64,000 nt of DNA, taken from contig FAON01000003.1 in assembly GCA_001485605.1 (NCBI GenBank), positions 1 to 64,000 of the forward strand. Direction: 5' to 3'. The first letter of the stretch is position 1; each line of letters starts with the position of its first letter. The notes beneath the pieces were generated by a model. It had not been told where the DNA came from. It saw only the letters and a program-made list of their open reading frames with translations, and did not search any database. This document shows, in pieces, positions 1-64,000 of the stretch. The stretch is from Candidatus Kryptobacter tengchongensis (GTDB lineage Bacteria > Bacteroidota > Ignavibacteria > Kryptoniales > Kryptoniaceae). The translations under genes were made by a program, and so were the position numbers.

Positions 1-544
1 AGTCTTTCAAAACAGCATAAAGGTTTTTGAGTTCTTCTCTGATTTGTATGGCTTTCTCTTTGTCCTCAATCCTATCCAAAATTGGTTTATCATATTCATC
101 TACAAGAACTACTACCTTCTGATTGAACTTTCTTGAAATCTTCATTATAAGCTCCATAAACCTTCGCTGAAGTAATTCTTCCTTTAGTTCAACTTGATAA
201 TTCTCTGCATGCTCCAACAGTATTGAAAATATTATCTTCTTCAACTCTTCTACATCTCTTACTACCCCCTGCCCAAAACTTATATGTATCACAGGATATG
301 ACTTAGACCAATCCCAATTCTTCTCAAGAAATAATCCTTCAAAAAGTTCTTTTTTCCCCAGAAAAGCTTGCTTTAGTGTATCCAAAAACAACGATTTCCC
401 AAATCTTCTTGGTCTTGAAAGAAAATAGTATCCTCCTCCTTCATCTACAAGTTTTCTTACAAAGCGTGTCTTATCTACATAGTAAAAATTATCTTGCCTT
501 ATCTTCTCAAAACTCTGTATCCCTATTGGTAGCTTCTTCCTCAC
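1..544 (-). CDS. AAA-ATPase / DUF1703-type protein, N-terminal part
   Basis: The gene runs off the left edge, so only about 181 N-terminal residues are visible. It starts at a GTG (542-544) that reads VRKKLPIGIQSFEKIRQDNF. The early residues YVDKTRFVRKL, then FLSRPRRFGKSLFLDTL (a Walker A variant) and VVVLVDEYDKPILDRI (Walker B-like) are the hallmarks of the predicted AAA-ATPase family whose C-terminus usually carries a DUF1703 PD-(D/E)XK nuclease-like domain. These genes are multi-copy and mobile-like in many genomes, and their function is not established. A decayed fragment of the same family lies near 18.0 kb. Whether this copy is intact cannot be judged from the visible part. The family call is recognition from motifs; the start is inferred. 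Confidence 0.75.
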   Translation of the reverse strand, partial: MRKKLPIGIQSFEKIRQDNFYYVDKTRFVRKLVDEGGGYYFLSRPRRFGKSLFLDTLKQAFLGKKELFEGLFLEKNWDWSKSYPVIHISFGQGVVRDVEELKKIIFSILLEHAENYQVELKEELLQRRFMELIMKISRKFNQKVVVLVDEYDKPILDRIEDKEKAIQIREELKNLYAVLKD

Positions 545-1014
545 AATACATAGAATATAAAGGTCATAAAAAAGTTTAAGATTTTTATTGTAGTTCTTTC
601 ACTTAAATGAATTGTAAAGAAATTTTTATCTGTTTTTGCTTTGTTGCGCTCATCAAAAATTTTAAGTTTGCGTTCTCAAGGAAGTGAGATAATGGACACA
701 ACAAAAGAAACAGAAGAAAATATTTTCTGAAGGTTAAAAGTTTGTAATCTTTATCTGCTCAAAGCAAACATACATACAAATTTTCTTCTCTTTTCACTTC
801 TTTCATTTTGAAAATCTACATAAAAAACAGAGTTCTTGATGAGTTTATAAAATCATCTTCCGAAATGCAAAAGATTTAAAAGTCCCTAATCACTCTGCTT
901 TCCAATAAAATTTCAATATGTTTAACTATGTTTGCAGCAAAGCAATTTTATATCAAAAAATAACAAACGATTTAAAAGAGTAATTAAGAATTAAAAGTGG
1001 AGGTTCTAAAGGAT
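545..1014. other. Intergenic region upstream of recA
   Basis: No coding potential was seen on either strand, and no convincing SOS (LexA-type) palindrome. The stretch is strongly AT-rich. A GGAGG at 999-1003 is the ribosome binding site of recA. Confidence 0.5.
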
Positions 1015-2124
1015 ATGGATCCCAAAAGAGAAATCCTTGAAGCCACTTTAAAAGAGCTTGAGAAAGCTTTTGGTAAAGGTGTAATAATGAGACTTGGAGA
1101 AAAAGGAGATTTGAAAATTCCGGTATTTTCCTCTGGAAGTCTATCAATAGACATAGCTGTTGGTTGCGGTGGATTTCCAAAAGGAAGATTTATTGAAATA
1201 TATGGTCCGGAATCATCTGGAAAGACAACGATAGCATTACATGCTATTTCTTCTGTTCAGGCAAATGGTGGAACTGTCGCTTTCATAGATGCTGAACATG
1301 CACTTGATCCAATATATGCCAAAAACCTCGGTGTTGATGTAGATTCACTTTTGATATCTCAACCAGATTACGGAGAACAGGCTCTTGAAATAGCGGAGCA
1401 ATTAGCTTCAACAGGAGCAGTTGATCTGATAGTCATAGATTCTGTAGCCGCCTTAGTTCCCAAGGCGGAAATAGAAGGAGATATGGGAGATATGCAGATT
1501 GGACTTCAAGCAAGACTTATGTCTCAAGCTCTACGAAAACTCGTTTCAACTATAAGTAAAACAGGAACAACAATAATATTCACAAACCAGCTTAGACAAA
1601 AAGTAGGAGTAATGTTTGGTTCTCCTGAAACCACGACAGGAGGAATAGCTCTTAAGTTCTACGCTTCAGTAAGAATTGATGTCAGAAAGATAGAAATAAT
1701 AAAAGAGGGAGAAAATCCAATCGGCTCCAGAGTAAAAATCAAAATAGCCAAAAACAAGGTAGCTCCACCATTCAAAGAAGCAGAGATCGACATAATATAT
1801 GGTAAGGGCATAAGTTATGAAGGTGAACTTATAGATACAGGAATTGAATATGGAGTGATAAAGAAATCTGGCTCATGGCTATCATATGGTGATGAAAAAC
1901 TTGGTCAGGGTAGAGATCAGGCAAAATCTTTCCTTGAGGAACACAAAGAGATAGAGAGAGAAATAGAGATAAACATAAGAAAGGAGGCGGGAATTGATAC
2001 AAATGTACTCACACACGACATAGTATGGTCTAAAAGAGAAAAAGGTAAATCAAAACAAGAGTTAGAAATATCAGAAGAATCAGAAGAAAAAACGGGTAAG
2101 AAAGCTAAAAAGAAAGCAGAGTAA
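1015..2124 (+). CDS. recA: Recombinase RecA
   Basis: RecA forms filaments on single-stranded DNA, drives homologous strand exchange and acts as co-protease for SOS repressors. The protein shows Walker A ([11 protein letters not shown]), the [19 protein letters not shown] segment with Walker B, and the [15 protein letters not shown] and [16 protein letters not shown] motifs, all in the right order over 369 residues. A frame-compatible GTG at 997 overlaps the GGAGG (999-1003) that serves the ATG at 1015, so I take 1015 as the start. The C-terminal tail after residue 340 is Lys/Glu-rich, as is usual. The MEMO family gene follows after 19 bases, probably in the same transcript. No LexA box was recognised upstream, so SOS control cannot be claimed. 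Confidence 0.97.
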
Positions 2125-2143
2125 AGGAAATATAAAATAAGGA

Positions 2144-2944
2144 ATGATAGAGAGGAAACCAGCAGTAGCGGGAATATTCTACCCGGAATCTCCAGAAAAA
2201 CTTCAAATGGCAGTTCGAGAATTAGTTTCAAAGTCCCATGAAACTAAAAAAGCAATTGCAGCAATATTACCACATGCAGGATATATATATTCAGGAAAAA
2301 TAGCTGGGAAAACCATATCATCGATAAGTGTTCCGGAAAGGATTATAATACTTTGCCCAAATCATACGGGGTATGGAGAAGTAGTTTCTCTTTTTCCGCC
2401 CGGATCCTGGATTTTTCCTGGGTTCAGTGTGAAAATTGATGAAGAAATAAATAGTTTTCTTTCAAATTTCGAAATTTTTCAAATGGATACAGGGGCTCAC
2501 TACAAAGAACATTCTGCAGAAGTGCTTATACCATTATTACATTTCATAAATCCAAAGATAAAAATAAATGTGATATGTATCAGAACTCTTAGAAGGGAAT
2601 CTCTAAAGGTAATAGCTGAAGCTCTAAAAGAAGTATATAAGAAATATGAAGATATCCTTATTGTTGCTTCATCTGATATGAACCACTATGAGGAAGATGA
2701 TGTTTCTCGTAAGAAAGACAAAGCAGCTATTGAGAAGATAAAGGAAATAAATCCAGACGGGTTTTTAGATATTTGCTACAATATGAACATAAGCGTGTGC
2801 GGAGCTGCTCCAATATATTCTCTCCTCTCATTCTTAAAAGGTATAAAAGTGAAAAATTCAGAAGTTCTAGCTTATGGAAATTCTGGAGAAGTAAACGGAG
2901 ATTTATCATCAGTTGTCGGATATGCGGGAATAATCTTTTTCTAA
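2144..2944 (+). CDS. AmmeMemoRadiSam system protein B (MEMO family)
   Basis: This 266-residue protein belongs to the MEMO1 family, structurally related to class III extradiol dioxygenases, which forms one part of the AmmeMemoRadiSam gene set found mostly in archaea and thermophilic bacteria. Its biochemical role is not settled. Visible family features are RKPAVAGIFYPESPEKL at the N-terminus, the His-containing motifs LPHAGYIYSGKIAG and CPNHTGYG, GAHYKEHSAEVLIPLLHF, and SSDMNHYE, which supply the metal-site-like histidines. An AAGGA sits just before the ATG. The other two members (AMMECR1 and the radical SAM protein) are not adjacent, so here it is a solitary gene downstream of recA. Confidence 0.9.
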   Translation: MIERKPAVAGIFYPESPEKLQMAVRELVSKSHETKKAIAAILPHAGYIYSGKIAGKTISSISVPERIIILCPNHTGYGEVVSLFPPGSWIFPGFSVKIDEEINSFLSNFEIFQMDTGAHYKEHSAEVLIPLLHFINPKIKINVICIRTLRRESLKVIAEALKEVYKKYEDILIVASSDMNHYEEDDVSRKKDKAAIEKIKEINPDGFLDICYNMNISVCGAAPIYSLLSFLKGIKVKNSEVLAYGNSGEVNGDLSSVVGYAGIIFF

Positions 2945-3255
2945 AAATAGAGATCTAAACACATTATACCAACGAATTTCAAAAGATAAAGTTTAGATTT
3001 AAAACATACAAAGCGAGATAGCATTTTCACAAATCTTCAATTTAAAATGTTGGACTACAGAAAATATCAAAAATATCTGGAGGTTTTCTACAATACGTAA
3101 ATATGGTAGATTTACCGTTTAATTTACGATTAAGATATTTCTATATTTTTGTATAAAACCTAAATAAAAGGAAGTCGAAACAATACTTCATTTAATTCAT
3201 TTTAATGTAAGTTAAATCAAAGGCAAGATGTTTAATGATCTAATTTGGATATCCT
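2945..3255. other. Intergenic, nothing recognised
   Basis: This AT-rich spacer lies between two genes whose 3' ends face each other. I see no open frame of note and no clear rho-independent terminator. Confidence 0.4.
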
Positions 3256-3963
3256 CTAAAAAATTCTAATTTCGTTTATAACACCTGCTGAAAGAAGTCT
3301 TATATAAAGGTCGGCTACGACAACAGATATCAAACTAGCCCAGAAGAAGAATCCATGATTTCTATTAAGAGAACTGACAAATTTCCAAAAATGGTATATT
3401 ACTGGATTTTGTGAATACACATCTACTCTCCCGCCTAAAAAATGTCTTAAGGAATGACATGAAGAAACATACAAAGTAAGAAACAGACTGTCTGCAAAGA
3501 GAATAATTGAACCAAGTCCAACAGTAAATCCCTGTTCCCAGAAAAAGCTCCTCAAAGCATGTATCCAGTGTATTGGGACAAAAATTATAGCCAAAAACAG
3601 AAAATATCTGTGAAGGTTCAGAAGAATGTATGGGAACGCTGATTCCCCTTTGTAATTCCTCTTAGGTTCTCTAACCATACACGCAGGTGGATCAGCGAAA
3701 ATTGACCTGTAATATACTCTTCTACAGAAATAACAGGTAATTCTAAAACCAGCCGGGACCCACAATGTGAAGAAAGCCGGAGAAATCCAGGCACTTTTCA
3801 AAGGTAGTGGATAAATTGGAGATAGATATGATCCCCACTCAAAAAAATTCCCTTCTACTGCTCTAAATATTGAATATAATATCGCAAGCGAAAAAACAGA
3901 AGCGGAAGCCACAAGATCAACCCACCAAGCATCTGTTCTTGAGGTAGAAAAAGTTCTTTCCAT
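3256..3963 (-). CDS. Succinate dehydrogenase anchor-like integral membrane protein
   Basis: This 235-residue, multi-span membrane protein begins MERTFSTSRTDAWW; the open frame extends further upstream, but the extra 38 residues look unlike a real N-terminus. It matches my memory of a conserved protein encoded beside succinate dehydrogenase flavoprotein genes in actinobacteria and similar bacteria. Shared marks are RTDAWW near the start, LWVPAGFRITCYFCRRVYYR, DPPACMVREPKRNYKGE, LLNLHRYFLFLA, SSCHSLRHFLGG and a final ADLYIRLL. Conserved histidines in predicted helices would fit haem or quinone binding. No sdhA or sdhB gene is visible nearby, so partner and electron route are unknown. The family call is from recollection of these motifs. 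Confidence 0.55.
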   Translation of the reverse strand: MERTFSTSRTDAWWVDLVASASVFSLAILYSIFRAVEGNFFEWGSYLSPIYPLPLKSAWISPAFFTLWVPAGFRITCYFCRRVYYRSIFADPPACMVREPKRNYKGESAFPYILLNLHRYFLFLAIIFVPIHWIHALRSFFWEQGFTVGLGSIILFADSLFLTLYVSSCHSLRHFLGGRVDVYSQNPVIYHFWKFVSSLNRNHGFFFWASLISVVVADLYIRLLSAGVINEIRIF

Positions 3964-4576
3964 AATTTTGATAATTTTCACTGATATGCTAAAATTAAAA
4001 ATAAAACAAATTCTTTTTGTCATTGAACCCGAAAATTCTTGACAAATCATACCATGCAAAGCAATGAGAATATTCAAATAGAATGAGAGATTTATAATCT
4101 AAGATCATAAAACTTGATTATGCTTAATGAAATAAAATTTTTTATGATTGTTAATTATGCTCCATACAAACCTTTTATTATTCACATCCTCTAAATTTAC
4201 AACCTCATTGTATTGAAATTCTGAAGTATAAAGAAATAAAAAAAATAAAAAAATATTTATTTTCTTTAATCTACATCAGGGTACTTTAATAAACTATCTT
4301 TATTTCGCATAAGAACATCGCGCCTAAATTACAATCTACTATTCAATAAAACTTTGAATCTCAACGATTGTCTAAAACATCGCTAATCCCACATAAATTT
4401 TTAAACTTATGTATCTCACTCTGTAAAGTTTTTAATTTTAACTATGAAAGTAATGATCAAAAATCTTCAAGATAAATAACAATGTATCATAAATTTTATG
4501 AATAAGAGAAGATTTTATTTTTGAAAATTCAGAGAATGTATAATGATATTCCAATTTCTGCTATATTTTTATACCT
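3964..4576. other. Intergenic, nothing recognised
   Basis: About 600 AT-rich bases lie between the divergent membrane-protein gene and the cupin gene. No gene, RNA or repeat was recognised. TATATT at 4561-4566 and TTATAC at 4568-4573 lie close to the ATG at 4577 and could be a -10 element giving a very short or absent leader. Confidence 0.35.
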
Positions 4577-4978
4577 ATGAGCGAAAATAAAGAAGAAATA
4601 GTTTCAGAGTTAATAAAAAAATATAAAACAGAACTTGACAAAGACATAAGACCTTGGGGTGGATACATAACCTTATGGGAAGATGAAAGATTCAAGGTGA
4701 AAATACTTTTTATTCTACCAAAAAAAAGGTTAAGTCTTCAAAGGCATAAACACAGAAAAGAAAAGTGGTTCATAGTCGAAGGGGAGGGACTTATAACAAA
4801 GGGAAACTCTAAATTCATAATGCGAGAAGGAAACTCAATGGTAATAGAAGAAGGTGAAATGCACAGAATAGAGAACATATCAGAAAGCAAAACACTCAAA
4901 ATAATTGAAATATGGTTAGGAGAAATTCTTGATGAAAAAGACATAGAAAGAATAGAAGATGACTTCGGTAGGATCTGA
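4577..4978 (+). CDS. Cupin protein like the C-terminal domain of mannose-6-phosphate isomerase type II
   Basis: This is a 133-residue single-domain cupin. RPWGGYITL followed by RLSLQRHKHRKEKWFIVEGEG and a later EGEMHRIEN matches the type II phosphomannose isomerase/mannose-1-phosphate guanylyltransferase C-terminal cupin, which normally sits on a larger bifunctional enzyme. The H-x-H, E and H metal ligands are present, so metal binding and sugar-phosphate isomerisation are plausible but unproven. Free-standing versions of this domain exist. It probably shares a transcript with the GMC oxidoreductase 35 bases downstream, which suggests but does not show a joint role in sugar or polyol metabolism. 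Confidence 0.8.
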   Translation: MSENKEEIVSELIKKYKTELDKDIRPWGGYITLWEDERFKVKILFILPKKRLSLQRHKHRKEKWFIVEGEGLITKGNSKFIMREGNSMVIEEGEMHRIENISESKTLKIIEIWLGEILDEKDIERIEDDFGRI

Positions 4979-5013
4979 AGATATTTTAAAACAAAGTAGG
5001 ATTTATTAATGAT

Positions 5014-6864
5014 ATGCCAAAGCAAAAAACTGATACAAAAAAAAGAGATATCTTTAAAAGTTTGACATTACTACTTGGAATACAAAGCTTGAACCTTGAA
5101 AAGAAAAATTCAAAAAATCTAAAAAGAATTTCAGAAATAATAGGAACAGAAGTAAAAGAGTTTCAAATAGAAAAAATAAGGCAGATCATAAAAAATATAA
5201 GATCCAATTTCACATCATTCTCAATTGAAGATATAATAAACTACCTTTACCTTATCCCAGAACAATTGTATGAAAGACTTCCTGTGAAGATAAAAAAAGC
5301 TGTTCTGTTTTCAACAAAACTACTTACTATTTTTCCGTATTATTGCGATGGGGAAAATTGGGGACATATATCCTACACAGGTAGGGCTATAGGAAGACCA
5401 AATCTGAAGAGGTATAACGACCCAGTTATAAAACCCCTGAAAATTGACAAAGATGAGTTTCATTTTGATATATGCATTGTTGGTTCTGGTGCAGGAGGAA
5501 GTTTGGTAGGACTTAAACTCTGCGAAAAATACTCCGTAGGAATACTAGAAAAAGGGAGACTGATTCTTCCTTCTGAATTTACAGAAAAAGAAGATGATAT
5601 GATACCAAAACTATATAGATTGAGTTTAGACAACAATTTATCTATAATCACAGTATATGGAAACGCTGTGGGAGGTTCAACAGTTCATAATACTGCTCTA
5701 TTTGTAAAACTCCCAGAAAAAATATATGAAAGATGGTCAAGCAAAGGATTACCAATAAAAAAAGATGAATTCTATGAACTTCAAAATGAAGTTTTTTCTA
5801 TTGTTAAAGCGGAAAAAATAACCACAATGAACACAAACAATTTGAAGGTAAAAGAAGGGATTGAAAGATTAGGTCTAAACTATTTCATTCCAGATCATAG
5901 CAGAAAGAACTGTCTGCAAGTTGGGTTCTGCGAGTTAGGATGCTACTGGAATAGGAAATTTTCAACTCTAACTGATATCCTCCCTGAATTTCAAAAAAAG
6001 GGGGGGGCCATAATAGATAATGCGAAAGCAATCTATATTGAAAGATCTAGAAACAAAGTAAAGCATATACTATTCAAGCACAGAGAAAAAATCATCAAGG
6101 TCAGAGCAAAAAAATTTATAATATCTGCTGGAGCTATATCCTCTCCTATACTATTAAGACGATCAAAGATCTTGGATCCACAAGGAGTCTGCCTTCATCC
6201 ATCAACTTATGTTATGGGAATATTTGAAGAAGAAATATACAGCTGGATTGGCATACCTATATCTCTGATCTGTTTAGATTTCCTTAGAGAAGATGGTGGA
6301 TTTGTTCTTATGCCCTACGCTCTACACCCAGGAACATTCTCTATAGCGGTTAGTGGAAAAGGAAAAGAACATCACGAAATCATGAGAAAATACAAGAACA
6401 TAGCGACCATTGCTGTAATGCTCCATGATAAGCCTAAAGGGCATATTGAAGATTCCAAAATTTTCAAGATAAAAGATTACTATCTTGACAAGGATGAAGT
6501 CAATGACTTGAAAAAGGGAATATTCACAAGTTCAGAAATACTATTTGAAAGTGGTGCAAAAGAGGTCTTACTTCCCTCGGTATTCCAAATCCAAAGAGCA
6601 AGAAACAAATCTGATGTTCAAAAGTATCTCGATAGTTTCGATATATATCAAATACCATTCATATCTGTTCACCCTCAAGCAACAATAAGATGGCATGAAT
6701 TTCTTGAAAGCGATGGAAGAATTAAAGGACTTGAAAACATTTATGTAGCAGATACTAGCGTATTTCCCGAATCGTGTGGGGTTCCACCACAAGCAACAGC
6801 AATGTCAATATCTATATTCATCGCCAAGAAAATAATCTCTGAAGATAAAATCAAAACTTCGTAA
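5014..6864 (+). CDS. GMC-family FAD-dependent oxidoreductase
   Basis: At 616 residues this fits the glucose-methanol-choline oxidoreductase family. The FAD-binding ICIVGSGAGGSLVGLKL motif lies near residue 155, after an N-terminal extension of about 150 residues that probably holds a small accessory domain. GNAVGGSTVHNTA is the second FAD-contacting motif. The C-terminus contains HPQATIRWHEFLESDGRIKG and YVADTSVFPESCGVPPQATAM, where the conserved His and Pro/Ala-rich motif of the active site occur. A Cys cluster (CLQVGFCELGC) resembles bacterial long-chain alcohol oxidase or cholesterol-oxidase-like members. The substrate cannot be predicted. It follows the cupin gene closely and probably shares its promoter. 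Confidence 0.88.
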   Translation: MPKQKTDTKKRDIFKSLTLLLGIQSLNLEKKNSKNLKRISEIIGTEVKEFQIEKIRQIIKNIRSNFTSFSIEDIINYLYLIPEQLYERLPVKIKKAVLFSTKLLTIFPYYCDGENWGHISYTGRAIGRPNLKRYNDPVIKPLKIDKDEFHFDICIVGSGAGGSLVGLKLCEKYSVGILEKGRLILPSEFTEKEDDMIPKLYRLSLDNNLSIITVYGNAVGGSTVHNTALFVKLPEKIYERWSSKGLPIKKDEFYELQNEVFSIVKAEKITTMNTNNLKVKEGIERLGLNYFIPDHSRKNCLQVGFCELGCYWNRKFSTLTDILPEFQKKGGAIIDNAKAIYIERSRNKVKHILFKHREKIIKVRAKKFIISAGAISSPILLRRSKILDPQGVCLHPSTYVMGIFEEEIYSWIGIPISLICLDFLREDGGFVLMPYALHPGTFSIAVSGKGKEHHEIMRKYKNIATIAVMLHDKPKGHIEDSKIFKIKDYYLDKDEVNDLKKGIFTSSEILFESGAKEVLLPSVFQIQRARNKSDVQKYLDSFDIYQIPFISVHPQATIRWHEFLESDGRIKGLENIYVADTSVFPESCGVPPQATAMSISIFIAKKIISEDKIKTS

Positions 6865-7037
6865 AAAAAAATAAAGATAGAAACAAAAATAAATTAAGAA
6901 TACTTCAAAAAATTTTAAACTCGTGAAAAGAAACAAAATCCTTTTGAACATATATTATGAATAACACAATTAAAAAACATAAAAAATCACAAAAACTTGA
7001 CTCTTTAAAAAAAAGTTATTAATTTTTTTAATAAAAC

Positions 7038-7077
7038 GGGGTTGGATCCCCAAACCAATGCAGGGAGGTGATCCAAA
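7038..7077 (+). promoter_or_regulatory. Flagellin leader with extended Shine-Dalgarno inside a hairpin
   Basis: GGAGGTGATCC at 7064-7074 is an 11-base perfect complement of the usual 16S rRNA 3' end, three bases before the ATG. TTGGATC (7042-7048) is an exact inverted copy of GATCCAA (7070-7076), and neighbouring CCC/GGG can extend the stem, so the 3' half of the ribosome site can be paired. A TTGACT at about 6996-7001 may be a -35 element. The pairing is seen in sequence; regulation is inference. Confidence 0.55.
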
Positions 7078-8355
7078 ATGGCAATACCAGTAAGGACAAA
7101 TGAGTTCGGTTTAATATCAGCAGAAGACCTAAGACGGGCAACAATAGAACTTGGGGGTGTTATGAAGCGCCTCCAAACAGGCAAACGCGTTAACTCCGCC
7201 TCCGAAGATGTCGGAGCTCTCGTGGAAGCTAACCAACTAACAAGAACTCTCTCAACACTTCAGCTTGCTACTGAACAAATAACAAAAGGACAATCTGTTC
7301 TCTCTAAAATAGAAGATACCATAGAAGGTATATATAACCTTCTTGATAAGATGAGACAGAATGCCGAAAGAGCTACTCAATCTACAGACTCAAACGAAAT
7401 ATCAACTCTCCAAAGTTCATCAGATGAACTATACAGAGAAATAAGAAAGTTAGCTCGCTCCACAATATTCCAAAAACAGCAGCTTGTCAGAGGTGGTTCA
7501 GGAAACCTTGTCGTTGGACCAGTTACGATAGTCTTTACAACAAATACACAACCTGTCACCATATACAAACAGGATATAGATGTTTCTGGTATAAACTTAG
7601 CTGGATATGCCTCCGGAACACGAGCTGACAATGCAGTATCTAACCTTGTAACTGTCATAGGTCAGAGCGGTGTTCTACAAGGTATGTTTACAAGTTCTAT
7701 ATCCTACGGTTCATATGCGTCAATAAGCTTCAGTGTAGGTGGAGGAATAGCAACAGCTGGACTCTATCTTAATGGTTCAGCGGTCCTAACTGAGTCAATC
7801 CGTATAAACTTCACAGGTCCGCAGGTTCTTGACTTTGTGAACATGGGTTTCCGTGTATATGTTGAAAATGCATCTAGTGGCGGTATAGGTCCTGGGTCAT
7901 CCCTTAATGCAATTGTAATAACAATTCAAAGGCAAGAGACAAAGTTCTTCCGTGGCACAAATGTGAATTCTCTTATGGATTATGTTCAGTTTGATATACC
8001 GAACTTGGAGCCAGAGAACTTACTTGGTTCCATATCTTTGGGCGGTGGGACGATGTTCACATTTGATCTTCGTGCTGCTCCAGAGACAGCTGTGACGCTT
8101 ATAAGAGAGGCTATAGAGTATGTAGAAAATGTCAGAGCTCGTGTTGGGACTATCAAAAACATGTTAGAAGTATCACAAACCCAAGTTCAAAATCAAAGGA
8201 TAATAGCTCAAGTGCAAAGGTCCTCCATAATAGATACGAAGTTTGATGAGGATGCACTTCTGCTAACTTCTTTACAAGTTGTCCAGCAGAGCGCTAATGC
8301 TATGGTTGCAATATCAAGACTCACTCCTCAGCTTGTGCTCCAGTTACTTGGATAG
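7078..8355 (+). CDS. fliC: Flagellin
   Basis: This 425-residue protein has the conserved flagellin N-terminal coiled-coil domain (about residues 1-140, with MKRLQTGKRVNSASEDVGALVEANQL and a long helical segment). The C-terminal helical domain (about 335-425) ends in QVVQQSANAMVAISRLTPQLVLQLLG. The central third is a Gly/Ser/Thr-rich variable region of beta character, expected to be surface exposed on the filament. N-terminal and C-terminal D0/D1 halves are both present, so it is a filament protein rather than a fragment. It is not flanked by other flagellar genes. Strong expression is suggested by the near-perfect Shine-Dalgarno sequence. FlgL, the hook-filament junction protein, is a related alternative, but the size and termini favour flagellin. 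Confidence 0.85.
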   Translation: MAIPVRTNEFGLISAEDLRRATIELGGVMKRLQTGKRVNSASEDVGALVEANQLTRTLSTLQLATEQITKGQSVLSKIEDTIEGIYNLLDKMRQNAERATQSTDSNEISTLQSSSDELYREIRKLARSTIFQKQQLVRGGSGNLVVGPVTIVFTTNTQPVTIYKQDIDVSGINLAGYASGTRADNAVSNLVTVIGQSGVLQGMFTSSISYGSYASISFSVGGGIATAGLYLNGSAVLTESIRINFTGPQVLDFVNMGFRVYVENASSGGIGPGSSLNAIVITIQRQETKFFRGTNVNSLMDYVQFDIPNLEPENLLGSISLGGGTMFTFDLRAAPETAVTLIREAIEYVENVRARVGTIKNMLEVSQTQVQNQRIIAQVQRSSIIDTKFDEDALLLTSLQVVQQSANAMVAISRLTPQLVLQLLG

Positions 8356-8508
8356 TTAGTTTTATAAGTTGACGAAACTCTGTAGCGCATCATCTTTAGC
8401 TATTAACGCGGTATTTGATATATAAAGTTCTCTACTGCGAAAGTTAATTTATGATGATTTTAGGAATTATAACAACAAAATTAATCTCAAGATGTTTGGT
8501 TTTAAAAT

Positions 8509-9627
8509 ATGAATATATGCGTGCCTACATCCGGGTTTAGGAATAAGATTAACTGTTTGCTCTTAATTCTCGCTGTAGGATTTATTTCATACTGCAAGGT
8601 AACGAAAGAAAATTCTAAAACCCCAGTATATATCAGATCTATCACTATTGAAGGAAGTCATATATATGCTATATCAGGTAATAGACTATTTGATATTGAC
8701 CAAAAGAGTGGAGAAATAAGGCAATTTAAGTCTGAATACTTTTATCAATCTTATAGTATATCTGCTGGACCAGATGGTGAAAAATATATTTCTACTGACA
8801 AAGGTATTTATGCATTCGTTGATGAAAAATGGATTGAAATACCTGGTTTTCCAGGTCACCACGCTGAAGATATTGTATTGAACAAGAAGAATAATAAAGA
8901 GTTATGGCTCACAGGCTACAATATAGGTTATGATATACTTGGTCATATGATATCAAAACCTGTCGGACCTATCAAATTCGATGGTCAAAAATTCACATTG
9001 TATGATCCGATTCCTCCCACCGACCGTAAAATCTCTATCGTTTTTGATAGATCAGGCAATCTCTGGTATAGCAATGGGAAGAGGCTCGCAAAATATGATG
9101 GAGAAAAATGGGAAATATTTGATTCATCTAATTCAGACCTAGCTGAAATAGAATATATTTGTTCACTCGGATCCGATATTTTAGGGAATATATGGATAGG
9201 AGGATGTGAAGCTGATGAGATAATAAAATTCAACGGACTAGGAACTAAGATTTATCAGAAGAGCAAGCTTAATATTTCGCCAGAAGAACAGAGAAGAGTC
9301 GATCACATCTTGTCAGATAACTCTGGGAACATTTGGTTTTCATTTTGTAATGCCTGGGATTGCTTAATTGGAAAATTTGATGGAAGCAATAGATGGGTGA
9401 TTTATAAAGAAGAAAATTTTAGATTCTACATATATGATCTTGCGATAGATGATGATGGGAATATATGGATTGGAGGTGGTGGTGATTATTTTGGCGGATT
9501 AATCAAATACGATGGAGAAAAATGGACTCACTATGAAATAAGTGTCTCATCAGGACAAATTGATAAATATCTATATGAAGTAAAACCATACCAGATGAAA
9601 TACTATGAGATAAACCAAGAAAACTAA
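8509..9627 (+). CDS. Putative lipoprotein with beta-propeller repeats
   Basis: The 372-residue product starts with a basic, hydrophobic signal-like segment that ends at FISYC (Cys about residue 29). The lipobox is imperfect, so a plain signal peptide is possible. The body carries repeated blades of the two-component-regulator-propeller type: DRSGNLWYSNGKRLAKYDGE, DILGNIWIGG, DNSGNIWFSF and DDDGNIWIGGGG, each followed by a KFDG or KYDG element. Such propellers bind ligands or proteins in the periplasm or at the surface. There is no C-terminal signalling domain, so it is not a hybrid sensor kinase. It stands alone between flagellin and uvrA. Function unknown. Confidence 0.7.
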   Translation: MNICVPTSGFRNKINCLLLILAVGFISYCKVTKENSKTPVYIRSITIEGSHIYAISGNRLFDIDQKSGEIRQFKSEYFYQSYSISAGPDGEKYISTDKGIYAFVDEKWIEIPGFPGHHAEDIVLNKKNNKELWLTGYNIGYDILGHMISKPVGPIKFDGQKFTLYDPIPPTDRKISIVFDRSGNLWYSNGKRLAKYDGEKWEIFDSSNSDLAEIEYICSLGSDILGNIWIGGCEADEIIKFNGLGTKIYQKSKLNISPEEQRRVDHILSDNSGNIWFSFCNAWDCLIGKFDGSNRWVIYKEENFRFYIYDLAIDDDGNIWIGGGGDYFGGLIKYDGEKWTHYEISVSSGQIDKYLYEVKPYQMKYYEINQEN

Positions 9628-9737
9628 ATAAAGGATCTCATTTGTACCTTTTGGACACGAAATTTTCCAATTAGTTATCCCCCGAGAAATCAGAAAAACG
9701 TATTTTATGCTAATAAAGGATATAACATATATGTTTT

Positions 9738-12539
9738 ATGTCCTCTGACTTTATCTACATAAAGGGAGCAAGGCAGAATAATTTGAAAAACATAGATGTA
9801 AGAATTCCTAAGAACAAACTAGTAGTTGTAAGTGGTGTTTCTGGATCTGGTAAATCCTCTTTAGTTTTTGACATACTTTTTGCAGAAGGTCAGAGAAGAT
9901 ATGTTGAATGTCTTTCATCTTATGCAAGGCAGTTTATAGAACAAATGCCAAAGCCAGATGTTGATTCAGTTGAAGGACTTTCCCCCGCAATAGCAATAGA
10001 CCAAAAAAGTGCAAGATGGAATCCAAGATCAACAGTTGCTACATCCACAGAAATATACGACTACCTTAGATTACTCTTTGCAAGAGTTGGGGAACCACAC
10101 TGTCCGAACTGCTCTATCCCAATATCTGCCACAACACCTCAGAAAATATCAGATATGGTGATGGGATACCCAGAGGGTACAAAAATTTTTATATTCTCAC
10201 CATACGCCAGAGGAAAAAAAGGAGAATACAAAAAAGAGCTTGAGATTTGGAGGGCAAGGGGATTTTCGAGAGCTAAAATTGATGGGATTGTTTACGATCT
10301 TTTTGAAAATATACCACAGCTTGATAAAAATAAAAAGCACAATATAGAAATCCTCATTGACAGAATTATAATCAAAAAAGATGATGACACAAGAAGAAGG
10401 GTAACATCTTCAATAGAACAAGCAAAAGATATATCAAAGGGCTTAATACTCATTGAAGGAGAACTTCCAGATGGTATAAAGTTTTCAAAATCTTATTCTA
10501 CAGTTTTTTCCTGTTCCGAATGCTCTTTTTCTTTTGAAGAAATATCTCCGAGAATTTTCTCATTCAATTCTCCCTACGGAGCTTGTCCAAAATGTCATGG
10601 TCTTGGTAAAATCCTCAAAATAGATGAAGAACTAGTTATAGACCCGGAAAAATCAATAAAAGATGGAGCCTTGAGACCATACAAGAATAACATACCAGAT
10701 GAACTGATAGAGCTTCTTGAAGAAGTAAAAAGAACTTTCAAGAAAGATGTATTCCACCAGAAATGGAATACGCTGCCAGAAAAAGTAAAAAATGCAATTC
10801 TTCATGGAGAAGGGTTAGAAAACCAAAAAGGAATAATAGAATACCTTTGGGAAAGGTATGAGGATGGATACTACTGGGAGGTTGAAAGATACATTTCCTC
10901 TTTCACATGCCCAGAGTGTAATGGTTCAAGGCTCAAAAGAGAATCTCTTTCGGTTTATATTGGGGGGAAAAATATACACGAACTTACAACAATGACTGTT
11001 GAAGATCTGTATGAATTTCTTAGGGGTTTTGATTTTCCTTTAGAGAAAAAAGAGATAGCTCAAAAGATTCTGACAGAGATATTATCTAGGCTTGAGTTTA
11101 TAAAAGATGTTGGGCTTGGATACATTGAGCTTTCACGAGAATCTTCAACTTTATCAAGTGGTGAGTCTCAAAGGTTAAAACTCGCCGCACAACTTGGGTC
11201 AAAACTTTCTGGGGTTCTTTATGTCCTTGATGAGCCAACATGTGGTCTTCATGCGAGAGATATAGATAGGCTACTCAATACTCTCAGAAAACTTCGTGAT
11301 CTTGGAAATACCGTTGTTGTCGTTGAGCACGATAGGGAAATGATAGAAAAATCGGACATTATAATAGATCTTGGAAGGGGTGGAGGGATATACGGGGGAA
11401 GAATTGTTTTCTATGGAACACCAATGGAAGTAAACGGGGAATCAGAATCTTTAACCTGTGCATATCTGTCAGGTAAAAGGGATATACCTGCATCAGAAAG
11501 AAGAAAAAATACTGACGGGAGATGGATAATAATCAAGGGTGCAAAAGGAAGAAACCTCAAGAATGTAAATGTAAAATTTCCAGTCGGACTTTTCACGTGC
11601 GTAACCGGAGTTTCAGGTTCAGGCAAATCTACATTAGTTGTAGATACATTGTATCCTGCGATCAAAAAGATTCTTGACGGGGATTCAAAGGAAAAACCAC
11701 TAGAATTTGATTCAATTGAAGGAATTCAATGTATAGATAAAGTAATACTTGTAGATCAAGCTCCGATAGGAAGAACTCCACGCTCAAACCCAGCAACTTA
11801 TACTGGGATATTTACACCAATAAGAGAGTTATTCGCTTCACTTCCCGAATCACGGGCAAGAGGATATACAATCTCGCGCTTCTCTTTTAATGTTCCAGGA
11901 GGTAGATGCGAAGAGTGCAGAGGTGAAGGATTCATAAAAGTTGAGATGCAGCTTCTTCCTGATATGTATATAACTTGTAAAGCCTGTGGAGGAAAGAGGT
12001 TCAACAGAGATACACTTGAGGTTAGATTCAAAGGTAAAAACATAGCGGAAATACTTGATATGACAGTTGATGAGGCTCTTGAGTTCTTTGAGAATCAAGT
12101 TTTTATAAGAGATAAAATCAAAGTTTTGAAAGATGTTGGGCTTGGATATATAAAACTTGGACAACCTGCAACGAATCTTTCGGGAGGAGAGGCTCAAAGG
12201 GTAAGGCTCGCAAAAGAACTCTCTAAAAAATCAACTGGCAGAACCCTCTATATACTTGATGAACCGACAACGGGACTTCATCTTGAAGACATAAGGCACC
12301 TTATAGAAGTATTACAGAGACTTGTGGATATGGGAAACACAGTTATAGCCATAGAGCACAACCTTGACTTCATAAAAGCAGCAGATTACATAATAGATCT
12401 TGGTCCTGAAGGAGGAGAAAAAGGAGGATATGTTATAGCTCAGGGCTATCCAGAAGAGATAATCAGAGAGGAGAAAAGCATAACAGGAAAGTATTTGCGA
12501 AATTATCTTGGGAATCACAAAGCATCACTGAACAGATAA
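9738..12539 (+). CDS. uvrA: UvrABC system protein A
   Basis: UvrA is the damage-recognition ATPase of nucleotide excision repair, loading UvrB on lesions. The 933-residue length is normal. Two ABC ATPase modules are complete: Walker A GVSGSGKSSL and GVSGSGKSTL, signature LSSGESQRLKLA and LSGGEAQRVRLA, and Walker B LYVLDEPTCGLH and LYILDEPTTGLH. The zinc-binding CxxC pairs are present (CPNC, CSEC, CPKC, CPEC in the first half and CEEC, CKAC in the second). The start at 9738 gives the canonical IKGARQNNLKNIDV N-terminus. It converges with the nitrilase-like gene and overlaps its 3' end by 15 bases. uvrB and uvrC are not in the window. Confidence 0.98.
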   Translation: MSSDFIYIKGARQNNLKNIDVRIPKNKLVVVSGVSGSGKSSLVFDILFAEGQRRYVECLSSYARQFIEQMPKPDVDSVEGLSPAIAIDQKSARWNPRSTVATSTEIYDYLRLLFARVGEPHCPNCSIPISATTPQKISDMVMGYPEGTKIFIFSPYARGKKGEYKKELEIWRARGFSRAKIDGIVYDLFENIPQLDKNKKHNIEILIDRIIIKKDDDTRRRVTSSIEQAKDISKGLILIEGELPDGIKFSKSYSTVFSCSECSFSFEEISPRIFSFNSPYGACPKCHGLGKILKIDEELVIDPEKSIKDGALRPYKNNIPDELIELLEEVKRTFKKDVFHQKWNTLPEKVKNAILHGEGLENQKGIIEYLWERYEDGYYWEVERYISSFTCPECNGSRLKRESLSVYIGGKNIHELTTMTVEDLYEFLRGFDFPLEKKEIAQKILTEILSRLEFIKDVGLGYIELSRESSTLSSGESQRLKLAAQLGSKLSGVLYVLDEPTCGLHARDIDRLLNTLRKLRDLGNTVVVVEHDREMIEKSDIIIDLGRGGGIYGGRIVFYGTPMEVNGESESLTCAYLSGKRDIPASERRKNTDGRWIIIKGAKGRNLKNVNVKFPVGLFTCVTGVSGSGKSTLVVDTLYPAIKKILDGDSKEKPLEFDSIEGIQCIDKVILVDQAPIGRTPRSNPATYTGIFTPIRELFASLPESRARGYTISRFSFNVPGGRCEECRGEGFIKVEMQLLPDMYITCKACGGKRFNRDTLEVRFKGKNIAEILDMTVDEALEFFENQVFIRDKIKVLKDVGLGYIKLGQPATNLSGGEAQRVRLAKELSKKSTGRTLYILDEPTTGLHLEDIRHLIEVLQRLVDMGNTVIAIEHNLDFIKAADYIIDLGPEGGEKGGYVIAQGYPEEIIREEKSITGKYLRNYLGNHKASLNR

Positions 12540-13979
12540 ATCTGCTCCTACAACTGTTGATATATATTTATTCTCATTTTGTCCTCCTTGTGACAAAGAG
12601 GATTGATATTCACGAGCTATTCTTTGCTGCTCCTCCAGTGATAGTGTATTGTTTATATCAAAACTCCATGGTCCGAGAACTATAAAACCACCTTCCGGGA
12701 AATTTAGCTCACCGTTGAATTTCATTTCATCAATTGGAGGATTCCCTATATAGTTTATGTTTCTTCTGGCTCTTCCATCTCTGCCAGTTATCGCAGTTTG
12801 TCCGTCAAATACTGTATCAAAGAGGTTACCAGTCATCATAGGATTTACATTGAATAATATGCTCTTCTTCCAGCTTATTTGTATCTTCTGAAAATCGCAC
12901 CTTCTTTCTCTACCTTCAAGGAATAAAGCAACATGGGGATTTGTGCAACCTATATAATACTGTGTTTGTATGCTTCCTAAAGTAGAAACAATCCACTCAT
13001 AGGTCTGCCAGTAGCCAAGTCCTCCCATTCCAGCCCAAGCTCCAGCATTTGCATCTGGTTGAAGTAAAACATCACACCCTTTTTCATCAAGAATCCTTAT
13101 GTAGTCTGGAACAAAAGCATCTAAACTAATTGCAATACAAACATCTAACTCTGTTCCGGGAACTCTGAAAACCTCAAGTTCTTCGTATCTACCCGATGAA
13201 AACTGCAAATCGTTTTTCTCAGATGGAACAAGATTTACCTTTCTCGTTTTATGAACTATCTGACCATCTGGAGAAAATATAAAGCACGTATTCCATACAT
13301 CTGATGTTGTAGCTTCGTAATAAAACGTTCTATCTTGAATAACTTCATCTACAAACTTTTCTATATCACCTGATGACTTCTTTTCAATAGCAGGATACGA
13401 GGTGTTTTGACACGAGGCCACATATACCCCGTATTCTTTCGCAAGAGATGAAAATGTATTGTAAAAAACTCTCCATGTTGTATCTGTAAGGGCTAAAAAT
13501 AATTGTCTTCCCTGTAGAGTTGAAACATCCGGAAATTTTTTAGTGTAGTAAGATATAGTTTGGGACAACTTCGGAAAGATATAAACCGAAGCCTCAAAAG
13601 CTTTTTTTGCTTGTTCTCTTGCTGTTTTTCCCCTTTCTCCAAAGAAAATAAGCGGCAATCCCGCATGCTCTTCAAAAACAACAAAGTTTATATATCTTCT
13701 TGAAAAATAAGGTTTTATTATGTCCATGTATTTTTTATAAGATTCATAGAATGTCTGTTCGTTCTCAAGATGCTTTTTGATATCTATTCTGTGCCCTACT
13801 GCAAAAAACCTTACTGTTTTCCTTGGTTCCAGATTCCCAACGAAATCTAAAACAATACTCACTTTATCATCTCCTACATTTCTATACTCGCTTATTTTAA
13901 AATCTTTTTCTCCTTGTTGTGAGGAGCAAAACTGTAATCCTAACAAAAACCAAAAAACAATAAAAAGATTTCTTGTCAT
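12525..13979 (-). CDS. Carbon-nitrogen hydrolase-like lipoprotein with a Ser in the nucleophile position
   Basis: This 484-residue protein begins with a signal peptide and lipobox (LGLQFCSS, Cys about residue 18), so it should be membrane-anchored outside the cytoplasm. The body resembles the nitrilase/CN-hydrolase fold: a Glu-containing NFVVFEEHAGLPL, a Lys-containing HKTRKVNLVP, and a segment CIAISLDAFVPDYIRIL that aligns with the usual AICYDLRFPE nucleophile elbow. In that alignment the catalytic Cys is replaced by Ser (codon AGT). A C-terminal region of about 130 residues follows the hydrolase domain. With the nucleophile changed it may be an inactive, binding-only homologue or a Ser-based enzyme. 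It overlaps the uvrA 3' end on the other strand. Confidence 0.72.
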   Translation of the reverse strand: MTRNLFIVFWFLLGLQFCSSQQGEKDFKISEYRNVGDDKVSIVLDFVGNLEPRKTVRFFAVGHRIDIKKHLENEQTFYESYKKYMDIIKPYFSRRYINFVVFEEHAGLPLIFFGERGKTAREQAKKAFEASVYIFPKLSQTISYYTKKFPDVSTLQGRQLFLALTDTTWRVFYNTFSSLAKEYGVYVASCQNTSYPAIEKKSSGDIEKFVDEVIQDRTFYYEATTSDVWNTCFIFSPDGQIVHKTRKVNLVPSEKNDLQFSSGRYEELEVFRVPGTELDVCIAISLDAFVPDYIRILDEKGCDVLLQPDANAGAWAGMGGLGYWQTYEWIVSTLGSIQTQYYIGCTNPHVALFLEGRERRCDFQKIQISWKKSILFNVNPMMTGNLFDTVFDGQTAITGRDGRARRNINYIGNPPIDEMKFNGELNFPEGGFIVLGPWSFDINNTLSLEEQQRIAREYQSSLSQGGQNENKYISTVVGADLSVQ

Positions 13980-14032
13980 ATACTTGATTTTAAAATTTTT
14001 GATTTTTGATTTATTCTGGCATAAAAACTTTT

Positions 14033-14662
14033 CTACTTTCCTCTACTCATTAAAGATCTGAAGGTTCTCTTATCTTTTACTATCTCCAAAAGTCTATCTA
14101 CTATTGTTTTTACAAACATGTCCGGTTCAAAATTTACCTGGTCATTTTCCTTTCTAAACTTTAGATTAGTTATTTTGTATGTCAGAGGAATGATCTGGAC
14201 TGAAAAAGATCTTCTTGATATTTCAGATACCGTTAGAGATATACCATCTAGAGCTACAAATCCCTTGTGAATGATATATGGTTTTATCTCATTTTTCATT
14301 TCAAATTCAAACTCATGAAAATCTCCTTTATGTTTTATAGAGAGGATTTTAATTGTAGTCAAGATATGACCTTGAACAAGGTGTCCGGAAACTGTTCCAT
14401 TAAATTTAAGGGATCTTTCAAGATTTAAATGATCACCGACTGAGCAATATCTAAGATTTGTTCTCTGCAATGTTTCAGGAGATAAGTCAAACTCCAGGAT
14501 TCCATTTTTGAAACCGCAAACTGTAAGGCATGCACCGTTAACAGAAATAGAATCACCTAATCTAACCTTTAGAGGAGCTTGAACAAAAATTTTCTTACCT
14601 CCTCCTGAAAGATCTAATATTTTTCTAACTATCCCTGTACGCTCTACTATTCCAGAAAACAT
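14033..14662 (-). CDS. ribE: Riboflavin synthase, alpha subunit
   Basis: Riboflavin synthase dismutates two molecules of 6,7-dimethyl-8-ribityllumazine to riboflavin and the pyrimidinedione precursor. The 209-residue protein starts [15 protein letters not shown], the family signature, and contains two tandem lumazine-binding barrels of about 95 residues. The first shows [13 protein letters not shown] and the second [20 protein letters not shown] in the linker region is also typical. The gene stands alone, without ribD, ribA or ribH beside it, and no FMN riboswitch was recognised upstream. It is divergent from prfB across an 87-base gap. Confidence 0.95.
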
Positions 14663-14749
14663 CTCAAGTTCATAATAATAGTTCTGTCTAACAAAAAGAA
14701 AGCAGGAAAAACAAGAAAGGCTCTAATTTCTAATAAATTAAATCTTTTT

Positions 14750-15865
14750 ATGGCTTTGGAGAAAAACATACAGGTAATACAAAACGAGATTATAGAGATA
14801 AAAAACACCTTTAGTAGTTTAAAAGAATTACTAAACAAGGAGAAGCTTTTGGAAGAGATACAAAATATAGACAAAATTCTTGAATCAGAGAAAGATCATA
14901 GCAAGATATCTGAACTTCTCAAAAGGAAAAAAATGATTGAGGGAGAGATAAAAAGAATTGAAGAAGCGGAAAAATCGGTTGAAGATATGGAAGGACTTCT
15001 TGAGATGTGGGAGGAGACGCCAGATCCGGATATTCTGAAGGAACTACATGAGTTAATTCCAAAGGCAAGGAAGAATGTATGGGACCTAAAGTTTACACTT
15101 ATGCTTTCAGAAAAGCATGATAGATCAAATGCTATAGTTGAAATAACTCCAGGAGCTGGGGGAACAGAAAGTATGGACTGGGCAGGTATGCTCTTGAGAA
15201 TGTATATGCGCTGGGCACAAGAGAAAGGATTTGAAGTTAAAATAATAGATAAGTTACCAGGAGAGCAAGCTGGAATAAAAAGCGTAACCATCCTCATTGA
15301 AGGAGAATTTGCCTACGGATTTTTAAAAGGGGAATCAGGAATACACAGACTTGTAAGAATATCACCATTTGATGCTTCAAGAAGAAGGCACACATCATTT
15401 GCAGCCGTGACAGTTTATCCTGAAATAGATGATAACATAGAAATAAAAATAAATCCAGATGATCTAATCATTGAAACTTTTAGGGCTTCTGGTCCCGGAG
15501 GGCAGCATGTGAATAAAACAGATTCGGCTGTGAGAATAAGACATATCCCGACAGGTATCGTAGTTGTGTGTCAAAACGAAAGATCTCAATACAAAAATAA
15601 ACAGATAGCAATGAAAATATTACAATCAAGACTCTATGAGCTTGAAATGAAGAAAAAACAGGAAGAAAAAGAGAGTTTAGTTGAAAAGAAGGAAATAGGC
15701 TGGGGAAACCAAATAAGGAGCTATATACTTCACCCATATAAGCTTGTAAAGGATCACAGAACAGGCTACGAAACAACACAGGCAGAGAAAGTTCTTGATG
15801 GCGAAATAAACGAATTTATTGAGGAGTATCTCAAATCAATTGCTCAAGGAAAAAACAAGAATTAG
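14750..15865 (+). CDS. prfB: Peptide chain release factor 2
   Basis: Release factor 2 reads UGA and UAA stop codons and triggers peptidyl-tRNA hydrolysis. The 371-residue protein has the SPF codon-recognition tripeptide ([19 protein letters not shown]) and the GGQ catalytic loop ([20 protein letters not shown]). The N-terminal coiled-coil domain is complete. The frame is open from the ATG at 14750 without a break, so the programmed +1 frameshift that regulates prfB in many bacteria is absent here. The start was chosen because it gives a full-length N-terminal domain; no strong Shine-Dalgarno is present. Confidence 0.96.
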
Positions 15866-15922
15866 TATATTTTCACGATTTCTGGAATAATAAACTTTCT
15901 TACATTAAATTAAATAAAAAGG

Positions 15923-17905
15923 ATGAAAAGATTTATCTCTATACTCTTATTGATTACTCTTTCATATTCACAATGCAAGAAAAAGGAGGAAAATATAGAT
16001 TCCATTATAAGAAAAGGTATAGAGAGCCTGCAAAATGACGATCTGGTAAATGCATCACATTATTTCTCAAAGGTTATAGAGAAGGATCCGAGAAATCCAA
16101 GAGCGAGGATGGGAATGGCCATGGTACAAGCCATGGTTCTCTTCAAGCAAGTAGAGAGAGTGGTTATTGAGATCGGGAACATAATAGTTCAGGTTATAGG
16201 AGGATTTTCACCAAGATTGAAAACCGATGCGGAATCACAAAATGATCAACCCACTCTAAATGATATAATCTTTTATGTAGTAGATTCAAACCTTCTACAA
16301 CCAATATCTCTTATCCTTGAAAACTCTGATATAGCTGCAGAATCTCCAGAAGACTGGAGTTTTTATATTGAGAGAATAACATGGACAATAAAATTCAAAG
16401 ATACGATATTCTGGCAAATCTCAATAACTGGAGAGGTTGATAAGACTGACGCAGCTTTATTTTCTTCTCTGTTTAGGTTAGTTGAAAGTGTGTTAAAGTT
16501 AATAATTTCAATTGACATACACGTCGATGTAAGAAATATGGCAAGGATATATAATTATATAGAAGAAATTGGTGGCCTAGCAGCTATACAGAAGGACCCA
16601 AAAATAGTGATAATGAATATTATACCATTCATTTTAAATGAAAGAGAGACATTCCTAGGCATAGAACAAAAACGGGGTTTGCAGTACATGAAAGAAGATA
16701 TACCACTATCTATAAAAAAGATGTCAGAATATGGGATAAAATTCTATGATTCCATACTTGCTGAACAAGATGATCAAGATGATGATGTAATAAGCCTTGA
16801 AATATCTGGTGAAAGCGAGAAAGTTGGCCTAATTTCTTTTCCGACTTCCTCAACTTATTTTTACGATAAAGAACTAACAGATAAGAAGGGGAAGATGGTA
16901 GCATCAATAAACATACCACCTCCAGATCTCAAGTATTTTTTTGGTAATATAATTAAAAGTGTTGATGAAGGTACCATGACCAAATGGGGAGACATAGCAG
17001 AAATAACATCATTTTTAATTGTTGCTATCCTGAAAACAGGAATATTTGATACTATAATAAACACAATAGTATCAGCAGTCGGAGGGCGCGGATTACCTCC
17101 TAACCTTCTTTCAAATATAGGAAGTATCATAAACCCTGGTTTTATATCGGGCTTTATAAAAGGTATAATCCCAGACCAGATAGGTTTTTCTCTAAAAGCA
17201 TTGTTTGATAAGCCAGTAAGCATAAGAGATATCCTACCAGCTTGGACAAAAGATAATAATTTTATAGTCGAGTGGGAATGTATATCTGAATCTCCAAATG
17301 TCTCACCACTAGCAGAGGATAATCCTATATTCATGCTTTTTTGTAAATACCCAAAAACAAGATACTGCTTCAAAAAATCAGACGAGAGGTGCAATATAAG
17401 GTATCAGCAATGCGTATTAACTCCGATTTCGGTCGAAGGTAAAGCTTGTGACAACTACTGTGGAGAAGATTGTCGAGATCAAAAAGATCAACAAGAAATA
17501 TGCATAGAAAGGAATGAAAAAGATTGTGTAAGATTTTGTATATTGAAGGAGGAAATAATGGATCTCAGTGGTAATACGATCCAATCTGGCTGTAGAGGAA
17601 GTCTATATTTTGCAGATGAACAGCACTTTACGAAAAAGAGGAACGCTGCTATGAATATCAAATATGAACCAATACCCCAGGACGGAATATTTTCAATTTT
17701 GCCATATGTGATGCTACAAAGTCCAGATATCTATGGATTTCTTTTCATAAATAAAGACTTTCTAAGATCATCGGTTCCAGCTGCATATAGAGGAAACATA
17801 ATTGGTCAAGGATACCAAAAACCAAATAATTTTGAGGTAAATATCTTCATTCAAATAATAGGTAAAAATCTTTTGAACATCTTTTCACAATTTGGAGTAA
17901 TGTAA
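15923..17905 (+). CDS. Large lipoprotein, paralogue of the 31.4 kb lipoprotein
   Basis: A 660-residue predicted lipoprotein: the signal peptide ends in LSYSQCKKKE (Cys about residue 18). Residues 25-60 look like a single TPR-like helical pair (LQNDDLVNASHYFSKVIEKDPRNPRARMGMA). I recognise no known domain in the rest. It is clearly related to the protein at 31443-33410: both have an alanine- and isoleucine-rich segment before a Trp-containing motif (DILPAWTKDNNFIVEWEC here, WFPAWTTN and FIIEWDC there) and a C-terminal FPYILFQ or LPYVMLQ block followed by a GF/GL-x-x-I/L motif. Several Cys residues near 480-560 may form disulfides. Function unknown; probably an envelope protein of this lineage. 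Confidence 0.75.
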   Translation: MKRFISILLLITLSYSQCKKKEENIDSIIRKGIESLQNDDLVNASHYFSKVIEKDPRNPRARMGMAMVQAMVLFKQVERVVIEIGNIIVQVIGGFSPRLKTDAESQNDQPTLNDIIFYVVDSNLLQPISLILENSDIAAESPEDWSFYIERITWTIKFKDTIFWQISITGEVDKTDAALFSSLFRLVESVLKLIISIDIHVDVRNMARIYNYIEEIGGLAAIQKDPKIVIMNIIPFILNERETFLGIEQKRGLQYMKEDIPLSIKKMSEYGIKFYDSILAEQDDQDDDVISLEISGESEKVGLISFPTSSTYFYDKELTDKKGKMVASINIPPPDLKYFFGNIIKSVDEGTMTKWGDIAEITSFLIVAILKTGIFDTIINTIVSAVGGRGLPPNLLSNIGSIINPGFISGFIKGIIPDQIGFSLKALFDKPVSIRDILPAWTKDNNFIVEWECISESPNVSPLAEDNPIFMLFCKYPKTRYCFKKSDERCNIRYQQCVLTPISVEGKACDNYCGEDCRDQKDQQEICIERNEKDCVRFCILKEEIMDLSGNTIQSGCRGSLYFADEQHFTKKRNAAMNIKYEPIPQDGIFSILPYVMLQSPDIYGFLFINKDFLRSSVPAAYRGNIIGQGYQKPNNFEVNIFIQIIGKNLLNIFSQFGVM

Positions 17906-17999
17906 TGTTTTTGGAAGATTTGGCATTGGTGCAGGCCAGGATTTTTCGGAAAAGCTCCTAATTCCATCTTTTAGCTTCATAAATATGTATTTATTCATC

Positions 18000-18080
18000 T
18001 ATACTAAAATAGTTTTATTCATCTACAAGAAAGAATAACAACCCTCTGATTGATTTGAAGATTCATTATAAGCTCCATAA
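18000..18080 (-). pseudogene. Decayed fragment of the AAA-ATPase/DUF1703 family
   Basis: On the minus strand this stretch reads FMELIMNLQINQRVVILS before a stop. It matches the FMELIMKISRKFNQKVVVLVDEYDK portion of the gene at 1-544, also at nucleotide level (both contain TTCATTATAAGCTCCATAAA). Only this piece remains and its frame is broken. It lies directly against the palindromic element at 18081-18184. Confidence 0.65.
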
Positions 18081-18184
18081 AACTTAAGTGCTTTGTCAAA
18101 TAAATATGTACCAAAAATTGTCAATTTCCTCTAGCATAAATTTTTAAGTAGAGGATAAAAATCTTTTGACACAGCACTTAAGTT
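18081..18184. mobile_element. MITE-like nested palindrome
   Basis: The ends are imperfect inverted repeats: AACTTAAGTGCTTTGTCAAA (18081-18100) and the complement of TTTTGACACAGCACTTAAGTT at the right end. An inner inverted pair, CCTCTA and TAGAGG, lies in the middle. There is no coding capacity in about 104 bases. Size, terminal inverted repeats and position inside gene debris fit a miniature inverted-repeat transposable element. No second copy was seen in the window, so mobility is inferred. Confidence 0.5.
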
Positions 18185-18389
18185 TAGTAAATCCCTTCTA
18201 CAAATTTCCTTGATTTCTTTGGCTCTCCTTGTGTTTCTCAGGATATCAGGTGTTCCCAATACTTCTTTTACAGGGTGAGAAAATTCTTTCAAGGAACAAT
18301 CCTTATACCTGTTCTGATGTCAACGGTTTTTGAGAGAATAATGGAAAAATCTTAAAGAGAATGTTTTTCAGATAGCCTTATAATATCTT
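18185..18389. other. Intergenic, possible gene debris
   Basis: No intact gene. The minus strand reads KEFSHPVKEVLGTPDILRN-like sequence for about 35 codons without a start, which could be the remnant of another gene; I could not identify it. An in-place duplication (ATAGCCTTATAATATCTTTC / ATAACCTTATAAGGATA) precedes the pheA stop. Confidence 0.3.
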
Positions 18390-19472
18390 TCAGATAACCT
18401 TATAAGGATATTTACCGAATACTCTAAAAAAAACCGAGTTTTTCTTTATATCTTCAAAAGTTTTATATACAATTTTCTCATTCCTAGGTTCTTCTATTTC
18501 CACGAAAAAATTATATCTTTTTGTTATTTTATCTGGTCTTGAATGTATTTTTTTCATATTTATTTTCCTCCTAGCTATTGGATAGAGTGCCTTGAACAAA
18601 GCTCCAGGCTCATCTAAAACGGAAAAACAAAAAGAGATTCTTGGATTCAAAATCTTCCTTTTCGGAGAAACAAAAATATCCTCGTCAGCTGATATAATAG
18701 CAAAATCAGTCCTCTCATCCACAGAATCTTGGATGTCTTTATAGAAAATTTTGAAATTCATTATTTTTGATATTTCTTCCGATGCTATAGCTCCTCCTTC
18801 AATATCTTCATAGGCTCTCTTAGCTCCATCAGAAGTTGAGCTTGTATATACCACATCAACCTTTCCTAAGTTTTCTCTTATCCATTTTGAACACTGAATT
18901 ATAGCCTTTTGGTGAGAATATATCCTTTTAACATTCTTTAAGCTATCGGCATTAGAAAAGAAACAAAAGGAGACTTTCATAGAAACCTCATATATTATCT
19001 TTACTTTACTTTCAAGTAAAAGGTCTAAAGTTTCTCCAACAAGTCCATCTCTTGAGTTTTCTATTGGGATAACCCCATAATCTACATCAGATCTTTGTAC
19101 TTTTTCGAATATACCAGAAAGATCTTCTGGTAAAAATTCCACGGATGAGCCGAAAACATTAACTGCAGCTAGATGTGAAAAACTCCCTTCAGGCCCAAGA
19201 TATGCAACCTTCATATCCTTAGCTAATTTTCTTGTTCCAGAAAATATCTCTACAAAAACCTTTCTTGCAGAATCTTTAGGAAAATGTTTAACACAGCTTT
19301 GAACCCACGATATTTTTTCGTCTTCTCTCAAGACATCAAAAACTGGTATATTGTTTTTGCGTTTCAACAAATATATTTTCTTAGCAACCGAAGCTCTATC
19401 ATCAAGAAGTTCAACTATCTTCTTGTCTATTTTATCTATTTTCTGTCTTAAGTTCTCAAGCTCCTTCAACAT
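18390..19472 (-). CDS. pheA: Bifunctional chorismate mutase / prephenate dehydratase (P-protein)
   Basis: The 360-residue protein would convert chorismate to prephenate and then to phenylpyruvate for phenylalanine synthesis. Residues 1-85 are an AroQ-type chorismate mutase ([20 protein letters not shown]). Residues 88-270 are prephenate dehydratase, with [15 protein letters not shown] at its start, [21 protein letters not shown] and the catalytic ERTDFAII Thr. The rest is an ACT regulatory domain containing [20 protein letters not shown] and the ESRP-like motif as HSRP, predicting phenylalanine feedback control. The start overlaps the dcd stop by 17 bases, so the two genes are translationally linked. 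Confidence 0.95.
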
Positions 19473-20016
19473 GAGGTAGGACTATACCCTTTTGTTTCAT
19501 ATATTTTCCCTTCCTTTGAGAATATGAAATTTCACAGACTTCATTTCCCTTAAGGAATATAAGCTGGGCTATTCCCTCAAAGGCATAAACTTTAGCTGGC
19601 AAAGGAGTTGTATTTGATATCTCAACTGTCAGATACCCTTCCCACTCCGGTTCAAGTGGAGTGACATTTACTATAATTCCGCACCTTGCATATGTTGATT
19701 TCCCAACGCATATACCTAAAACATCTCTAGGTATTCTGAAATACTCAACAGATCTTGCTAGAGCAAAAGAATTTGGAGGTATTATGCAGAAATCTCCCCT
19801 GATAGTCACAAATGATCTTTCGTCAAAGTTCTTTGGGTCAACTATTGTGGAAGCAACATTTGTAAATATTTTGAATTCATCTGCAACCCTAAAATCATAT
19901 CCATATGAAGATACACCGTAAGAAACCTTACCTTTGGCAACCAAAGACTCCTCAAATGGTTCAATCATCTTATATTCTCTTGCCATCTTTTTTATCCACC
20001 TATCACACATTACCAT
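19456..20016 (-). CDS. dcd: dCTP deaminase
   Basis: dCTP deaminase makes dUTP from dCTP for thymidylate synthesis. About 186 residues from [20 protein letters not shown]. Family marks are [16 protein letters not shown], the [10 protein letters not shown] motif (the Ser/Arg site), the [18 protein letters not shown] segment with the catalytic Glu, and IAQLIFLKG. The first seven residues of the longer frame (start at 20037) look like leader, and Met at 20016 gives the normal N-terminus. Whether it is mono- or bifunctional (deaminase plus dUTPase) cannot be told with confidence. The 3' end overlaps pheA. Confidence 0.93.
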
Positions 20017-20168
20017 ATTGCTTTTTATTTTTTTCAAATCAAGATCTCATTTCACATTTTTTGAATTTCTTTCACAGACAAACTACTGAGTATAATATAA
20101 CACAAAAAAATCTGAAAATACTACAATTATTTTCATCAATGTATATAAATCTGAAAAAGGAGGGTCTT

Positions 20169-20456
20169 ATGCAAGGCGAGAAGTTCAAGATGTTACCATT
20201 TGACTGGAAGCTCAGCTGGAAATATTTTGAAAAATATATAAAAAAAGAAATCAAAGGATATCCTGGAGCTTCTGATAAGAGAAGGAGTGTTCTTGCTTTT
20301 ATTAGAAAAACCCTAAATGAAAACAAGATAAAAACTATAACCAAAGATAAAATAAGAGATATTGAAAATGCTCTAAGGGAGAAGAGCGGAAATAACAAAT
20401 TTTTTCAGCAATCAACCCAGCTCTTCATTGAGTTCCTAAACGATATCATAATATAA
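20169..20456 (+). CDS. Hypothetical protein, 95 residues
   Basis: I do not recognise this protein. The start is set by a strong AAAGGAGG at 20156-20163, six bases before the ATG at 20169; the open frame extends upstream, but that part overlaps dcd antisense and lacks a ribosome site. The product is basic, rich in Lys, and predicted mostly alpha-helical (KLSWKYFEKYIKKEI, IRDIENALREKSG). No signal peptide or membrane segment is seen. It ends 25 bases before nuoF and is probably co-transcribed with it. Confidence 0.65.
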   Translation: MQGEKFKMLPFDWKLSWKYFEKYIKKEIKGYPGASDKRRSVLAFIRKTLNENKIKTITKDKIRDIENALREKSGNNKFFQQSTQLFIEFLNDIII

Positions 20457-20481
20457 AAAGATCCTCCTCTTTGATAGGATT

Positions 20482-21780
20482 ATGGTAGAAGTAAACATTG
20501 AAAGTTCGATAGAGAAAATAAGAGGTTCAATAGACGGGTTTAATCCGGTATTTACTAACCTATTTTTGAAAAAAGATGCATCTTTGAGAGCCTATCTTGA
20601 ATCTGGAGGATATGAATCACTCAAAAAAGCTTTGAATATGAAAGCGGATGAAGTGATAGAAGAGGTGAAAAAGTCAGGCATAAGGGGAAGGGGTGGGGCT
20701 GGATTCTCAACAGGGATGAAATGGAGCTTTATACCGAAAGAAGGGAGAAAATTTCTAGTATGTAATGCTGATGAAGGTGAACCAGCCACATTTAAAGATA
20801 GATACATATTGTCTTTTACTCCGCATCTATTACTTGAGGGGATGATGATAGCAGGACACGCTATAGGTACAAGGGAATTGATTATCTACATAAGAGGAGA
20901 ATATTTCAAAGAGGCTCAAGTGATTAGGAAAGCAATTGAAGAGGCAAAGCCTTATGTAAAAGAGAAGTTTGGTATAGATTACCGTATAGAGCTTATGCAA
21001 GGTGCTGGAGCATACATAGTTGGAGAAGAGACAGGGTTGCTCAATTCTCTTGAGGGAAAAAGGGGACATCCAAGACCAAGACCTCCATATCCTGCTCAGA
21101 AAGGATATTTAGACTATCCAACCTGTGTTAATAATGTTGAAACACTTGCAGCAATTCCGATGATAATAAAGAACGGAGCAGATTGGTTCAAAAGCATTGG
21201 AAAAGAAAAAAGCACAGGAAACAAACTATTTTGCATATCGGGAAATGTAAAATACCCAGGGATATACGAGCTACCTATGGGTTTCCCACTAAAGAGACTT
21301 ATAGAAATTGCAGGTGGAACCTCTTGCGGGAAGGGTATAAAGATGGTTATACCTGGCGGAACGTCAGCACCTCCTCTTACCCCAGAAGAAGTTGAAAAAG
21401 CAACATTAGATTTTGAATCCATAGCATCGTTTGGATCATTTTTAGGAACAGCCTCTGTAGTTGTAGTATGTGAATGTCAATGTGTTGCGAAAGTTGCTCT
21501 GAACATGGTAAAATTTTACGCAGAAGAATCATGTGGCCAATGCACAACTTGTAGAGAGGGAACAAGGTTTCTTGAGTATCTTTTTGAGAAGATAGTTAAA
21601 GGTAAAGCGGAAGAGAAAGATATAGAGACGATAGAAGATATAGCATCTAGTATCCCTGGAACCGCCATATGTGCTCATGTTGATGCAGGATCTTTGCCAG
21701 CTAAGAAAATAGTAAAAATATTTAGAAAAGAACTTTTGGAGTGCATAAAAAATGGATGCCCAAAACAAGAACATAACTGA
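20482..21780 (+). CDS. nuoF: NADH-quinone oxidoreductase subunit F-like protein
   Basis: NuoF carries the NADH site, FMN and one [4Fe-4S] cluster of respiratory complex I; soluble NADH-dependent hydrogenases and formate dehydrogenases use the same subunit. The 432-residue protein shows GRGGAGFSTGMKWSF (FMN/NADH site), CNADEGEPATFKDR, GAGAYIVGEETGLLNSLEG, and the cluster motif SCGQCTTCREGTRF plus a later Cys in GTAICAH. No nuoE, nuoG or other complex I subunit is adjacent, so its partner complex is uncertain. It is preceded by the 95-residue gene and overlaps the RNase E/G gene by 29 bases. Confidence 0.93.
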   Translation: MVEVNIESSIEKIRGSIDGFNPVFTNLFLKKDASLRAYLESGGYESLKKALNMKADEVIEEVKKSGIRGRGGAGFSTGMKWSFIPKEGRKFLVCNADEGEPATFKDRYILSFTPHLLLEGMMIAGHAIGTRELIIYIRGEYFKEAQVIRKAIEEAKPYVKEKFGIDYRIELMQGAGAYIVGEETGLLNSLEGKRGHPRPRPPYPAQKGYLDYPTCVNNVETLAAIPMIIKNGADWFKSIGKEKSTGNKLFCISGNVKYPGIYELPMGFPLKRLIEIAGGTSCGKGIKMVIPGGTSAPPLTPEEVEKATLDFESIASFGSFLGTASVVVVCECQCVAKVALNMVKFYAEESCGQCTTCREGTRFLEYLFEKIVKGKAEEKDIETIEDIASSIPGTAICAHVDAGSLPAKKIVKIFRKELLECIKNGCPKQEHN

Positions 21781-23209
21781 TGAAAAGGATTTACCAAAGG
21801 AAGTTCAAGAGGATATAAAAAAGGATCTATCAAGCGGGCAAGAAATATATGTAGAAGAACTACCATACTGGACAAGAATATGCGTAAGTGAAAACAGAAT
21901 AGTTAAGGATTTTATAATAGAAATACCTGAGCTAAAGCAAGAAGTAAGTGTTGGGAACATATACAAGGGAATCATACAAGATGTAATACCATCGTTGCAG
22001 GCAGTTTTTATAAATGTTGGTGCAGAAAGAAATGTTTATATGTTTGTTCCTTCAAAAGAGAAAACAAGTGAATACAAAGTTGGACAAGAGATAGTAATAC
22101 AAGTGAAAAAAGAAAGCATAGATGGTAAAGGAGCAAAAGTAACAGACAATCCAACCTTACCTGGAAAATACATAGTTCTCACCTTTGAAAAGAAAAACGG
22201 AGTTTCAAAGAAGATAAAATCTAAGTATGAAAGGAATCGCCTCAAAAAGATAGTTCAAAAACTTCATGAAGATATAAATGGCGAATTCGGGGTTGTTGCA
22301 AGGACAGAAGCAGAAAACATCCCGGAAGAATTAATCATAGAAGATTTTAACCGTATTTACAAATCGATGAAGGAAATAAAACAAAAGATAGAAACTGTTC
22401 CCCCTCCAACGCTCCTTTGGTCAGATACAGATACAATCCAGAAAACTGTCAGAGAATTTGCTTCATCTAACATTAGAAAGTTTATAAGCAACTCAAAGGA
22501 AACACTCAACAAAATTAAAGAGACTGTTCAGGAATACATACCTAAAATGGTAGATAAAATTGAATTTGTTTATGAAGAAGAACCCTTTATATTTTCCAAA
22601 TACAAACTTGAGGATGAGTTTTTTAATCTTCTCAAAGATGAAATAGAAATAGAAGGTGGGATAAGGCTTATTTTTAATGAAACGGAGGCTTTTACGGCTA
22701 TAGATGTTAATACAGCTTCTTTTACCGGGGCAGAAAATTTAGATATAACGGCTTACCAAGCTAATCTCATGGCTATAAGAGAAACGATAAGGCAAATTGA
22801 GCTCAGAAGGATTGGTGGGATAATAATAATAGACCTGATAGATATAAAAAGCAAACAACTCAAGAACAAAATGATAAACGAAATAAAAAGATTAGCGGAG
22901 AAATCAAAGGATAAAACAAAAGTATTTGGGCTGACAAGACTTGGACTTCTTGAAATATCAAGAAAAAAATCCGGCTACAGCTTAAAGAAAACTCTCATGT
23001 CAAGATGTCCAACATGCAACGAAGGTTTTGTGAATTCAGATATATTGAACCTTCATACAACTATGCTCAAAATAGCAAAACACAAAGGAAAAACAATAAA
23101 AGTCTCTCCCGAAAACTATAAGAAAATTGATGATATAGTCAAAAAACTCAAGCTAAATACTGTAATTCAGCCAAAGTATGGACTTGGTAAATGGGAAATA
23201 GAAATATAA
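21752..23209 (+). CDS. rng: Ribonuclease E/G family endoribonuclease
   Basis: An endoribonuclease of the RNase E/G family, acting in RNA decay and rRNA maturation. The 485-residue length fits RNase G or a short RNase E without the degradosome scaffold. Visible parts: an N-terminal S1-like domain (GIIQDVIPSLQAVFINVGAERNVYM), the catalytic metal-binding Asp residues in FTAIDVNTASFTG and GGIIIIDLIDIKSK, and the zinc-link motif CPTCNEG near the end. The S1 domain is preceded by a short acidic leader. The start overlaps the nuoF 3' end; no other Met lies before the S1 domain, so I keep it. Neighbouring spacing suggests one transcript from 20169 to 23602. Confidence 0.92.
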   Translation: MDAQNKNITDEKDLPKEVQEDIKKDLSSGQEIYVEELPYWTRICVSENRIVKDFIIEIPELKQEVSVGNIYKGIIQDVIPSLQAVFINVGAERNVYMFVPSKEKTSEYKVGQEIVIQVKKESIDGKGAKVTDNPTLPGKYIVLTFEKKNGVSKKIKSKYERNRLKKIVQKLHEDINGEFGVVARTEAENIPEELIIEDFNRIYKSMKEIKQKIETVPPPTLLWSDTDTIQKTVREFASSNIRKFISNSKETLNKIKETVQEYIPKMVDKIEFVYEEEPFIFSKYKLEDEFFNLLKDEIEIEGGIRLIFNETEAFTAIDVNTASFTGAENLDITAYQANLMAIRETIRQIELRRIGGIIIIDLIDIKSKQLKNKMINEIKRLAEKSKDKTKVFGLTRLGLLEISRKKSGYSLKKTLMSRCPTCNEGFVNSDILNLHTTMLKIAKHKGKTIKVSPENYKKIDDIVKKLKLNTVIQPKYGLGKWEIEI

Positions 23210-23218
23210 TATCAGCCG

Positions 23219-23602
23219 ATGGAACAAAAAACACATACGAAAGCTAATCCAAAATACTGCGGAAGAATCATAAAATTGGAAGAAGGTGAATCTGAAATTG
23301 AGATCGAGCTTACCGATGAAATGGCTGTTGATGAAAGAGGATTGGTTCACGGTGGATTTACTTTTTCGGCAGCAGATTATGCAGCAATGGTTGCTGTTAA
23401 TCACCCATTAGTTGTCCTTGCAGGTGCAGAAGTGAAATTCCTCAAGCCAACAAAAGTTGGAGATATAATAATATCAAAAGCAAAGGTTATATCACAAGAG
23501 GGCAGAAAAATAAAAGTACAGGTTGCATCTTTTAGAAAAGATGAAAAAGTTTTTGAAGGAATTTTCACATGTATAATACCACAAAAGCATGTACTTGATT
23601 GA
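23219..23602 (+). CDS. Hotdog-fold thioesterase, PaaI-like
   Basis: A 127-residue single hotdog domain, likely hydrolysing an acyl-CoA thioester in the cytoplasm. The signature is DERGLVHGGFTFSAADYAAMVAVN, with the HGG motif at the start of the central helix as in the PaaI/YbgC-type family, followed by the VKFLKPTKVGDIIISKAKVI strands. The substrate is unknown. It starts nine bases after the RNase E/G gene and closes that operon. Confidence 0.85.
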   Translation: MEQKTHTKANPKYCGRIIKLEEGESEIEIELTDEMAVDERGLVHGGFTFSAADYAAMVAVNHPLVVLAGAEVKFLKPTKVGDIIISKAKVISQEGRKIKVQVASFRKDEKVFEGIFTCIIPQKHVLD

Positions 23603-23638
23603 ATTTAAATTCTACATGAAACAAAATTAAAAAATATT

Positions 23639-24166
23639 TTAATGTGCTAAAAGTCCCCCAAGATAACCAGTAATACCTATTATAGGCACCATAAGTATCA
23701 CAATAACGGAAGCAACTCTTTGCATCTTTGGTATGAATTTAAGAACTAAGGCAAGAGAATAAACTATCATTGTAACGAAACCAAAAGTTTCATGTAGCTC
23801 CAGAGCACTGTGAAGGATAGAATTATCTTTTACTTCCCTTTCATATTCTTCCTCGATTGATTTTCCAGACAAGAAAGCCCCTATTGCACTCAAAGAAGAA
23901 ATTCCTAACAAAATGTTCGCTGGAGTAGAAAAATACGAAAATCTGAAAGATATTATTTCAAACAAAGCTGAAACCATACCACAAGCGATCGGGAAATGAA
24001 CAACTTTATTATGCATATGTTCAAAAATCCTTGATGGATCAAAAATTTTATAGACTTGAATTCCTTCGTTATTCTCTTGTTCTTCATGTCCCCGCGCAAC
24101 ATGACTGAAAACACCCAAAAAAAAGACCAAAAATATTAGGGAAAATTTAAACACATTCGATTTCAT
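23639..24166 (-). CDS. DUF2231-type membrane protein
   Basis: A 175-residue protein from MKSNVFKFSLIFLVFFLGVFSHVARG, a clear signal peptide; an upstream Met adds 15 unlikely residues. After an acidic stretch, HMHNKVVHFPIACGMVSALFEI begins four predicted membrane helices with the conserved HxxxVHFPIA motif of DUF2231. Members are small integral membrane proteins of unknown function, sometimes linked to haem or metal binding through the conserved His residues. The gene follows the chemotaxis receptor by 13 bases on the same strand. Confidence 0.75.
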   Translation of the reverse strand: MKSNVFKFSLIFLVFFLGVFSHVARGHEEQENNEGIQVYKIFDPSRIFEHMHNKVVHFPIACGMVSALFEIISFRFSYFSTPANILLGISSLSAIGAFLSGKSIEEEYEREVKDNSILHSALELHETFGFVTMIVYSLALVLKFIPKMQRVASVIVILMVPIIGITGYLGGLLAH

Positions 24167-24224
24167 AGGTTTAAGTTTAAAAATAAGGAAATAAGATATA
24201 GCATTTTCCATCTTATTAAATTAT

Positions 24225-25454
24225 CTAACGGCTGAATATAACTTTAAGCTTTTCAGTTAATTTTGAAAGATCTTTTGAGAACTCAAACAAATCTTCTGCG
24301 ACTTTTTTATAATCCTCAACAGACCTTGAAACACTTTCTGCAGATTTAACGACCTCTTTGATTATTGCTTCCTGCTCCTCAGCAGCAGATGCTACAGCAG
24401 TGGTATTCTCATGTATTTTTGATATACCTGATACCATATTTTCAAACTCGCTTACAATAAGATCAGAGACTCTGATTATTCCTTCAGCTTCACCTTTTAA
24501 AGAAATAATGAGTTGAACCGCGCTATCTACTACCTTTCCTGCTTCCTCTATATTCTGCTTTATCTCAACAGCCGACTTCCTAGTTCTATCTGCAAGTTTT
24601 CTGACTTCATCTGCAACCACGGCAAAACCTCTCCCATGTTCCCCCGCTCGGGCCGCTTCTATAGCTGCATTTAAGGCTAGCAAATCCACCTGATCTGTCA
24701 CATCCTCGATGAAAGAAACAGATTCATTTACCTTTTTCATAACAGAAGATATTTTATCTGCTATTTCCGCAACCTGACTGATCGTTTCTATAACTTTTGT
24801 CATAGATGAAAGCGATCCAGATATCTTGTCTTTACCACTTTTAGAAAATTCCCTGAGATTATCTATGGAATGAGCTATATGCTCTATTCTATTCGTTATC
24901 TCTACAATAGACTGTTTCAAACCATCAAAATTCATCGACGACCTTTCTACTTCCTTTGAAACCAAATCAGAACCTGATTTAATCTGCAGAGCGTAAGATG
25001 AAGCTTTTACACCAGCATTTATTATTTCCACTGAAAGATTCTCAACAGACTTTTTCTTCTCAAGTAGAAACCTTATAAGATCATTTATGGTCTTGGCTAA
25101 ATCAGTAAATTCATCTTCAAACTTCAAAAATATAAAATCCTGTGTGAAATCTTCTTCATTCAAAAGCTCCTCTGAGTTCCTTTGAATAATATCTTTTAAC
25201 TTATTCAAGAATTTAACTACTGGTCTTTCCGCGTAATATATTGCTCCCACCATAAGACCAATTATAACAAAAAAATAAAAACCAAAAATACCTATTATCA
25301 AGTATTTCAGCAAAGTCAAAGCAGGTGTAGGATTTGGAATCTGATCTATAAGGTAGAGAAAAACGATCGGGATAATTATATCTCCTATAAGAAAAGGGAA
25401 GAAAAACAATACAAACCTTGTAGAAAGTTTAAGCCTTAACCTATATTTATTCAT
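24225..25454 (-). CDS. Methyl-accepting chemotaxis protein without periplasmic sensor domain
   Basis: A 409-residue receptor. Two N-terminal membrane segments (about 13-38 and 48-75) are separated by only about ten residues, so there is no periplasmic ligand-binding domain. A HAMP-like linker follows (about 76-135). The cytoplasmic signalling coiled coil has the conserved hairpin tip [20 protein letters not shown] and [15 protein letters not shown], which contacts CheA and CheW. Glu/Gln pairs along the helices are potential methylation sites. With no external sensor it probably responds to a cytoplasmic or membrane signal. It fits the flagellin gene at 7.1 kb as part of a motile lifestyle. 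Confidence 0.93.
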
Positions 25455-25737
25455 AATTCTAAATTTTATACAACAGATTCTTAAGATGATTTAAATTTAA
25501 AAATCTTATATCTTTATGAAGTGTTCCAATCATCTGGACCAATGATAAGTAAAATGGAAGAATGAGAAAAAATATTTTATTTTCTTATAGCTTTGTATCT
25601 TTTATCATCCACTATTATTTATCCCCTGTTTTCACCTTCCAGGATAAAACTCTTTAAACTGAATCTTGCGAGAAGTCTCAATCCTCTACATGGTTGAGAT
25701 GAATTGCAAATACTTGAGTCAGTTTCGGATTATAATT
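25455..25737. other. Intergenic region before the omega RNA
   Basis: No intact gene. A few codons before TGA at about 25696 read NLARSLNPLHG, which might be the last residues of a deleted tnpB, but this is too short to claim. Confidence 0.3.
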
Positions 25738-25857
25738 ATAACCCTGATAACCAAAGGGTTGTCAAGGGTGGTAGGGCAGGAACTACCCGAACTGTGGAGA
25801 GGCTTATAGCCTCGTTGAGGCAGGAAGCCCCATCTTCTATAAGATGGAGTAGTTCAA
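25738..25857 (+). ncRNA. Orphan IS200/IS605-type right end with probable omega RNA
   Basis: The stretch has the order of elements expected for a TnpB guide RNA scaffold and transposon right end: GGTAGGGCAGGAACTACC as a hairpin, a GAGGC-TTATA-GCCTC hairpin at 25799-25813, then GGAAGCCC, the CCATCTT-CTAT-AAGATGG hairpin (25830-25847) and the AGTAGTTCAA end. The AGGAAGCCC...TAGTTCA terminus is typical of IS605/IS1341 right ends. No tnpB frame lies upstream, so the nuclease gene has been lost and only the RNA/terminus remains. Recognition is by motif; transcription is not shown. The base after the end would be the guide start. Confidence 0.68.
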
Positions 25858-25960
25858 TTACTATCTCTCCGAATATATCTTTCTCTCTCGTACATTCTAT
25901 CCTTATTTCTCCAGCTTATTATCTTGACCAAATTATATCAATTTTTTCGTTTGAATGTGA

Positions 25961-27691
<1,731 letters not shown>

Positions 27692-27794
27692 AACTTTGCA
27701 CTAAACTTCTGTAAAACAATTTATAATAATACTTAAAAACATAAAAATTCAGAAAAAGATTTTACATCGAGATGTCTCCATATTTTGATAATTG

Positions 27795-28424
27795 ATGTTC
27801 TTGATATTCCAATTTTTTCTCATCGTTACGTCAGCTAATATGGAACCTCCATTTTTAGTTTCAAAATCATTAGATGTAGAAAGTATAAAGAAATTATCGC
27901 AAAAAGATGTAGTTGTAATAAACAGAAGATGTAAGGATCTCCAAGGTAGGGAAAATTATCTTTCTATAAGTTCTGTTAAGATAAGAGAAAAAAAAGAGAA
28001 GGTCATGGATGTATTTAAGGATAATTACAAGATAAAGCAAGCACTGACTGATGTAAAGTATGCAAGGACAGTAAAAAAGTATTCAGAAAAGGAATATGAT
28101 GTTGAATATGAGATAGCTATAAAGATGTTTGCAGGAATAAAGATTTCTGTAAGATATATATCCCATGTTATTCTGGGGGACAATTACATATTCTCTTACA
28201 TTATAGAAGGTAAGAACAAAGGAAGCTGGAGAGTTATAGAGTTCTTTGAAGATGATAACAATTCAACAATAGTTTCCTTATCTATGTGTGAATACATAAG
28301 AGTTGCTCCAATAGCAAATGAGATATTTGCAGCAAATCCTCACTATGAACTTGGAATAATAACTTCAACAGGAGCCATAACACTTACTCAGATGAAAAAG
28401 TTCATAGAAGATAATTCAAGGTGA
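27795..28424 (+). CDS. Exported protein with possible START/SRPBCC-like fold
   Basis: A 209-residue product from ATG at 27795 (the TTG one codon earlier is not needed). The first 15 residues are hydrophobic (MFLIFQFFLIVTSA) and look like a short signal peptide. The rest has an alternating strand pattern with VMDVFKDNYKIKQALTDVKYARTV and a late YIRVAPIANEIFAANPHY segment, reminiscent of polyketide-cyclase/START-like domains that bind hydrophobic ligands. The resemblance is weak. It lies between pyrG and aroC on the same strand with 100- and 55-base gaps. Confidence 0.6.
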   Translation: MFLIFQFFLIVTSANMEPPFLVSKSLDVESIKKLSQKDVVVINRRCKDLQGRENYLSISSVKIREKKEKVMDVFKDNYKIKQALTDVKYARTVKKYSEKEYDVEYEIAIKMFAGIKISVRYISHVILGDNYIFSYIIEGKNKGSWRVIEFFEDDNNSTIVSLSMCEYIRVAPIANEIFAANPHYELGIITSTGAITLTQMKKFIEDNSR

Positions 28425-28479
28425 ATTATTTGAGATTTTCACCTATTTGAGATAATAGAGACAAAATATTTATAAACTC

Positions 28480-29610
28480 ATGAGGTTTTTTACAGCTGGG
28501 GAATCTCACGGAAGGGGGATATTCAGCTTTATTGATGGATTCCCTGCAGGTGTAAAAGTTGATATTGAGTATATAAATCATATTCTTGCTTTGAGGCAAG
28601 GGGGATACGGCAGAGGTGGAAGACAGAAAATAGAAAAAGATCAAGCAGATATACTTTCTGGTGTGAGAAAAGGGATAACTACTGGTGCTCCTATAATTAT
28701 GGCTATATGGAATAAGGATTTCAGAGATGTAAAGGATAGCTTCGTTCCAAGACCTGGACATAGCGACCTTGCAGGTGCTTTTAAATATGGGATAAAAGAT
28801 ACAAGGTTTATATCTGAAAGAGCTTCGGCGAGAGAAACTGCTGGGAGAGTTGCAGCAGGTGCCCTATGCGAAATTCTACTTAAAGAGTTCAAAATAAAAA
28901 TAATATCTTTTGTGACCGAAATAGGTGGCGTATCTATCAAAATGCCAGAAATACATGATTATGAATCTTTTGAAAAAACAATAGAAGGATCTGAACTATA
29001 TACTCCAGATAAAGAAGCGGAAACAAAAATGAAAGAGATGATAGACTTAGCAAGAAGAAAAAAAGATACTCTTGGAGGAGTTTTTGAAATAAGGGTAATT
29101 GGAGTACCTCCGGGTCTCGGCTCGCATACCCAATGGGATAAAAAATTAGATGGACGCCTAGCGCAAGCTTTAATGAGTATTCAGGCGATAAAGGGAGTCG
29201 AAATAGGAATAGGCTTTGAAGCGGCAAGAAAATTTGGATCGGAAGTCCACGATGAGATAGTTCTTGAAAACGGTAAAATCAAAAGGGTATCAAACAGAGC
29301 AGGAGGGATAGAAGGGGGTATGACAAACGGGAATGAAATAATAGTAAAAGCTGCGATGAAACCTATCTCAACATTATACAATCCACTAAGATCTGTGAAT
29401 CTAAAAAATCTTGAAGAAGAGCCTGCATTAGTAGATAGGTCTGATATATGTGCTGTTCCTGCAGCATCTGTTGTTGGAAGAGCGGCAGTAGCAATAGAGA
29501 TAGCTTCAGCTATGATAGAGAAGTTTGGCGGAGATACCTTAGATGAGATGATTACAAACTATAGGCACTATATTGAAAGATGTCAAAACATTCAAAGATG
29601 GATAGAATGA
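28480..29610 (+). CDS. aroC: Chorismate synthase
   Basis: The last enzyme of the shikimate pathway, making chorismate from EPSP with reduced FMN. The 376-residue protein begins MRFFTAGESHGRGIFSFIDG and shows RQGGYGRGGRQKIEKDQ, RPGHSDLAGAFKYG, RASARETAGRVAAGA and GIEGGMTNGNEIIVKAAMKP, the family motifs in order. FMN- and substrate-contacting His and Arg residues are present. It feeds the pheA product at 18.4 kb. The next gene starts 12 bases downstream. TTATAA lies about 11 bases before the ATG without a Shine-Dalgarno, so the message may be nearly leaderless. Confidence 0.96.
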   Translation: MRFFTAGESHGRGIFSFIDGFPAGVKVDIEYINHILALRQGGYGRGGRQKIEKDQADILSGVRKGITTGAPIIMAIWNKDFRDVKDSFVPRPGHSDLAGAFKYGIKDTRFISERASARETAGRVAAGALCEILLKEFKIKIISFVTEIGGVSIKMPEIHDYESFEKTIEGSELYTPDKEAETKMKEMIDLARRKKDTLGGVFEIRVIGVPPGLGSHTQWDKKLDGRLAQALMSIQAIKGVEIGIGFEAARKFGSEVHDEIVLENGKIKRVSNRAGGIEGGMTNGNEIIVKAAMKPISTLYNPLRSVNLKNLEEEPALVDRSDICAVPAASVVGRAAVAIEIASAMIEKFGGDTLDEMITNYRHYIERCQNIQRWIE

Positions 29611-29622
29611 GCAATAACAAAA

Positions 29623-30474
29623 ATGCAAACCTATGAGAGCATAAGCAAGTTAGAAGAAACGATAGAACCGCACGTAGAGTGGGAAAGATTCTCTAAAAGA
29701 ATAAAAAAAGGAGAAAGGATCATAACCATAGGCGGAACAGACTCAGGTAAAACATCTTTTTGCTACTTCATTAGTAAAAAATTCAAAAATATTGCATTTT
29801 TTGATTTAGATCCCGGACAACAGACTTTATTTCTACCATCTTGCATATCTGCAAAAAACAACAGTAAATTCCTTAAGTTTTTCATAGGAAAACTTTCACC
29901 GCGCGGGGCTGAGACCATGGTACTGGTTGGTCTAAAAACATTTATACAAGAAATTCTATATCCCTCAAAACCTTATCTCGCAATACTTGATACCTCAGGA
30001 TACATTAGCGATGATAGAGCTCTTATACTGAAATTCTCAAAGTGCCTAATATTCAACCCGACCAAAGTTGTAATACTAAGAAAAGAAAATGAACAAAACA
30101 AAGAACTACAGAAAATAAAAAATCTCCTCTCAAAATATTTTCAAACAGTAGAACTTCCATCACATAACAAATCGAAAACAATACCTAAAGAAAAAAGGGA
30201 AGAAATAAGAAACCAGAAAATAAAACTATATTTTCTGGATGCCGAAGAGATAGAAATAAATAAGGAAAGAGAACTTGTGATAAATCTTGGATACTTCCGG
30301 AGTGAAAAAGACAAGGATGATGGAGCAGAAGTTATAGGTTTTTTCAAAGGTAGGAATACAACATTTTTAGGACTTATTAATCAAGAGAATGAAAATATGA
30401 TGAAAGTTCTTGTACCAAAATATCACAAAAACTGGGATTTCATAATAAGGGCAGGTCTAAAGTTTAAAATTTAA
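29623..30474 (+). CDS. Clp1/Nol9-like P-loop polynucleotide kinase family protein
   Basis: A 283-residue P-loop protein. IITIGGTDSGKTSFCYFI is the Walker A of the Clp1 P-loop family, and FFDLDPGQQTLFLPSC is the D-x-D-x-GQ motif that in Clp1/Nol9/Grc3 proteins follows it and contributes to catalysis. LAILDTSGYI carries a Walker B-like Asp with the T-x-G motif. Eukaryotic and archaeal members phosphorylate 5'-OH RNA ends; bacterial members are mostly uncharacterised. Length is short for Clp1, lacking the N-terminal domain. It lies between aroC and an SDR gene and ends nine bases before the latter. Confidence 0.75.
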   Translation: MQTYESISKLEETIEPHVEWERFSKRIKKGERIITIGGTDSGKTSFCYFISKKFKNIAFFDLDPGQQTLFLPSCISAKNNSKFLKFFIGKLSPRGAETMVLVGLKTFIQEILYPSKPYLAILDTSGYISDDRALILKFSKCLIFNPTKVVILRKENEQNKELQKIKNLLSKYFQTVELPSHNKSKTIPKEKREEIRNQKIKLYFLDAEEIEINKERELVINLGYFRSEKDKDDGAEVIGFFKGRNTTFLGLINQENENMMKVLVPKYHKNWDFIIRAGLKFKI

Positions 30475-30482
30475 TCTCTACC

Positions 30483-31343
30483 ATGGTGAAAGGTGAGAAA
30501 ATACTTGAAGGAAAAGTCATAATAGTCACAGGAGGCGGAGGCGGAATAGGTTCTGAGGTGTGCTATCATCTGGCACTTTCTGGAGCGAAAGTTGTTGTAA
30601 ATGATACCGGAGCAGATCCAGAAGGAGAAGGAAAAAATCCATTAGTAGCAGATTTGGTTGTAGAAAAAATAAGAGGTATTGGAGGGGAAGCAGTAGCTAG
30701 CTATGATACAATAACTACCGAGCAGGGAGCTCGTAATATAGTCAAAACAGCCATAGATAACTTTGGAAGATTAGACGGCCTTGTGAATTGTGCTGGAAAT
30801 GTGAAAGATAATTTCACTCTTGATATGTCTCTTGAAGATTTCAAAAAAGTTATAGAAGTTAATCTTATCGGAGCATTCATAATAGGTAAAGAGTGTATAA
30901 AAATTATGGTAGGAAGAGGTGAAGGTGGTAGTATTATCAATATGACTTCCGTTGCAGGAATATTGGGAAACTGGGGGCAGAGCAATTTTTCAGCTGCAAA
31001 AGCTGGTCTTATTGGACTTACAAAAACCTGGGCGATTGAATTCGCAAAATTCGGCATAAGGGCTAACCTCATAGCTCCAACAGTTAGAACCAGAATAACA
31101 AAAAACCTACCTATCTTTACAGAAAATGCAGATATGCTTCATCCAAGACATGTTGCACCAGTTGCTGCCTTCCTTCTATCTGACCTTTCCAGAGAAATAA
31201 ATGGAACTATGATTGTCGTTTATGGCACAAAGCTATTCACATATCACATTGTAGCAAATGAAGGAGTTCATAAAAAAACCGGATCAGATTGGACACCTCA
31301 AGAAATCAAAGAAAAGGTAAAAGGTATCTTTGACCTGCTTTGA
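30483..31343 (+). CDS. SDR-family (hydroxyacyl-CoA dehydrogenase-like) protein with Phe in the catalytic Tyr position
   Basis: A 286-residue Rossmann protein. VTGGGGGIGSEVCYHLA is the cofactor-binding glycine motif, VNDTGADPEGEG resembles MFE-2-type 3-hydroxyacyl-CoA dehydrogenases, and VNCAGN and VNLIGAF are the usual SDR motifs. The catalytic S-x12-Y-x3-K site reads TSVAGILGNWGQSNFSAAKAG: Ser and Lys are in register but the Tyr is Phe (codon TTT). A classical SDR would be inactive with this change, so it may be a binding protein, a structural partner or an enzyme with altered chemistry. The C-terminus (MIVVYGTKLF) is also unlike standard members. Confidence 0.82.
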   Translation: MVKGEKILEGKVIIVTGGGGGIGSEVCYHLALSGAKVVVNDTGADPEGEGKNPLVADLVVEKIRGIGGEAVASYDTITTEQGARNIVKTAIDNFGRLDGLVNCAGNVKDNFTLDMSLEDFKKVIEVNLIGAFIIGKECIKIMVGRGEGGSIINMTSVAGILGNWGQSNFSAAKAGLIGLTKTWAIEFAKFGIRANLIAPTVRTRITKNLPIFTENADMLHPRHVAPVAAFLLSDLSREINGTMIVVYGTKLFTYHIVANEGVHKKTGSDWTPQEIKEKVKGIFDLL

Positions 31344-31442
31344 TCAAGATCCTAATCACAGAAAAAATAATTCAAAAAGTCAAAAAAAGTAAACAAAATA
31401 AACAAAAAATGACTATACTTTGAAAACAAGGAGGCAAAAATT

Positions 31443-33410
31443 ATGAGTCCCAAAGGAATAAACAAAAAAATAAAAATAGGATTAACCCCGCTTTCGGCAA
31501 TAATAATACTTTTCACCCTATCTACATGCGGAAAAAGCGAAGAAGACAAAAAAACTACCACACAGTACTCACCCGAACTCCAGCAAGCAATTGATATACT
31601 TGACAAGATTGACCCACAAACAGATACACTTGTGGAAATAATACAGTCATATAAAGATGCAAAAAAAGCCTTATCTAAAAAAGTATCCCAGCAAGGAGCA
31701 ACTCCAGAAGAAAAATATGTGTATTTCCTTTCCGATTCTTTTTTGCTTTTCCATCAACTTATAAAATTCCTAAACACCCTTGCTGGAATAATAATCAGCG
31801 GGAAATTTGACCAAAACAGCATATTAAAAATCCTTGAAGATCTCCCACAATCACCCAAGATAGAGCAAACAAAAATCTCCACACTACAACAAGAAGATTA
31901 CAAACTTCCCTATGGTTGTAGTGGAATTTCAGGTTTTGCTCAAACTCTATGTAATGCTATTGACGGAATTCTACTCCAGAGATTGGAAAACGGTATAAAG
32001 CTTTTAAGAGAAATACAAACTGAAATAGAAAGTAGTGGAAAAGATTTCAGAATAAATATCAAATCTCTTCCAGTAAAGATACAACTTGTTGTATTAAACT
32101 ACACCATAGATTTTGGAGGAGAACATGATCTTGGAACAGTTTATTTCTTTGAATCTGGTCTAAACTTGATTGATTCATTATTCAGAACTCTCTTTTCAGT
32201 AAATATAGACTTACTTGGTGGAATAGAAAAGATCCCAAACTATGTCAGTAGTGTTTCAATTACAGACGATATAATTCTTCATGGAGGAAGAATCCTTACC
32301 TTCTTATTTGAAAAAAATACAAATGCTTTCAGTGTAGCTTCAATTTTAGAAGTAAAAAGATCCAGATCTCAACTTCTTTCATCTATAGAAAAATCGCAAA
32401 AGTTTCTTGGATATGTTAAAGAGAAAAATGTTGATTCTGAAACAGCAATAATATACTATAATTCAGAGGAAAGAGAATACCATCTGAGGTACAAATTTAA
32501 TGGCGAACTAAAAGAGCCTTCTATACTCAAAGAAAATGATGTAGAAAATTTTGTAAAATCAATCCAGAAAGTAAAATCAAATATTGAAAGTGGTCAAACA
32601 ATTATTTCTACAAATGATCTTGTGATAATAGCTGCAACATCTCTTGTGGCGGCTGTAAAAAGCGGACTTCTCGATCCTGTTATAGAAATAGCTATAAGCT
32701 TATTAGGAGGAGAACAAGCTAAGTTAGTGAGAAATGTTCTTGATTCACAGCTTTTTACCCCAGGAACAGTAGCTGGAATTATTTCCGGAGTTCTTGGAGA
32801 TATATTTTACTTTGATCTGGGAACCATGTTCAAAAATCTCTCTGAAGAGAGCTCTCCAGGGAGTGGTAATACGAAAACCAAATACAGAGAATGGTTTCCA
32901 GCATGGACAACAAATCAAGCAGATTTCAAAAACAACTTCATTATAGAATGGGATTGTGGTGCTAAACTATATGATGATTCTATAACTCAGTACAAGGATG
33001 GGAGAAAAGAACTCTTTGGATTGAGCTGCACACAGCCAGCTGATCAAGATATAAAACACTTTGAAAATGTTATAACATTATCTTCAATCAAACAAGAAGG
33101 AGTCCAAGGATGGACTGACTATAACTGGTTCCTTAACAACGATGGAACAAAATCCACTTTCCCATATATCTTATTTCAAGATCCTTCATTTGGCGGGTTA
33201 GTTCTTATAAAAGGTTCCAAGTTAGATAGCTCCTCAAAGCAGTTTTTACAGAGCTGTGGTGCTGATACATCCGAAACACCAAAATCATATTTTTCCGAAA
33301 GAGAAAAAGGTAACTGCGCCCTCAACACTGCCTTGCAATCTGTAATAGGGAACTTAATAAAAAACCTGAGTAGTAGCCCAAGGTATTTAGTGAATTTAAA
33401 CCATCATTAA
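31443..33410 (+). CDS. Large lipoprotein, paralogue of the 15.9 kb lipoprotein
   Basis: A 655-residue predicted lipoprotein. AAGGAGG (31428-31434) sits 8 bases before the ATG. The signal peptide ends TLSTCGKSEEDK (Cys about residue 29). Sequence and layout parallel the 660-residue lipoprotein at 15923-17905: hydrophobic helical core, a WFPAWTTN...FIIEWDC block at about 485-515, and an FPYILFQDPSFGGLVLIKG block near 575-595. An N-terminal helical segment with a weak TPR flavour precedes these. I know no characterised homologue. Its separate promoter (TATACT near 31414) suggests independent expression. Confidence 0.75.
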   Translation: MSPKGINKKIKIGLTPLSAIIILFTLSTCGKSEEDKKTTTQYSPELQQAIDILDKIDPQTDTLVEIIQSYKDAKKALSKKVSQQGATPEEKYVYFLSDSFLLFHQLIKFLNTLAGIIISGKFDQNSILKILEDLPQSPKIEQTKISTLQQEDYKLPYGCSGISGFAQTLCNAIDGILLQRLENGIKLLREIQTEIESSGKDFRINIKSLPVKIQLVVLNYTIDFGGEHDLGTVYFFESGLNLIDSLFRTLFSVNIDLLGGIEKIPNYVSSVSITDDIILHGGRILTFLFEKNTNAFSVASILEVKRSRSQLLSSIEKSQKFLGYVKEKNVDSETAIIYYNSEEREYHLRYKFNGELKEPSILKENDVENFVKSIQKVKSNIESGQTIISTNDLVIIAATSLVAAVKSGLLDPVIEIAISLLGGEQAKLVRNVLDSQLFTPGTVAGIISGVLGDIFYFDLGTMFKNLSEESSPGSGNTKTKYREWFPAWTTNQADFKNNFIIEWDCGAKLYDDSITQYKDGRKELFGLSCTQPADQDIKHFENVITLSSIKQEGVQGWTDYNWFLNNDGTKSTFPYILFQDPSFGGLVLIKGSKLDSSSKQFLQSCGADTSETPKSYFSEREKGNCALNTALQSVIGNLIKNLSSSPRYLVNLNHH

Positions 33411-33683
33411 TTTATACTCTGTCACAAAACTTGATTTATTGTATAAAATTCTTACCTAATCATACCCCATTGCAACTACGCTCCCGCTTAAAACCTATTC
33501 TTCCTGTAAGAATCTTTACTAAAAGTTAAAAGAAAATTGAGAGAAGTTTAATTAAAATACAGTATTCGAATCTCTTATAAGAAAAATACCATAACACAAA
33601 TATGAAAAAATCAATTTTTCTTTCATGTAATGCACTATGATAGATGATTTCTTAATCAAAGGTGAAATATTTTAGATCCATAT
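33411..33683. other. Intergenic, nothing recognised
   Basis: About 270 AT-rich bases between two convergent genes; no gene or strong hairpin was seen. Confidence 0.4.
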
Positions 33684-34007
33684 TTATTCTCCTTCCTTCA
33701 GCGTGACATCATCCCACCACTTTGCATACTTTTCGGAACTCTTACTTATTTTAAAACCGATGATTTCTGGAACAGTATATGGGTGAATTTTTTCTACTTC
33801 CTGCTTGAGTTTATCAAAGAGATACTCTTTTGTTTTTACAACTAAAAGGAGTTCTGGATCATCTTGAACTTTTCCTTCCCAAAAATATATAGACCTAACG
33901 CCCTTTATAATATTCACACATGCAGCCAATTTGTTCTCAACAAGCGTTCTTGCTATCTTGACGCCGCTTTCCTCATCTGGAACAGTTATGAAGACTACAA
34001 ATTGCAT
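33684..34007 (-). CDS. cutA: CutA1 family divalent-cation tolerance protein
   Basis: A 107-residue CutA1 protein, a small trimeric ferredoxin-like fold. Marks are FITVPDEESGVKIARTLVENKLAACVNII, SIYFWEGKVQDDPELLLVVKTK and HPYTVPEIIGFKI. Copper tolerance was the original genetic link; the general role is unclear and may be structural or signalling. It lies 56 bases after the penicillin-acylase-like gene on the same strand. Confidence 0.93.
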   Translation of the reverse strand: MQFVVFITVPDEESGVKIARTLVENKLAACVNIIKGVRSIYFWEGKVQDDPELLLVVKTKEYLFDKLKQEVEKIHPYTVPEIIGFKISKSSEKYAKWWDDVTLKEGE

Positions 34008-34063
34008 ATCAAGAAAACAAAAATTATAAACATAAAGAGAAAATTACAATATTACAGAAAAAA

Positions 34064-37057
34064 TCAAGGTCTGAATATAAGGTATTGTCTTCTTCCGGTG
34101 CAAACAGGAGAAACCCAGTAGTCTCCAGAGATAAGTTTTTCAAAATCTGTTTCAAGCTTTGAGAAAATAGAAAGCATTCTCTCTTTTTCTGTTAGTTCCT
34201 TTACACCTAGCTTTTCTTTGAGTTTTTGCTCTATGTTTTTCGGAAGCGCACAATAACCATCAGTAACACCTTCAAGCCACTCTTTAGAACACGCCCAAGA
34301 TTCAACCATAAGTGCAAAATATTCATCAGATGGATCATCTGAAGCTCCGCCTGGAATAGAATACCATAGTTCTGTCCCTGTTGGCTTGAGAACACAAAAG
34401 TAATGCAAGCTTTGCCCATCTCCTTCGTGTTCCCATGATATATAATCTTTATCTGGATCAGGTTCAGCAAATTTTATATACCATTGGGTCACAGATCTGG
34501 TAAAAATGTTTCCTCCTCCCGCCTCTACAAGTTTAACAGGAGAAAAATCCATAAGATCAAAGTTAGCAGCATAAAAAATAGAAGTTCCCATACTTCTTGG
34601 AAAATATTTTCTACCATTATACTTTGGTTCAAATTTTTCAGATCCAGGGAATTCATACATATACTTGAGTCTGATACCTGCAAAATCTCCTAAAACACAA
34701 TTTTCAGGTCTTCCTTCTTTACATATATCTTTATATTCAACGCAATTCCCGTTATCGTCTCTTTCCTTACATATTCTAGCATTCTTGGATATGAAATCAG
34801 CAACAGAAGATAGAGCTTCTAAAAACTCATTCCTCGGGCATAGGTCATTTCCTAAAAAGTATGTTCTGATATCATCCGGTGAAGGAGTTATAAAACATAC
34901 ATCAGGTGTTTCAAGCATAGGAAGAAGTATCCTCATTGAAACCTCATAATTCATAAAAACTCTAAAGGCAAATTTAGTGAGTGCTGGAAGACCAACCTGA
35001 TAGAATATATCAACTCTACCCGGATCAGACGGGAAAATCTTTTTCAGAACACTCAGGAGAATTCCAGGAAATTCTTTCGTCAGGAAATTATTCCAGACCA
35101 TCTTTGCAACAGACATATGGAGTATAGACTCAAAATAAAGTGTTTCCTTTGAATTTGTAGATTCTATATAATCTTTCCAATTTTCAAGAGCTTCATATAT
35201 GAAAAGCATATCTGTGCTTAAATCAGGGTAGAAATTCTTCACATCGTCTTTAGATACAAACTTGAAAAAAATAGGTAAGAATCTGCGAGCTATTACTGAA
35301 CCTGTATCATTTATTATCTTTGCGACTGTCAGTTCATCTATGTAAAATTTTGATTGCTCTATGAGTTCAACTCCTCGCTTGGCACGAGTTCCGATATCAT
35401 ATGCGGGGCCAAAATAAAACCTATCATTAGATGGATCATTATCAAATGTTGTTCCTATGGGATCATTATTGGCAGTAAGGATGTATCCAGACTCTGGATT
35501 TATAGCCCGCGGTGTGAAATCATCATTCAATTCACTTTGCCAATAACCTCTTTCAGAAAGTTCAGGAAAATAAGGTTTTTCAAACGAGCGGATAGGATAA
35601 TCTGCATGCGGATAATATGCTATGTTTCCTTTTGTATCTGCGACTATAAAGTTTTGCGCGCCCGCTTGGAAAAATCTGTGAAACGATATAGCTTCAAAAA
35701 CATCTCTTGCCTTTGGATGTGAATAAAAAGCAGCAACTTCAGATGTCGGCTTGAATCCCGTCCAAACGAACAAGACAGCATAATTATCTATACTGTTTTC
35801 CGAACCACCTGCAAGATCAACATCACTTATACCATAGGCTATAACTCTTTTTATAGCACCTCTTACTTCCTTTTCAAGATTCTCGTCTCCCCCCACATTT
35901 ATTTTAAGAACATCTAACAATGCGGAAGTGAAACCTTCTTGCTCCATCTGATCATTTGGTTCAACAATAGTGCCAAGATCTGGAACAAGCAAGTATTTAA
36001 TTTTTTTCTGATCAGAATTACCAACATTCACTACATCCTCAATAACTTCCGCTTCCTTCCATGATTCACCCCATTGGACATAGTATCTTTCATTCTCTTT
36101 CTTGACTTTTGTCAGAAGAACATCGGAAACATCTGCAGCAACAACTGTCACTCCCCAGCAAACATTTTTACCGCCACCAATAATTACAATAGGTACTCCC
36201 GGAAATGTAAATCCTTTGGCTGAATAAGTTGGAGTTTCTATGTGTATTGGCAACCAAACTGCAGGAGAAGGAATAGGAAGATGAGGGTCATTTTCAACAT
36301 AGGAGTATCCAGTTTTGGTAATCCTACCAGATATAACAAAGTTGTTAGAAGCTCGTGGTATCTTAAATATATCAAAAAAACTTTCAGAAAAAGGATTAAT
36401 CCTACTCCTTGGGAAAGTATCCACAATACTAACCTTTTCAAGGGAACCAAGAGAAAATTTCCTTTCAAAATCTGTTCCAAAAAGAGCTTGAAATATTTTC
36501 AATATTCCCTCTGTGAACAAAGAAGATGAGAGTGCAAAAGCTCTGATTTTTCCCATAGCAACTACTTCCTCAGGTTTCAGCTTTTCAGGGATAACGCCAA
36601 GTAGCTGATACTGAGGTGGGATACGCGCTTTAATTCCTCCAAATTCTCTGCCAGCTATGGCATCATCTATATATCTATTAACCCCATCAATGAATATCTT
36701 TATCTTTTTGGCTATACCTGTATCCTCAAAACTGTTATAAGTTCTTCTTGAAAATTCAGCGAATCCAAGTCCTCTGACGAACTTATCGAAAGTAATTTCA
36801 TTAGGAAATATCTCGGCAACTCTACCAACGGCCATTCTTCTTGACATATCTATTTGGAAAAGTCTATAGTGAGCCTGTATCCACCCAAGGACATAAAACG
36901 CATCTTCTTCACTTTGAGCAAAAACATGAGGAGTTCCACACTCGTCTATTATAACCTGAACAGGTTCTGAAAGATGATATGGCTTGCTTCTATCAGCTTC
37001 ACTACAGGCAGAAGATAAAAACGCAAATAAGATAATAAAAATAAGAAATACAAACAT
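34064..37057 (-). CDS. Penicillin acylase-like N-terminal-nucleophile hydrolase, lipoprotein
   Basis: A 997-residue Ntn-hydrolase of the penicillin/acylhomoserine-lactone acylase family, which cleaves amide bonds of acyl compounds. The signal peptide ends in FLSSACSEADR (lipobox LSSAC). The alpha-chain region contains DECGTPHVFAQSEEDAFYVLGWIQAHYRLFQIDMSRR. The autoprocessing site is ASNNFVISGR, giving a Ser nucleophile, preceded by Ala rather than the usual Gly. Later blocks (ENDPHL, GGGKNVCWGVT, SIDNYAVLF) match the beta chain. Its length exceeds usual members (about 750-850) with an insertion of Cys-rich sequence near 760-800. It follows the beta-barrel gene by 16 bases. The substrate is unknown. 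Confidence 0.85.
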   Translation of the reverse strand: MFVFLIFIILFAFLSSACSEADRSKPYHLSEPVQVIIDECGTPHVFAQSEEDAFYVLGWIQAHYRLFQIDMSRRMAVGRVAEIFPNEITFDKFVRGLGFAEFSRRTYNSFEDTGIAKKIKIFIDGVNRYIDDAIAGREFGGIKARIPPQYQLLGVIPEKLKPEEVVAMGKIRAFALSSSLFTEGILKIFQALFGTDFERKFSLGSLEKVSIVDTFPRSRINPFSESFFDIFKIPRASNNFVISGRITKTGYSYVENDPHLPIPSPAVWLPIHIETPTYSAKGFTFPGVPIVIIGGGKNVCWGVTVVAADVSDVLLTKVKKENERYYVQWGESWKEAEVIEDVVNVGNSDQKKIKYLLVPDLGTIVEPNDQMEQEGFTSALLDVLKINVGGDENLEKEVRGAIKRVIAYGISDVDLAGGSENSIDNYAVLFVWTGFKPTSEVAAFYSHPKARDVFEAISFHRFFQAGAQNFIVADTKGNIAYYPHADYPIRSFEKPYFPELSERGYWQSELNDDFTPRAINPESGYILTANNDPIGTTFDNDPSNDRFYFGPAYDIGTRAKRGVELIEQSKFYIDELTVAKIINDTGSVIARRFLPIFFKFVSKDDVKNFYPDLSTDMLFIYEALENWKDYIESTNSKETLYFESILHMSVAKMVWNNFLTKEFPGILLSVLKKIFPSDPGRVDIFYQVGLPALTKFAFRVFMNYEVSMRILLPMLETPDVCFITPSPDDIRTYFLGNDLCPRNEFLEALSSVADFISKNARICKERDDNGNCVEYKDICKEGRPENCVLGDFAGIRLKYMYEFPGSEKFEPKYNGRKYFPRSMGTSIFYAANFDLMDFSPVKLVEAGGGNIFTRSVTQWYIKFAEPDPDKDYISWEHEGDGQSLHYFCVLKPTGTELWYSIPGGASDDPSDEYFALMVESWACSKEWLEGVTDGYCALPKNIEQKLKEKLGVKELTEKERMLSIFSKLETDFEKLISGDYWVSPVCTGRRQYLIFRP

Positions 37058-37073
37058 AAATTATCAACCTCCT

Positions 37074-38423
37074 TTAAAACTGATAAGCAATCGTTCCAAT
37101 AAGGGCAAATGGATTTGATTTCTTTACACCGACCTCTCCTGGTCTTTCGAGTTCTCTGAGTTTTTCGGTCGCAAAAAGATAACCAATTCTCAGCGAAACG
37201 AAAAGCGAGTGATTTAGTTCAGGATCTTTTTCTCTTTTTTCTTTCAGAAGATAGTTTCTCACCTCAATGTCAGGTTCAAAGCCAAGAAAACTTCCAGATT
37301 TGCTATCAATTGCTGATATAAAAGCTGGAACTATAACAAAGTTTTGAGCTTTTATGTTCAAAGAGAATTTACCATAACCAGCAGACCAAACTCTTCTTGA
37401 TTCAAGAACATTCGTAAAACCCTTTTGCCATGGCTGAGATAACTTTTTCCCACCTACAAATTGAAAGAGTATAAGAGCAGGTCTATAATTAGGGTCAAAG
37501 GTAAAACCTCTGAACTGCTTACCTCTTCTATTTGTATCAAAATCAAACTCATCATCTCCGGGTGGAGAGGCATAACCAAATTCAAGTATTGGGAAAAACA
37601 TTTCGGAAATTCTATATCCAGCTCTCACAACTCCACCAAAAGAATTTACATTCAATGTCTGATCCTTATATGGAGTAAAACTACCAAAGAGTCCGGCAAA
37701 TTCTTCAGCAAAATAAAGACTCCCGGATTCAATTTCTGAATAAACAGATATAAGAAAAGCTCTGGAGTTTGAAACATATTGAGTTCTCATAGTAGTATAA
37801 GCTCCACCCTTTATTTTCTTTGCGTCATAAAGAACAGCTAAACCAAAATCATCTGTATCTGCATCAAGTATATCTGAAGATCCTTCTTGAACAACAGCTC
37901 CTTCGACTGTTTTATTTATGAAAACAGCGGTCAGCAGATTTGAATCAGCCCCAAGAGGTTTGGTAGCAAAAAGCGCACGTGCAAATGTATCCCCAAAGTC
38001 ATCATATATTCCATCTCCTGAATTAACAGATATACCAAGCCCCCAGTGAGAAGGAACAAAACCAAGCATAAAAAGTCCAAACTTCGTAAGCCCCTGAATA
38101 TAAAGCCTTCTTATCCTCAATGGTGGGATCTCCTGACCAACAACATCATTAAAAGATATATTTTCCGCAAGAGGAGAATCTGAAGCTCCCTTCACATTAT
38201 AACCCCAAACTACATTGTCTGCCAGATCAAACCTACCGTTGAGCTTAAGATTATCTGTCCCCAGTGAAGTCTTCAACATTAGGCGTGAGTCAGCATAATT
38301 GAAAAGAGGATCTAAACCCTGCATTTCAACAAGCGAGATATTACCAAGAACTTTGCCTCGTGTTCTCAGATAGCCTTCAAGATCAAGATGAAAACCTACA
38401 AAGATTAAAACTTGTATAAACAT
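37074..38423 (-). CDS. Outer-membrane beta-barrel protein
   Basis: A 449-residue protein with a short hydrophobic N-terminus and repeated amphipathic strands rich in aromatic and Gly residues (GLFMLGFVPSHWGLGISVNSGDGIYDDFGD, FGGVVRAGYRI, ALIGTIAYQF). It ends in Phe, the C-terminal signature recognised by the Bam machinery, so it should be an outer-membrane barrel. The sequence recalls the TIGR04551 family of myxobacterial-type outer-membrane proteins, from memory only. Immediately followed by the penicillin-acylase-like lipoprotein gene, with which it probably forms an envelope operon. Confidence 0.75.
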   Translation of the reverse strand: MFIQVLIFVGFHLDLEGYLRTRGKVLGNISLVEMQGLDPLFNYADSRLMLKTSLGTDNLKLNGRFDLADNVVWGYNVKGASDSPLAENISFNDVVGQEIPPLRIRRLYIQGLTKFGLFMLGFVPSHWGLGISVNSGDGIYDDFGDTFARALFATKPLGADSNLLTAVFINKTVEGAVVQEGSSDILDADTDDFGLAVLYDAKKIKGGAYTTMRTQYVSNSRAFLISVYSEIESGSLYFAEEFAGLFGSFTPYKDQTLNVNSFGGVVRAGYRISEMFFPILEFGYASPPGDDEFDFDTNRRGKQFRGFTFDPNYRPALILFQFVGGKKLSQPWQKGFTNVLESRRVWSAGYGKFSLNIKAQNFVIVPAFISAIDSKSGSFLGFEPDIEVRNYLLKEKREKDPELNHSLFVSLRIGYLFATEKLRELERPGEVGVKKSNPFALIGTIAYQF

Positions 38424-38501
38424 AATACAGAAAATCTTAAAAAATTTTTATGGAATTATATGGGAATTTATAAATTTTTATATATTTCAAACATACACAA
38501 G

Positions 38502-38612
38502 ATGATGAGAAAAAACACCAAAGATAATAATCATTACGACATTCCAGATGAAATAAAATTGAAAACGGATAATTCAAAAGAGACAAAGAAGAAGGATGCT
38601 CATTTACTTTAA
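38502..38612 (+). CDS. Possible 36-residue basic protein
   Basis: An ATG at 38502 (a second at 38505) opens MMRKNTKDNNHYDIPDEI and runs to a stop overlapping the end of the methyltransferase gene by four bases. It is hydrophilic and Lys-rich. A TATATT lies about 20 bases upstream. There is no ribosome site and no recognised homologue, so it may be chance. Confidence 0.22.
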   Translation: MMRKNTKDNNHYDIPDEIKLKTDNSKETKKKDAHLL

Positions 38613-39328
38613 TTTATATCACCAAATTTTCTTGCCACAATAAGGTTAACTATTCCAAAACTTATATCCTCTATTTTCTCTATTTCAAAACCTTTACTCT
38701 CAATTATCTTACGGATATCATCTTTTGTGTAAAAATTCAAAATAGTTTTACTCATATACTCATAGGATTTTCTATCTCCGGTTAGAATTCCTGCCAAAAA
38801 AGGTATCACCTTCATAAGATAGAACTTGTAGAGAGAGTAAAGAATCTTATTCATTTGTGGTTTTAGTGTATCAAGTATGATAAACCTTCCCCCGGGTTTG
38901 ATAACTCTCATCATATCGTTCAAAGCCTTTAGTCTATCCTCAAAATTTCTCAGAGAGAATGACGTGGATACGGTATCAAATACCTCATCTTTGAACGGCA
39001 AATTTTCTGCATCTGATACAACAAAGGAAACATCTTTACAAAAATGCTTATTTTTCCTTCCCCACTTTATCATCTTTTCACTTATATCTGTGGCTAAAAC
39101 TTTTTTAGTTCTACTGGAGCAGGACAATCTTGAAGATAGCTCACCAGTTCCACAAGCAACATCAAGAGTTAGCCCATAAGCATACTCCACAGCTTTGTTT
39201 CTCCATCCCCCATCAAGTCCCAAAGACATAACTTTGTTCACAATTTCGTAAAAAGAAGCTATGGAATTGAAAAGAGACCTCACTTTTTTCTTATCTAAAA
39301 AAGGATTCTTCGATAAACTGTCAGACAT
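38609..39328 (-). CDS. ubiE: UbiE/MenG-type quinone methyltransferase
   Basis: A 239-residue class I SAM methyltransferase that would methylate demethylmenaquinone (or a ubiquinone precursor). Signature parts are FNSIASFYEIVNKVMSLGLDGGWR, the SAM-binding LDVACGTGELSSRL, SFSLRNFEDRLKALNDMMRVIKPGGRFIILD and the C-terminal KILNFYTKDDIRKIIESKGFE. A SAM-binding Asp is present. Menaquinone is the likelier quinone in such a lineage, but the sequence does not settle it. The gene stands alone. Confidence 0.9.
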   Translation of the reverse strand: MSDSLSKNPFLDKKKVRSLFNSIASFYEIVNKVMSLGLDGGWRNKAVEYAYGLTLDVACGTGELSSRLSCSSRTKKVLATDISEKMIKWGRKNKHFCKDVSFVVSDAENLPFKDEVFDTVSTSFSLRNFEDRLKALNDMMRVIKPGGRFIILDTLKPQMNKILYSLYKFYLMKVIPFLAGILTGDRKSYEYMSKTILNFYTKDDIRKIIESKGFEIEKIEDISFGIVNLIVARKFGDIN

Positions 39329-40100
39329 TCCTACGGTATTGAGTTTAATTATATAAACCTATTAAATACAGTTTCGAATGTTTCAAAAAAATTTAGAAAA
39401 CAACCGCAGAGAGCGAAAAACATCATATATTTATGGATTCATTAATAAAGGAGATTGAATAAGGGTAAGATCATAGGGATTTAAGAAATATACGAACACC
39501 ATAAGAGCTACTTGGATCAAAGAATAATATAAATCATCTTTTTGAATACGCAAAAAATCTAAGATGTTTAAGAATACTAGAATAATATAGCTATAGCTTT
39601 CTACTTTTTCTGGACTATCATCTTGCTGCCAAATAGCTTAGGAATCAATTACTTTTATATTAGGTTCTGAGTTCTCCATAATTATGTTTAGTTGCCAGAC
39701 AAAGCAGAATCAACTGAATTTAAAAAGTTAATTGGAGATTTTGTTTTACCTATTTGTGGAATGAGTTATGAAACTCTCAACAGAAAAAATCATGGGAAAC
39801 ACTTAAGATTTTCATATAAAGTCAGATCTGTAAGATACCCTAGAGAGAATTGGGAACTCTGCACTTTCTAGTGTAATCCATAATATTTATGGAATAAAAT
39901 GGTAATCACCTAGTATTAATTAATAACGTCGCAAATCTTTTGAATTAAATTAGGATTACATATCTATTGAAAGCTCATTCCATAAATCACAATTTTGATT
40001 CCGTTCCTTTACTTTGAGTTTTGCAATATTCTGAAGTTCCTCTACGCCTTATGTCTTGTTTATAGCCCTCCTTATCTGCTTAAGCATCTGTATATCTCTT
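39329..40100. other. Long non-coding stretch
   Basis: About 770 bases with no credible gene on either strand. The only longer open frames lie over the nuclease relic to the right. Composition is AT-rich with no clear repeat. It probably belongs to the same eroded region as the pseudogene. Confidence 0.4.
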
Positions 40101-40885
40101 TTATCCTTTTATCATCTCCATCAGTTGTTTCTCTTCCTCACCAAACTTATCTTCCATGTCTATTTGGATTCCTTCCTTTAGTCCCTTTTCAATTCCTTCT
40201 TTTAGCCTCCTTTTCAATCCTTCTTCAATACCTTCCTTCTTACCTATCCCAAACAGCCTCGTCTTTGTCAAATCTATCCTCCTTATCTCTCTCATTGCAT
40301 CCTCTACCTCTCTTTCCTTCCCTACCAAAGTTTATCTTTTTTTCACTAAATCCATGAACTTCCATCTTGACGAAAATTTATAGATCGCTATCTTATGGGT
40401 TATCTCCATGGAATCTGCCTCCCTACCCAAAATGCCAAGTGCATTTACATAAGGATTTCTACCCGAAACCTCCTGAATGGTATGCTTGATAAATCTATAC
40501 TTGATAAATCTATAACCTTGAAAATTAAAATTGATTGAACCAAATCTTGTTCTCTAGGAAAATCCAGATGGTATCTTTTTCCCAATGAATAAGACTATAC
40601 TGAAGAATCTTATAATACCAATATTCAATATAAAATACTCAAGCATTCTCAGGGAAAAATCTCTTTGATACCGAATTTGGAAATCCATATGAACCACTGA
40701 CTTTTCATTCCTTTGGGAGATGACACATATTTTTATCAAAACTCTTTTCCCTTACTTCTGTCAGCTCGACATTCTGTATCTTGATCCTTGTTGCCCTGGT
40801 CCAAAGCATTGAGAGAATCTCTTTTTCCGAAACCTCAAAGATTTCCCTTAAAGATATGTCAAATTCCCCTATAATTGCAAATATG
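40101..40885 (-). pseudogene. Frameshifted Rpn-type recombination-promoting nuclease/putative transposase
   Basis: Pieces of one protein can be read in different minus-strand frames. From about 40885 they read IGEFDISLREIFEVSEKEIL...NVELTEVREKS. Then, near 40690, VVHMDFQIRYQRDFSLRMLEYF...FFSIVLFIGKK, next FKVIDLSSIDLSSIP, then GRNPYVNALGILGRE, and last a C-terminal run of Gly-Ile/Leu-x-x-Gly repeats (KKEGIEEGLKRRLKEGIEKG). This is the order of the Rpn/PD-(D/E)XK_2 family. At least three frame changes break it, so it is inactive. The family promotes RecA-independent recombination in E. coli. Confidence 0.75.
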
Positions 40886-41075
40886 AATTAGAATAACTAA
40901 TTTGTAATGTTTTCAGTTCGAAAATTTACATATAGCATCTATAAATTTCAGAATGCGTCATATTAAAAGGGTGAGGAAATTACATTTTAAAATAGTATAA
41001 ATATATTAAAAAATTAAATTAAATTAATGTAAAATGACTTTAATGTAATGCATTCATGAACGAAGGTGTTTAATC
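40886..41075. other. Intergenic
   Basis: AT-rich spacer with nothing recognised; it contains the 3' flank of the SRPBCC gene. Confidence 0.35.
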
Positions 41076-41564
41076 TCATTCCTTTTTTCTGTTCATCAGT
41101 TCATCTATGACTTTCTGTCTGTATTCAAAAATTTCTCTAACTCTGCCACAAACCCATTTTCCTACGATTAGATTAGATATTCTTGGAAATGGAATCATAA
41201 AAATCACTTCGTCAATGACTTTTGTATTATTTTCATCGATTGCTACGAAAAAATGGTCATGCTTCCACAATGAATAAGGACCTTTAATTTGGATATCTGT
41301 AAATCTATTTGGAGGAACCCAGTTAGTTATCAAAGTGCGCCAGCGGAAAGGAATACCATATAGCTTAAGACTGTAGTTAATAATTGTTCCCTCCTGAACA
41401 TCTGGAGTACTTACATTAAGTATACGGAAGTTCAAAAATTGGGGAGTTATTATTTCTAAGTTTGTCGCTTTACTAAAGAAATCAAATACATCGAGCAAAT
41501 TTTTTCTTACAACCTGCTCTGCTCTTAGCTCATATTGAAGTCCATATTGTCTTAGAGTTACCAT
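41076..41564 (-). CDS. SRPBCC-family ligand-binding protein
   Basis: A 162-residue protein of the START/Bet v1 superfamily (cyclase/dehydrase-like subgroup). Recognisable parts are an N-terminal strand and helix (EQVVRKNLLDVFDFFSKATNLEIITPQFLNF), the long GTIINYSLKLYGIPFRWRTLITNW hairpin, and a final helix (VGRVREIFEYRQKVIDELM-like). Such proteins bind small hydrophobic ligands in a deep cavity. I cannot name the ligand. It is divergent from the truncated glutamate dehydrogenase gene. Confidence 0.82.
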   Translation of the reverse strand: MVTLRQYGLQYELRAEQVVRKNLLDVFDFFSKATNLEIITPQFLNFRILNVSTPDVQEGTIINYSLKLYGIPFRWRTLITNWVPPNRFTDIQIKGPYSLWKHDHFFVAIDENNTKVIDEVIFMIPFPRISNLIVGKWVCGRVREIFEYRQKVIDELMNRKKE

Positions 41565-41794
41565 GAATAAAATTTATTTTAATATATCTAAAAGTAAACG
41601 AAAAATTTTAAAATCAGAAATTTAAACTTGCAAAACATAACAGATCAGGCACAACCAATTAGCAATAATTGGGGAAATATAAATCAAAGGATGTCTAAAA
41701 GATAAAAACCTTTAACTTCGCACTTGAAAGAAATAAAAAAGCTAACTATTCCCGTTAAAGCATAAATTCTTTTAAACATAGAGATATATAAGAT

Positions 41795-42301
41795 ATGTCT
41801 TACATACAAGAGTTGCTTTCAAAGTTAGAGGAAAAAAATCGGAACGAACCTGAGTTTCTTCAGGCAGCAAAAAGCTTTATATCATCGTTAGAACCGACAG
41901 TTAAAAGACATCCAGAATTTGTAAAAGCCAAAATATATGAAAGAATAATTGAACCAGATAGGATCATAGTATTCAGAGTGGTATGGTTAGATGATAAGGG
42001 AGATATACAAATTAATCGGGGATACAGAGTACAGTTTAACAACGCAATAGGTCCATACAAAGGGGGTTTAAGATTTCATCCTTCTGTAAATATAAGCATA
42101 ATGAAATTTTTAGCGTTCGAGCAAGTATTCAAAAATTCTCTTACAAACTTGCCTATGGGTGGAGCCAAAGGAGGATCGGATTTCGATCCAAAGGGTAAAT
42201 CAGATGCTTTGTCTAATATTTTTAGCCCTTGCCTTAAGATTATTGAAGGACAACAGCTCAACAACCATGATTTATATCATAAAAATTCTCCAGATGACTG
42301 A
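41795..42301 (+). pseudogene. gdhA: 3'-truncated glutamate dehydrogenase
   Basis: The first 139 residues follow hexameric glutamate dehydrogenase closely: FRVVWLDDKGDIQINRGYRVQF, AIGPYKGGLRFHPSVNISIMKFLAFEQVFKNSLTNLPMGGAKGGSDFDPKGKSDA. After that the similarity stops, near 42212, and about 30 unrelated residues lead to a stop. The whole Rossmann cofactor domain (normally to about 440 residues) is missing, so it cannot be active. The truncation marks the chromosome side of a rearrangement junction with the accessory block. Confidence 0.85.
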
Positions 42302-42306
42302 AATTT

Positions 42307-42477
42307 CTACATTTTCTGCAAGTATATTGGACAAAGCACAAAACATCTAATCACTGCATAAACAACTTTTTCATCTTGGACAAATTTTTCATAGTCATAT
42401 CCTTCAGTAAATTTTTCAATTTTTTCTATATGTTCAAAGATATCCCGAAGAAAATCAATGTAAGTTCTTTTAGACAT
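42307..42477 (-). pseudogene. 3'-truncated HEPN (DUF86-type) gene
   Basis: Minus strand, start at 42477, overlapping the MNT gene end by eight bases. It reads [20 protein letters not shown] and continues through KFTEGYDYEKFVQDEKVVYAVIRCF, the first half of a DUF86/HEPN protein. Then come about ten foreign residues and a stop (56 residues in all, against about 110-140 normally). The R-x4-6-H RNase motif lies in the missing half, so toxin activity should be lost. Partner of the adjacent nucleotidyltransferase. Confidence 0.7.
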
Positions 42478-42763
42478 ATAAAACCTCTTTGAGGATATAT
42501 TTTCCTATTTCAGGTTTTAGTGCTTTTTTCATTACAAGGTCCACCTTGATGCCAAGGAGTTTTGTAAGAAATTCCTCAAGTTCAAGGAAAGTAAAGAAAT
42601 CAACAGGAGAGTCAAATTCAACAAGGATATCAATATCGCTTTTATCTTTTTGTTTTTCCTTTACATAGGAGCCAAAAATGCCTATTTCTTTGACACCAAA
42701 TTTTTCTTTAAGTTCTCCTTTGTGATTCTTAAGGATCTCTTTTATTTCCTCAATCTTCTTCAT
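42470..42763 (-). CDS. mntA: MNT-type minimal nucleotidyltransferase antitoxin
   Basis: A 97-residue minimal nucleotidyltransferase with the GS-x10-D-x-D signature ([18 protein letters not shown]), matching MntA-type antitoxins that AMPylate and silence HEPN toxins such as HepT. The gene begins inside the last codons of hsdS (4-base overlap) and its end overlaps the truncated HEPN gene. With the toxin gene broken the pair is no longer a complete toxin-antitoxin module. Confidence 0.85.
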
Positions 42764-43947
42764 AAAACCACCTCAATTAAATTATTAACTCTGACCTTAC
42801 CAATAAGCAAGTCCTCCATAAGCCCCTGCTTTAACCTCTTAAGTTTTTCCTTATAATTTTGTTCCTTTTCTATAACCTTGTCAACTTGTGAAAGAATTTC
42901 AGCAATGCGTTGTTGCTCAGGAAGAGGGGGGAGGGGGATAAGATATTTAGAAATTTTTGGTGCAGTTAGTTGTGGTACTCCAGTCATTTCTACTTCAAAG
43001 TTAATCATTGAATTGATATATTCTGAAACATAAACAATGTTAACAGGACATTTAGGAATTAAAACAAGAACTCTTATTATAGCATTAAACTTTTCAAACC
43101 TTGGAACCGCAAAGCCTAAAGTTCCTCTACCTGTTACAGTTATAGAATTTTCGGGATATGTATAAGTGTTTGCATATCCATACAATCCTTTATTTTCAAT
43201 AGTGTTTGAATAAATTGGGAACCTAAACTCTTTATCTGGAAATTTTGAAAAACGCAATTTACTTATGTCTCCACCAGCGCGAATAATAAAAACTTCCCCC
43301 AATCTCTTTACTTCCCACTCAACTGGTATTCTTCCTACTGGGGAATCCTTAAACTTGTGAGTTTTTTCGCTTCTTATATTTCCCTCTTCATCAATACCCT
43401 TAGTAAGTAATTTCTGCATCAAGCCCTGCTTTATTCTTTTGTATTTTTCTATAATCTTGTCTGTCTTTTCTATGGCATTGTCAACTGTCTCAAGAATTTC
43501 AGCTATTTTTTGCTGTTCGGGAAGTGGGGGTAAAGGAATATCAATTTTTGAATATTCAGAAATCCAAAATCTTTTATGCTCGCTCCCGGGTTTTAATGGT
43601 ACGGTTTGTAATAAATTGAATACAAAAAATAAATTTGTATCGTTGTTAGCAGACTTTAAAATTTTTAGGGCTGAAGACTTTACTTTAAAAGGAAAATTCA
43701 CAAACCTACTTTCTGTAGTAAAATCGTCAAAAATTATTGCAGGAACATTTTCATAGACCCCTGTAGTTTCATCAGTATAACCTAAAATAAAGGTTTTACC
43801 TGCTGTCAATACAGGAACACCATGTTTGGGATCATATTTTTCATTTTTCACTGTATATTTCCATGGTTGTTCATATTTAATTACCTCCCCCAACTTAACC
43901 CTTTTCCATCCTTCTGGTAATTTTTCTTTATCTTTAAATTCTTTCAT
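42760..43947 (-). CDS. hsdS: Type I restriction-modification specificity subunit
   Basis: HsdS recognises the bipartite DNA target of a type I enzyme. The 395-residue protein has two target-recognition domains, each followed by a conserved helix: first unit residues 1-190 ([51 protein letters not shown]), second unit 205-390 ([59 protein letters not shown]). Both repeats are complete, and no frame lesion is visible. It overlaps hsdM by 14 bases and mntA by four, so all were one operon. Confidence 0.95.
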
Positions 43948-46437
43948 CGTAATACCCCAATTTTTTCAAAAATTCCTCTAATTTCTCAACTTCTTTATCT
44001 CTCTCCTCCCTTAATTCCACAAGAGAAACCTTATATTTATCCCAAAGATTTTCAAAAATTTTTACAAGCTCCTTTTTCTCTGCATTTAGGTATTTCTCAA
44101 GGTAGTTCTCAATGGTTAAATAAAACTTTTCTAAAATTAAATCCTTTGCTTCATCTTCAGTCAATTCTTCCCTTTTTTTAGCTATAAGCTCTTCAAGTGC
44201 TTTTTCTTTATTTTTAAGTTCTCTCTTAACCTTATTCAATTCTTTATTTTTTTCTTCAATTCTTTGATGTCGTTGCCATAGCTCTTTAATAGTTTCTCTT
44301 GCCACATCCGATAAAGGCTCATTATTAAATTTGTATACCCTCGTAACTAAATTATTGTTCCACTTTTCCTCCTTAGGCAAAAGTAGAATATCCCTTATCT
44401 GCTCTTTTATATAGTCCATTACTCTTTTTGCTGTTTTTTCTCCATATTCTTCTTCATCCCAATCCTCAACTTCTTCTAAAATATCACTGACTTCTGCCTC
44501 AATCTGTGTAATCTTTTCTTCTATTTATTCAATCTCTTGTAATTCAGATTTAAAAAACTTTTCTTTTATAATCTCATCCTCAATCAGGTTTTTACTCCAG
44601 CCAGCGGAGATTATTGATTTAAAATCATATTTCAAATCTTCCCACCAATTTACAAATACACCAGCAACTTTAAACTCATCAAGCACACCAAGGGGCAAAA
44701 GTTTCTCCTTTAGTTTCTTTATACCGATGTTCCTAAACCCCCACAAGTTACTATTTCCCCTAAGCCCCACAATCATCGCTTTTATTTCCTCCCACCATTC
44801 CTTTAATTTTTTCATATGTTCAGATAATATTACCTTTAAATTTTCATTGTTTTCAATTATTTCCCTTATTTTGATTTTGTCATCAATGGTAAATTCTAAA
44901 TATCTATCACCCTTTTTTCTTAGTAAAATATAAGGAGAAACGCCAAATTTCTTAAATGTCTCACCGTAAAGCTCTAACTCTTTCTTTGGCACACCACCAA
45001 AAATGTGGGCATGAATATCTTCCATCTCAGGGTCTGGAGAGTTATCCACATATCTACGAATATTTAAATTAAAATCGTTTTCCTCTATTTCCTTAATATC
45101 CACAAGCCTAGAATATTTTGGTATTTCCCTCTTTGAATGAAAAACTGTGACAATCTTTTCAATATCCTCTGGTCTTAGATAGTTCTGATTTCTTCCCTCT
45201 CCATATTCTTTATCTGCATTTATAAAAAAGATTTTATTTTTTAAATGATTTGGTTTGTTTTTATTAATAACAATTATGCAGGCTGGAATTCCCGCATTGT
45301 AAAAGAGTTTTGGTAGCAAGCCAATAATTGCCTCAATAAGGTCATCTTTTACTATTCCCTCTCTTATATTTTTTCCTGTCCACCTCTGAATAAAACTCCA
45401 TGGGGCATAACAGTTGCCATTACTCCATTGTTTTTCAAACTTGCAATCATATGCTGTAAAAACATTAAATCAGCCTTTTTTCCTGTCTCCGGAGTAAATC
45501 CATATTTAAATCTTTCTGGAAATTGCATATTTGCACGAGAATAATTCTGTGAAAAGGGCGGATTTGCCAGAATTCTGTCAAATTGTTTTATGTATCCGTT
45601 CTCTATAAATTGCGGTTTGGTTAAGGTGTCTTCGTTTTCAATGTGTGCGTCTGGTATATCATGGAGAATCATATTCATTTTGCATATGGACCAAGTAAGC
45701 CCGTTAAGTTCCTGTCCATATAGCCCTAAATTTCTTGGATTTTGTCCTTGCTCTTCAACATAATTCCTCGCTTCAATAAGAAAACCACCAGATCCAACTG
45801 TGGGGTCATAAATGGTCATACCCTCCTTAGGATTTACAAGACGAACCATTAATTTTTTAACATGTGGCGGAGTATAAAATTCACCCCCCTTTTTCCCTGC
45901 AGAGTCCGCAAACTGTTTAAGTAGATACTCATAAGCTGCCCCAAGCAAATCAGGAAACTCAAAGTCTTCGTTGGTAAGCCTATATTTATTAAAGTGATGA
46001 ATAAGGTTAATAAATTGCTGATCTTTTAGTTTTGTCTTCCCTTTTACTGCGTTAAAATCAATATGTTTTAAGACACCCTCAAGTTCTGGGTTTGCTTCCT
46101 CTAATGCTGCCAAAGCTTTGTTTAAATGATTACCAACATCTTCCTTTAAATTGAGTATATTCTCCCATCTTGCTTTCTCTGGAACAAAAAAGGTATCTCC
46201 ATAAGAATTAGGGTCTTCTAAAAGCTCATTAATTTGCTCTTCAGAAAAACCCTGAGATTTAAATTTTTCTTTCAATTCCTGCCTTTTAATTTCAAAAACA
46301 TCAGAAACACGCTTAAGGAATAGCATACCAAAGATATATTCCTTGTATTCAGAGGCATCCATCTTGCCCCTGAGGATATCGGCAGCCTTAAATAAGTATG
46401 TTTCAAGCTCTCTTAAGGTTATTTTTTGGTTATTCAT
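43934..46437 (-). pseudogene. hsdM: Type I modification methyltransferase subunit, disrupted
   Basis: Read as one gene this is about 834 codons. The first part (46437 to 45364) has [19 protein letters not shown], the SAM motif [19 protein letters not shown] and the catalytic NPPF ([11 protein letters not shown]). It ends at [11 protein letters not shown], where a one-base loss in an A6 tract (plus-strand T run 45369-45374) shifts the frame. The next frame continues [16 protein letters not shown] and PKLFYNAGIPACIIVINK to a TAA at 44525-44527 (probably CAA originally). The same frame resumes beyond, through the coiled C-terminal region to 43934. The two lesions make a single active protein unlikely unless slippage or sequencing error is involved. 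Confidence 0.85.
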
Positions 46438-46831
46438 GCTATCCTCCCTTGGATATAATCTTTAAATTGTCCCAAAAGGCTCATCCCTAAGAGACCCCCC
46501 AAGAGGTCCACAGGACCTTTGAGGTTTTGCTGAATTTGTCCAATAAAGTTTTTCAGCGAAACAATCCACTCTGGACTGAAAAAGTTTTTTAAGCAATTCC
46601 TGAAACCTTTGAATCGCCCCTCCCGAAAGAGATCCCTTAGCCTCCATATATTGATATTCTTTTTTATTAACATTTATGTAAAATTTAAAACACAATATTA
46701 AAAAAATCAAACCAGCGAATCAATCCCTTTAAGTTGGACTTTCGCCAAATCCATACATAATCACTTCGCCGACTCAACGGACAACTTCACCAGCTTCAGA
46801 AATACTTAAAGGTGAGTAAAAAATTTCCCCA
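46438..46831. repeat. Spacer with GC-rich palindromic repeat segments
   Basis: The region upstream of hsdM contains GC-rich, partly palindromic words of the type scattered through the accessory block, such as GAGGTCCACAGGACCTTTGAGG near 46502-46522 and CCCGAAAGAGATCCCTTAG near 46620-46640. Open frames here are read through the repeats and do not resemble proteins. No hsdR was found. Confidence 0.5.
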
Positions 46832-47132
46832 ACCCTCCCCCTCTCTAAAAACTTAGAGAGGGGGCCAGGGGGTGAGTCAAAAAATTAATTTCCCCTCTCT
46901 ATTTATAGAGAGGGGCAAGGGGTGAGTCTAAAAGATAAACCAAAAAGGGGTAAGTCAAAAACTAACTTTTCCCCCTCTCTAAAAACTTAGAGAGGGGGCC
47001 AGGGGGTGAGTCAAAAAATTAACTTATCCCTCCCCCTCTCTAAAAATTTAGAGAGGGGGACTTAGAGGGGGTGAGTCAAAAAATTAATTTCCCCTCTCTA
47101 TTTATAGAGAGGGGCAAGGGGTGAGTCTAAAA
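46832..47132. repeat. Tandem hairpin array upstream of parA
   Basis: Five units of about 50 bases, each a strong palindrome followed by a GGGGTGAGTC tail. Type A stem CCCCCTCTCTAA-AAAC-TTAGAGAGGGGG occurs at about 46842-46864 and 46971-46997, with a close variant at 47033-47060; type B stem CCCCTCTCTAT-TT-ATAGAGAGGGG occurs at about 46893-46915 and 47091-47113. Spacing is near regular and a degraded half-unit lies at 46943-46960. The array could be a centromere-like or regulatory site for the neighbouring ParA, or REP-like. Confidence 0.7.
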
Positions 47133-47187
47133 GATTTATATCCCAATCAAAAATTTATAAAATTTATAAAATTTGCCTACCACCCCC

Positions 47188-47216
47188 TTGACAAATACCT
47201 TAAAAATTTATATATT
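47188..47216 (+). promoter_or_regulatory. Canonical sigma70-type promoter of parA-rep
   Basis: TTGACA (47188-47193), 17 bases, TATATT (47211-47216). Transcription should start near 47223, which excludes the longest parA start (47173). Confidence 0.8.
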
Positions 47217-47253
47217 ATACCCAAAAATGTTTAAAATAAACTACCAAAAACCT

Positions 47254-48231
47254 ATGAAAAAATTTAAAATCAAAGAGTTCGCCCAACTCCTCGGCTACCA
47301 CCCCCAGTATCTACGAGTCCTCGAAAAAGAAGGCAAAATCCCACCAGCAAGAAGAGACCCGAAATCAAACTGGAGATACTACACACTTGAAGACCTGATA
47401 GAAGCCAAAAAACAACTCGGCATCCCAATAAACGAAAAACCAGCCGTCCAAGTCTTCATAAACTATAAAGGTGGCACAGGAAAATCAACCATCGCCTCAA
47501 ACTACGCCTATAACCTCGCTCAACTCGGACTAAATGTCCTCGCTGTAGACCTCGACCCCCAGGGACACTTAACACGAGCACTCGGCATCCCGGATGAAGC
47601 GTCAAGAAATTTACCAACTATCATAGACGGAGTTATAAACGGCGACATATCAAAATCTATAATCTCAATCAAAAACGACCTCCTGCACCTCATACCAAGC
47701 AATGTCAACCAGACTGCATTTGAAAAATATCTCCAGCAACAAAATATAGCCGTGGAAACCAAACTATACAAAATGCTCCAGCCCATACTCCCTAAATATA
47801 ACTACATCATCATTGACTGCGCCCCGAGCGTCTCACTAACAAACATAAACGCCATGGTTGCCGCAGACGATATCATAGTCCCGGTCATCCCGGACTTCCT
47901 GTCCTACGACGGACTGAACCTGCTCTTCAAAGATATATCAGCACTGAAAGAAAACGCAACCCTCTACCACGCAAGACAAATTAAAATCATAATAAACAAA
48001 TACGACCAACGACTATCCGTCGCAGATGTCCTGATAAAAACCCTACAGGAAGAATATAAAGATATGCTCCTTAAAACCATACTCCGACAGGACGCTACAG
48101 TTGAAAGAGCTCAAGCCAAACTCTTAACAATTTTTGAATACGCTAGAAGAAGCAAATTCGCACAGGACATCACAAGCTTCACCAACGAAATGCTACAAAT
48201 TGAATCACAAATAACAATAACCCAAAACTAA
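47254..48231 (+). CDS. parA: ParA-family partition ATPase with N-terminal MerR-like helix-turn-helix
   Basis: ParA ATPases segregate low-copy plasmids. The N-terminal 55 residues (IKEFAQLLGYHPQYLRVLEKEGKIPPARR...WRYYTLEDL) form a MerR-type winged helix, so the protein may also bind DNA and repress its own promoter. The ATPase follows: deviant Walker A INYKGGTGKSTIASN, LAVDLDPQGHLTRALG, and YIIIDCAPSVSLTNINAM. An ATG at 47227 is a second possible start; 47173 is excluded by the promoter. No separate parB gene is adjacent, but the large replication gene follows after 12 bases. Codon use is C-rich, unlike the G-rich genes to the right. Confidence 0.9.
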   Translation: MKKFKIKEFAQLLGYHPQYLRVLEKEGKIPPARRDPKSNWRYYTLEDLIEAKKQLGIPINEKPAVQVFINYKGGTGKSTIASNYAYNLAQLGLNVLAVDLDPQGHLTRALGIPDEASRNLPTIIDGVINGDISKSIISIKNDLLHLIPSNVNQTAFEKYLQQQNIAVETKLYKMLQPILPKYNYIIIDCAPSVSLTNINAMVAADDIIVPVIPDFLSYDGLNLLFKDISALKENATLYHARQIKIIINKYDQRLSVADVLIKTLQEEYKDMLLKTILRQDATVERAQAKLLTIFEYARRSKFAQDITSFTNEMLQIESQITITQN

Positions 48232-48243
48232 CAAAATTGCCCC

Positions 48244-50172
48244 ATGGCTAAAAAAGATAAAAAATCAAAAAAAACTACCAGATCCCGGAAAAAATCACAC
48301 TCCAGAGACGAATACATTGGCTTTAAGCTCGTAAAACCAGTCCCCCAATCCGAACTATTACCCGACTACGAAAAAGTCAAAAACTTGAACCTACCCTCAG
48401 CCCTGAAAGCCAGCTATATAGTCTCTCTTATACCTAAAGAAACAATTGAAAATCAATCAGATAATAAAATAATTGAACGAGACCAGTCTCAAATTGATAC
48501 CAGTATCAAAACGATACCAGTATCAAATTTAGACCAGTATCAAGATGATACCAGTATAAAAACGACACCGGTATCAAATTTAGACAAACCCCAGACTGAT
48601 GCCACCCCCAAAGAAACCGCTGAATCCACCCGAACCTCCACAAAAAAGAGAAAAACACCCGATAAATCAATCGCCCCAATCAAAATTAAACAAATCCCAG
48701 ATCTCACAAACGAAAAAGTCAAATTTAAACCAGGTTTCTTCTCACAATGGGAAATATCCATATTCAACGAACTAAGAAAAATCCTCTCAAACTCCGAATT
48801 TAAAATCTATACAGCACTCTTTGAAGAATCCTGGACATACGGAAGAAACTTAACAAATATAATCGGATTCAAAACACTCTCCGAAAAAACAGGACTCGCA
48901 AGAGCTACAGTCATACGATCCATAGAAAAACTCATAAGAAGAAAAATCATAGAAAAAAGAACATCCTTCAACAACCTCGGAACTATCTACAAAGTAAATC
49001 TCCCAGAAAGCGCCGAAATCCAGTTCCAGAACCAGGAAAACCCCCAGTCGGCGAAGCGATCACTTTCGGGAAACGACCCACCCGAAAACCAGTCTCAAAA
49101 TGATACCAGTACTGGTATCAAAATGATACCAGTACTAGTCTCAAAAAGATACCAGTCCCCCAAAAATTTGAGCGAAGAAACAATTGAAAATCAATCAGTT
49201 TCAAAAAATCAAGACATATATAATACATATAACTATATACATATATATAATACAGAAGAAACAATTGAAAATCAATCAAAACCAGTAATCGCCCCATTTA
49301 AATTAAACGATGAAGACAAATTCATCTTTGAAAACAACCTGATCAAAATCCTCACGCCAGAGGAAATAAAAAACACACTTAAAGCAAAACCATTCTCACT
49401 TAAAGAAGAAATCATAGAAATGCTCATACAATCTGCACCCCCAGAACTCCTCTCGCTCAAAATCCACAACGCCATCTTCAACTACAGAAAAAACCTGACC
49501 AAAAAACCAGGCGAATGGCTCATACTGTCAATCTACAACAACTACAAAACAACTAAACAATTTCTAAACTACCTGAAAGAAAAACTCCGATCAACCCAAA
49601 AAACAATACCGACAAACCCACTTGACGAACACATGATAAAAACAGTCTTCGGATACAGCAGAAAATTCCTCAAAGTGATCCCGACGAAAGAAGTGCTACA
49701 GAAAGAACTGCAAAGATTTGACATACCTGAGCAGATGATAAGTAAAATAATTAACACATATCCACCCGAATACATCTTCTTCCAGATCCTCAGAGCAGAC
49801 TTTGAAAGACCACGGCTCAAAGACCCGGCATCATGGCTTGTAAACGCCATAACAAAAGTTTATAAACCAAGCAGGGAATTCGCACAAAAAATTGAACAGC
49901 AGATAAAACAAATTGAGGAAGAAAAAGCAAGGGAAGAGAAAAACAGAAAAATTGAAGAGGAAAGGATAAAAACGCAAAAAGCACTTGAATTTTTCAACTC
50001 CCTCCCGCAAACCCAGAAAGAAGAAATACTTAAACTCGCACAGCAAATGTTAAACGAACTTAACATAACCCCCGAAACCCCCGGCTACAAAATAAACCTT
50101 GAATACAAAATAGCAAGCATAATCATTACTAAGTTCAACCTCCCGGAAAAAGAAAAAAACAAAGAAAAATGA
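48244..50172 (+). CDS. Putative replication initiator with internal iterons
   Basis: A 642-residue, Lys-rich protein. Residues about 165-255 form a winged-helix domain of the phage replication protein O / RepA type (ISIFNELRKILSNSEFKIYTALFEESW, LSEKTGLARATVIRSIEKLIRRKIIEK). The N-terminal 100 residues contain a 17-residue repeat (DTSIKTIPVSNLDQYQ, DTSIKTTPVSNLDKPQ) that is the protein-level reading of 17-bp DNA repeats, and ETIENQS recurs three times. A low-complexity spacer follows the winged helix, then a C-terminal helical region (about 360-560) and a charged coiled coil (KIEQQIKQIEEEKAREEKNRK). Position next to parA and the iterons inside the gene suggest a Rep protein whose own gene holds the origin, as in lambda O. 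Confidence 0.7.
   Translation: MAKKDKKSKKTTRSRKKSHSRDEYIGFKLVKPVPQSELLPDYEKVKNLNLPSALKASYIVSLIPKETIENQSDNKIIERDQSQIDTSIKTIPVSNLDQYQDDTSIKTTPVSNLDKPQTDATPKETAESTRTSTKKRKTPDKSIAPIKIKQIPDLTNEKVKFKPGFFSQWEISIFNELRKILSNSEFKIYTALFEESWTYGRNLTNIIGFKTLSEKTGLARATVIRSIEKLIRRKIIEKRTSFNNLGTIYKVNLPESAEIQFQNQENPQSAKRSLSGNDPPENQSQNDTSTGIKMIPVLVSKRYQSPKNLSEETIENQSVSKNQDIYNTYNYIHIYNTEETIENQSKPVIAPFKLNDEDKFIFENNLIKILTPEEIKNTLKAKPFSLKEEIIEMLIQSAPPELLSLKIHNAIFNYRKNLTKKPGEWLILSIYNNYKTTKQFLNYLKEKLRSTQKTIPTNPLDEHMIKTVFGYSRKFLKVIPTKEVLQKELQRFDIPEQMISKIINTYPPEYIFFQILRADFERPRLKDPASWLVNAITKVYKPSREFAQKIEQQIKQIEEEKAREEKNRKIEEERIKTQKALEFFNSLPQTQKEEILKLAQQMLNELNITPETPGYKINLEYKIASIIITKFNLPEKEKNKEK
48481..48575 (+). repeat. 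Six 17-bp iterons inside the rep gene
   Basis: GATACCAGTATCAAA-type units recur every 17 bases: the GTATC core (or a variant) lies at 48486, 48503, 48520, 48537, 48554 and 48571. The first is GTCTC, the others GTATC or GTATA. Each unit is itself partly palindromic (GATAC...GTATC). Exact 17-bp spacing is typical of initiator-binding iterons. Confidence 0.75.
49089..49156 (+). repeat. Second iteron cluster with an 18-bp perfect palindrome
   Basis: GATACCAGTACTGGTATC at 49102-49119 is a perfect palindrome. The same GATACCAGT half-site recurs at 49125 and 49148, exactly 23 bases apart, with a partial site at 49089. These share the GATACCAGT word with the 48.5 kb cluster. Confidence 0.75.
49177..49278 (+). 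other. Candidate DNA-unwinding region flanked by 21-bp direct repeats
   Basis: Two exact copies of a 21-bp repeat (GAAACAATTG...ATCAATCA) at 49177-49197 and 49258-49278 flank a nearly pure A/T stretch (49213-49252, words such as TATATAATACATATAAC). A third copy lies at 48439-48459, upstream of the first iterons. Direct repeats plus AT-rich DNA beside iterons is the standard layout of a plasmid or phage origin. Inferred, not shown. Confidence 0.6.
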
Positions 50173-50473
50173 CAACTCCCATTTTTACATCCATAGACCA
50201 TTTAAACGGGAAAGATATTTTAATTTTAAGTCCTTTAAAAAAGCACTTCCCAAAGATCCCAAGGAGCCCTCTGGACCCTTGGACCTTTGGGGAACCACTT
50301 CGCCTTTTAAATATCGTCAAAATAATCCCCTTGAGAAAGGTCCAGATCGCCTGGCCAATTTTCCCGAAGATTCCATTCAGGTAACTTTGGGTAACTATTT
50401 TAACTTATATTATATTAATGCGAAGCTGTAAAAAAGATTAAGAAAAATTTAAAAATTAAGTTAGAATTAAAAA
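50173..50473. repeat. Spacer with GC-rich palindromic mosaic and promoter
   Basis: Between rep and the next operon lies a mosaic of GC-rich words: AAAGATCCCAAGGAGCCC, GGACCCTTGGACCTTTGGGG and AAAGGTCCAGATCG (about 50243-50350). Short open frames across it are artefacts of the repeats. The operator-like GTAACT pair and a promoter follow at 50380-50416. The strand-composition switch also falls here. Confidence 0.6.
50380..50416 (+). promoter_or_regulatory. Operator-like GTAACT pair with promoter (copy 1)
   Basis: GGTAACTTTGGGTAACT holds two GTAACT words ten bases apart. TTGGGT inside it can be a -35 element, with TATATT at 50411-50416 as -10 after 18 bases. The same arrangement occurs at 63539-63575. 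Confidence 0.55.
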
Positions 50474-50845
50474 ATGAAATCAAATCAAAATAATCAGCTA
50501 AACGACCCCCTTCAGGGCAAGCAAATCTTAAAAGTGCAGGGTGATGTGTTTTTCATAAAAATAAATCAAATTGAGCCTGGCGAAAGGGTTGAGTTAATCT
50601 CTGAGGATGGAAAATACATTATAAGAAAAGGTGAATTAACGGGTCACGTCCATTATATTGACGAGATTGACAATGTAAAACTTCTCCTCGTGAACGGTAT
50701 CATGTATGTGCTCGTCAATGACAGACCCGTTAAGGTGAAGCATCAAGAACATAAACCGATAACACTTGAACCCGGGGTATGGCGCGTCGGAGTCCAGCGC
50801 GAATTTGACCCCTTCGCCTATTCAATCAACAGAATTAAAGATTAA
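50474..50845 (+). CDS. Small conserved protein that accompanies DUF6745 proteins
   Basis: A 123-residue protein beginning MKSNQNNQLNDPLQGKQILK. The pattern IINKGELTGHVHYI-like (here IIRKGELTGHVHYIDEIDNVKLL), then HKPITLEPGVWRVGVQREFDPFA, matches my recollection of a short conserved protein usually encoded directly upstream of DUF6745 proteins in actinobacteria and other bacteria. Its role is unknown; the size and strand-rich pattern suggest a single beta domain with conserved His residues (GHVH, HQEH). No signal peptide. It starts the right-hand operon downstream of the GTAACT promoter. Confidence 0.65.
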   Translation: MKSNQNNQLNDPLQGKQILKVQGDVFFIKINQIEPGERVELISEDGKYIIRKGELTGHVHYIDEIDNVKLLLVNGIMYVLVNDRPVKVKHQEHKPITLEPGVWRVGVQREFDPFAYSINRIKD

Positions 50846-50869
50846 AAAAATAAAATTTCACCCCGGCTC

Positions 50870-51793
50870 ATGGCAAAGAGAAATAGGCTCTCTTTTGCTG
50901 AAGAATCAGCAAAAACCCAAAGGATCCCTGAGGACCCTCCTAAAGGGTTCTTGGAGCCTTCAACACTGGATTTAATTTTTAAAGAGCTATTGGAAGTAAA
51001 TGGGAAAGATAAATTTTCTTATATTTCTAAAATTGATAGGATGTACCCGGGATGGCGAGCATGTAAAGAAGTGACTGAACGAATAAAAAAGTTAAGTGAC
51101 GAGCTGGATAAGATAATGGATAAAGCGTTCTCAATAATAAAACTGTTCGGTTACTTAAAGCACATACCTTCAGTTGAGACTATAGTCAGGAATATGCAAA
51201 AGTTGCACAGGGCTAGCATATTTGCCCTCAGCGAGATGGGCGTTTTGAACACCACGGTTTTTGATTTAATACTTGAAAATTTGTTAACACTTAACTACCC
51301 GGCTTCCGTCACAGCAATACAAAAACTAAAATTAAGGGGGAATCTTAAATTCTGGTATGTAGAAAGGTTAAGAAATAAGGTTATTGAGTATTTAAAAAGT
51401 GCTGACCCAAGGAAACATCTGAGAGCACTTGATTTTTTGATAGAGGTCTCAAAATTTATGCCAGAGATTAAAACGCCTGACCTGGAAAAACTTCTTTTAG
51501 AAATGTTCAAGACGAACGGGAACGCAGAGATAAAATGGAGAATTGTAAGGTTGATAGGTTATGAATATCTCATAGATTTAATTGGTTTTAAAATTATTGA
51601 TAAATATAAAAATTATGAGTTGCTCGAGGCAAACTTTAATATAAATGGGAGGAAACCCCGGTATCTTAAAATGGTTAACCCATCAACTGGTGAAATCCAT
51701 GTTGAATGTGTTCCATTTGATATTTTAACTGTAAAACAGGCTTTGTCCTGGAGGATAGGTGGGCTTGAATGGAATCCCGTTGAATTGACATAG
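50870..51793 (+). CDS. DUF6745-like protein
   Basis: A 307-residue, mostly helical protein. The C-terminal part (YLKMVNPSTGEIHVECVPFDILTVKQALSWRIGGLEWNPVELT, split here by reading as two motifs: the NPSTGEIHVE and TVKQALSWRIGG blocks) matches the conserved end of DUF6745 proteins, again from memory. The middle contains HEAT-like helical repeats (residues about 120-240). The N-terminal RIPEDPPKGFLEPSTL comes from a GC-rich repeat-like word at about 50918-50965, so the reading frame may have absorbed a repeat. Function unknown; paired with the preceding gene, as in other genomes. Confidence 0.6.
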   Translation: MAKRNRLSFAEESAKTQRIPEDPPKGFLEPSTLDLIFKELLEVNGKDKFSYISKIDRMYPGWRACKEVTERIKKLSDELDKIMDKAFSIIKLFGYLKHIPSVETIVRNMQKLHRASIFALSEMGVLNTTVFDLILENLLTLNYPASVTAIQKLKLRGNLKFWYVERLRNKVIEYLKSADPRKHLRALDFLIEVSKFMPEIKTPDLEKLLLEMFKTNGNAEIKWRIVRLIGYEYLIDLIGFKIIDKYKNYELLEANFNINGRKPRYLKMVNPSTGEIHVECVPFDILTVKQALSWRIGGLEWNPVELT

Positions 51794-51897
51794 TTAAATG
51801 TCACCGGCAAAACCCGGAAGACCCTGGGAAATCCTTAAGACCTTTGGGAAAAGCAAGCAAAGTTTATATATTTTATTAAAAACTTTTGAGAAATAAA
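51794..51897. repeat. Spacer with palindromic words
   Basis: Contains CCGGCAAAACCCGG and GGGAAATCCTTAAGACCTTTGGG, in keeping with the GC-rich mosaics of this block. The first might act as a weak terminator hairpin. TATATT near 51867 may serve as the -10 for the ABC operon. Confidence 0.4.
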
Positions 51898-52731
51898 ATG
51901 GCTCTGTTAGATGTTAAAAATTTGAAGGTTTCATTTAAAACTGCGCGCGGGATATATAATGCAGTTAAAGGCGTAAGTTTTAAAATAGATGAAGGCGAGG
52001 TTTTTGCCCTCGTTGGAGAGTCCGGCGCCGGTAAGTCAATAACCGCAAGGGCAATCTTAAGATTGGTCGGCGATAACAGTATAATTGAGGGTGAAATTTT
52101 ATGGAAAGACCGAGATTTATTAAAACTGGATGAAAAAGAAATGCGAAAATTACGGGGAGCGGAAATAGCAATGGTATTTCAAAATCCACAAATGGCTCTT
52201 AATCCCGCCTTCACAATTAAAAAACAGTTTGAAGAGGTAATTAAACTTCACAACCCTGGACTTACAAAGGATTCAATAATTGAAATGATGAAAAATTTAC
52301 TTGGTTTGGTTCAGGCTGAGCATCTTTTCAGTAGGATAGATGATTATCCTCATCAGTTCTCAGTTGGCGAGGCTCAAAGAATTTTTTTAGGAATGGTTTT
52401 AGCCTGTAAACCAAAACTGTTGATCGCTGATGAACCAACCTCAGGACTTGATGTGACAGTTCAATCTGAAATACTTTCTTTGCTTAAAGATATCAGGGAA
52501 AAATTTAACACCGCAATCTTGCTTATTTCACATGATTTAGCAATAGTTTCCTCCATTGCCTCAAGAATTGCAGTAATGTACAAAGGTGAAATCATTGAAT
52601 GTGATGTTCCTGAAAAGATCTTTCTGGAACCACAGCACAGCTATACAGAGAAGCTGATTAACTCCATACCTGTTCCAAAAATCTTATTTGCGAACAAAAT
52701 AAATAAAATAAATAATGAAGATAGTGTATGA
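51898..52731 (+). CDS. Peptide/nickel-type ABC importer ATPase
   Basis: A 277-residue ABC ATPase of the OppD/DppD type that energises uptake from the periplasm. ATG 51898 is preferred over an upstream TTG. Walker A is GESGAGKSITARA, Walker B LLIADEPTSGLDVTVQ, and the C-terminal PQHSYTEKLINSIP segment is the oligopeptide-type tail. The ABC signature is degenerate: FSVGEAQRIF in place of the usual SGG-x-x-QR. Only one ATPase is present; typical Dpp/Opp systems have two, so it may act as a homodimer. It is the first gene of the nine-gene run. Confidence 0.9.
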   Translation: MALLDVKNLKVSFKTARGIYNAVKGVSFKIDEGEVFALVGESGAGKSITARAILRLVGDNSIIEGEILWKDRDLLKLDEKEMRKLRGAEIAMVFQNPQMALNPAFTIKKQFEEVIKLHNPGLTKDSIIEMMKNLLGLVQAEHLFSRIDDYPHQFSVGEAQRIFLGMVLACKPKLLIADEPTSGLDVTVQSEILSLLKDIREKFNTAILLISHDLAIVSSIASRIAVMYKGEIIECDVPEKIFLEPQHSYTEKLINSIPVPKILFANKINKINNEDSV

Positions 52732-53942
52732 GCGTTCCAGCTGGTTCAAAATCCGGTTTCATATCGCCCTTAATTGCGACTAATTTGAGGCTTTATGAAT
52801 TTATCAAAGATTTGAGGAAAAATTTTATTAAATATGAACTTTACAGGTTGAAGGTCCTTGGAATTTACATTAATGATTTTTGTAATTTGAATTGTAAACA
52901 TTGTTATTATCAGATACCTAACAGAATTAATTTTAACCCGATTTCCCTGGACAGGGTTAAGCTCGCACTGGATAAAGCTATAGATTCTGGCGTGTCGCTT
53001 TTTGCTTTCGTTGGAAAGGAAGTCTTCATCCCAGGTGAGTTGATAGGTGAAAGAACAATGGAGTTAATGAAGTTCCTTGTTGAAAGGAGAAATAGAAATA
53101 AAGAAATAGTCATTGGAGCTGTGACAAATGGGGTCTTGATTGATAAGTTTTTTGACAGGCTAAGAGACATAAAGCTTGATTACATTGATTTCTCAATAGA
53201 TGGGTCAAATGCCAGAGTCCATGATGAGTTGAGAGGTTATGGGACATTTTCAAAAGTGATAAGGAATCTGGAATATGGATTACATAAGGGAATTGCAGAT
53301 AAAATTTTTATCTCATCAACCCTCTACAGCAGCAATATTGATGATTTGATTAACATTTTCAATTTTTCAAGCAGATATGGAATAAGGTATTTTAATATAA
53401 CGCCAGTTGTAGCTATAAAGGGAACTGAACTTGGAATTTCAGTTGCCGATCTGATTAAGTTTATAAATAGAATTCCAGAAAAGTTTGATAAGCTGAAAGT
53501 CAATTCCCCGGTGTTAGTTGTGCTGGATTTGGATTCTTATATTGTTAAAAGTTTATCCAGGGCGATGTGGGAGCTGATGGACATGCAGGTGTTCATAGAT
53601 AGGGTTAATAATTTGCTTTTGTTCAAGAATCTTGTCGGCTCAACGACCTTGTGTATAAGAATTAGCCTGCCAGACCCCTGTGCGGGATACGGCTGTATCT
53701 CCGCCGACGGCTTGTTCTTCAACAAAGGCGGATGCTTGTTTATGAAACCAGGTTATGAAAACTTAGCGCTGGGTAATCTGTTGAAGGATGATATGTCAAG
53801 CATTATAAGCAGGGCGGAAAAGTTAAGCAAAGGAATCTTCGCTGAACCCTATTCCACCAACCTTGATGTTTTTTCTTTAACTTCCGGTGAACTTTTAAAC
53901 TTAATTGAAGGAGGAGGCTATGAATTTCCAAAGATTAATTAA
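52728..53942 (+). CDS. Radical SAM protein with SPASM-like C-terminal cysteines
   Basis: A 404-residue radical SAM protein. ATG 52728 overlaps the ATPase stop (ATGA). FCNLNCKHCYYQIPN holds the CX3CX2C cluster motif (CNLNCKHC), near residue 50. A C-terminal Cys cluster (LCIRISLPDPCAGYGCISADG, FNKGGCLF) is spaced like a twitch/SPASM auxiliary cluster, often linked to peptide-modifying enzymes. The barrel is of normal length between. Its position inside an ABC importer operon is unusual; the substrate could be the imported compound or a peptide not found here. It overlaps the start of the binding-protein gene by 23 bases. Confidence 0.85.
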   Translation: MSVPAGSKSGFISPLIATNLRLYEFIKDLRKNFIKYELYRLKVLGIYINDFCNLNCKHCYYQIPNRINFNPISLDRVKLALDKAIDSGVSLFAFVGKEVFIPGELIGERTMELMKFLVERRNRNKEIVIGAVTNGVLIDKFFDRLRDIKLDYIDFSIDGSNARVHDELRGYGTFSKVIRNLEYGLHKGIADKIFISSTLYSSNIDDLINIFNFSSRYGIRYFNITPVVAIKGTELGISVADLIKFINRIPEKFDKLKVNSPVLVVLDLDSYIVKSLSRAMWELMDMQVFIDRVNNLLLFKNLVGSTTLCIRISLPDPCAGYGCISADGLFFNKGGCLFMKPGYENLALGNLLKDDMSSIISRAEKLSKGIFAEPYSTNLDVFSLTSGELLNLIEGGGYEFPKIN

Positions 53943-55563
53943 ATTCTGGGGCATCTTACCCGTGATTTTGTTTATTATATTTAGTTCCTGTAAAACGAAA
54001 AAAGTTGAGAAAAATATAATTTATGAGGCGATATTATCAGATCCCAGAAGTTTTGACCCCAGAGATCAGGTTGATGCTGAAACATATGGAATTATGTATA
54101 CAATTTATAATACGCTGGTTGAGATGGACGATTCGTTAGTAATACAGCCAGCAATTGCTGAAAGATGGGAAACAAAAGATTTCAAAGAATGGAAATTCTT
54201 TATAAGGGATGGTGTTTATTTTCATCCCGATCCATGTTTTGGTTCAGCAGGAACGAAAAAGCTGACCGCTTATGATGTGGAATATTCGCTTAACAGATCT
54301 CTGAAACCTGGAGGAGTTGGAGCTTTTATGTTAACTGATATCGTTGAAGGAGCTGAAGAAGTTAACCAAGGAAAGGCAGAGAAAGCATCCGGAATTTTCG
54401 CTGTTGATTCCACTACACTCGTGATAAGGTTGAAACAGCCCTACGGAAAATTGTTAGAAAGGCTGGCAACGCCGTTTTTCTTCATAGTCCCAAGAGAAGC
54501 TGTTGACTATTATAAAGATGAATTCCCGCGCCACCCCGTTGGTACAGGAGCATATATGTTTGAAAGATATGAGCCCGGAAATGCTGTTTTCTTGAAGAAA
54601 AATCCACTGTTCTGGAAAAAAGATAATGACGGAAAAAGGTTGCCATACCTGGATGGTTTGGTTTTTAAAATCGTCCGAAATCCACAACTCGCTTTAAATG
54701 AGTTTTTGAGCGGAAATCTGGATGCTGTTGAGGTTCAACCAGTTTTCGTTGATCTATTATTCGAAAACGGGCGCTTGAAAAAGGAGTTCCAAAAGTACAA
54801 AGTGGTTGAAAATATAGCTCTTGATGTCCATTTTCTGGCGTTTAATTTTAAAGAGAAAATTTTCAGTAATAAAAACTTCCGGCAGGCGTTAAATTATGCA
54901 ATAGATAAAAGGGTTATATGTGAGAGAATACTTAATAATTTAGCAACACCAGCTATAGGTATTTTACCACCAGGGGTTTATTCCGATGTGAAGCGAAAAC
55001 CAGTTTATGAGTTAAATAAGGAAAAAGCAAAGGAAAAACTTAAATTAGCCGGATATGATGCCGGGGGAAAGGCACCAGAATTAGAATTGCACATAGATAA
55101 CAAACAAACAACCGAACTTATGGCTCAGTATGTTCAAGCAACTCTGAAAGAGCTGGGAATAAACATAAAGTTGAAGAAAACAGATTTCGGAACATTGTTA
55201 GCAGATGTTGTTAGCGGCAAATCAAAATTTTATTATATGTGGTGGGAAGGTACAGACCCAAATCCGGAGATATTCATGGTACAGTTTAAATCAAACCTAT
55301 TACCAGAAAAAGGTGGATACAATTTCGGGCGATATAACAACAAATCTGTTGATAACCTTTTTGATGCTGCGGTGCGTGAGTTAAAACCGGAGAAAGCAAA
55401 GAAATTATGGCTAAAACTGGATTCACTGCTTGTTGAAGATGCTCCATGGATATTTCTCTATCATACGAAAAGGGTCAGATTATTGCAGCCGTATATTTCT
55501 AATTACGATAACAACCCGATGCAAATAAGACGGTATTACACCACAACCAAATCCAGGCTTTGA
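53920..55563 (+). CDS. Peptide-type solute-binding lipoprotein (family 5)
   Basis: A 547-residue extracytoplasmic binding protein of the DppA/OppA family, which captures peptides or nickel-like complexes. A GGAGGA lies before ATG 53920. The signal peptide ends IFSSCKTKK (lipobox). Typical features are YEAILSDPRSFDPRDQVDAETYGIMYTIYNTLVE near the start, FKEWKFFIRDGVYFHP, GTGAYMFERYEPG and FRQALNYAIDKRVI. Length is normal. It overlaps the radical SAM gene 3' end and ends four bases before dppB. Confidence 0.93.
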   Translation: MNFQRLIKFWGILPVILFIIFSSCKTKKVEKNIIYEAILSDPRSFDPRDQVDAETYGIMYTIYNTLVEMDDSLVIQPAIAERWETKDFKEWKFFIRDGVYFHPDPCFGSAGTKKLTAYDVEYSLNRSLKPGGVGAFMLTDIVEGAEEVNQGKAEKASGIFAVDSTTLVIRLKQPYGKLLERLATPFFFIVPREAVDYYKDEFPRHPVGTGAYMFERYEPGNAVFLKKNPLFWKKDNDGKRLPYLDGLVFKIVRNPQLALNEFLSGNLDAVEVQPVFVDLLFENGRLKKEFQKYKVVENIALDVHFLAFNFKEKIFSNKNFRQALNYAIDKRVICERILNNLATPAIGILPPGVYSDVKRKPVYELNKEKAKEKLKLAGYDAGGKAPELELHIDNKQTTELMAQYVQATLKELGINIKLKKTDFGTLLADVVSGKSKFYYMWWEGTDPNPEIFMVQFKSNLLPEKGGYNFGRYNNKSVDNLFDAAVRELKPEKAKKLWLKLDSLLVEDAPWIFLYHTKRVRLLQPYISNYDNNPMQIRRYYTTTKSRL

Positions 55564-55567
55564 TAAT

Positions 55568-56497
55568 ATGTTAAGATATATTTTTAGAAATATATCTTCT
55601 TCTGCGATTAATATTATAACTGTTGTGATATTCACATTCCTGCTCATGAACATTCTCCCCAGCGATCCAGTTTTGATCAGGTTAGGGGCAAGGTATAACG
55701 AAAAAGATGCAAAGGCTTTGAAGGAAAAATATGGGCTTGATAAACCGCTATATTTTCAAATGTATAGATATTTTATAAATGTCTTGAAAGGTGAATTTGG
55801 TATATCTATAATCAGCGGAGAAAGAATAAACGAATTACTGGAAAAGCGATTTAGCAAATCATTTCTGTTAATCTTAATTAGCTTCCTCTTCTCCTTACCA
55901 TTTATTCCATTAGGGATATATGTTGCTTATACCGGGGAAAAAAGCACATCAATGAAAATTGAGCAGTTTTTTATCATGCTTTCCTCTATTCCACTTTTTG
56001 CTTTAAGCTCTTTAATAATTTTTACCTCATCTTTCCTTCTAAAGATATCTTTGACCTCCAGGACCGGCGTGCCGGGACTGGAAAATTACATCCTGCCCGC
56101 TTTTATTTTATCTATCACCCCATCTTTTTTAATTTTCAAAACAGTAAAGGATACGATGACATCCGTCCTGAAGCAAACTTTTATCCTGGCGCACAGGAGT
56201 TTCGGATTTGACGAAAATAAAATACTATTTAAATTCGCTCTAAAAAATTGCGCAATACCTGTTATCACCCTGCTCGGCAATCTCAGCGCTTATTACCTGT
56301 CTATGATTTATGTAGTTGAATATATGTTCTCCATCGGAGGCATAGGAACACTGGCTGTCTCCTCAGCGTTAAATTACGATACACCCGTGGTGATTGCAAT
56401 TGTAATAGTTGTCTCTATAATTTATAACACTGTAAATATATTTACAAAATTATTAATCCCGATCCTCGACAGGAGGGTGCTGTATGAAAGTCTATAA
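55568..56497 (+). CDS. Peptide-type ABC permease, DppB-like
   Basis: A 309-residue inner-membrane permease of the DppB/OppB family with about six predicted helices. The N-terminal LRYIFRNISSSAINI and LPSDPVLIRLGARY with KYGLDKPLYFQMYRYF are standard marks of this subunit, as is the later EAA-like loop (LAHRSFGFDENKILFKFALKN) facing the ATPase. The end overlaps dppC by 14 bases. Confidence 0.92.
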   Translation: MLRYIFRNISSSAINIITVVIFTFLLMNILPSDPVLIRLGARYNEKDAKALKEKYGLDKPLYFQMYRYFINVLKGEFGISIISGERINELLEKRFSKSFLLILISFLFSLPFIPLGIYVAYTGEKSTSMKIEQFFIMLSSIPLFALSSLIIFTSSFLLKISLTSRTGVPGLENYILPAFILSITPSFLIFKTVKDTMTSVLKQTFILAHRSFGFDENKILFKFALKNCAIPVITLLGNLSAYYLSMIYVVEYMFSIGGIGTLAVSSALNYDTPVVIAIVIVVSIIYNTVNIFTKLLIPILDRRVLYESL

Positions 56498-57275
56498 ACT
56501 AATTTTACCGCTCATCCTGCTATCTCTAATGATATCCTGGAGAAATTTGTTTTATGAGAACGCAATGAGGATTGATACAGAAAAAAGATTCAGTGCCCCA
56601 TCGCTCGAAAATCCATTCGGAACAGATGAACTCGGACGTGATTATTTCAGCAGGGTTATGGTGGGTCTATCAAATACATTAAGTATAGGTGTAATATCCC
56701 TTCTTTTTTCATCCGGATTGGGAATTCTGGTAGGAGGTATAAGTGGTATGGTGAAGTCGCGATTTGTCAAATATTTCTCCGAAAATATATTCAACATCAT
56801 CTGGGCAGTGCCCGGAATACCGCTCTTTGTCGCTATCTTTTCATATTTCCCGAGGTCTATATTTACAATATCCTTAGCAATAGCTTTATTCTCATGGGTT
56901 CCAGTTGCCAGAATGACGCGGTTTCTGATAGAAGCAGAGAAAGAAAAATTATACACGCTGACCCTAAAAGCATTTGGATTTCCTTACCTTAAAGTTGCAG
57001 CTGCAATTTTTAATAATATTAAAATGCCAGTGCTTATCTCCATTTTATCCATTTCACTTGACCTGATCGTAGCCGAATCAACCCTGTCATTCCTGGGCCT
57101 TGGGATACAATCACCAGAACCATCGCTCGGACAGATGATAAATACTTCACTTAATTACATTGCCCAGGCACCCTGGCTATTTTTATTCCCGACCACATTT
57201 TTAATCCTGATTATAGGTGGCTTGCTCAAATTCATAAATAAAATAGGGAAGGGTAAATATGTCCACGCAATTTGA
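56484..57275 (+). CDS. Peptide-type ABC permease, DppC-like
   Basis: A 263-residue permease of the DppC/OppC family. PFGTDELGRDYFSRVMVGLSNTLSIG is the hallmark, followed by the EAA loop (LTLKAFGFPYLKVAAAIFNN) and the LSFLGLGIQSPEPSLGQMI motif. Slightly short for the family (about 280-300). The start overlaps dppB by 14 bases and the stop overlaps the next, signalling gene by 17, so the transporter and signalling genes form one translationally coupled cluster. Confidence 0.92.
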   Translation: MKVYKLILPLILLSLMISWRNLFYENAMRIDTEKRFSAPSLENPFGTDELGRDYFSRVMVGLSNTLSIGVISLLFSSGLGILVGGISGMVKSRFVKYFSENIFNIIWAVPGIPLFVAIFSYFPRSIFTISLAIALFSWVPVARMTRFLIEAEKEKLYTLTLKAFGFPYLKVAAAIFNNIKMPVLISILSISLDLIVAESTLSFLGLGIQSPEPSLGQMINTSLNYIAQAPWLFLFPTTFLILIIGGLLKFINKIGKGKYVHAI

Positions 57276-60186
57276 ATCTATAGAGGCAGTTATCAAGCGT
57301 GGAAAAGATATAAAAATTAACTTAATGATTTTCGACCCGGGCGATTGCTGTTATCATACATATCTGAGCCAGGATGTTAAAAATTTGACTGATCAGGATT
57401 TGAATAAATTAACGGGGGAATATGAGAATAAGCCAAAAAAATTTAAAAATTGGGTGAATGAATGGGTAGAAGAAAACATCTCAGCTTATCAGGCAAATAA
57501 CCCGCGTGAAAAATTTAAGGTGACATTCTCAGCGCTACCTTCAAAAGAGGATTGGGATGTGAATGGGTTTTATCATACAATTTTTTATGATAAGAATTTA
57601 AGCAAATTTAATATTGAAAATATAAATGAATATACTAAAGTAACTTTATGGAAATATTACCCGGATAAGAATAATGATAAAGATGCGGAAATCAGTTGTT
57701 TTTCTAAAAATGCAGTTTCCAGTGAGAACGGGGACTTAATAAACAGAATGAAATATATAATGTTAATACAAAATCCTGAATATTACAGTATATACGAAGA
57801 TATATATGTTTCAATTCGGAGAAAATTGTTTGAGGTGAATCTTGAAAAATTTATATCTGTTCCAATTTTCATATATAATATATTCTATGGTATTGCGTTT
57901 GTAGCGGTTTCAGATGACGAAAATGCAGATAAAATAACCGAAAAAATGGGTAAACTTGAATCTGCGCTACCATTAATTAAATCAGCAATTCAAAATATTT
58001 TCATAACTGAGTTTGATAAACGCGTCTGGGGTCAGGTAGAAGAGTTCAGGTTGTTTGAAGATATAGTTCACGCGTTTTGCGAGAATATAAATTATCTGAT
58101 TAGGTGCGAAAGGCTTGAATGTAAGCTAAGTTATAGAGAGAATGGGAAAGAAATTAAAAAAATTGAAAGGAATTATGGGTGGGTTAACGATAAATTATTG
58201 TGGCGAAAAAAATTTACTTTAATTTCAAAGAACACAGGGCAGGGGAATTTTAATGGTATGGAAAATCTGGAAATAAATGTAAATGTAGAAGCCTGGGGGA
58301 TAAAAATTAATCTCTTTGTCAAAATCGCAGATGAAAATGCGTTGAATGGAAATAAAGATATGGTGAAGGAGAAAATAGTTCAGTTCATTGAACAAAAGAT
58401 ACGGGGCGTAATAGAGCCAGCTTATAAAATTTTAAAGAAAAACAGAAAATCAGCCTGTCTCGTGGTTTTATCAAGAAATTCAGCACATGGAATTGGAGCA
58501 AGGGTTTTAAGCTATCTGGCAAACAAGGGAGCACTTGCAGAATTTACTGAAAAATATATAAAGGATAAATTTCCAGACTTTTTTGAATATCTGCGTCAAA
58601 GGTTCAACACAACCGCGGATATAGCATTACAGGGGTTCAGCATACGAGTTCCCATGAACCTTGAAGATGAAATACTTTTTTTCAGAAATCGTCAGGATAT
58701 CCTTTTAGAAAAGATTGGGCGTGTGGAGGTTTGTATCCAGAATGAAAATAATTTGCTTATAGATATCCCGAACGATGTGTATGGGATGCATGCATTTTTC
58801 ATCATCCTTGAAAATATCATAAGAAACATAGAAAAGCACACGAAGAAAGATCCAAAAGATTTTAAGCTGGAGATTGAACTCAATAATTATAATAATGATT
58901 TAATTGAAGTCAATATTAAGCATAAATTTAAAGGAGGAAATTTTCCGTTGGAAAATATTCAAAATATTAAAAACTTTATAGAAGAACCAGTAGTATCAAG
59001 TAAAGGTAAACCAAGAGTAGGTGGTTGGGGGATAATGGAGATGAAAATTTGCGCTGCTTATCTTAGAGATATTAATCTTGAGGAAATTGATGAGCCACGA
59101 GAAGTGCCAATTCTTAAGGCTGAAAATGATGGTTGCTTCACATACAAAATTTATCTGTTAAAACCAAAGATAGCAAGCATGGTCCTGGGAGACAATATTA
59201 AAGTAGAAGAAGAGATAAAAAATAAATTAAAAAGTTTCGGGCTTGAATTTGTTATGCAGGAAAAAAAGAAAGAAATATTCAAGTATGGAACAAAAAGCGA
59301 GTTTTTGATCCTTTGCGGGGAAAAAGTCCAGAATAAAATGCCACAACCTTATGTGGAAATTTCTGAGTCTGATATGAAAAAAATAAAAAATATAAATAAT
59401 TTTTATGAGTTTTATGCATGGCTTTATAAAAAGTATATGAATCAGCTGGTAGAAAAACCTTCGGATTACTGTATCAGGATTTATATTAATGAAAAATATG
59501 ATTTTACTTTTAATGGGGAAAACTGGAAGAGAGAGGAATGTGATAATAATAATAATAAAAATCTTATTATCTTTGATAGTCACGCTTACCATTACAATGA
59601 GGAAAATTATTTTTACTATGAACCATATCCATCAACATCATCAACAGGTAGAATTATTGATAAGGTAATCGGGATAATAAATAATCAAATAAGCGATCAA
59701 AATTCATTGAATATATTAATAAGTACACTTCTCATATCGGCTGTGATTCCTGTAGTAATAGTAGATGAAAGGATTAATGAGATTGTTAAAAGAAGCAATT
59801 ATCCAGGGATAAAAGGAGAAATAAATATGAAAGATGCGCTTAAAAGAATGAGAATGGATATAATGGGTGAACTGGACGATTTGGAAGATTACATTAATCA
59901 GAACCAGATTCAGGAAAACCATGTTTTCATTGTACACCTGGGTTTGGTGGAAAAAAAAGCTGAATTATCAGATGTAGAAGATATAAAGAGATGGAAAGAT
60001 GGTTTTGAAGGAAAGGTAAATTGTAAAGGAAGATTAATATTTATATCGGATCGAGGGACGCCGCCAAATCTTCCAGATGGGAGCTTTTATCTCCCGTATG
60101 AGTCAATTCACTACGCTTTATTTTTCTCCATAGGCAAAATAAAAGTTTATAAATTACTGCAAACAGTAAGAAAAATCAGGAGGTAA
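57259..60186 (+). CDS. Histidine-kinase-like ATPase protein of a signalling cluster
   Basis: A 975-residue cytoplasmic protein with no signal peptide or membrane span. Residues about 1-390 are an unrecognised, probable sensor region. SRNSAHGIGARVLSYL (about 405-420) resembles the dimerisation/His-phosphotransfer segment. A GHKL ATPase follows: N-box FIILENIIRNIEKH (about 515), G-box GGWGIMEMKICAAYL (about 590). Residues about 660-975 form an unrecognised C-terminal region with conserved-looking VVIVDERI, FIVHLGLVEK and FISDRGTPPNLP. I recall this pairing (SRN-x-x-H, GHKL, DERI, GRG-x-P-x-NLP) in uncharacterised bacterial ATP-binding proteins that sit beside response regulators. Start overlaps dppC. 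Confidence 0.65.
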   Translation: MSTQFESIEAVIKRGKDIKINLMIFDPGDCCYHTYLSQDVKNLTDQDLNKLTGEYENKPKKFKNWVNEWVEENISAYQANNPREKFKVTFSALPSKEDWDVNGFYHTIFYDKNLSKFNIENINEYTKVTLWKYYPDKNNDKDAEISCFSKNAVSSENGDLINRMKYIMLIQNPEYYSIYEDIYVSIRRKLFEVNLEKFISVPIFIYNIFYGIAFVAVSDDENADKITEKMGKLESALPLIKSAIQNIFITEFDKRVWGQVEEFRLFEDIVHAFCENINYLIRCERLECKLSYRENGKEIKKIERNYGWVNDKLLWRKKFTLISKNTGQGNFNGMENLEINVNVEAWGIKINLFVKIADENALNGNKDMVKEKIVQFIEQKIRGVIEPAYKILKKNRKSACLVVLSRNSAHGIGARVLSYLANKGALAEFTEKYIKDKFPDFFEYLRQRFNTTADIALQGFSIRVPMNLEDEILFFRNRQDILLEKIGRVEVCIQNENNLLIDIPNDVYGMHAFFIILENIIRNIEKHTKKDPKDFKLEIELNNYNNDLIEVNIKHKFKGGNFPLENIQNIKNFIEEPVVSSKGKPRVGGWGIMEMKICAAYLRDINLEEIDEPREVPILKAENDGCFTYKIYLLKPKIASMVLGDNIKVEEEIKNKLKSFGLEFVMQEKKKEIFKYGTKSEFLILCGEKVQNKMPQPYVEISESDMKKIKNINNFYEFYAWLYKKYMNQLVEKPSDYCIRIYINEKYDFTFNGENWKREECDNNNNKNLIIFDSHAYHYNEENYFYYEPYPSTSSTGRIIDKVIGIINNQISDQNSLNILISTLLISAVIPVVIVDERINEIVKRSNYPGIKGEINMKDALKRMRMDIMGELDDLEDYINQNQIQENHVFIVHLGLVEKKAELSDVEDIKRWKDGFEGKVNCKGRLIFISDRGTPPNLPDGSFYLPYESIHYALFFSIGKIKVYKLLQTVRKIRR

Positions 60187-60187
60187 A

Positions 60188-60673
60188 ATGAATAACGAGA
60201 GAAAACTCATTGTTTTAATTACTATGTTTTACAATGACAATCACGTTTTCACAAATACAGGAGGAGGACAAAATCAAGCTATCATTTTTTTCCCTGATAA
60301 AAATCAGCCAGATGTTTTGCTTGTAAATGAGCTTAAGTGGAGATATAAAAAAGATGAATTAAGAGAAGAATTAGAAAAGATTGAAGCATCAACTTATTAT
60401 GTCTCATTGCATAAATCACAGGAAGACTCGGACAAAGAAAATCAGAGAGAATTTTTTAAGGAATTTGCGGAAGAAGGGGTGAATTTAGTTTTCATTGAAG
60501 AACATCATAATTCCGGACAGGTATATGATAAGCTGAAAGAACTTACAGAATATTATAAAAGTAATGGAAGAGATCAACAATACTTGAAAATTTTGGGAGA
60601 AGTTTATGATTTGTTTGAGCTTGAGCGGAAGTTAAGAAATCACCATAACGAGCTGTGTGGAAAAACAAAGTGA
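60188..60673 (+). CDS. Unknown protein, 161 residues
   Basis: I do not recognise this protein. It starts one base after the upstream stop with AGGAGG just before the ATG. The sequence suggests a compact alpha/beta fold: strand LIVLITMFYND, a central VNLVFIEEHHNSGQVYDKL that could be a strand-helix with paired His, and C-terminal helices rich in Leu, Lys and Glu. No catalytic motif can be assigned. The GTG start of the next gene overlaps its end by 17 bases, so it is a fixed part of the signalling cluster. Confidence 0.75.
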   Translation: MNNERKLIVLITMFYNDNHVFTNTGGGQNQAIIFFPDKNQPDVLLVNELKWRYKKDELREELEKIEASTYYVSLHKSQEDSDKENQREFFKEFAEEGVNLVFIEEHHNSGQVYDKLKELTEYYKSNGRDQQYLKILGEVYDLFELERKLRNHHNELCGKTK

Positions 60674-62492
60674 AAAATTTAAATCAGGAATAAAAAGAAG
60701 CCAGTTCAATATGATGGTTATAATTTGCAATCAGGAGTTAAACGGGGAAATAGCAAAAATTTTTCTGAATAAAACAGATTATAAAATTATAAACGAAGAA
60801 GCAAAGATTGATATAAATGAGGTTAAGGGTGCGAAGGTTTTCATAATACAGCTTGAGTTTATCGTTAGTAAAGAAGGAAGAAAAAACTACATTGATCTTT
60901 ACGGAATTGATATCGCAGAAAAATTTAGAAAAAATGGGATAAAGGCACCGATAATTTTTACATCTTTTTCTGAACTGGATGAGATAAAGACAGATATCCC
61001 CCTTCTGCTGGAACCCACTTCACATGATTTTATAAAGTTCCCGTTCACATATCAGGAATTTGAAGAAAAATGCAAAAAACTTAAAGAGTTAACGGATGTG
61101 AAACTTGTTGATGTTAAAAACCATCTTGCGGTTTCTGATGCAACTTTAAAAGATAAAATACATGATTTAAAAAATAAATCTTTATCAGGGGAACTTAAAG
61201 GTCTGGATGTTTACAATGAGTTAAAAGATGTTGTCCTAGGTTCAAAATCGGAAATATTGGAAAAAATTGAGAGCGAAAGTTCAATTAAATATGATGATTT
61301 AAATATTCTGGAAAAAGAATTAACCAAAAAGATTGGCGAAGATGGACATATTTCTGTTAGAGAACCCAGGGGGAAGTGGAAGCTTTTAATTGTTGATGAT
61401 GATGAATCAGTGTTAAATAAATTAGATGAAGCCTTTAAGAAGTTTAAAATAAATGTTGAAAAAGCAAAGAACGGTGATTATGCCCTCAATATAATTCAAA
61501 ATGACAGAATAAATGAAATAACAGTGGTTTTGGTTGATTATCGCCTGAAAGGAAGCGATGGAAAATGGCTGGATAAACAAGGGTATGATATAATATACGA
61601 GATAATGCATAACTCCACAAATCTGGTCTCCTTCTTCGGGCTTTCAGCTATAAGCCCGGAAGTTTTGATTGAAATGCAAAACAAATATGGATTTAAAGTT
61701 CACACATTTCCAAAGTCTTTCTTAGATACAGAAGATGGGCTTAGATATATCGCAAATGAAATAATAGAGAAAGGAGATTCTGTATATGAGTCAATCATTA
61801 ACATACCCCGGGCAAAGAATTGGAAAAACCTGAAAAAATGGTACAAAATATACCGAAATCATGAAAATTATAATGAGTGGGAAGAAGAGATCTCCTATAG
61901 GGCTTTCTCTGTCATTAATAATATTAAGAATATGGAAGGAGAAAAAATTTCTGACATTTTTAAAGGTGTCCAGGCGAAACTTGATAATAATGATATGGAA
62001 AACATGGAGATTTTTCGCAAGAAGCTTCTCGCAAGACGTGTTTTAGTAACTGCTGAAGTTATTGAAAAAATATCATGGCAAATTGATAATGAAAAGTATA
62101 GGGGAACCATGATTGAACGTCTTTTAACAAGAAAAAATGGTAAAAAGTATAATAAGAAGAAATTATATAATGATTTAGCCCTAACAGAGGAAGATATAAG
62201 TGAGGCGAGAATTCTGGTTGAAGAAAAAAGATTTTTGAAGGAAAAATTGAATATTGATATTGATGTGTTAAGTCAGGAAGCGCTGGATCTTTTAATCAAG
62301 TTATGTAATGCAGCACTTGAAGTTTTAGAAAATAAAGAATATAATATTACTGATGAAGAAGGGATCATTAAAAATCTTGAAAGTCAAGATCCAGAATATA
62401 TTAAAATACTTAAAAAAATTTTAAATGAAAAATATAAAAACCGCTTTAGTATACTGAAGGAAAGTCAATTAAAAAAATTCTTATTTGATTGA
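60657..62492 (+). CDS. Response-regulator-like protein with degenerate and intact receiver domains
   Basis: A 611-residue protein starting at GTG 60657 (Met at 60711 or 60714 is a possible alternative). Residues about 20-150 look like a receiver fold lacking the acidic site: VIICNQELNG replaces the DD pair, and FIIQLEFIVS replaces the phospho-Asp strand, while IKFPFTYQEF keeps a K-P-like end. Residues about 240-370 form an intact receiver: LLIVDDDESV, VLVDYRLKGSDG with the phosphorylatable Asp, GLSA, and TFPKSF with the conserved Lys. The C-terminal 230 residues are helical and match no output domain I know. No DNA-binding domain is visible. It overlaps both neighbours. Confidence 0.78.
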   Translation: MEKQSEKFKSGIKRSQFNMMVIICNQELNGEIAKIFLNKTDYKIINEEAKIDINEVKGAKVFIIQLEFIVSKEGRKNYIDLYGIDIAEKFRKNGIKAPIIFTSFSELDEIKTDIPLLLEPTSHDFIKFPFTYQEFEEKCKKLKELTDVKLVDVKNHLAVSDATLKDKIHDLKNKSLSGELKGLDVYNELKDVVLGSKSEILEKIESESSIKYDDLNILEKELTKKIGEDGHISVREPRGKWKLLIVDDDESVLNKLDEAFKKFKINVEKAKNGDYALNIIQNDRINEITVVLVDYRLKGSDGKWLDKQGYDIIYEIMHNSTNLVSFFGLSAISPEVLIEMQNKYGFKVHTFPKSFLDTEDGLRYIANEIIEKGDSVYESIINIPRAKNWKNLKKWYKIYRNHENYNEWEEEISYRAFSVINNIKNMEGEKISDIFKGVQAKLDNNDMENMEIFRKKLLARRVLVTAEVIEKISWQIDNEKYRGTMIERLLTRKNGKKYNKKKLYNDLALTEEDISEARILVEEKRFLKEKLNIDIDVLSQEALDLLIKLCNAALEVLENKEYNITDEEGIIKNLESQDPEYIKILKKILNEKYKNRFSILKESQLKKFLFD

Positions 62493-63436
62493 AGGTGAAA
62501 GAAAGTGAGCAAGTCTGGAAAATAATTATTGAAAAAACAACAGAACAGATAAGAATAGGTAATGAAGAAGTTAAAATTAACCCATTTGTTTATATAAGTG
62601 AGAACAAGGTAAAGAAGATAACGGAAGAAATTGAAAGACTTTTGGGGATAGAATCAAATTTAGAGAATATCGCTAATAAAATTATTGAAACTTATAGTAA
62701 AGATATAGAAAAAGCGAGAGAAGCTGGAATTCAGGATGAACACAAGGTAAGGGGAGCTTATAAAGATAAGGGTTATGGAGAACAATATGGAGTGGAAATA
62801 GAGAATATCGGAGTGGAAGATGAAAATTTAGAACAGTTCTTGAAATATCCATTTTTTGTCAGATGTGATGAAAATGGGGATATAACTGAATCCCCCGAAA
62901 TTCTATCTTTTAAGAATATTTATTGTAAGGCTATTGAGGGGTCTAAAAAAGGAGATGATGACAAACACCAGGAGCAACCCTCCAGAGAAGTCCTTAAAAA
63001 CATTAAAATTAAAAAAGTTGAAGAAAAGAAAAATAAACTGCTAAATGAACTGTTTAAAAATCTAAATGACATTGAAATAAATCCACCACAAGTGAGTGGA
63101 TATAATAGAAAAGAAGTAATAAAAAACATGCAGAAAGAATGGATATTAGAATTATTAAAGAACCAAAGAGTTATAAAAAGACTTAATAGTGTTTCTTCTA
63201 TTAATTTGAGTGATTCAATTAAAAAAACTATAGAAGAATATTTTGATGAGAATAATTTTACTCCTGATAAGCTTTTGAAGTTAGAGTTTAAATTTGACCT
63301 GCTTCTTAAACTTCTTAAAAATCCCCGGTCTGCAAAGCCCCGAAGGCCCTATCGGCTAAGCGATCCCCCAAAGGTCCGAAAGGACTCCCTTGGAGGGTCT
63401 CCTAAGGCCCAGAGGGCTCTCCTAAGGAGTCCATAG
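62489..63436 (+). CDS. Unknown protein, C-terminus formed by repeats
   Basis: A 315-residue, acidic and Lys-rich helical protein. The start is TTG 62489 inside the upstream stop overlap, or GTG 62495. The first 275 residues look like a real protein (for example LEQFLKYPFFVRCDENGDI, and KNIKIKKVEEKKNKLLNEL). The last 35 residues (about SAKPRRPYRLSDPPKVRK onward) are translated from the GC-rich palindromic mosaic at 63318-63484 and are likely an accidental extension. No family recognised. It ends the nine-gene run. A weak possibility is an effector or sensor of the upstream pair. Confidence 0.6.
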   Translation: MKVKESEQVWKIIIEKTTEQIRIGNEEVKINPFVYISENKVKKITEEIERLLGIESNLENIANKIIETYSKDIEKAREAGIQDEHKVRGAYKDKGYGEQYGVEIENIGVEDENLEQFLKYPFFVRCDENGDITESPEILSFKNIYCKAIEGSKKGDDDKHQEQPSREVLKNIKIKKVEEKKNKLLNELFKNLNDIEINPPQVSGYNRKEVIKNMQKEWILELLKNQRVIKRLNSVSSINLSDSIKKTIEEYFDENNFTPDKLLKLEFKFDLLLKLLKNPRSAKPRRPYRLSDPPKVRKDSLGGSPKAQRALLRSP

Positions 63437-63484
63437 GACCTTAGGAGAGTCCATAGGACCTTTGGACCTTAGGGAAATCCCTCT
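63318..63484. repeat. GC-rich palindromic mosaic
   Basis: About 165 bases of short palindromic, GC-rich words: AAAGGTCCGAAAGGACTCCC, CCTAAGGCCCAGAGGGC, then two near-identical 20-bp units containing GAGTCCATAGGACCTT (63428-63445 and 63446-63463). Similar words lie at 46.5, 50.3, 50.9 and 51.8 kb. The left part is inside the 62489 frame. Confidence 0.7.
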
Positions 63485-63538
63485 TCCTCCCCCTCATCAT
63501 CACTAAAGCCCTGCCCCTGAGCCGGAAAAGAAACTCTC

Positions 63539-63575
63539 GGTAACTTTGAGTAACTATTTTTCTTTTATTTATTCT
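63539..63575 (+). promoter_or_regulatory. Operator-like GTAACT pair with promoter (copy 2)
   Basis: GGTAACTTTGAGTAACT repeats the 50380 motif with one difference in 22 bases. TTGAGT (63546-63551) and TATTCT (63570-63575) are spaced by 18, as in copy 1. It lies upstream of the 104-residue gene. Confidence 0.55.
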
Positions 63576-63610
63576 ATAAAAAGCCAGAAAACAAAAGTTA
63601 TTTCAAACTC

Positions 63611-63925
63611 ATGCCAGACCCAAAAAAGGACATACAAAAGATGAAAGTTCTCAAATCAATAAAACACTTAACTTCGCTATCACCGGACCTGGCAAACGAT
63701 CCTCTGGCGCTTCGGATCTTTTGTAAAAATGGGGAAAAAAACATCGGATATTGCGTGAAAATTCTTAATGAAAATGACAAAGTGAAGTTCATTTTTGACG
63801 ATTCCCGTGAGTTGATTCTAAATATCAACGAAATTACAGGAATTGAGACTTTTAAATTTAAATCTGGTAGAGACCACTTCATTAATCACAATTTATGTGA
63901 TGAAGAAGAAATTAACATCGCGTAA
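63611..63925 (+). CDS. Unknown protein, 104 residues
   Basis: Starts MPDPKKDIQKMKVL. The central part (LANDPLALRIFCKNGEKNIGYCVKI) has a faint likeness to HIRAN domains, which bind DNA ends in some helicases (D-x-x-A-x-x-V, GYV-like), but the match is weak and the N-terminal strand is missing. It is controlled by the second GTAACT promoter and so may be co-regulated with the 50.47 kb operon. Confidence 0.55.
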   Translation: MPDPKKDIQKMKVLKSIKHLTSLSPDLANDPLALRIFCKNGEKNIGYCVKILNENDKVKFIFDDSRELILNINEITGIETFKFKSGRDHFINHNLCDEEEINIA

Positions 63926-63973
63926 CCTTTCAAAAATTATTTTAATTGTAGAAGTAACAAAATTGAAGAAAAA

Positions 63974-64000
63974 ATGAAAAAGTTTATCTGCAATATTTCA
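63974..64000 (+). CDS. Possible start of a further gene
   Basis: ATG at 63974 opens MKKFICNIS and runs off the window. GAAG seven bases upstream is a weak ribosome site. Nine codons are not enough to identify it. Confidence 0.25.

Follow-up and report, generated by a model that had tools for sequence, protein, structure and literature searches.

An O-like initiator gene with a probable replication origin inside it, next to parA on a Kryptonia-binned contig

In-gene origins and the parA–rep gene pair

Origins that lie inside initiator genes are already known from lambda O, pSK41 and repABC. In lambda, the origin occupies the middle of the initiator gene O, with iterons beside an AT-rich tract, and the O protein is dimeric (PMC7466680). 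In pSK41 and its relatives (RepA_N), the origin boxes are central within rep and the protein region which they encode is dispensable (PMC5703833). A third arrangement is found in repABC, where a ParA-type gene lies upstream of repC, which holds an AT-rich origin; plasmids with such origins have been described as ‘uncommon but not exceptional’ (PMC3155836).

The locus analysed here lies in a stretch of 64,000 nucleotides, called the window below, which is the first 64 kb of the 75,555-bp contig C3 (genome G000) in a bin of the Kryptonia lineage. Coordinates refer to the window unless another locus is named, and all features listed are on the forward strand. The original prediction placed an origin within the reading frame of a winged-helix protein beside parA, and this gene arrangement is confirmed: rep occupies 48244–50172, with the ParA gene just upstream. 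We read rep as an O-like initiator gene with its own theta-type origin inside, and we assign a probability of about 0.86 to this reading as a whole mechanism. In silico, the support for an in-gene origin is good: it comes from the repeats, their conservation at the DNA level, the displacement of one array in a relative, the association with O-like genes and a correlation between one residue and one base.

The parA gene (47254–48231, ATG at 47254) encodes a ParA-type ATPase with a MerR-like N-terminal helix-turn-helix. Profile matches include Pfam AAA_31 (3e-39), MerR (8e-8) and phrog_164 (5e-58), and the match to TIGR03453 (3e-32) lies under the cut-off of that profile. The AAA_31 match together with a KGGTGKS motif identifies a ParA Walker ATPase, one of the components of a class I ParABS locus. 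No separate parB or repB gene was found between parA and rep.

The rep product has 642 amino acids. Its winged helix (amino acids 156–259, codons at 48709–49020) is modelled by AlphaFold with a pLDDT of 81.7, and the top BFVD match of the isolated domain is ‘Bacteriophage lambda, GpO, N-terminal’ (E 1.7e-5, TMq 0.73). The recognition helix starts near R220 and A221 is the specificity residue. At the sequence level, the winged helix matches PF04492 (Phage_rep_O) with E 3e-4 and 21.6 bits against a cut-off of 28.7, and TIGR01610 with 21.3 against 45.5; the match of Rep to the O-like phrog_678 is also weak (3.5e-4). As regards strict membership of the O family, Rep agrees with it in fold and layout, while the sequence matches are weak and stay below the curated cut-offs of those profiles that have one. 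The layout in question, in-gene iterons after the DNA-binding domain and beside an AT-rich tract, is that of array 2 and the AT-rich stretch described below.

The C-terminal helical domain (49306–50169, pLDDT about 75–88 over most of its length) carries two KxPxxWLxxxI..Y..S/TxxF motifs and has no known relatives and no PDB match; a contact with the helicase or its loader is possible. A PDB sequence search with Rep gave zero matches. The full-length AlphaFold model has a mean pLDDT of 51, and a PDB search with it is meaningless. In this model, residues 63–166 and 247–354, which is where arrays 1 and 2 are encoded, are unstructured, and both arrays are predicted to fall in the codons of disordered linkers.

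Repeat arrays within rep and its relatives

Array 1 (48479–48575) comprises six sites of the form arm3-ACC(A/G)GT-arm3′ with a 17-bp period, the arms being mostly GAT/ATC. Its cores lie at 48482, 48499, 48516, 48533, 48550 and 48567, exactly 17 bp apart, in agreement with the six 17-bp iterons that had been proposed. Array 2 (49085–49156) is composed of head-to-head ACCAGT/ACTRGT dyads with a 23-bp period (cores at 49088, 49105/49111, 49128/49134 and 49151). Here, the proposed 23-bp spacing stands, but the perfect palindrome (TGATACCAGTACTGGTATCA, 49101–49120) measures 20 bp, not 18. The AT-rich stretch with exact flanking repeats is also present as described, except that the repeats are 23-mers and not 21 bp long, and that a third copy, at 48437, had been left out. 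All three boxes have the sequence AAGAAACAATTGAAAATCAATCA with an inner dyad ATTGA-N3-TCAAT: box 1 (48437–48459), which precedes array 1, is an exact copy of box 2 (49175–49197) and box 3 (49256–49278). Between boxes 2 and 3 lies the AT-rich stretch (49198–49255), a candidate DNA-unwinding element which is the second-lowest 60-bp duplex stability minimum in the 64-kb window. Array 1 is located before the winged-helix codons, array 2 and the AT-rich stretch after them. No DnaA boxes were found in the replicon of the window; origins of such a kind can do without one.

The only Rep homologues found are those of Ca. Kryptonium thompsonii (G001, LDXX01000010) and of Ca. Thermokryptus RSWP10 (G005); the known Kryptonia-type set has three members in all, the window protein included. 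In Kryptonium, array 1 lies inside the gene and has ten units, while array 2 is absent from it. Array 2, one box and the AT-rich tail are instead located ~2 kb downstream, past two genes of which the first encodes a methyltransferase, where the DNA has no long ORF; this displaced segment is 83% identical to positions 49088–49257 of the window. The 3′ end of rep is repeated just beyond this displaced cluster (L011 5211–5262 and 7505–7555), which suggests that rep was once duplicated and that most of one copy may since have been lost. In Thermokryptus, the core and the spacing are retained and the GAT/ATC arms are replaced by TGC/GCA, TTC/GAA and similar pairs in both clusters; the encoded amino acids therefore differ and the symmetry of the DNA is kept. 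This arm switch is accompanied by an altered recognition helix, with an Arg at position 221 of the Thermokryptus protein.

Beyond these relatives, no close Rep homologues were found in IMG/VR, the plasmid set or the phage set. A scan of the phylum with the Rep alignment returned distant O-like genes alone, in G196 and G246, and the window is the only place among 395 genomes of this phylum with the triple ACCAGT-N11 pattern. In two further genomes of the phylum, the O-like genes (L042, L043) contain repeats ahead of an AT-rich stretch, built on another core. Kryptonia also harbor a second replication module (L012 4666–7147, G002:C16), which encodes a ParA, a 190-aa helix-turn-helix protein and a 377-aa winged-helix protein; the gene of the latter holds 21-bp palindromic repeats ATTGCTCAnnnTGAGCAAT at 6476–6559, followed by AT-rich DNA.

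The repeats are genuine, and it is as DNA that they act. When synonymous codons were permuted with the protein fixed (1000 trials), neither the 17-bp self-match of the window gene (53/68, permuted maximum 50) nor its 23-bp self-match (36/40, maximum 31) was ever reached. The same holds for the 17-bp self-match in both relatives and for the 23-bp self-match in Thermokryptus (0/1000 each); the Kryptonium gene is devoid of the second cluster and its 23-bp value is therefore uninformative. As neither 17 nor 23 is divisible by 3, these are not repeats of the protein; that reading is ruled out by the permutations and by the noncoding copy of array 2 in Kryptonium. The original prediction would have fallen if relatives conserved the repeats at the protein level alone. 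The opposite was found: in the relatives the protein letters change, while the symmetry and spacing of the DNA stay. It is thus extremely unlikely that we are dealing with low-complexity protein linkers devoid of a DNA function, even though the codons of both arrays specify linkers predicted to be disordered, given the periods, the permutations, the conserved noncoding array and an arm symmetry that survives amino-acid changes.

Site form and recognition in phage initiator genes

The DNA pattern alone was searched in 2.9 million viral contigs. The dyad pattern ACCAGTACTRGT-N11-ACCAGT occurs in two of them, both times inside an O-like gene that is followed by a DnaB-like gene (downstream genes read from sequence). 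Three ACCAGT hexamers at 17-bp spacing were found in 44 stretches, compared with a single one for a shuffled-hexamer control. The 16-bp spacing control gave 17 stretches, some of them in initiator genes too; the hexamer therefore carries more signal than the exact spacing, and the shuffled hexamer is the informative control whereas the 16-bp control is not clean. For 29 of the 44 stretches and the two dyad loci, 32 covering ORFs were scanned (one stretch was read on both strands). Matches to the O-like phrog_678 at E ≤ 1e-5 were obtained for 26 of the 32, which places about 24 stretches in O-like genes, several of the viral loci being near-duplicates. Many phages have a single in-gene array.

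The proposal of a lambda-O-like origin inside an initiator gene is supported by the GpO fold match, the same DNA pattern in the O-like genes of unrelated phages, the DNA symmetry kept in relatives and the noncoding array 2 of one of them. In the open literature, queries combining ACCAGT with replication, phage and iteron retrieved an unrelated Photobacterium plasmid study alone. Fifteen of the 44 ACCAGT stretches have no covering ORF of at least 100 aa and are possible intergenic origins (L084, L085, L087, L095, L100, L102, L103, L106, L107, L113, L116, L118, L120, L122 and L124).

The sites take the form arm3-ACCAGT-arm3′. In a de-duplicated set of 27 loci with 124 sites, arm positions 1, 2 and 3 are complementary in 60, 62 and 72 sites, respectively, compared with a mean of 31 to 35 and a maximum of 51 under the null. 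At position 4, complementarity is at background (33 sites, against 29), and the symmetry covers exactly 3 bp. The base next to the core follows the second residue of the recognition helix, the position of A221 in Rep. Where this residue is Arg or Lys, C stands next to the core in 11 of 11 non-identical proteins; where it is another residue, C is found in none of 13. All 24 proteins are concordant (Fisher 4e-7). Counted as distinct states per 50%-identity cluster, the figures are 6 to 0 versus 0 to 11, with a p value of 8e-5 that is the best of 120 tests and becomes ~0.01 once corrected. In all four clusters that contain both kinds of residue, residue and base switch in step.

This rule was set down before the phage genes of another collection were fetched. 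The held-out genes with Arg showed C by automatic reading of perfect sites (4/4: Vibrio phages 1.205.O, D186; phi2; SfV) and those without Arg showed other bases (5/5: Ab1656-2, Pm86, Acba_1, U7 and Kp4875-4), in a test that was not fully blind because the site definition was relaxed after a first look, from ACCAGT to AC-NN-GT plus the inter-site form; the remaining held-out genes yielded no site, and some single-site genes could be chance. On balance, we lean towards an origin grammar that is shared by O-like phage and plasmid initiators: in-gene, near-palindromic arm3-AC-NN-GT-arm3′ sites with a period of 17 or 23 bp, in which the Arg/Lys residue goes with C.

From these patterns we infer site binding, melting, helicase loading, a role for ParA and activity of the window copy. 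A dimer of the winged helix would bind the near-palindromic 12-bp sites, which are placed every 17 bp in array 1 and as dyads every 23 bp in array 2. Bound Rep would then melt the AT-rich DNA enclosed by boxes 2 and 3, and its C-terminal domain would recruit the host helicase. The ParA encoded upstream probably aids segregation or control. The core is common to many phage O-like initiators. Specificity would be set by the arms, with C next to the core when the residue at the A221 position is Arg or Lys.

With an in-gene origin, inheritance and recombination treat the initiator protein and its site as a single unit. Protein and site change together across the three replicons compared here and some two dozen genes of phages, and four lineages switch helix residue and adjacent base in step. 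If this is true, sequence would suffice to find the origins of many uncultured phages and plasmids and to predict their specificity; should the grammar hold, the protein and its in-gene origin would switch specificity jointly and incompatibility groups would be predictable from sequence alone.

Genomic setting, alternative readings and known systems

In C3, chromosomal genes are located on both flanks of the parA–rep module. The codon usage of the two genes is unlike that of either flank and similar to that of the Kryptonium copy. The recA and uvrA genes of C3 are 59% and 56% identical to their Kryptonia counterparts, and the same bin holds its own Kryptonia copies of both, on contigs C12 and C10; C3 is therefore probably mis-binned. 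Judged by these two genes, it is probably a piece of another organism, another thermophile (window 1–42000 and 51886–64000), and a chimeric contig is possible. A comparison with an empty site via neighbouring genes is uninformative, because clear Kryptonia orthologues of the flanking genes are lacking.

The module is probably integrated in C3 and may be a relic. The original prediction of a self-contained replicon, possibly a plasmid or a plasmid-prophage, is not sustained by these flanks, by recA and uvrA genes foreign to the bin or by the integrated appearance of the module. It had also proposed a check for circularity, in which the ends of C3 showed no overlap. The Kryptonium contig (G001:C10) has no terminal overlap either and is also chromosome-like, with a glmS-like gene and capsule genes; in both contigs, a free replicating form is thus unsupported.

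Several further features were noted to the left of rep. An N-terminal fragment of a glutamate dehydrogenase gene (gdh) lies at 41795–42300; similarity stops near 42205, the C-terminal part is absent and the fragment lies at the left edge of the foreign region. Left of the module, a type I restriction locus is broken, with hsdM split into two ORFs (44525–46437); the locus has an hsdS gene, and an hsdR gene was not seen near the split hsdM. Hairpin-forming repeat units (CCCCCTCTCTAAAAACTTAGAGAGGGGG and variants) occupy 46830–47130, directly upstream of parA.

How much of this module acts as an origin, and whether it still does, can be read in other ways. The arrays might be a centromere (parS) for ParA, with the winged-helix protein as a ParB-like adaptor and replication starting elsewhere. 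The position of parA directly upstream of rep without an intervening parB would suit such a role, tandem iterons are able to act as centromeres, and the PDB fold matches of the winged helix include TubR, a plasmid segregation protein. However, the same site layout recurs in phage O-like initiator genes ahead of DnaB-like helicase genes, a melting minimum lies beside array 2 and lambda GpO is the closest fold among the viral ones, which together make the centromere unlikely. An in-gene origin remains the preferred reading, and it is compatible with a refinement in which labour is divided: array 2 and the AT-rich stretch would form the origin, and array 1 would be accessory, serving handcuffing copy control, autoregulation or partition. 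The geometries of the two arrays differ (17 bp versus 23 bp), and in Kryptonium array 2, a box and the AT-rich stretch lie apart from the gene with array 1 still inside. Many phages, on the other hand, have one in-gene array alone and such a division is therefore not required; we regard it as close to an even prospect.

A dead integrated remnant, whose origin no longer fires, would leave the identity of the parts untouched and concerns their present activity. The chromosomal flanks, the truncated gdh fragment, the split hsdM and the foreign codon usage point in this direction, whereas the intact frames of rep and parA and the well-preserved arrays point away from it, so that we entertain it tentatively, at somewhat less than even odds.

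Among the described systems, lambda O with its origin is alike in the in-gene origin, the iterons beside an AT-rich tract, the winged-helix fold and an iteron number that varies among relatives, and rep with its origin probably works like it. Unlike lambda O, rep has another core sequence, two arrays, not one, around the winged-helix codons, additional 23-bp boxes, a 642-aa protein with an unrelated C-terminal domain, and ParA as the partner where lambda has P. The O-like and DnaD-like phage genes (phrog_678, phrog_270, phrog_391 and phrog_186) also combine a winged helix with in-gene sites downstream of it, either ACCAGT iterons at 17 bp or dyads at 23 bp, but usually have one array, encode about 290–320 aa and, in those read, have no adjacent ParA.

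The likeness to pSK41 is in the origin boxes inside rep. These encode the middle of the protein in pSK41, whereas in the gene analysed here they encode two linkers around the DNA-binding domain, and Rep has no Pfam match to the RepA_N domain at E 1. With repABC, the parA–rep module shares a ParA-type gene followed by an initiator gene that contains an AT-rich origin, but it has iterons, which repC does not, and no parB/repB gene; Rep matches no RepC family among the Pfam and TIGR profiles. The Kryptonium copy, in which one array lies beyond the gene, suggests that coding and origin function have been separated naturally there. Compared with lambda O, pSK41 and repABC, what appears to be new is the layout with two arrays, its relocation and the recognition rule.
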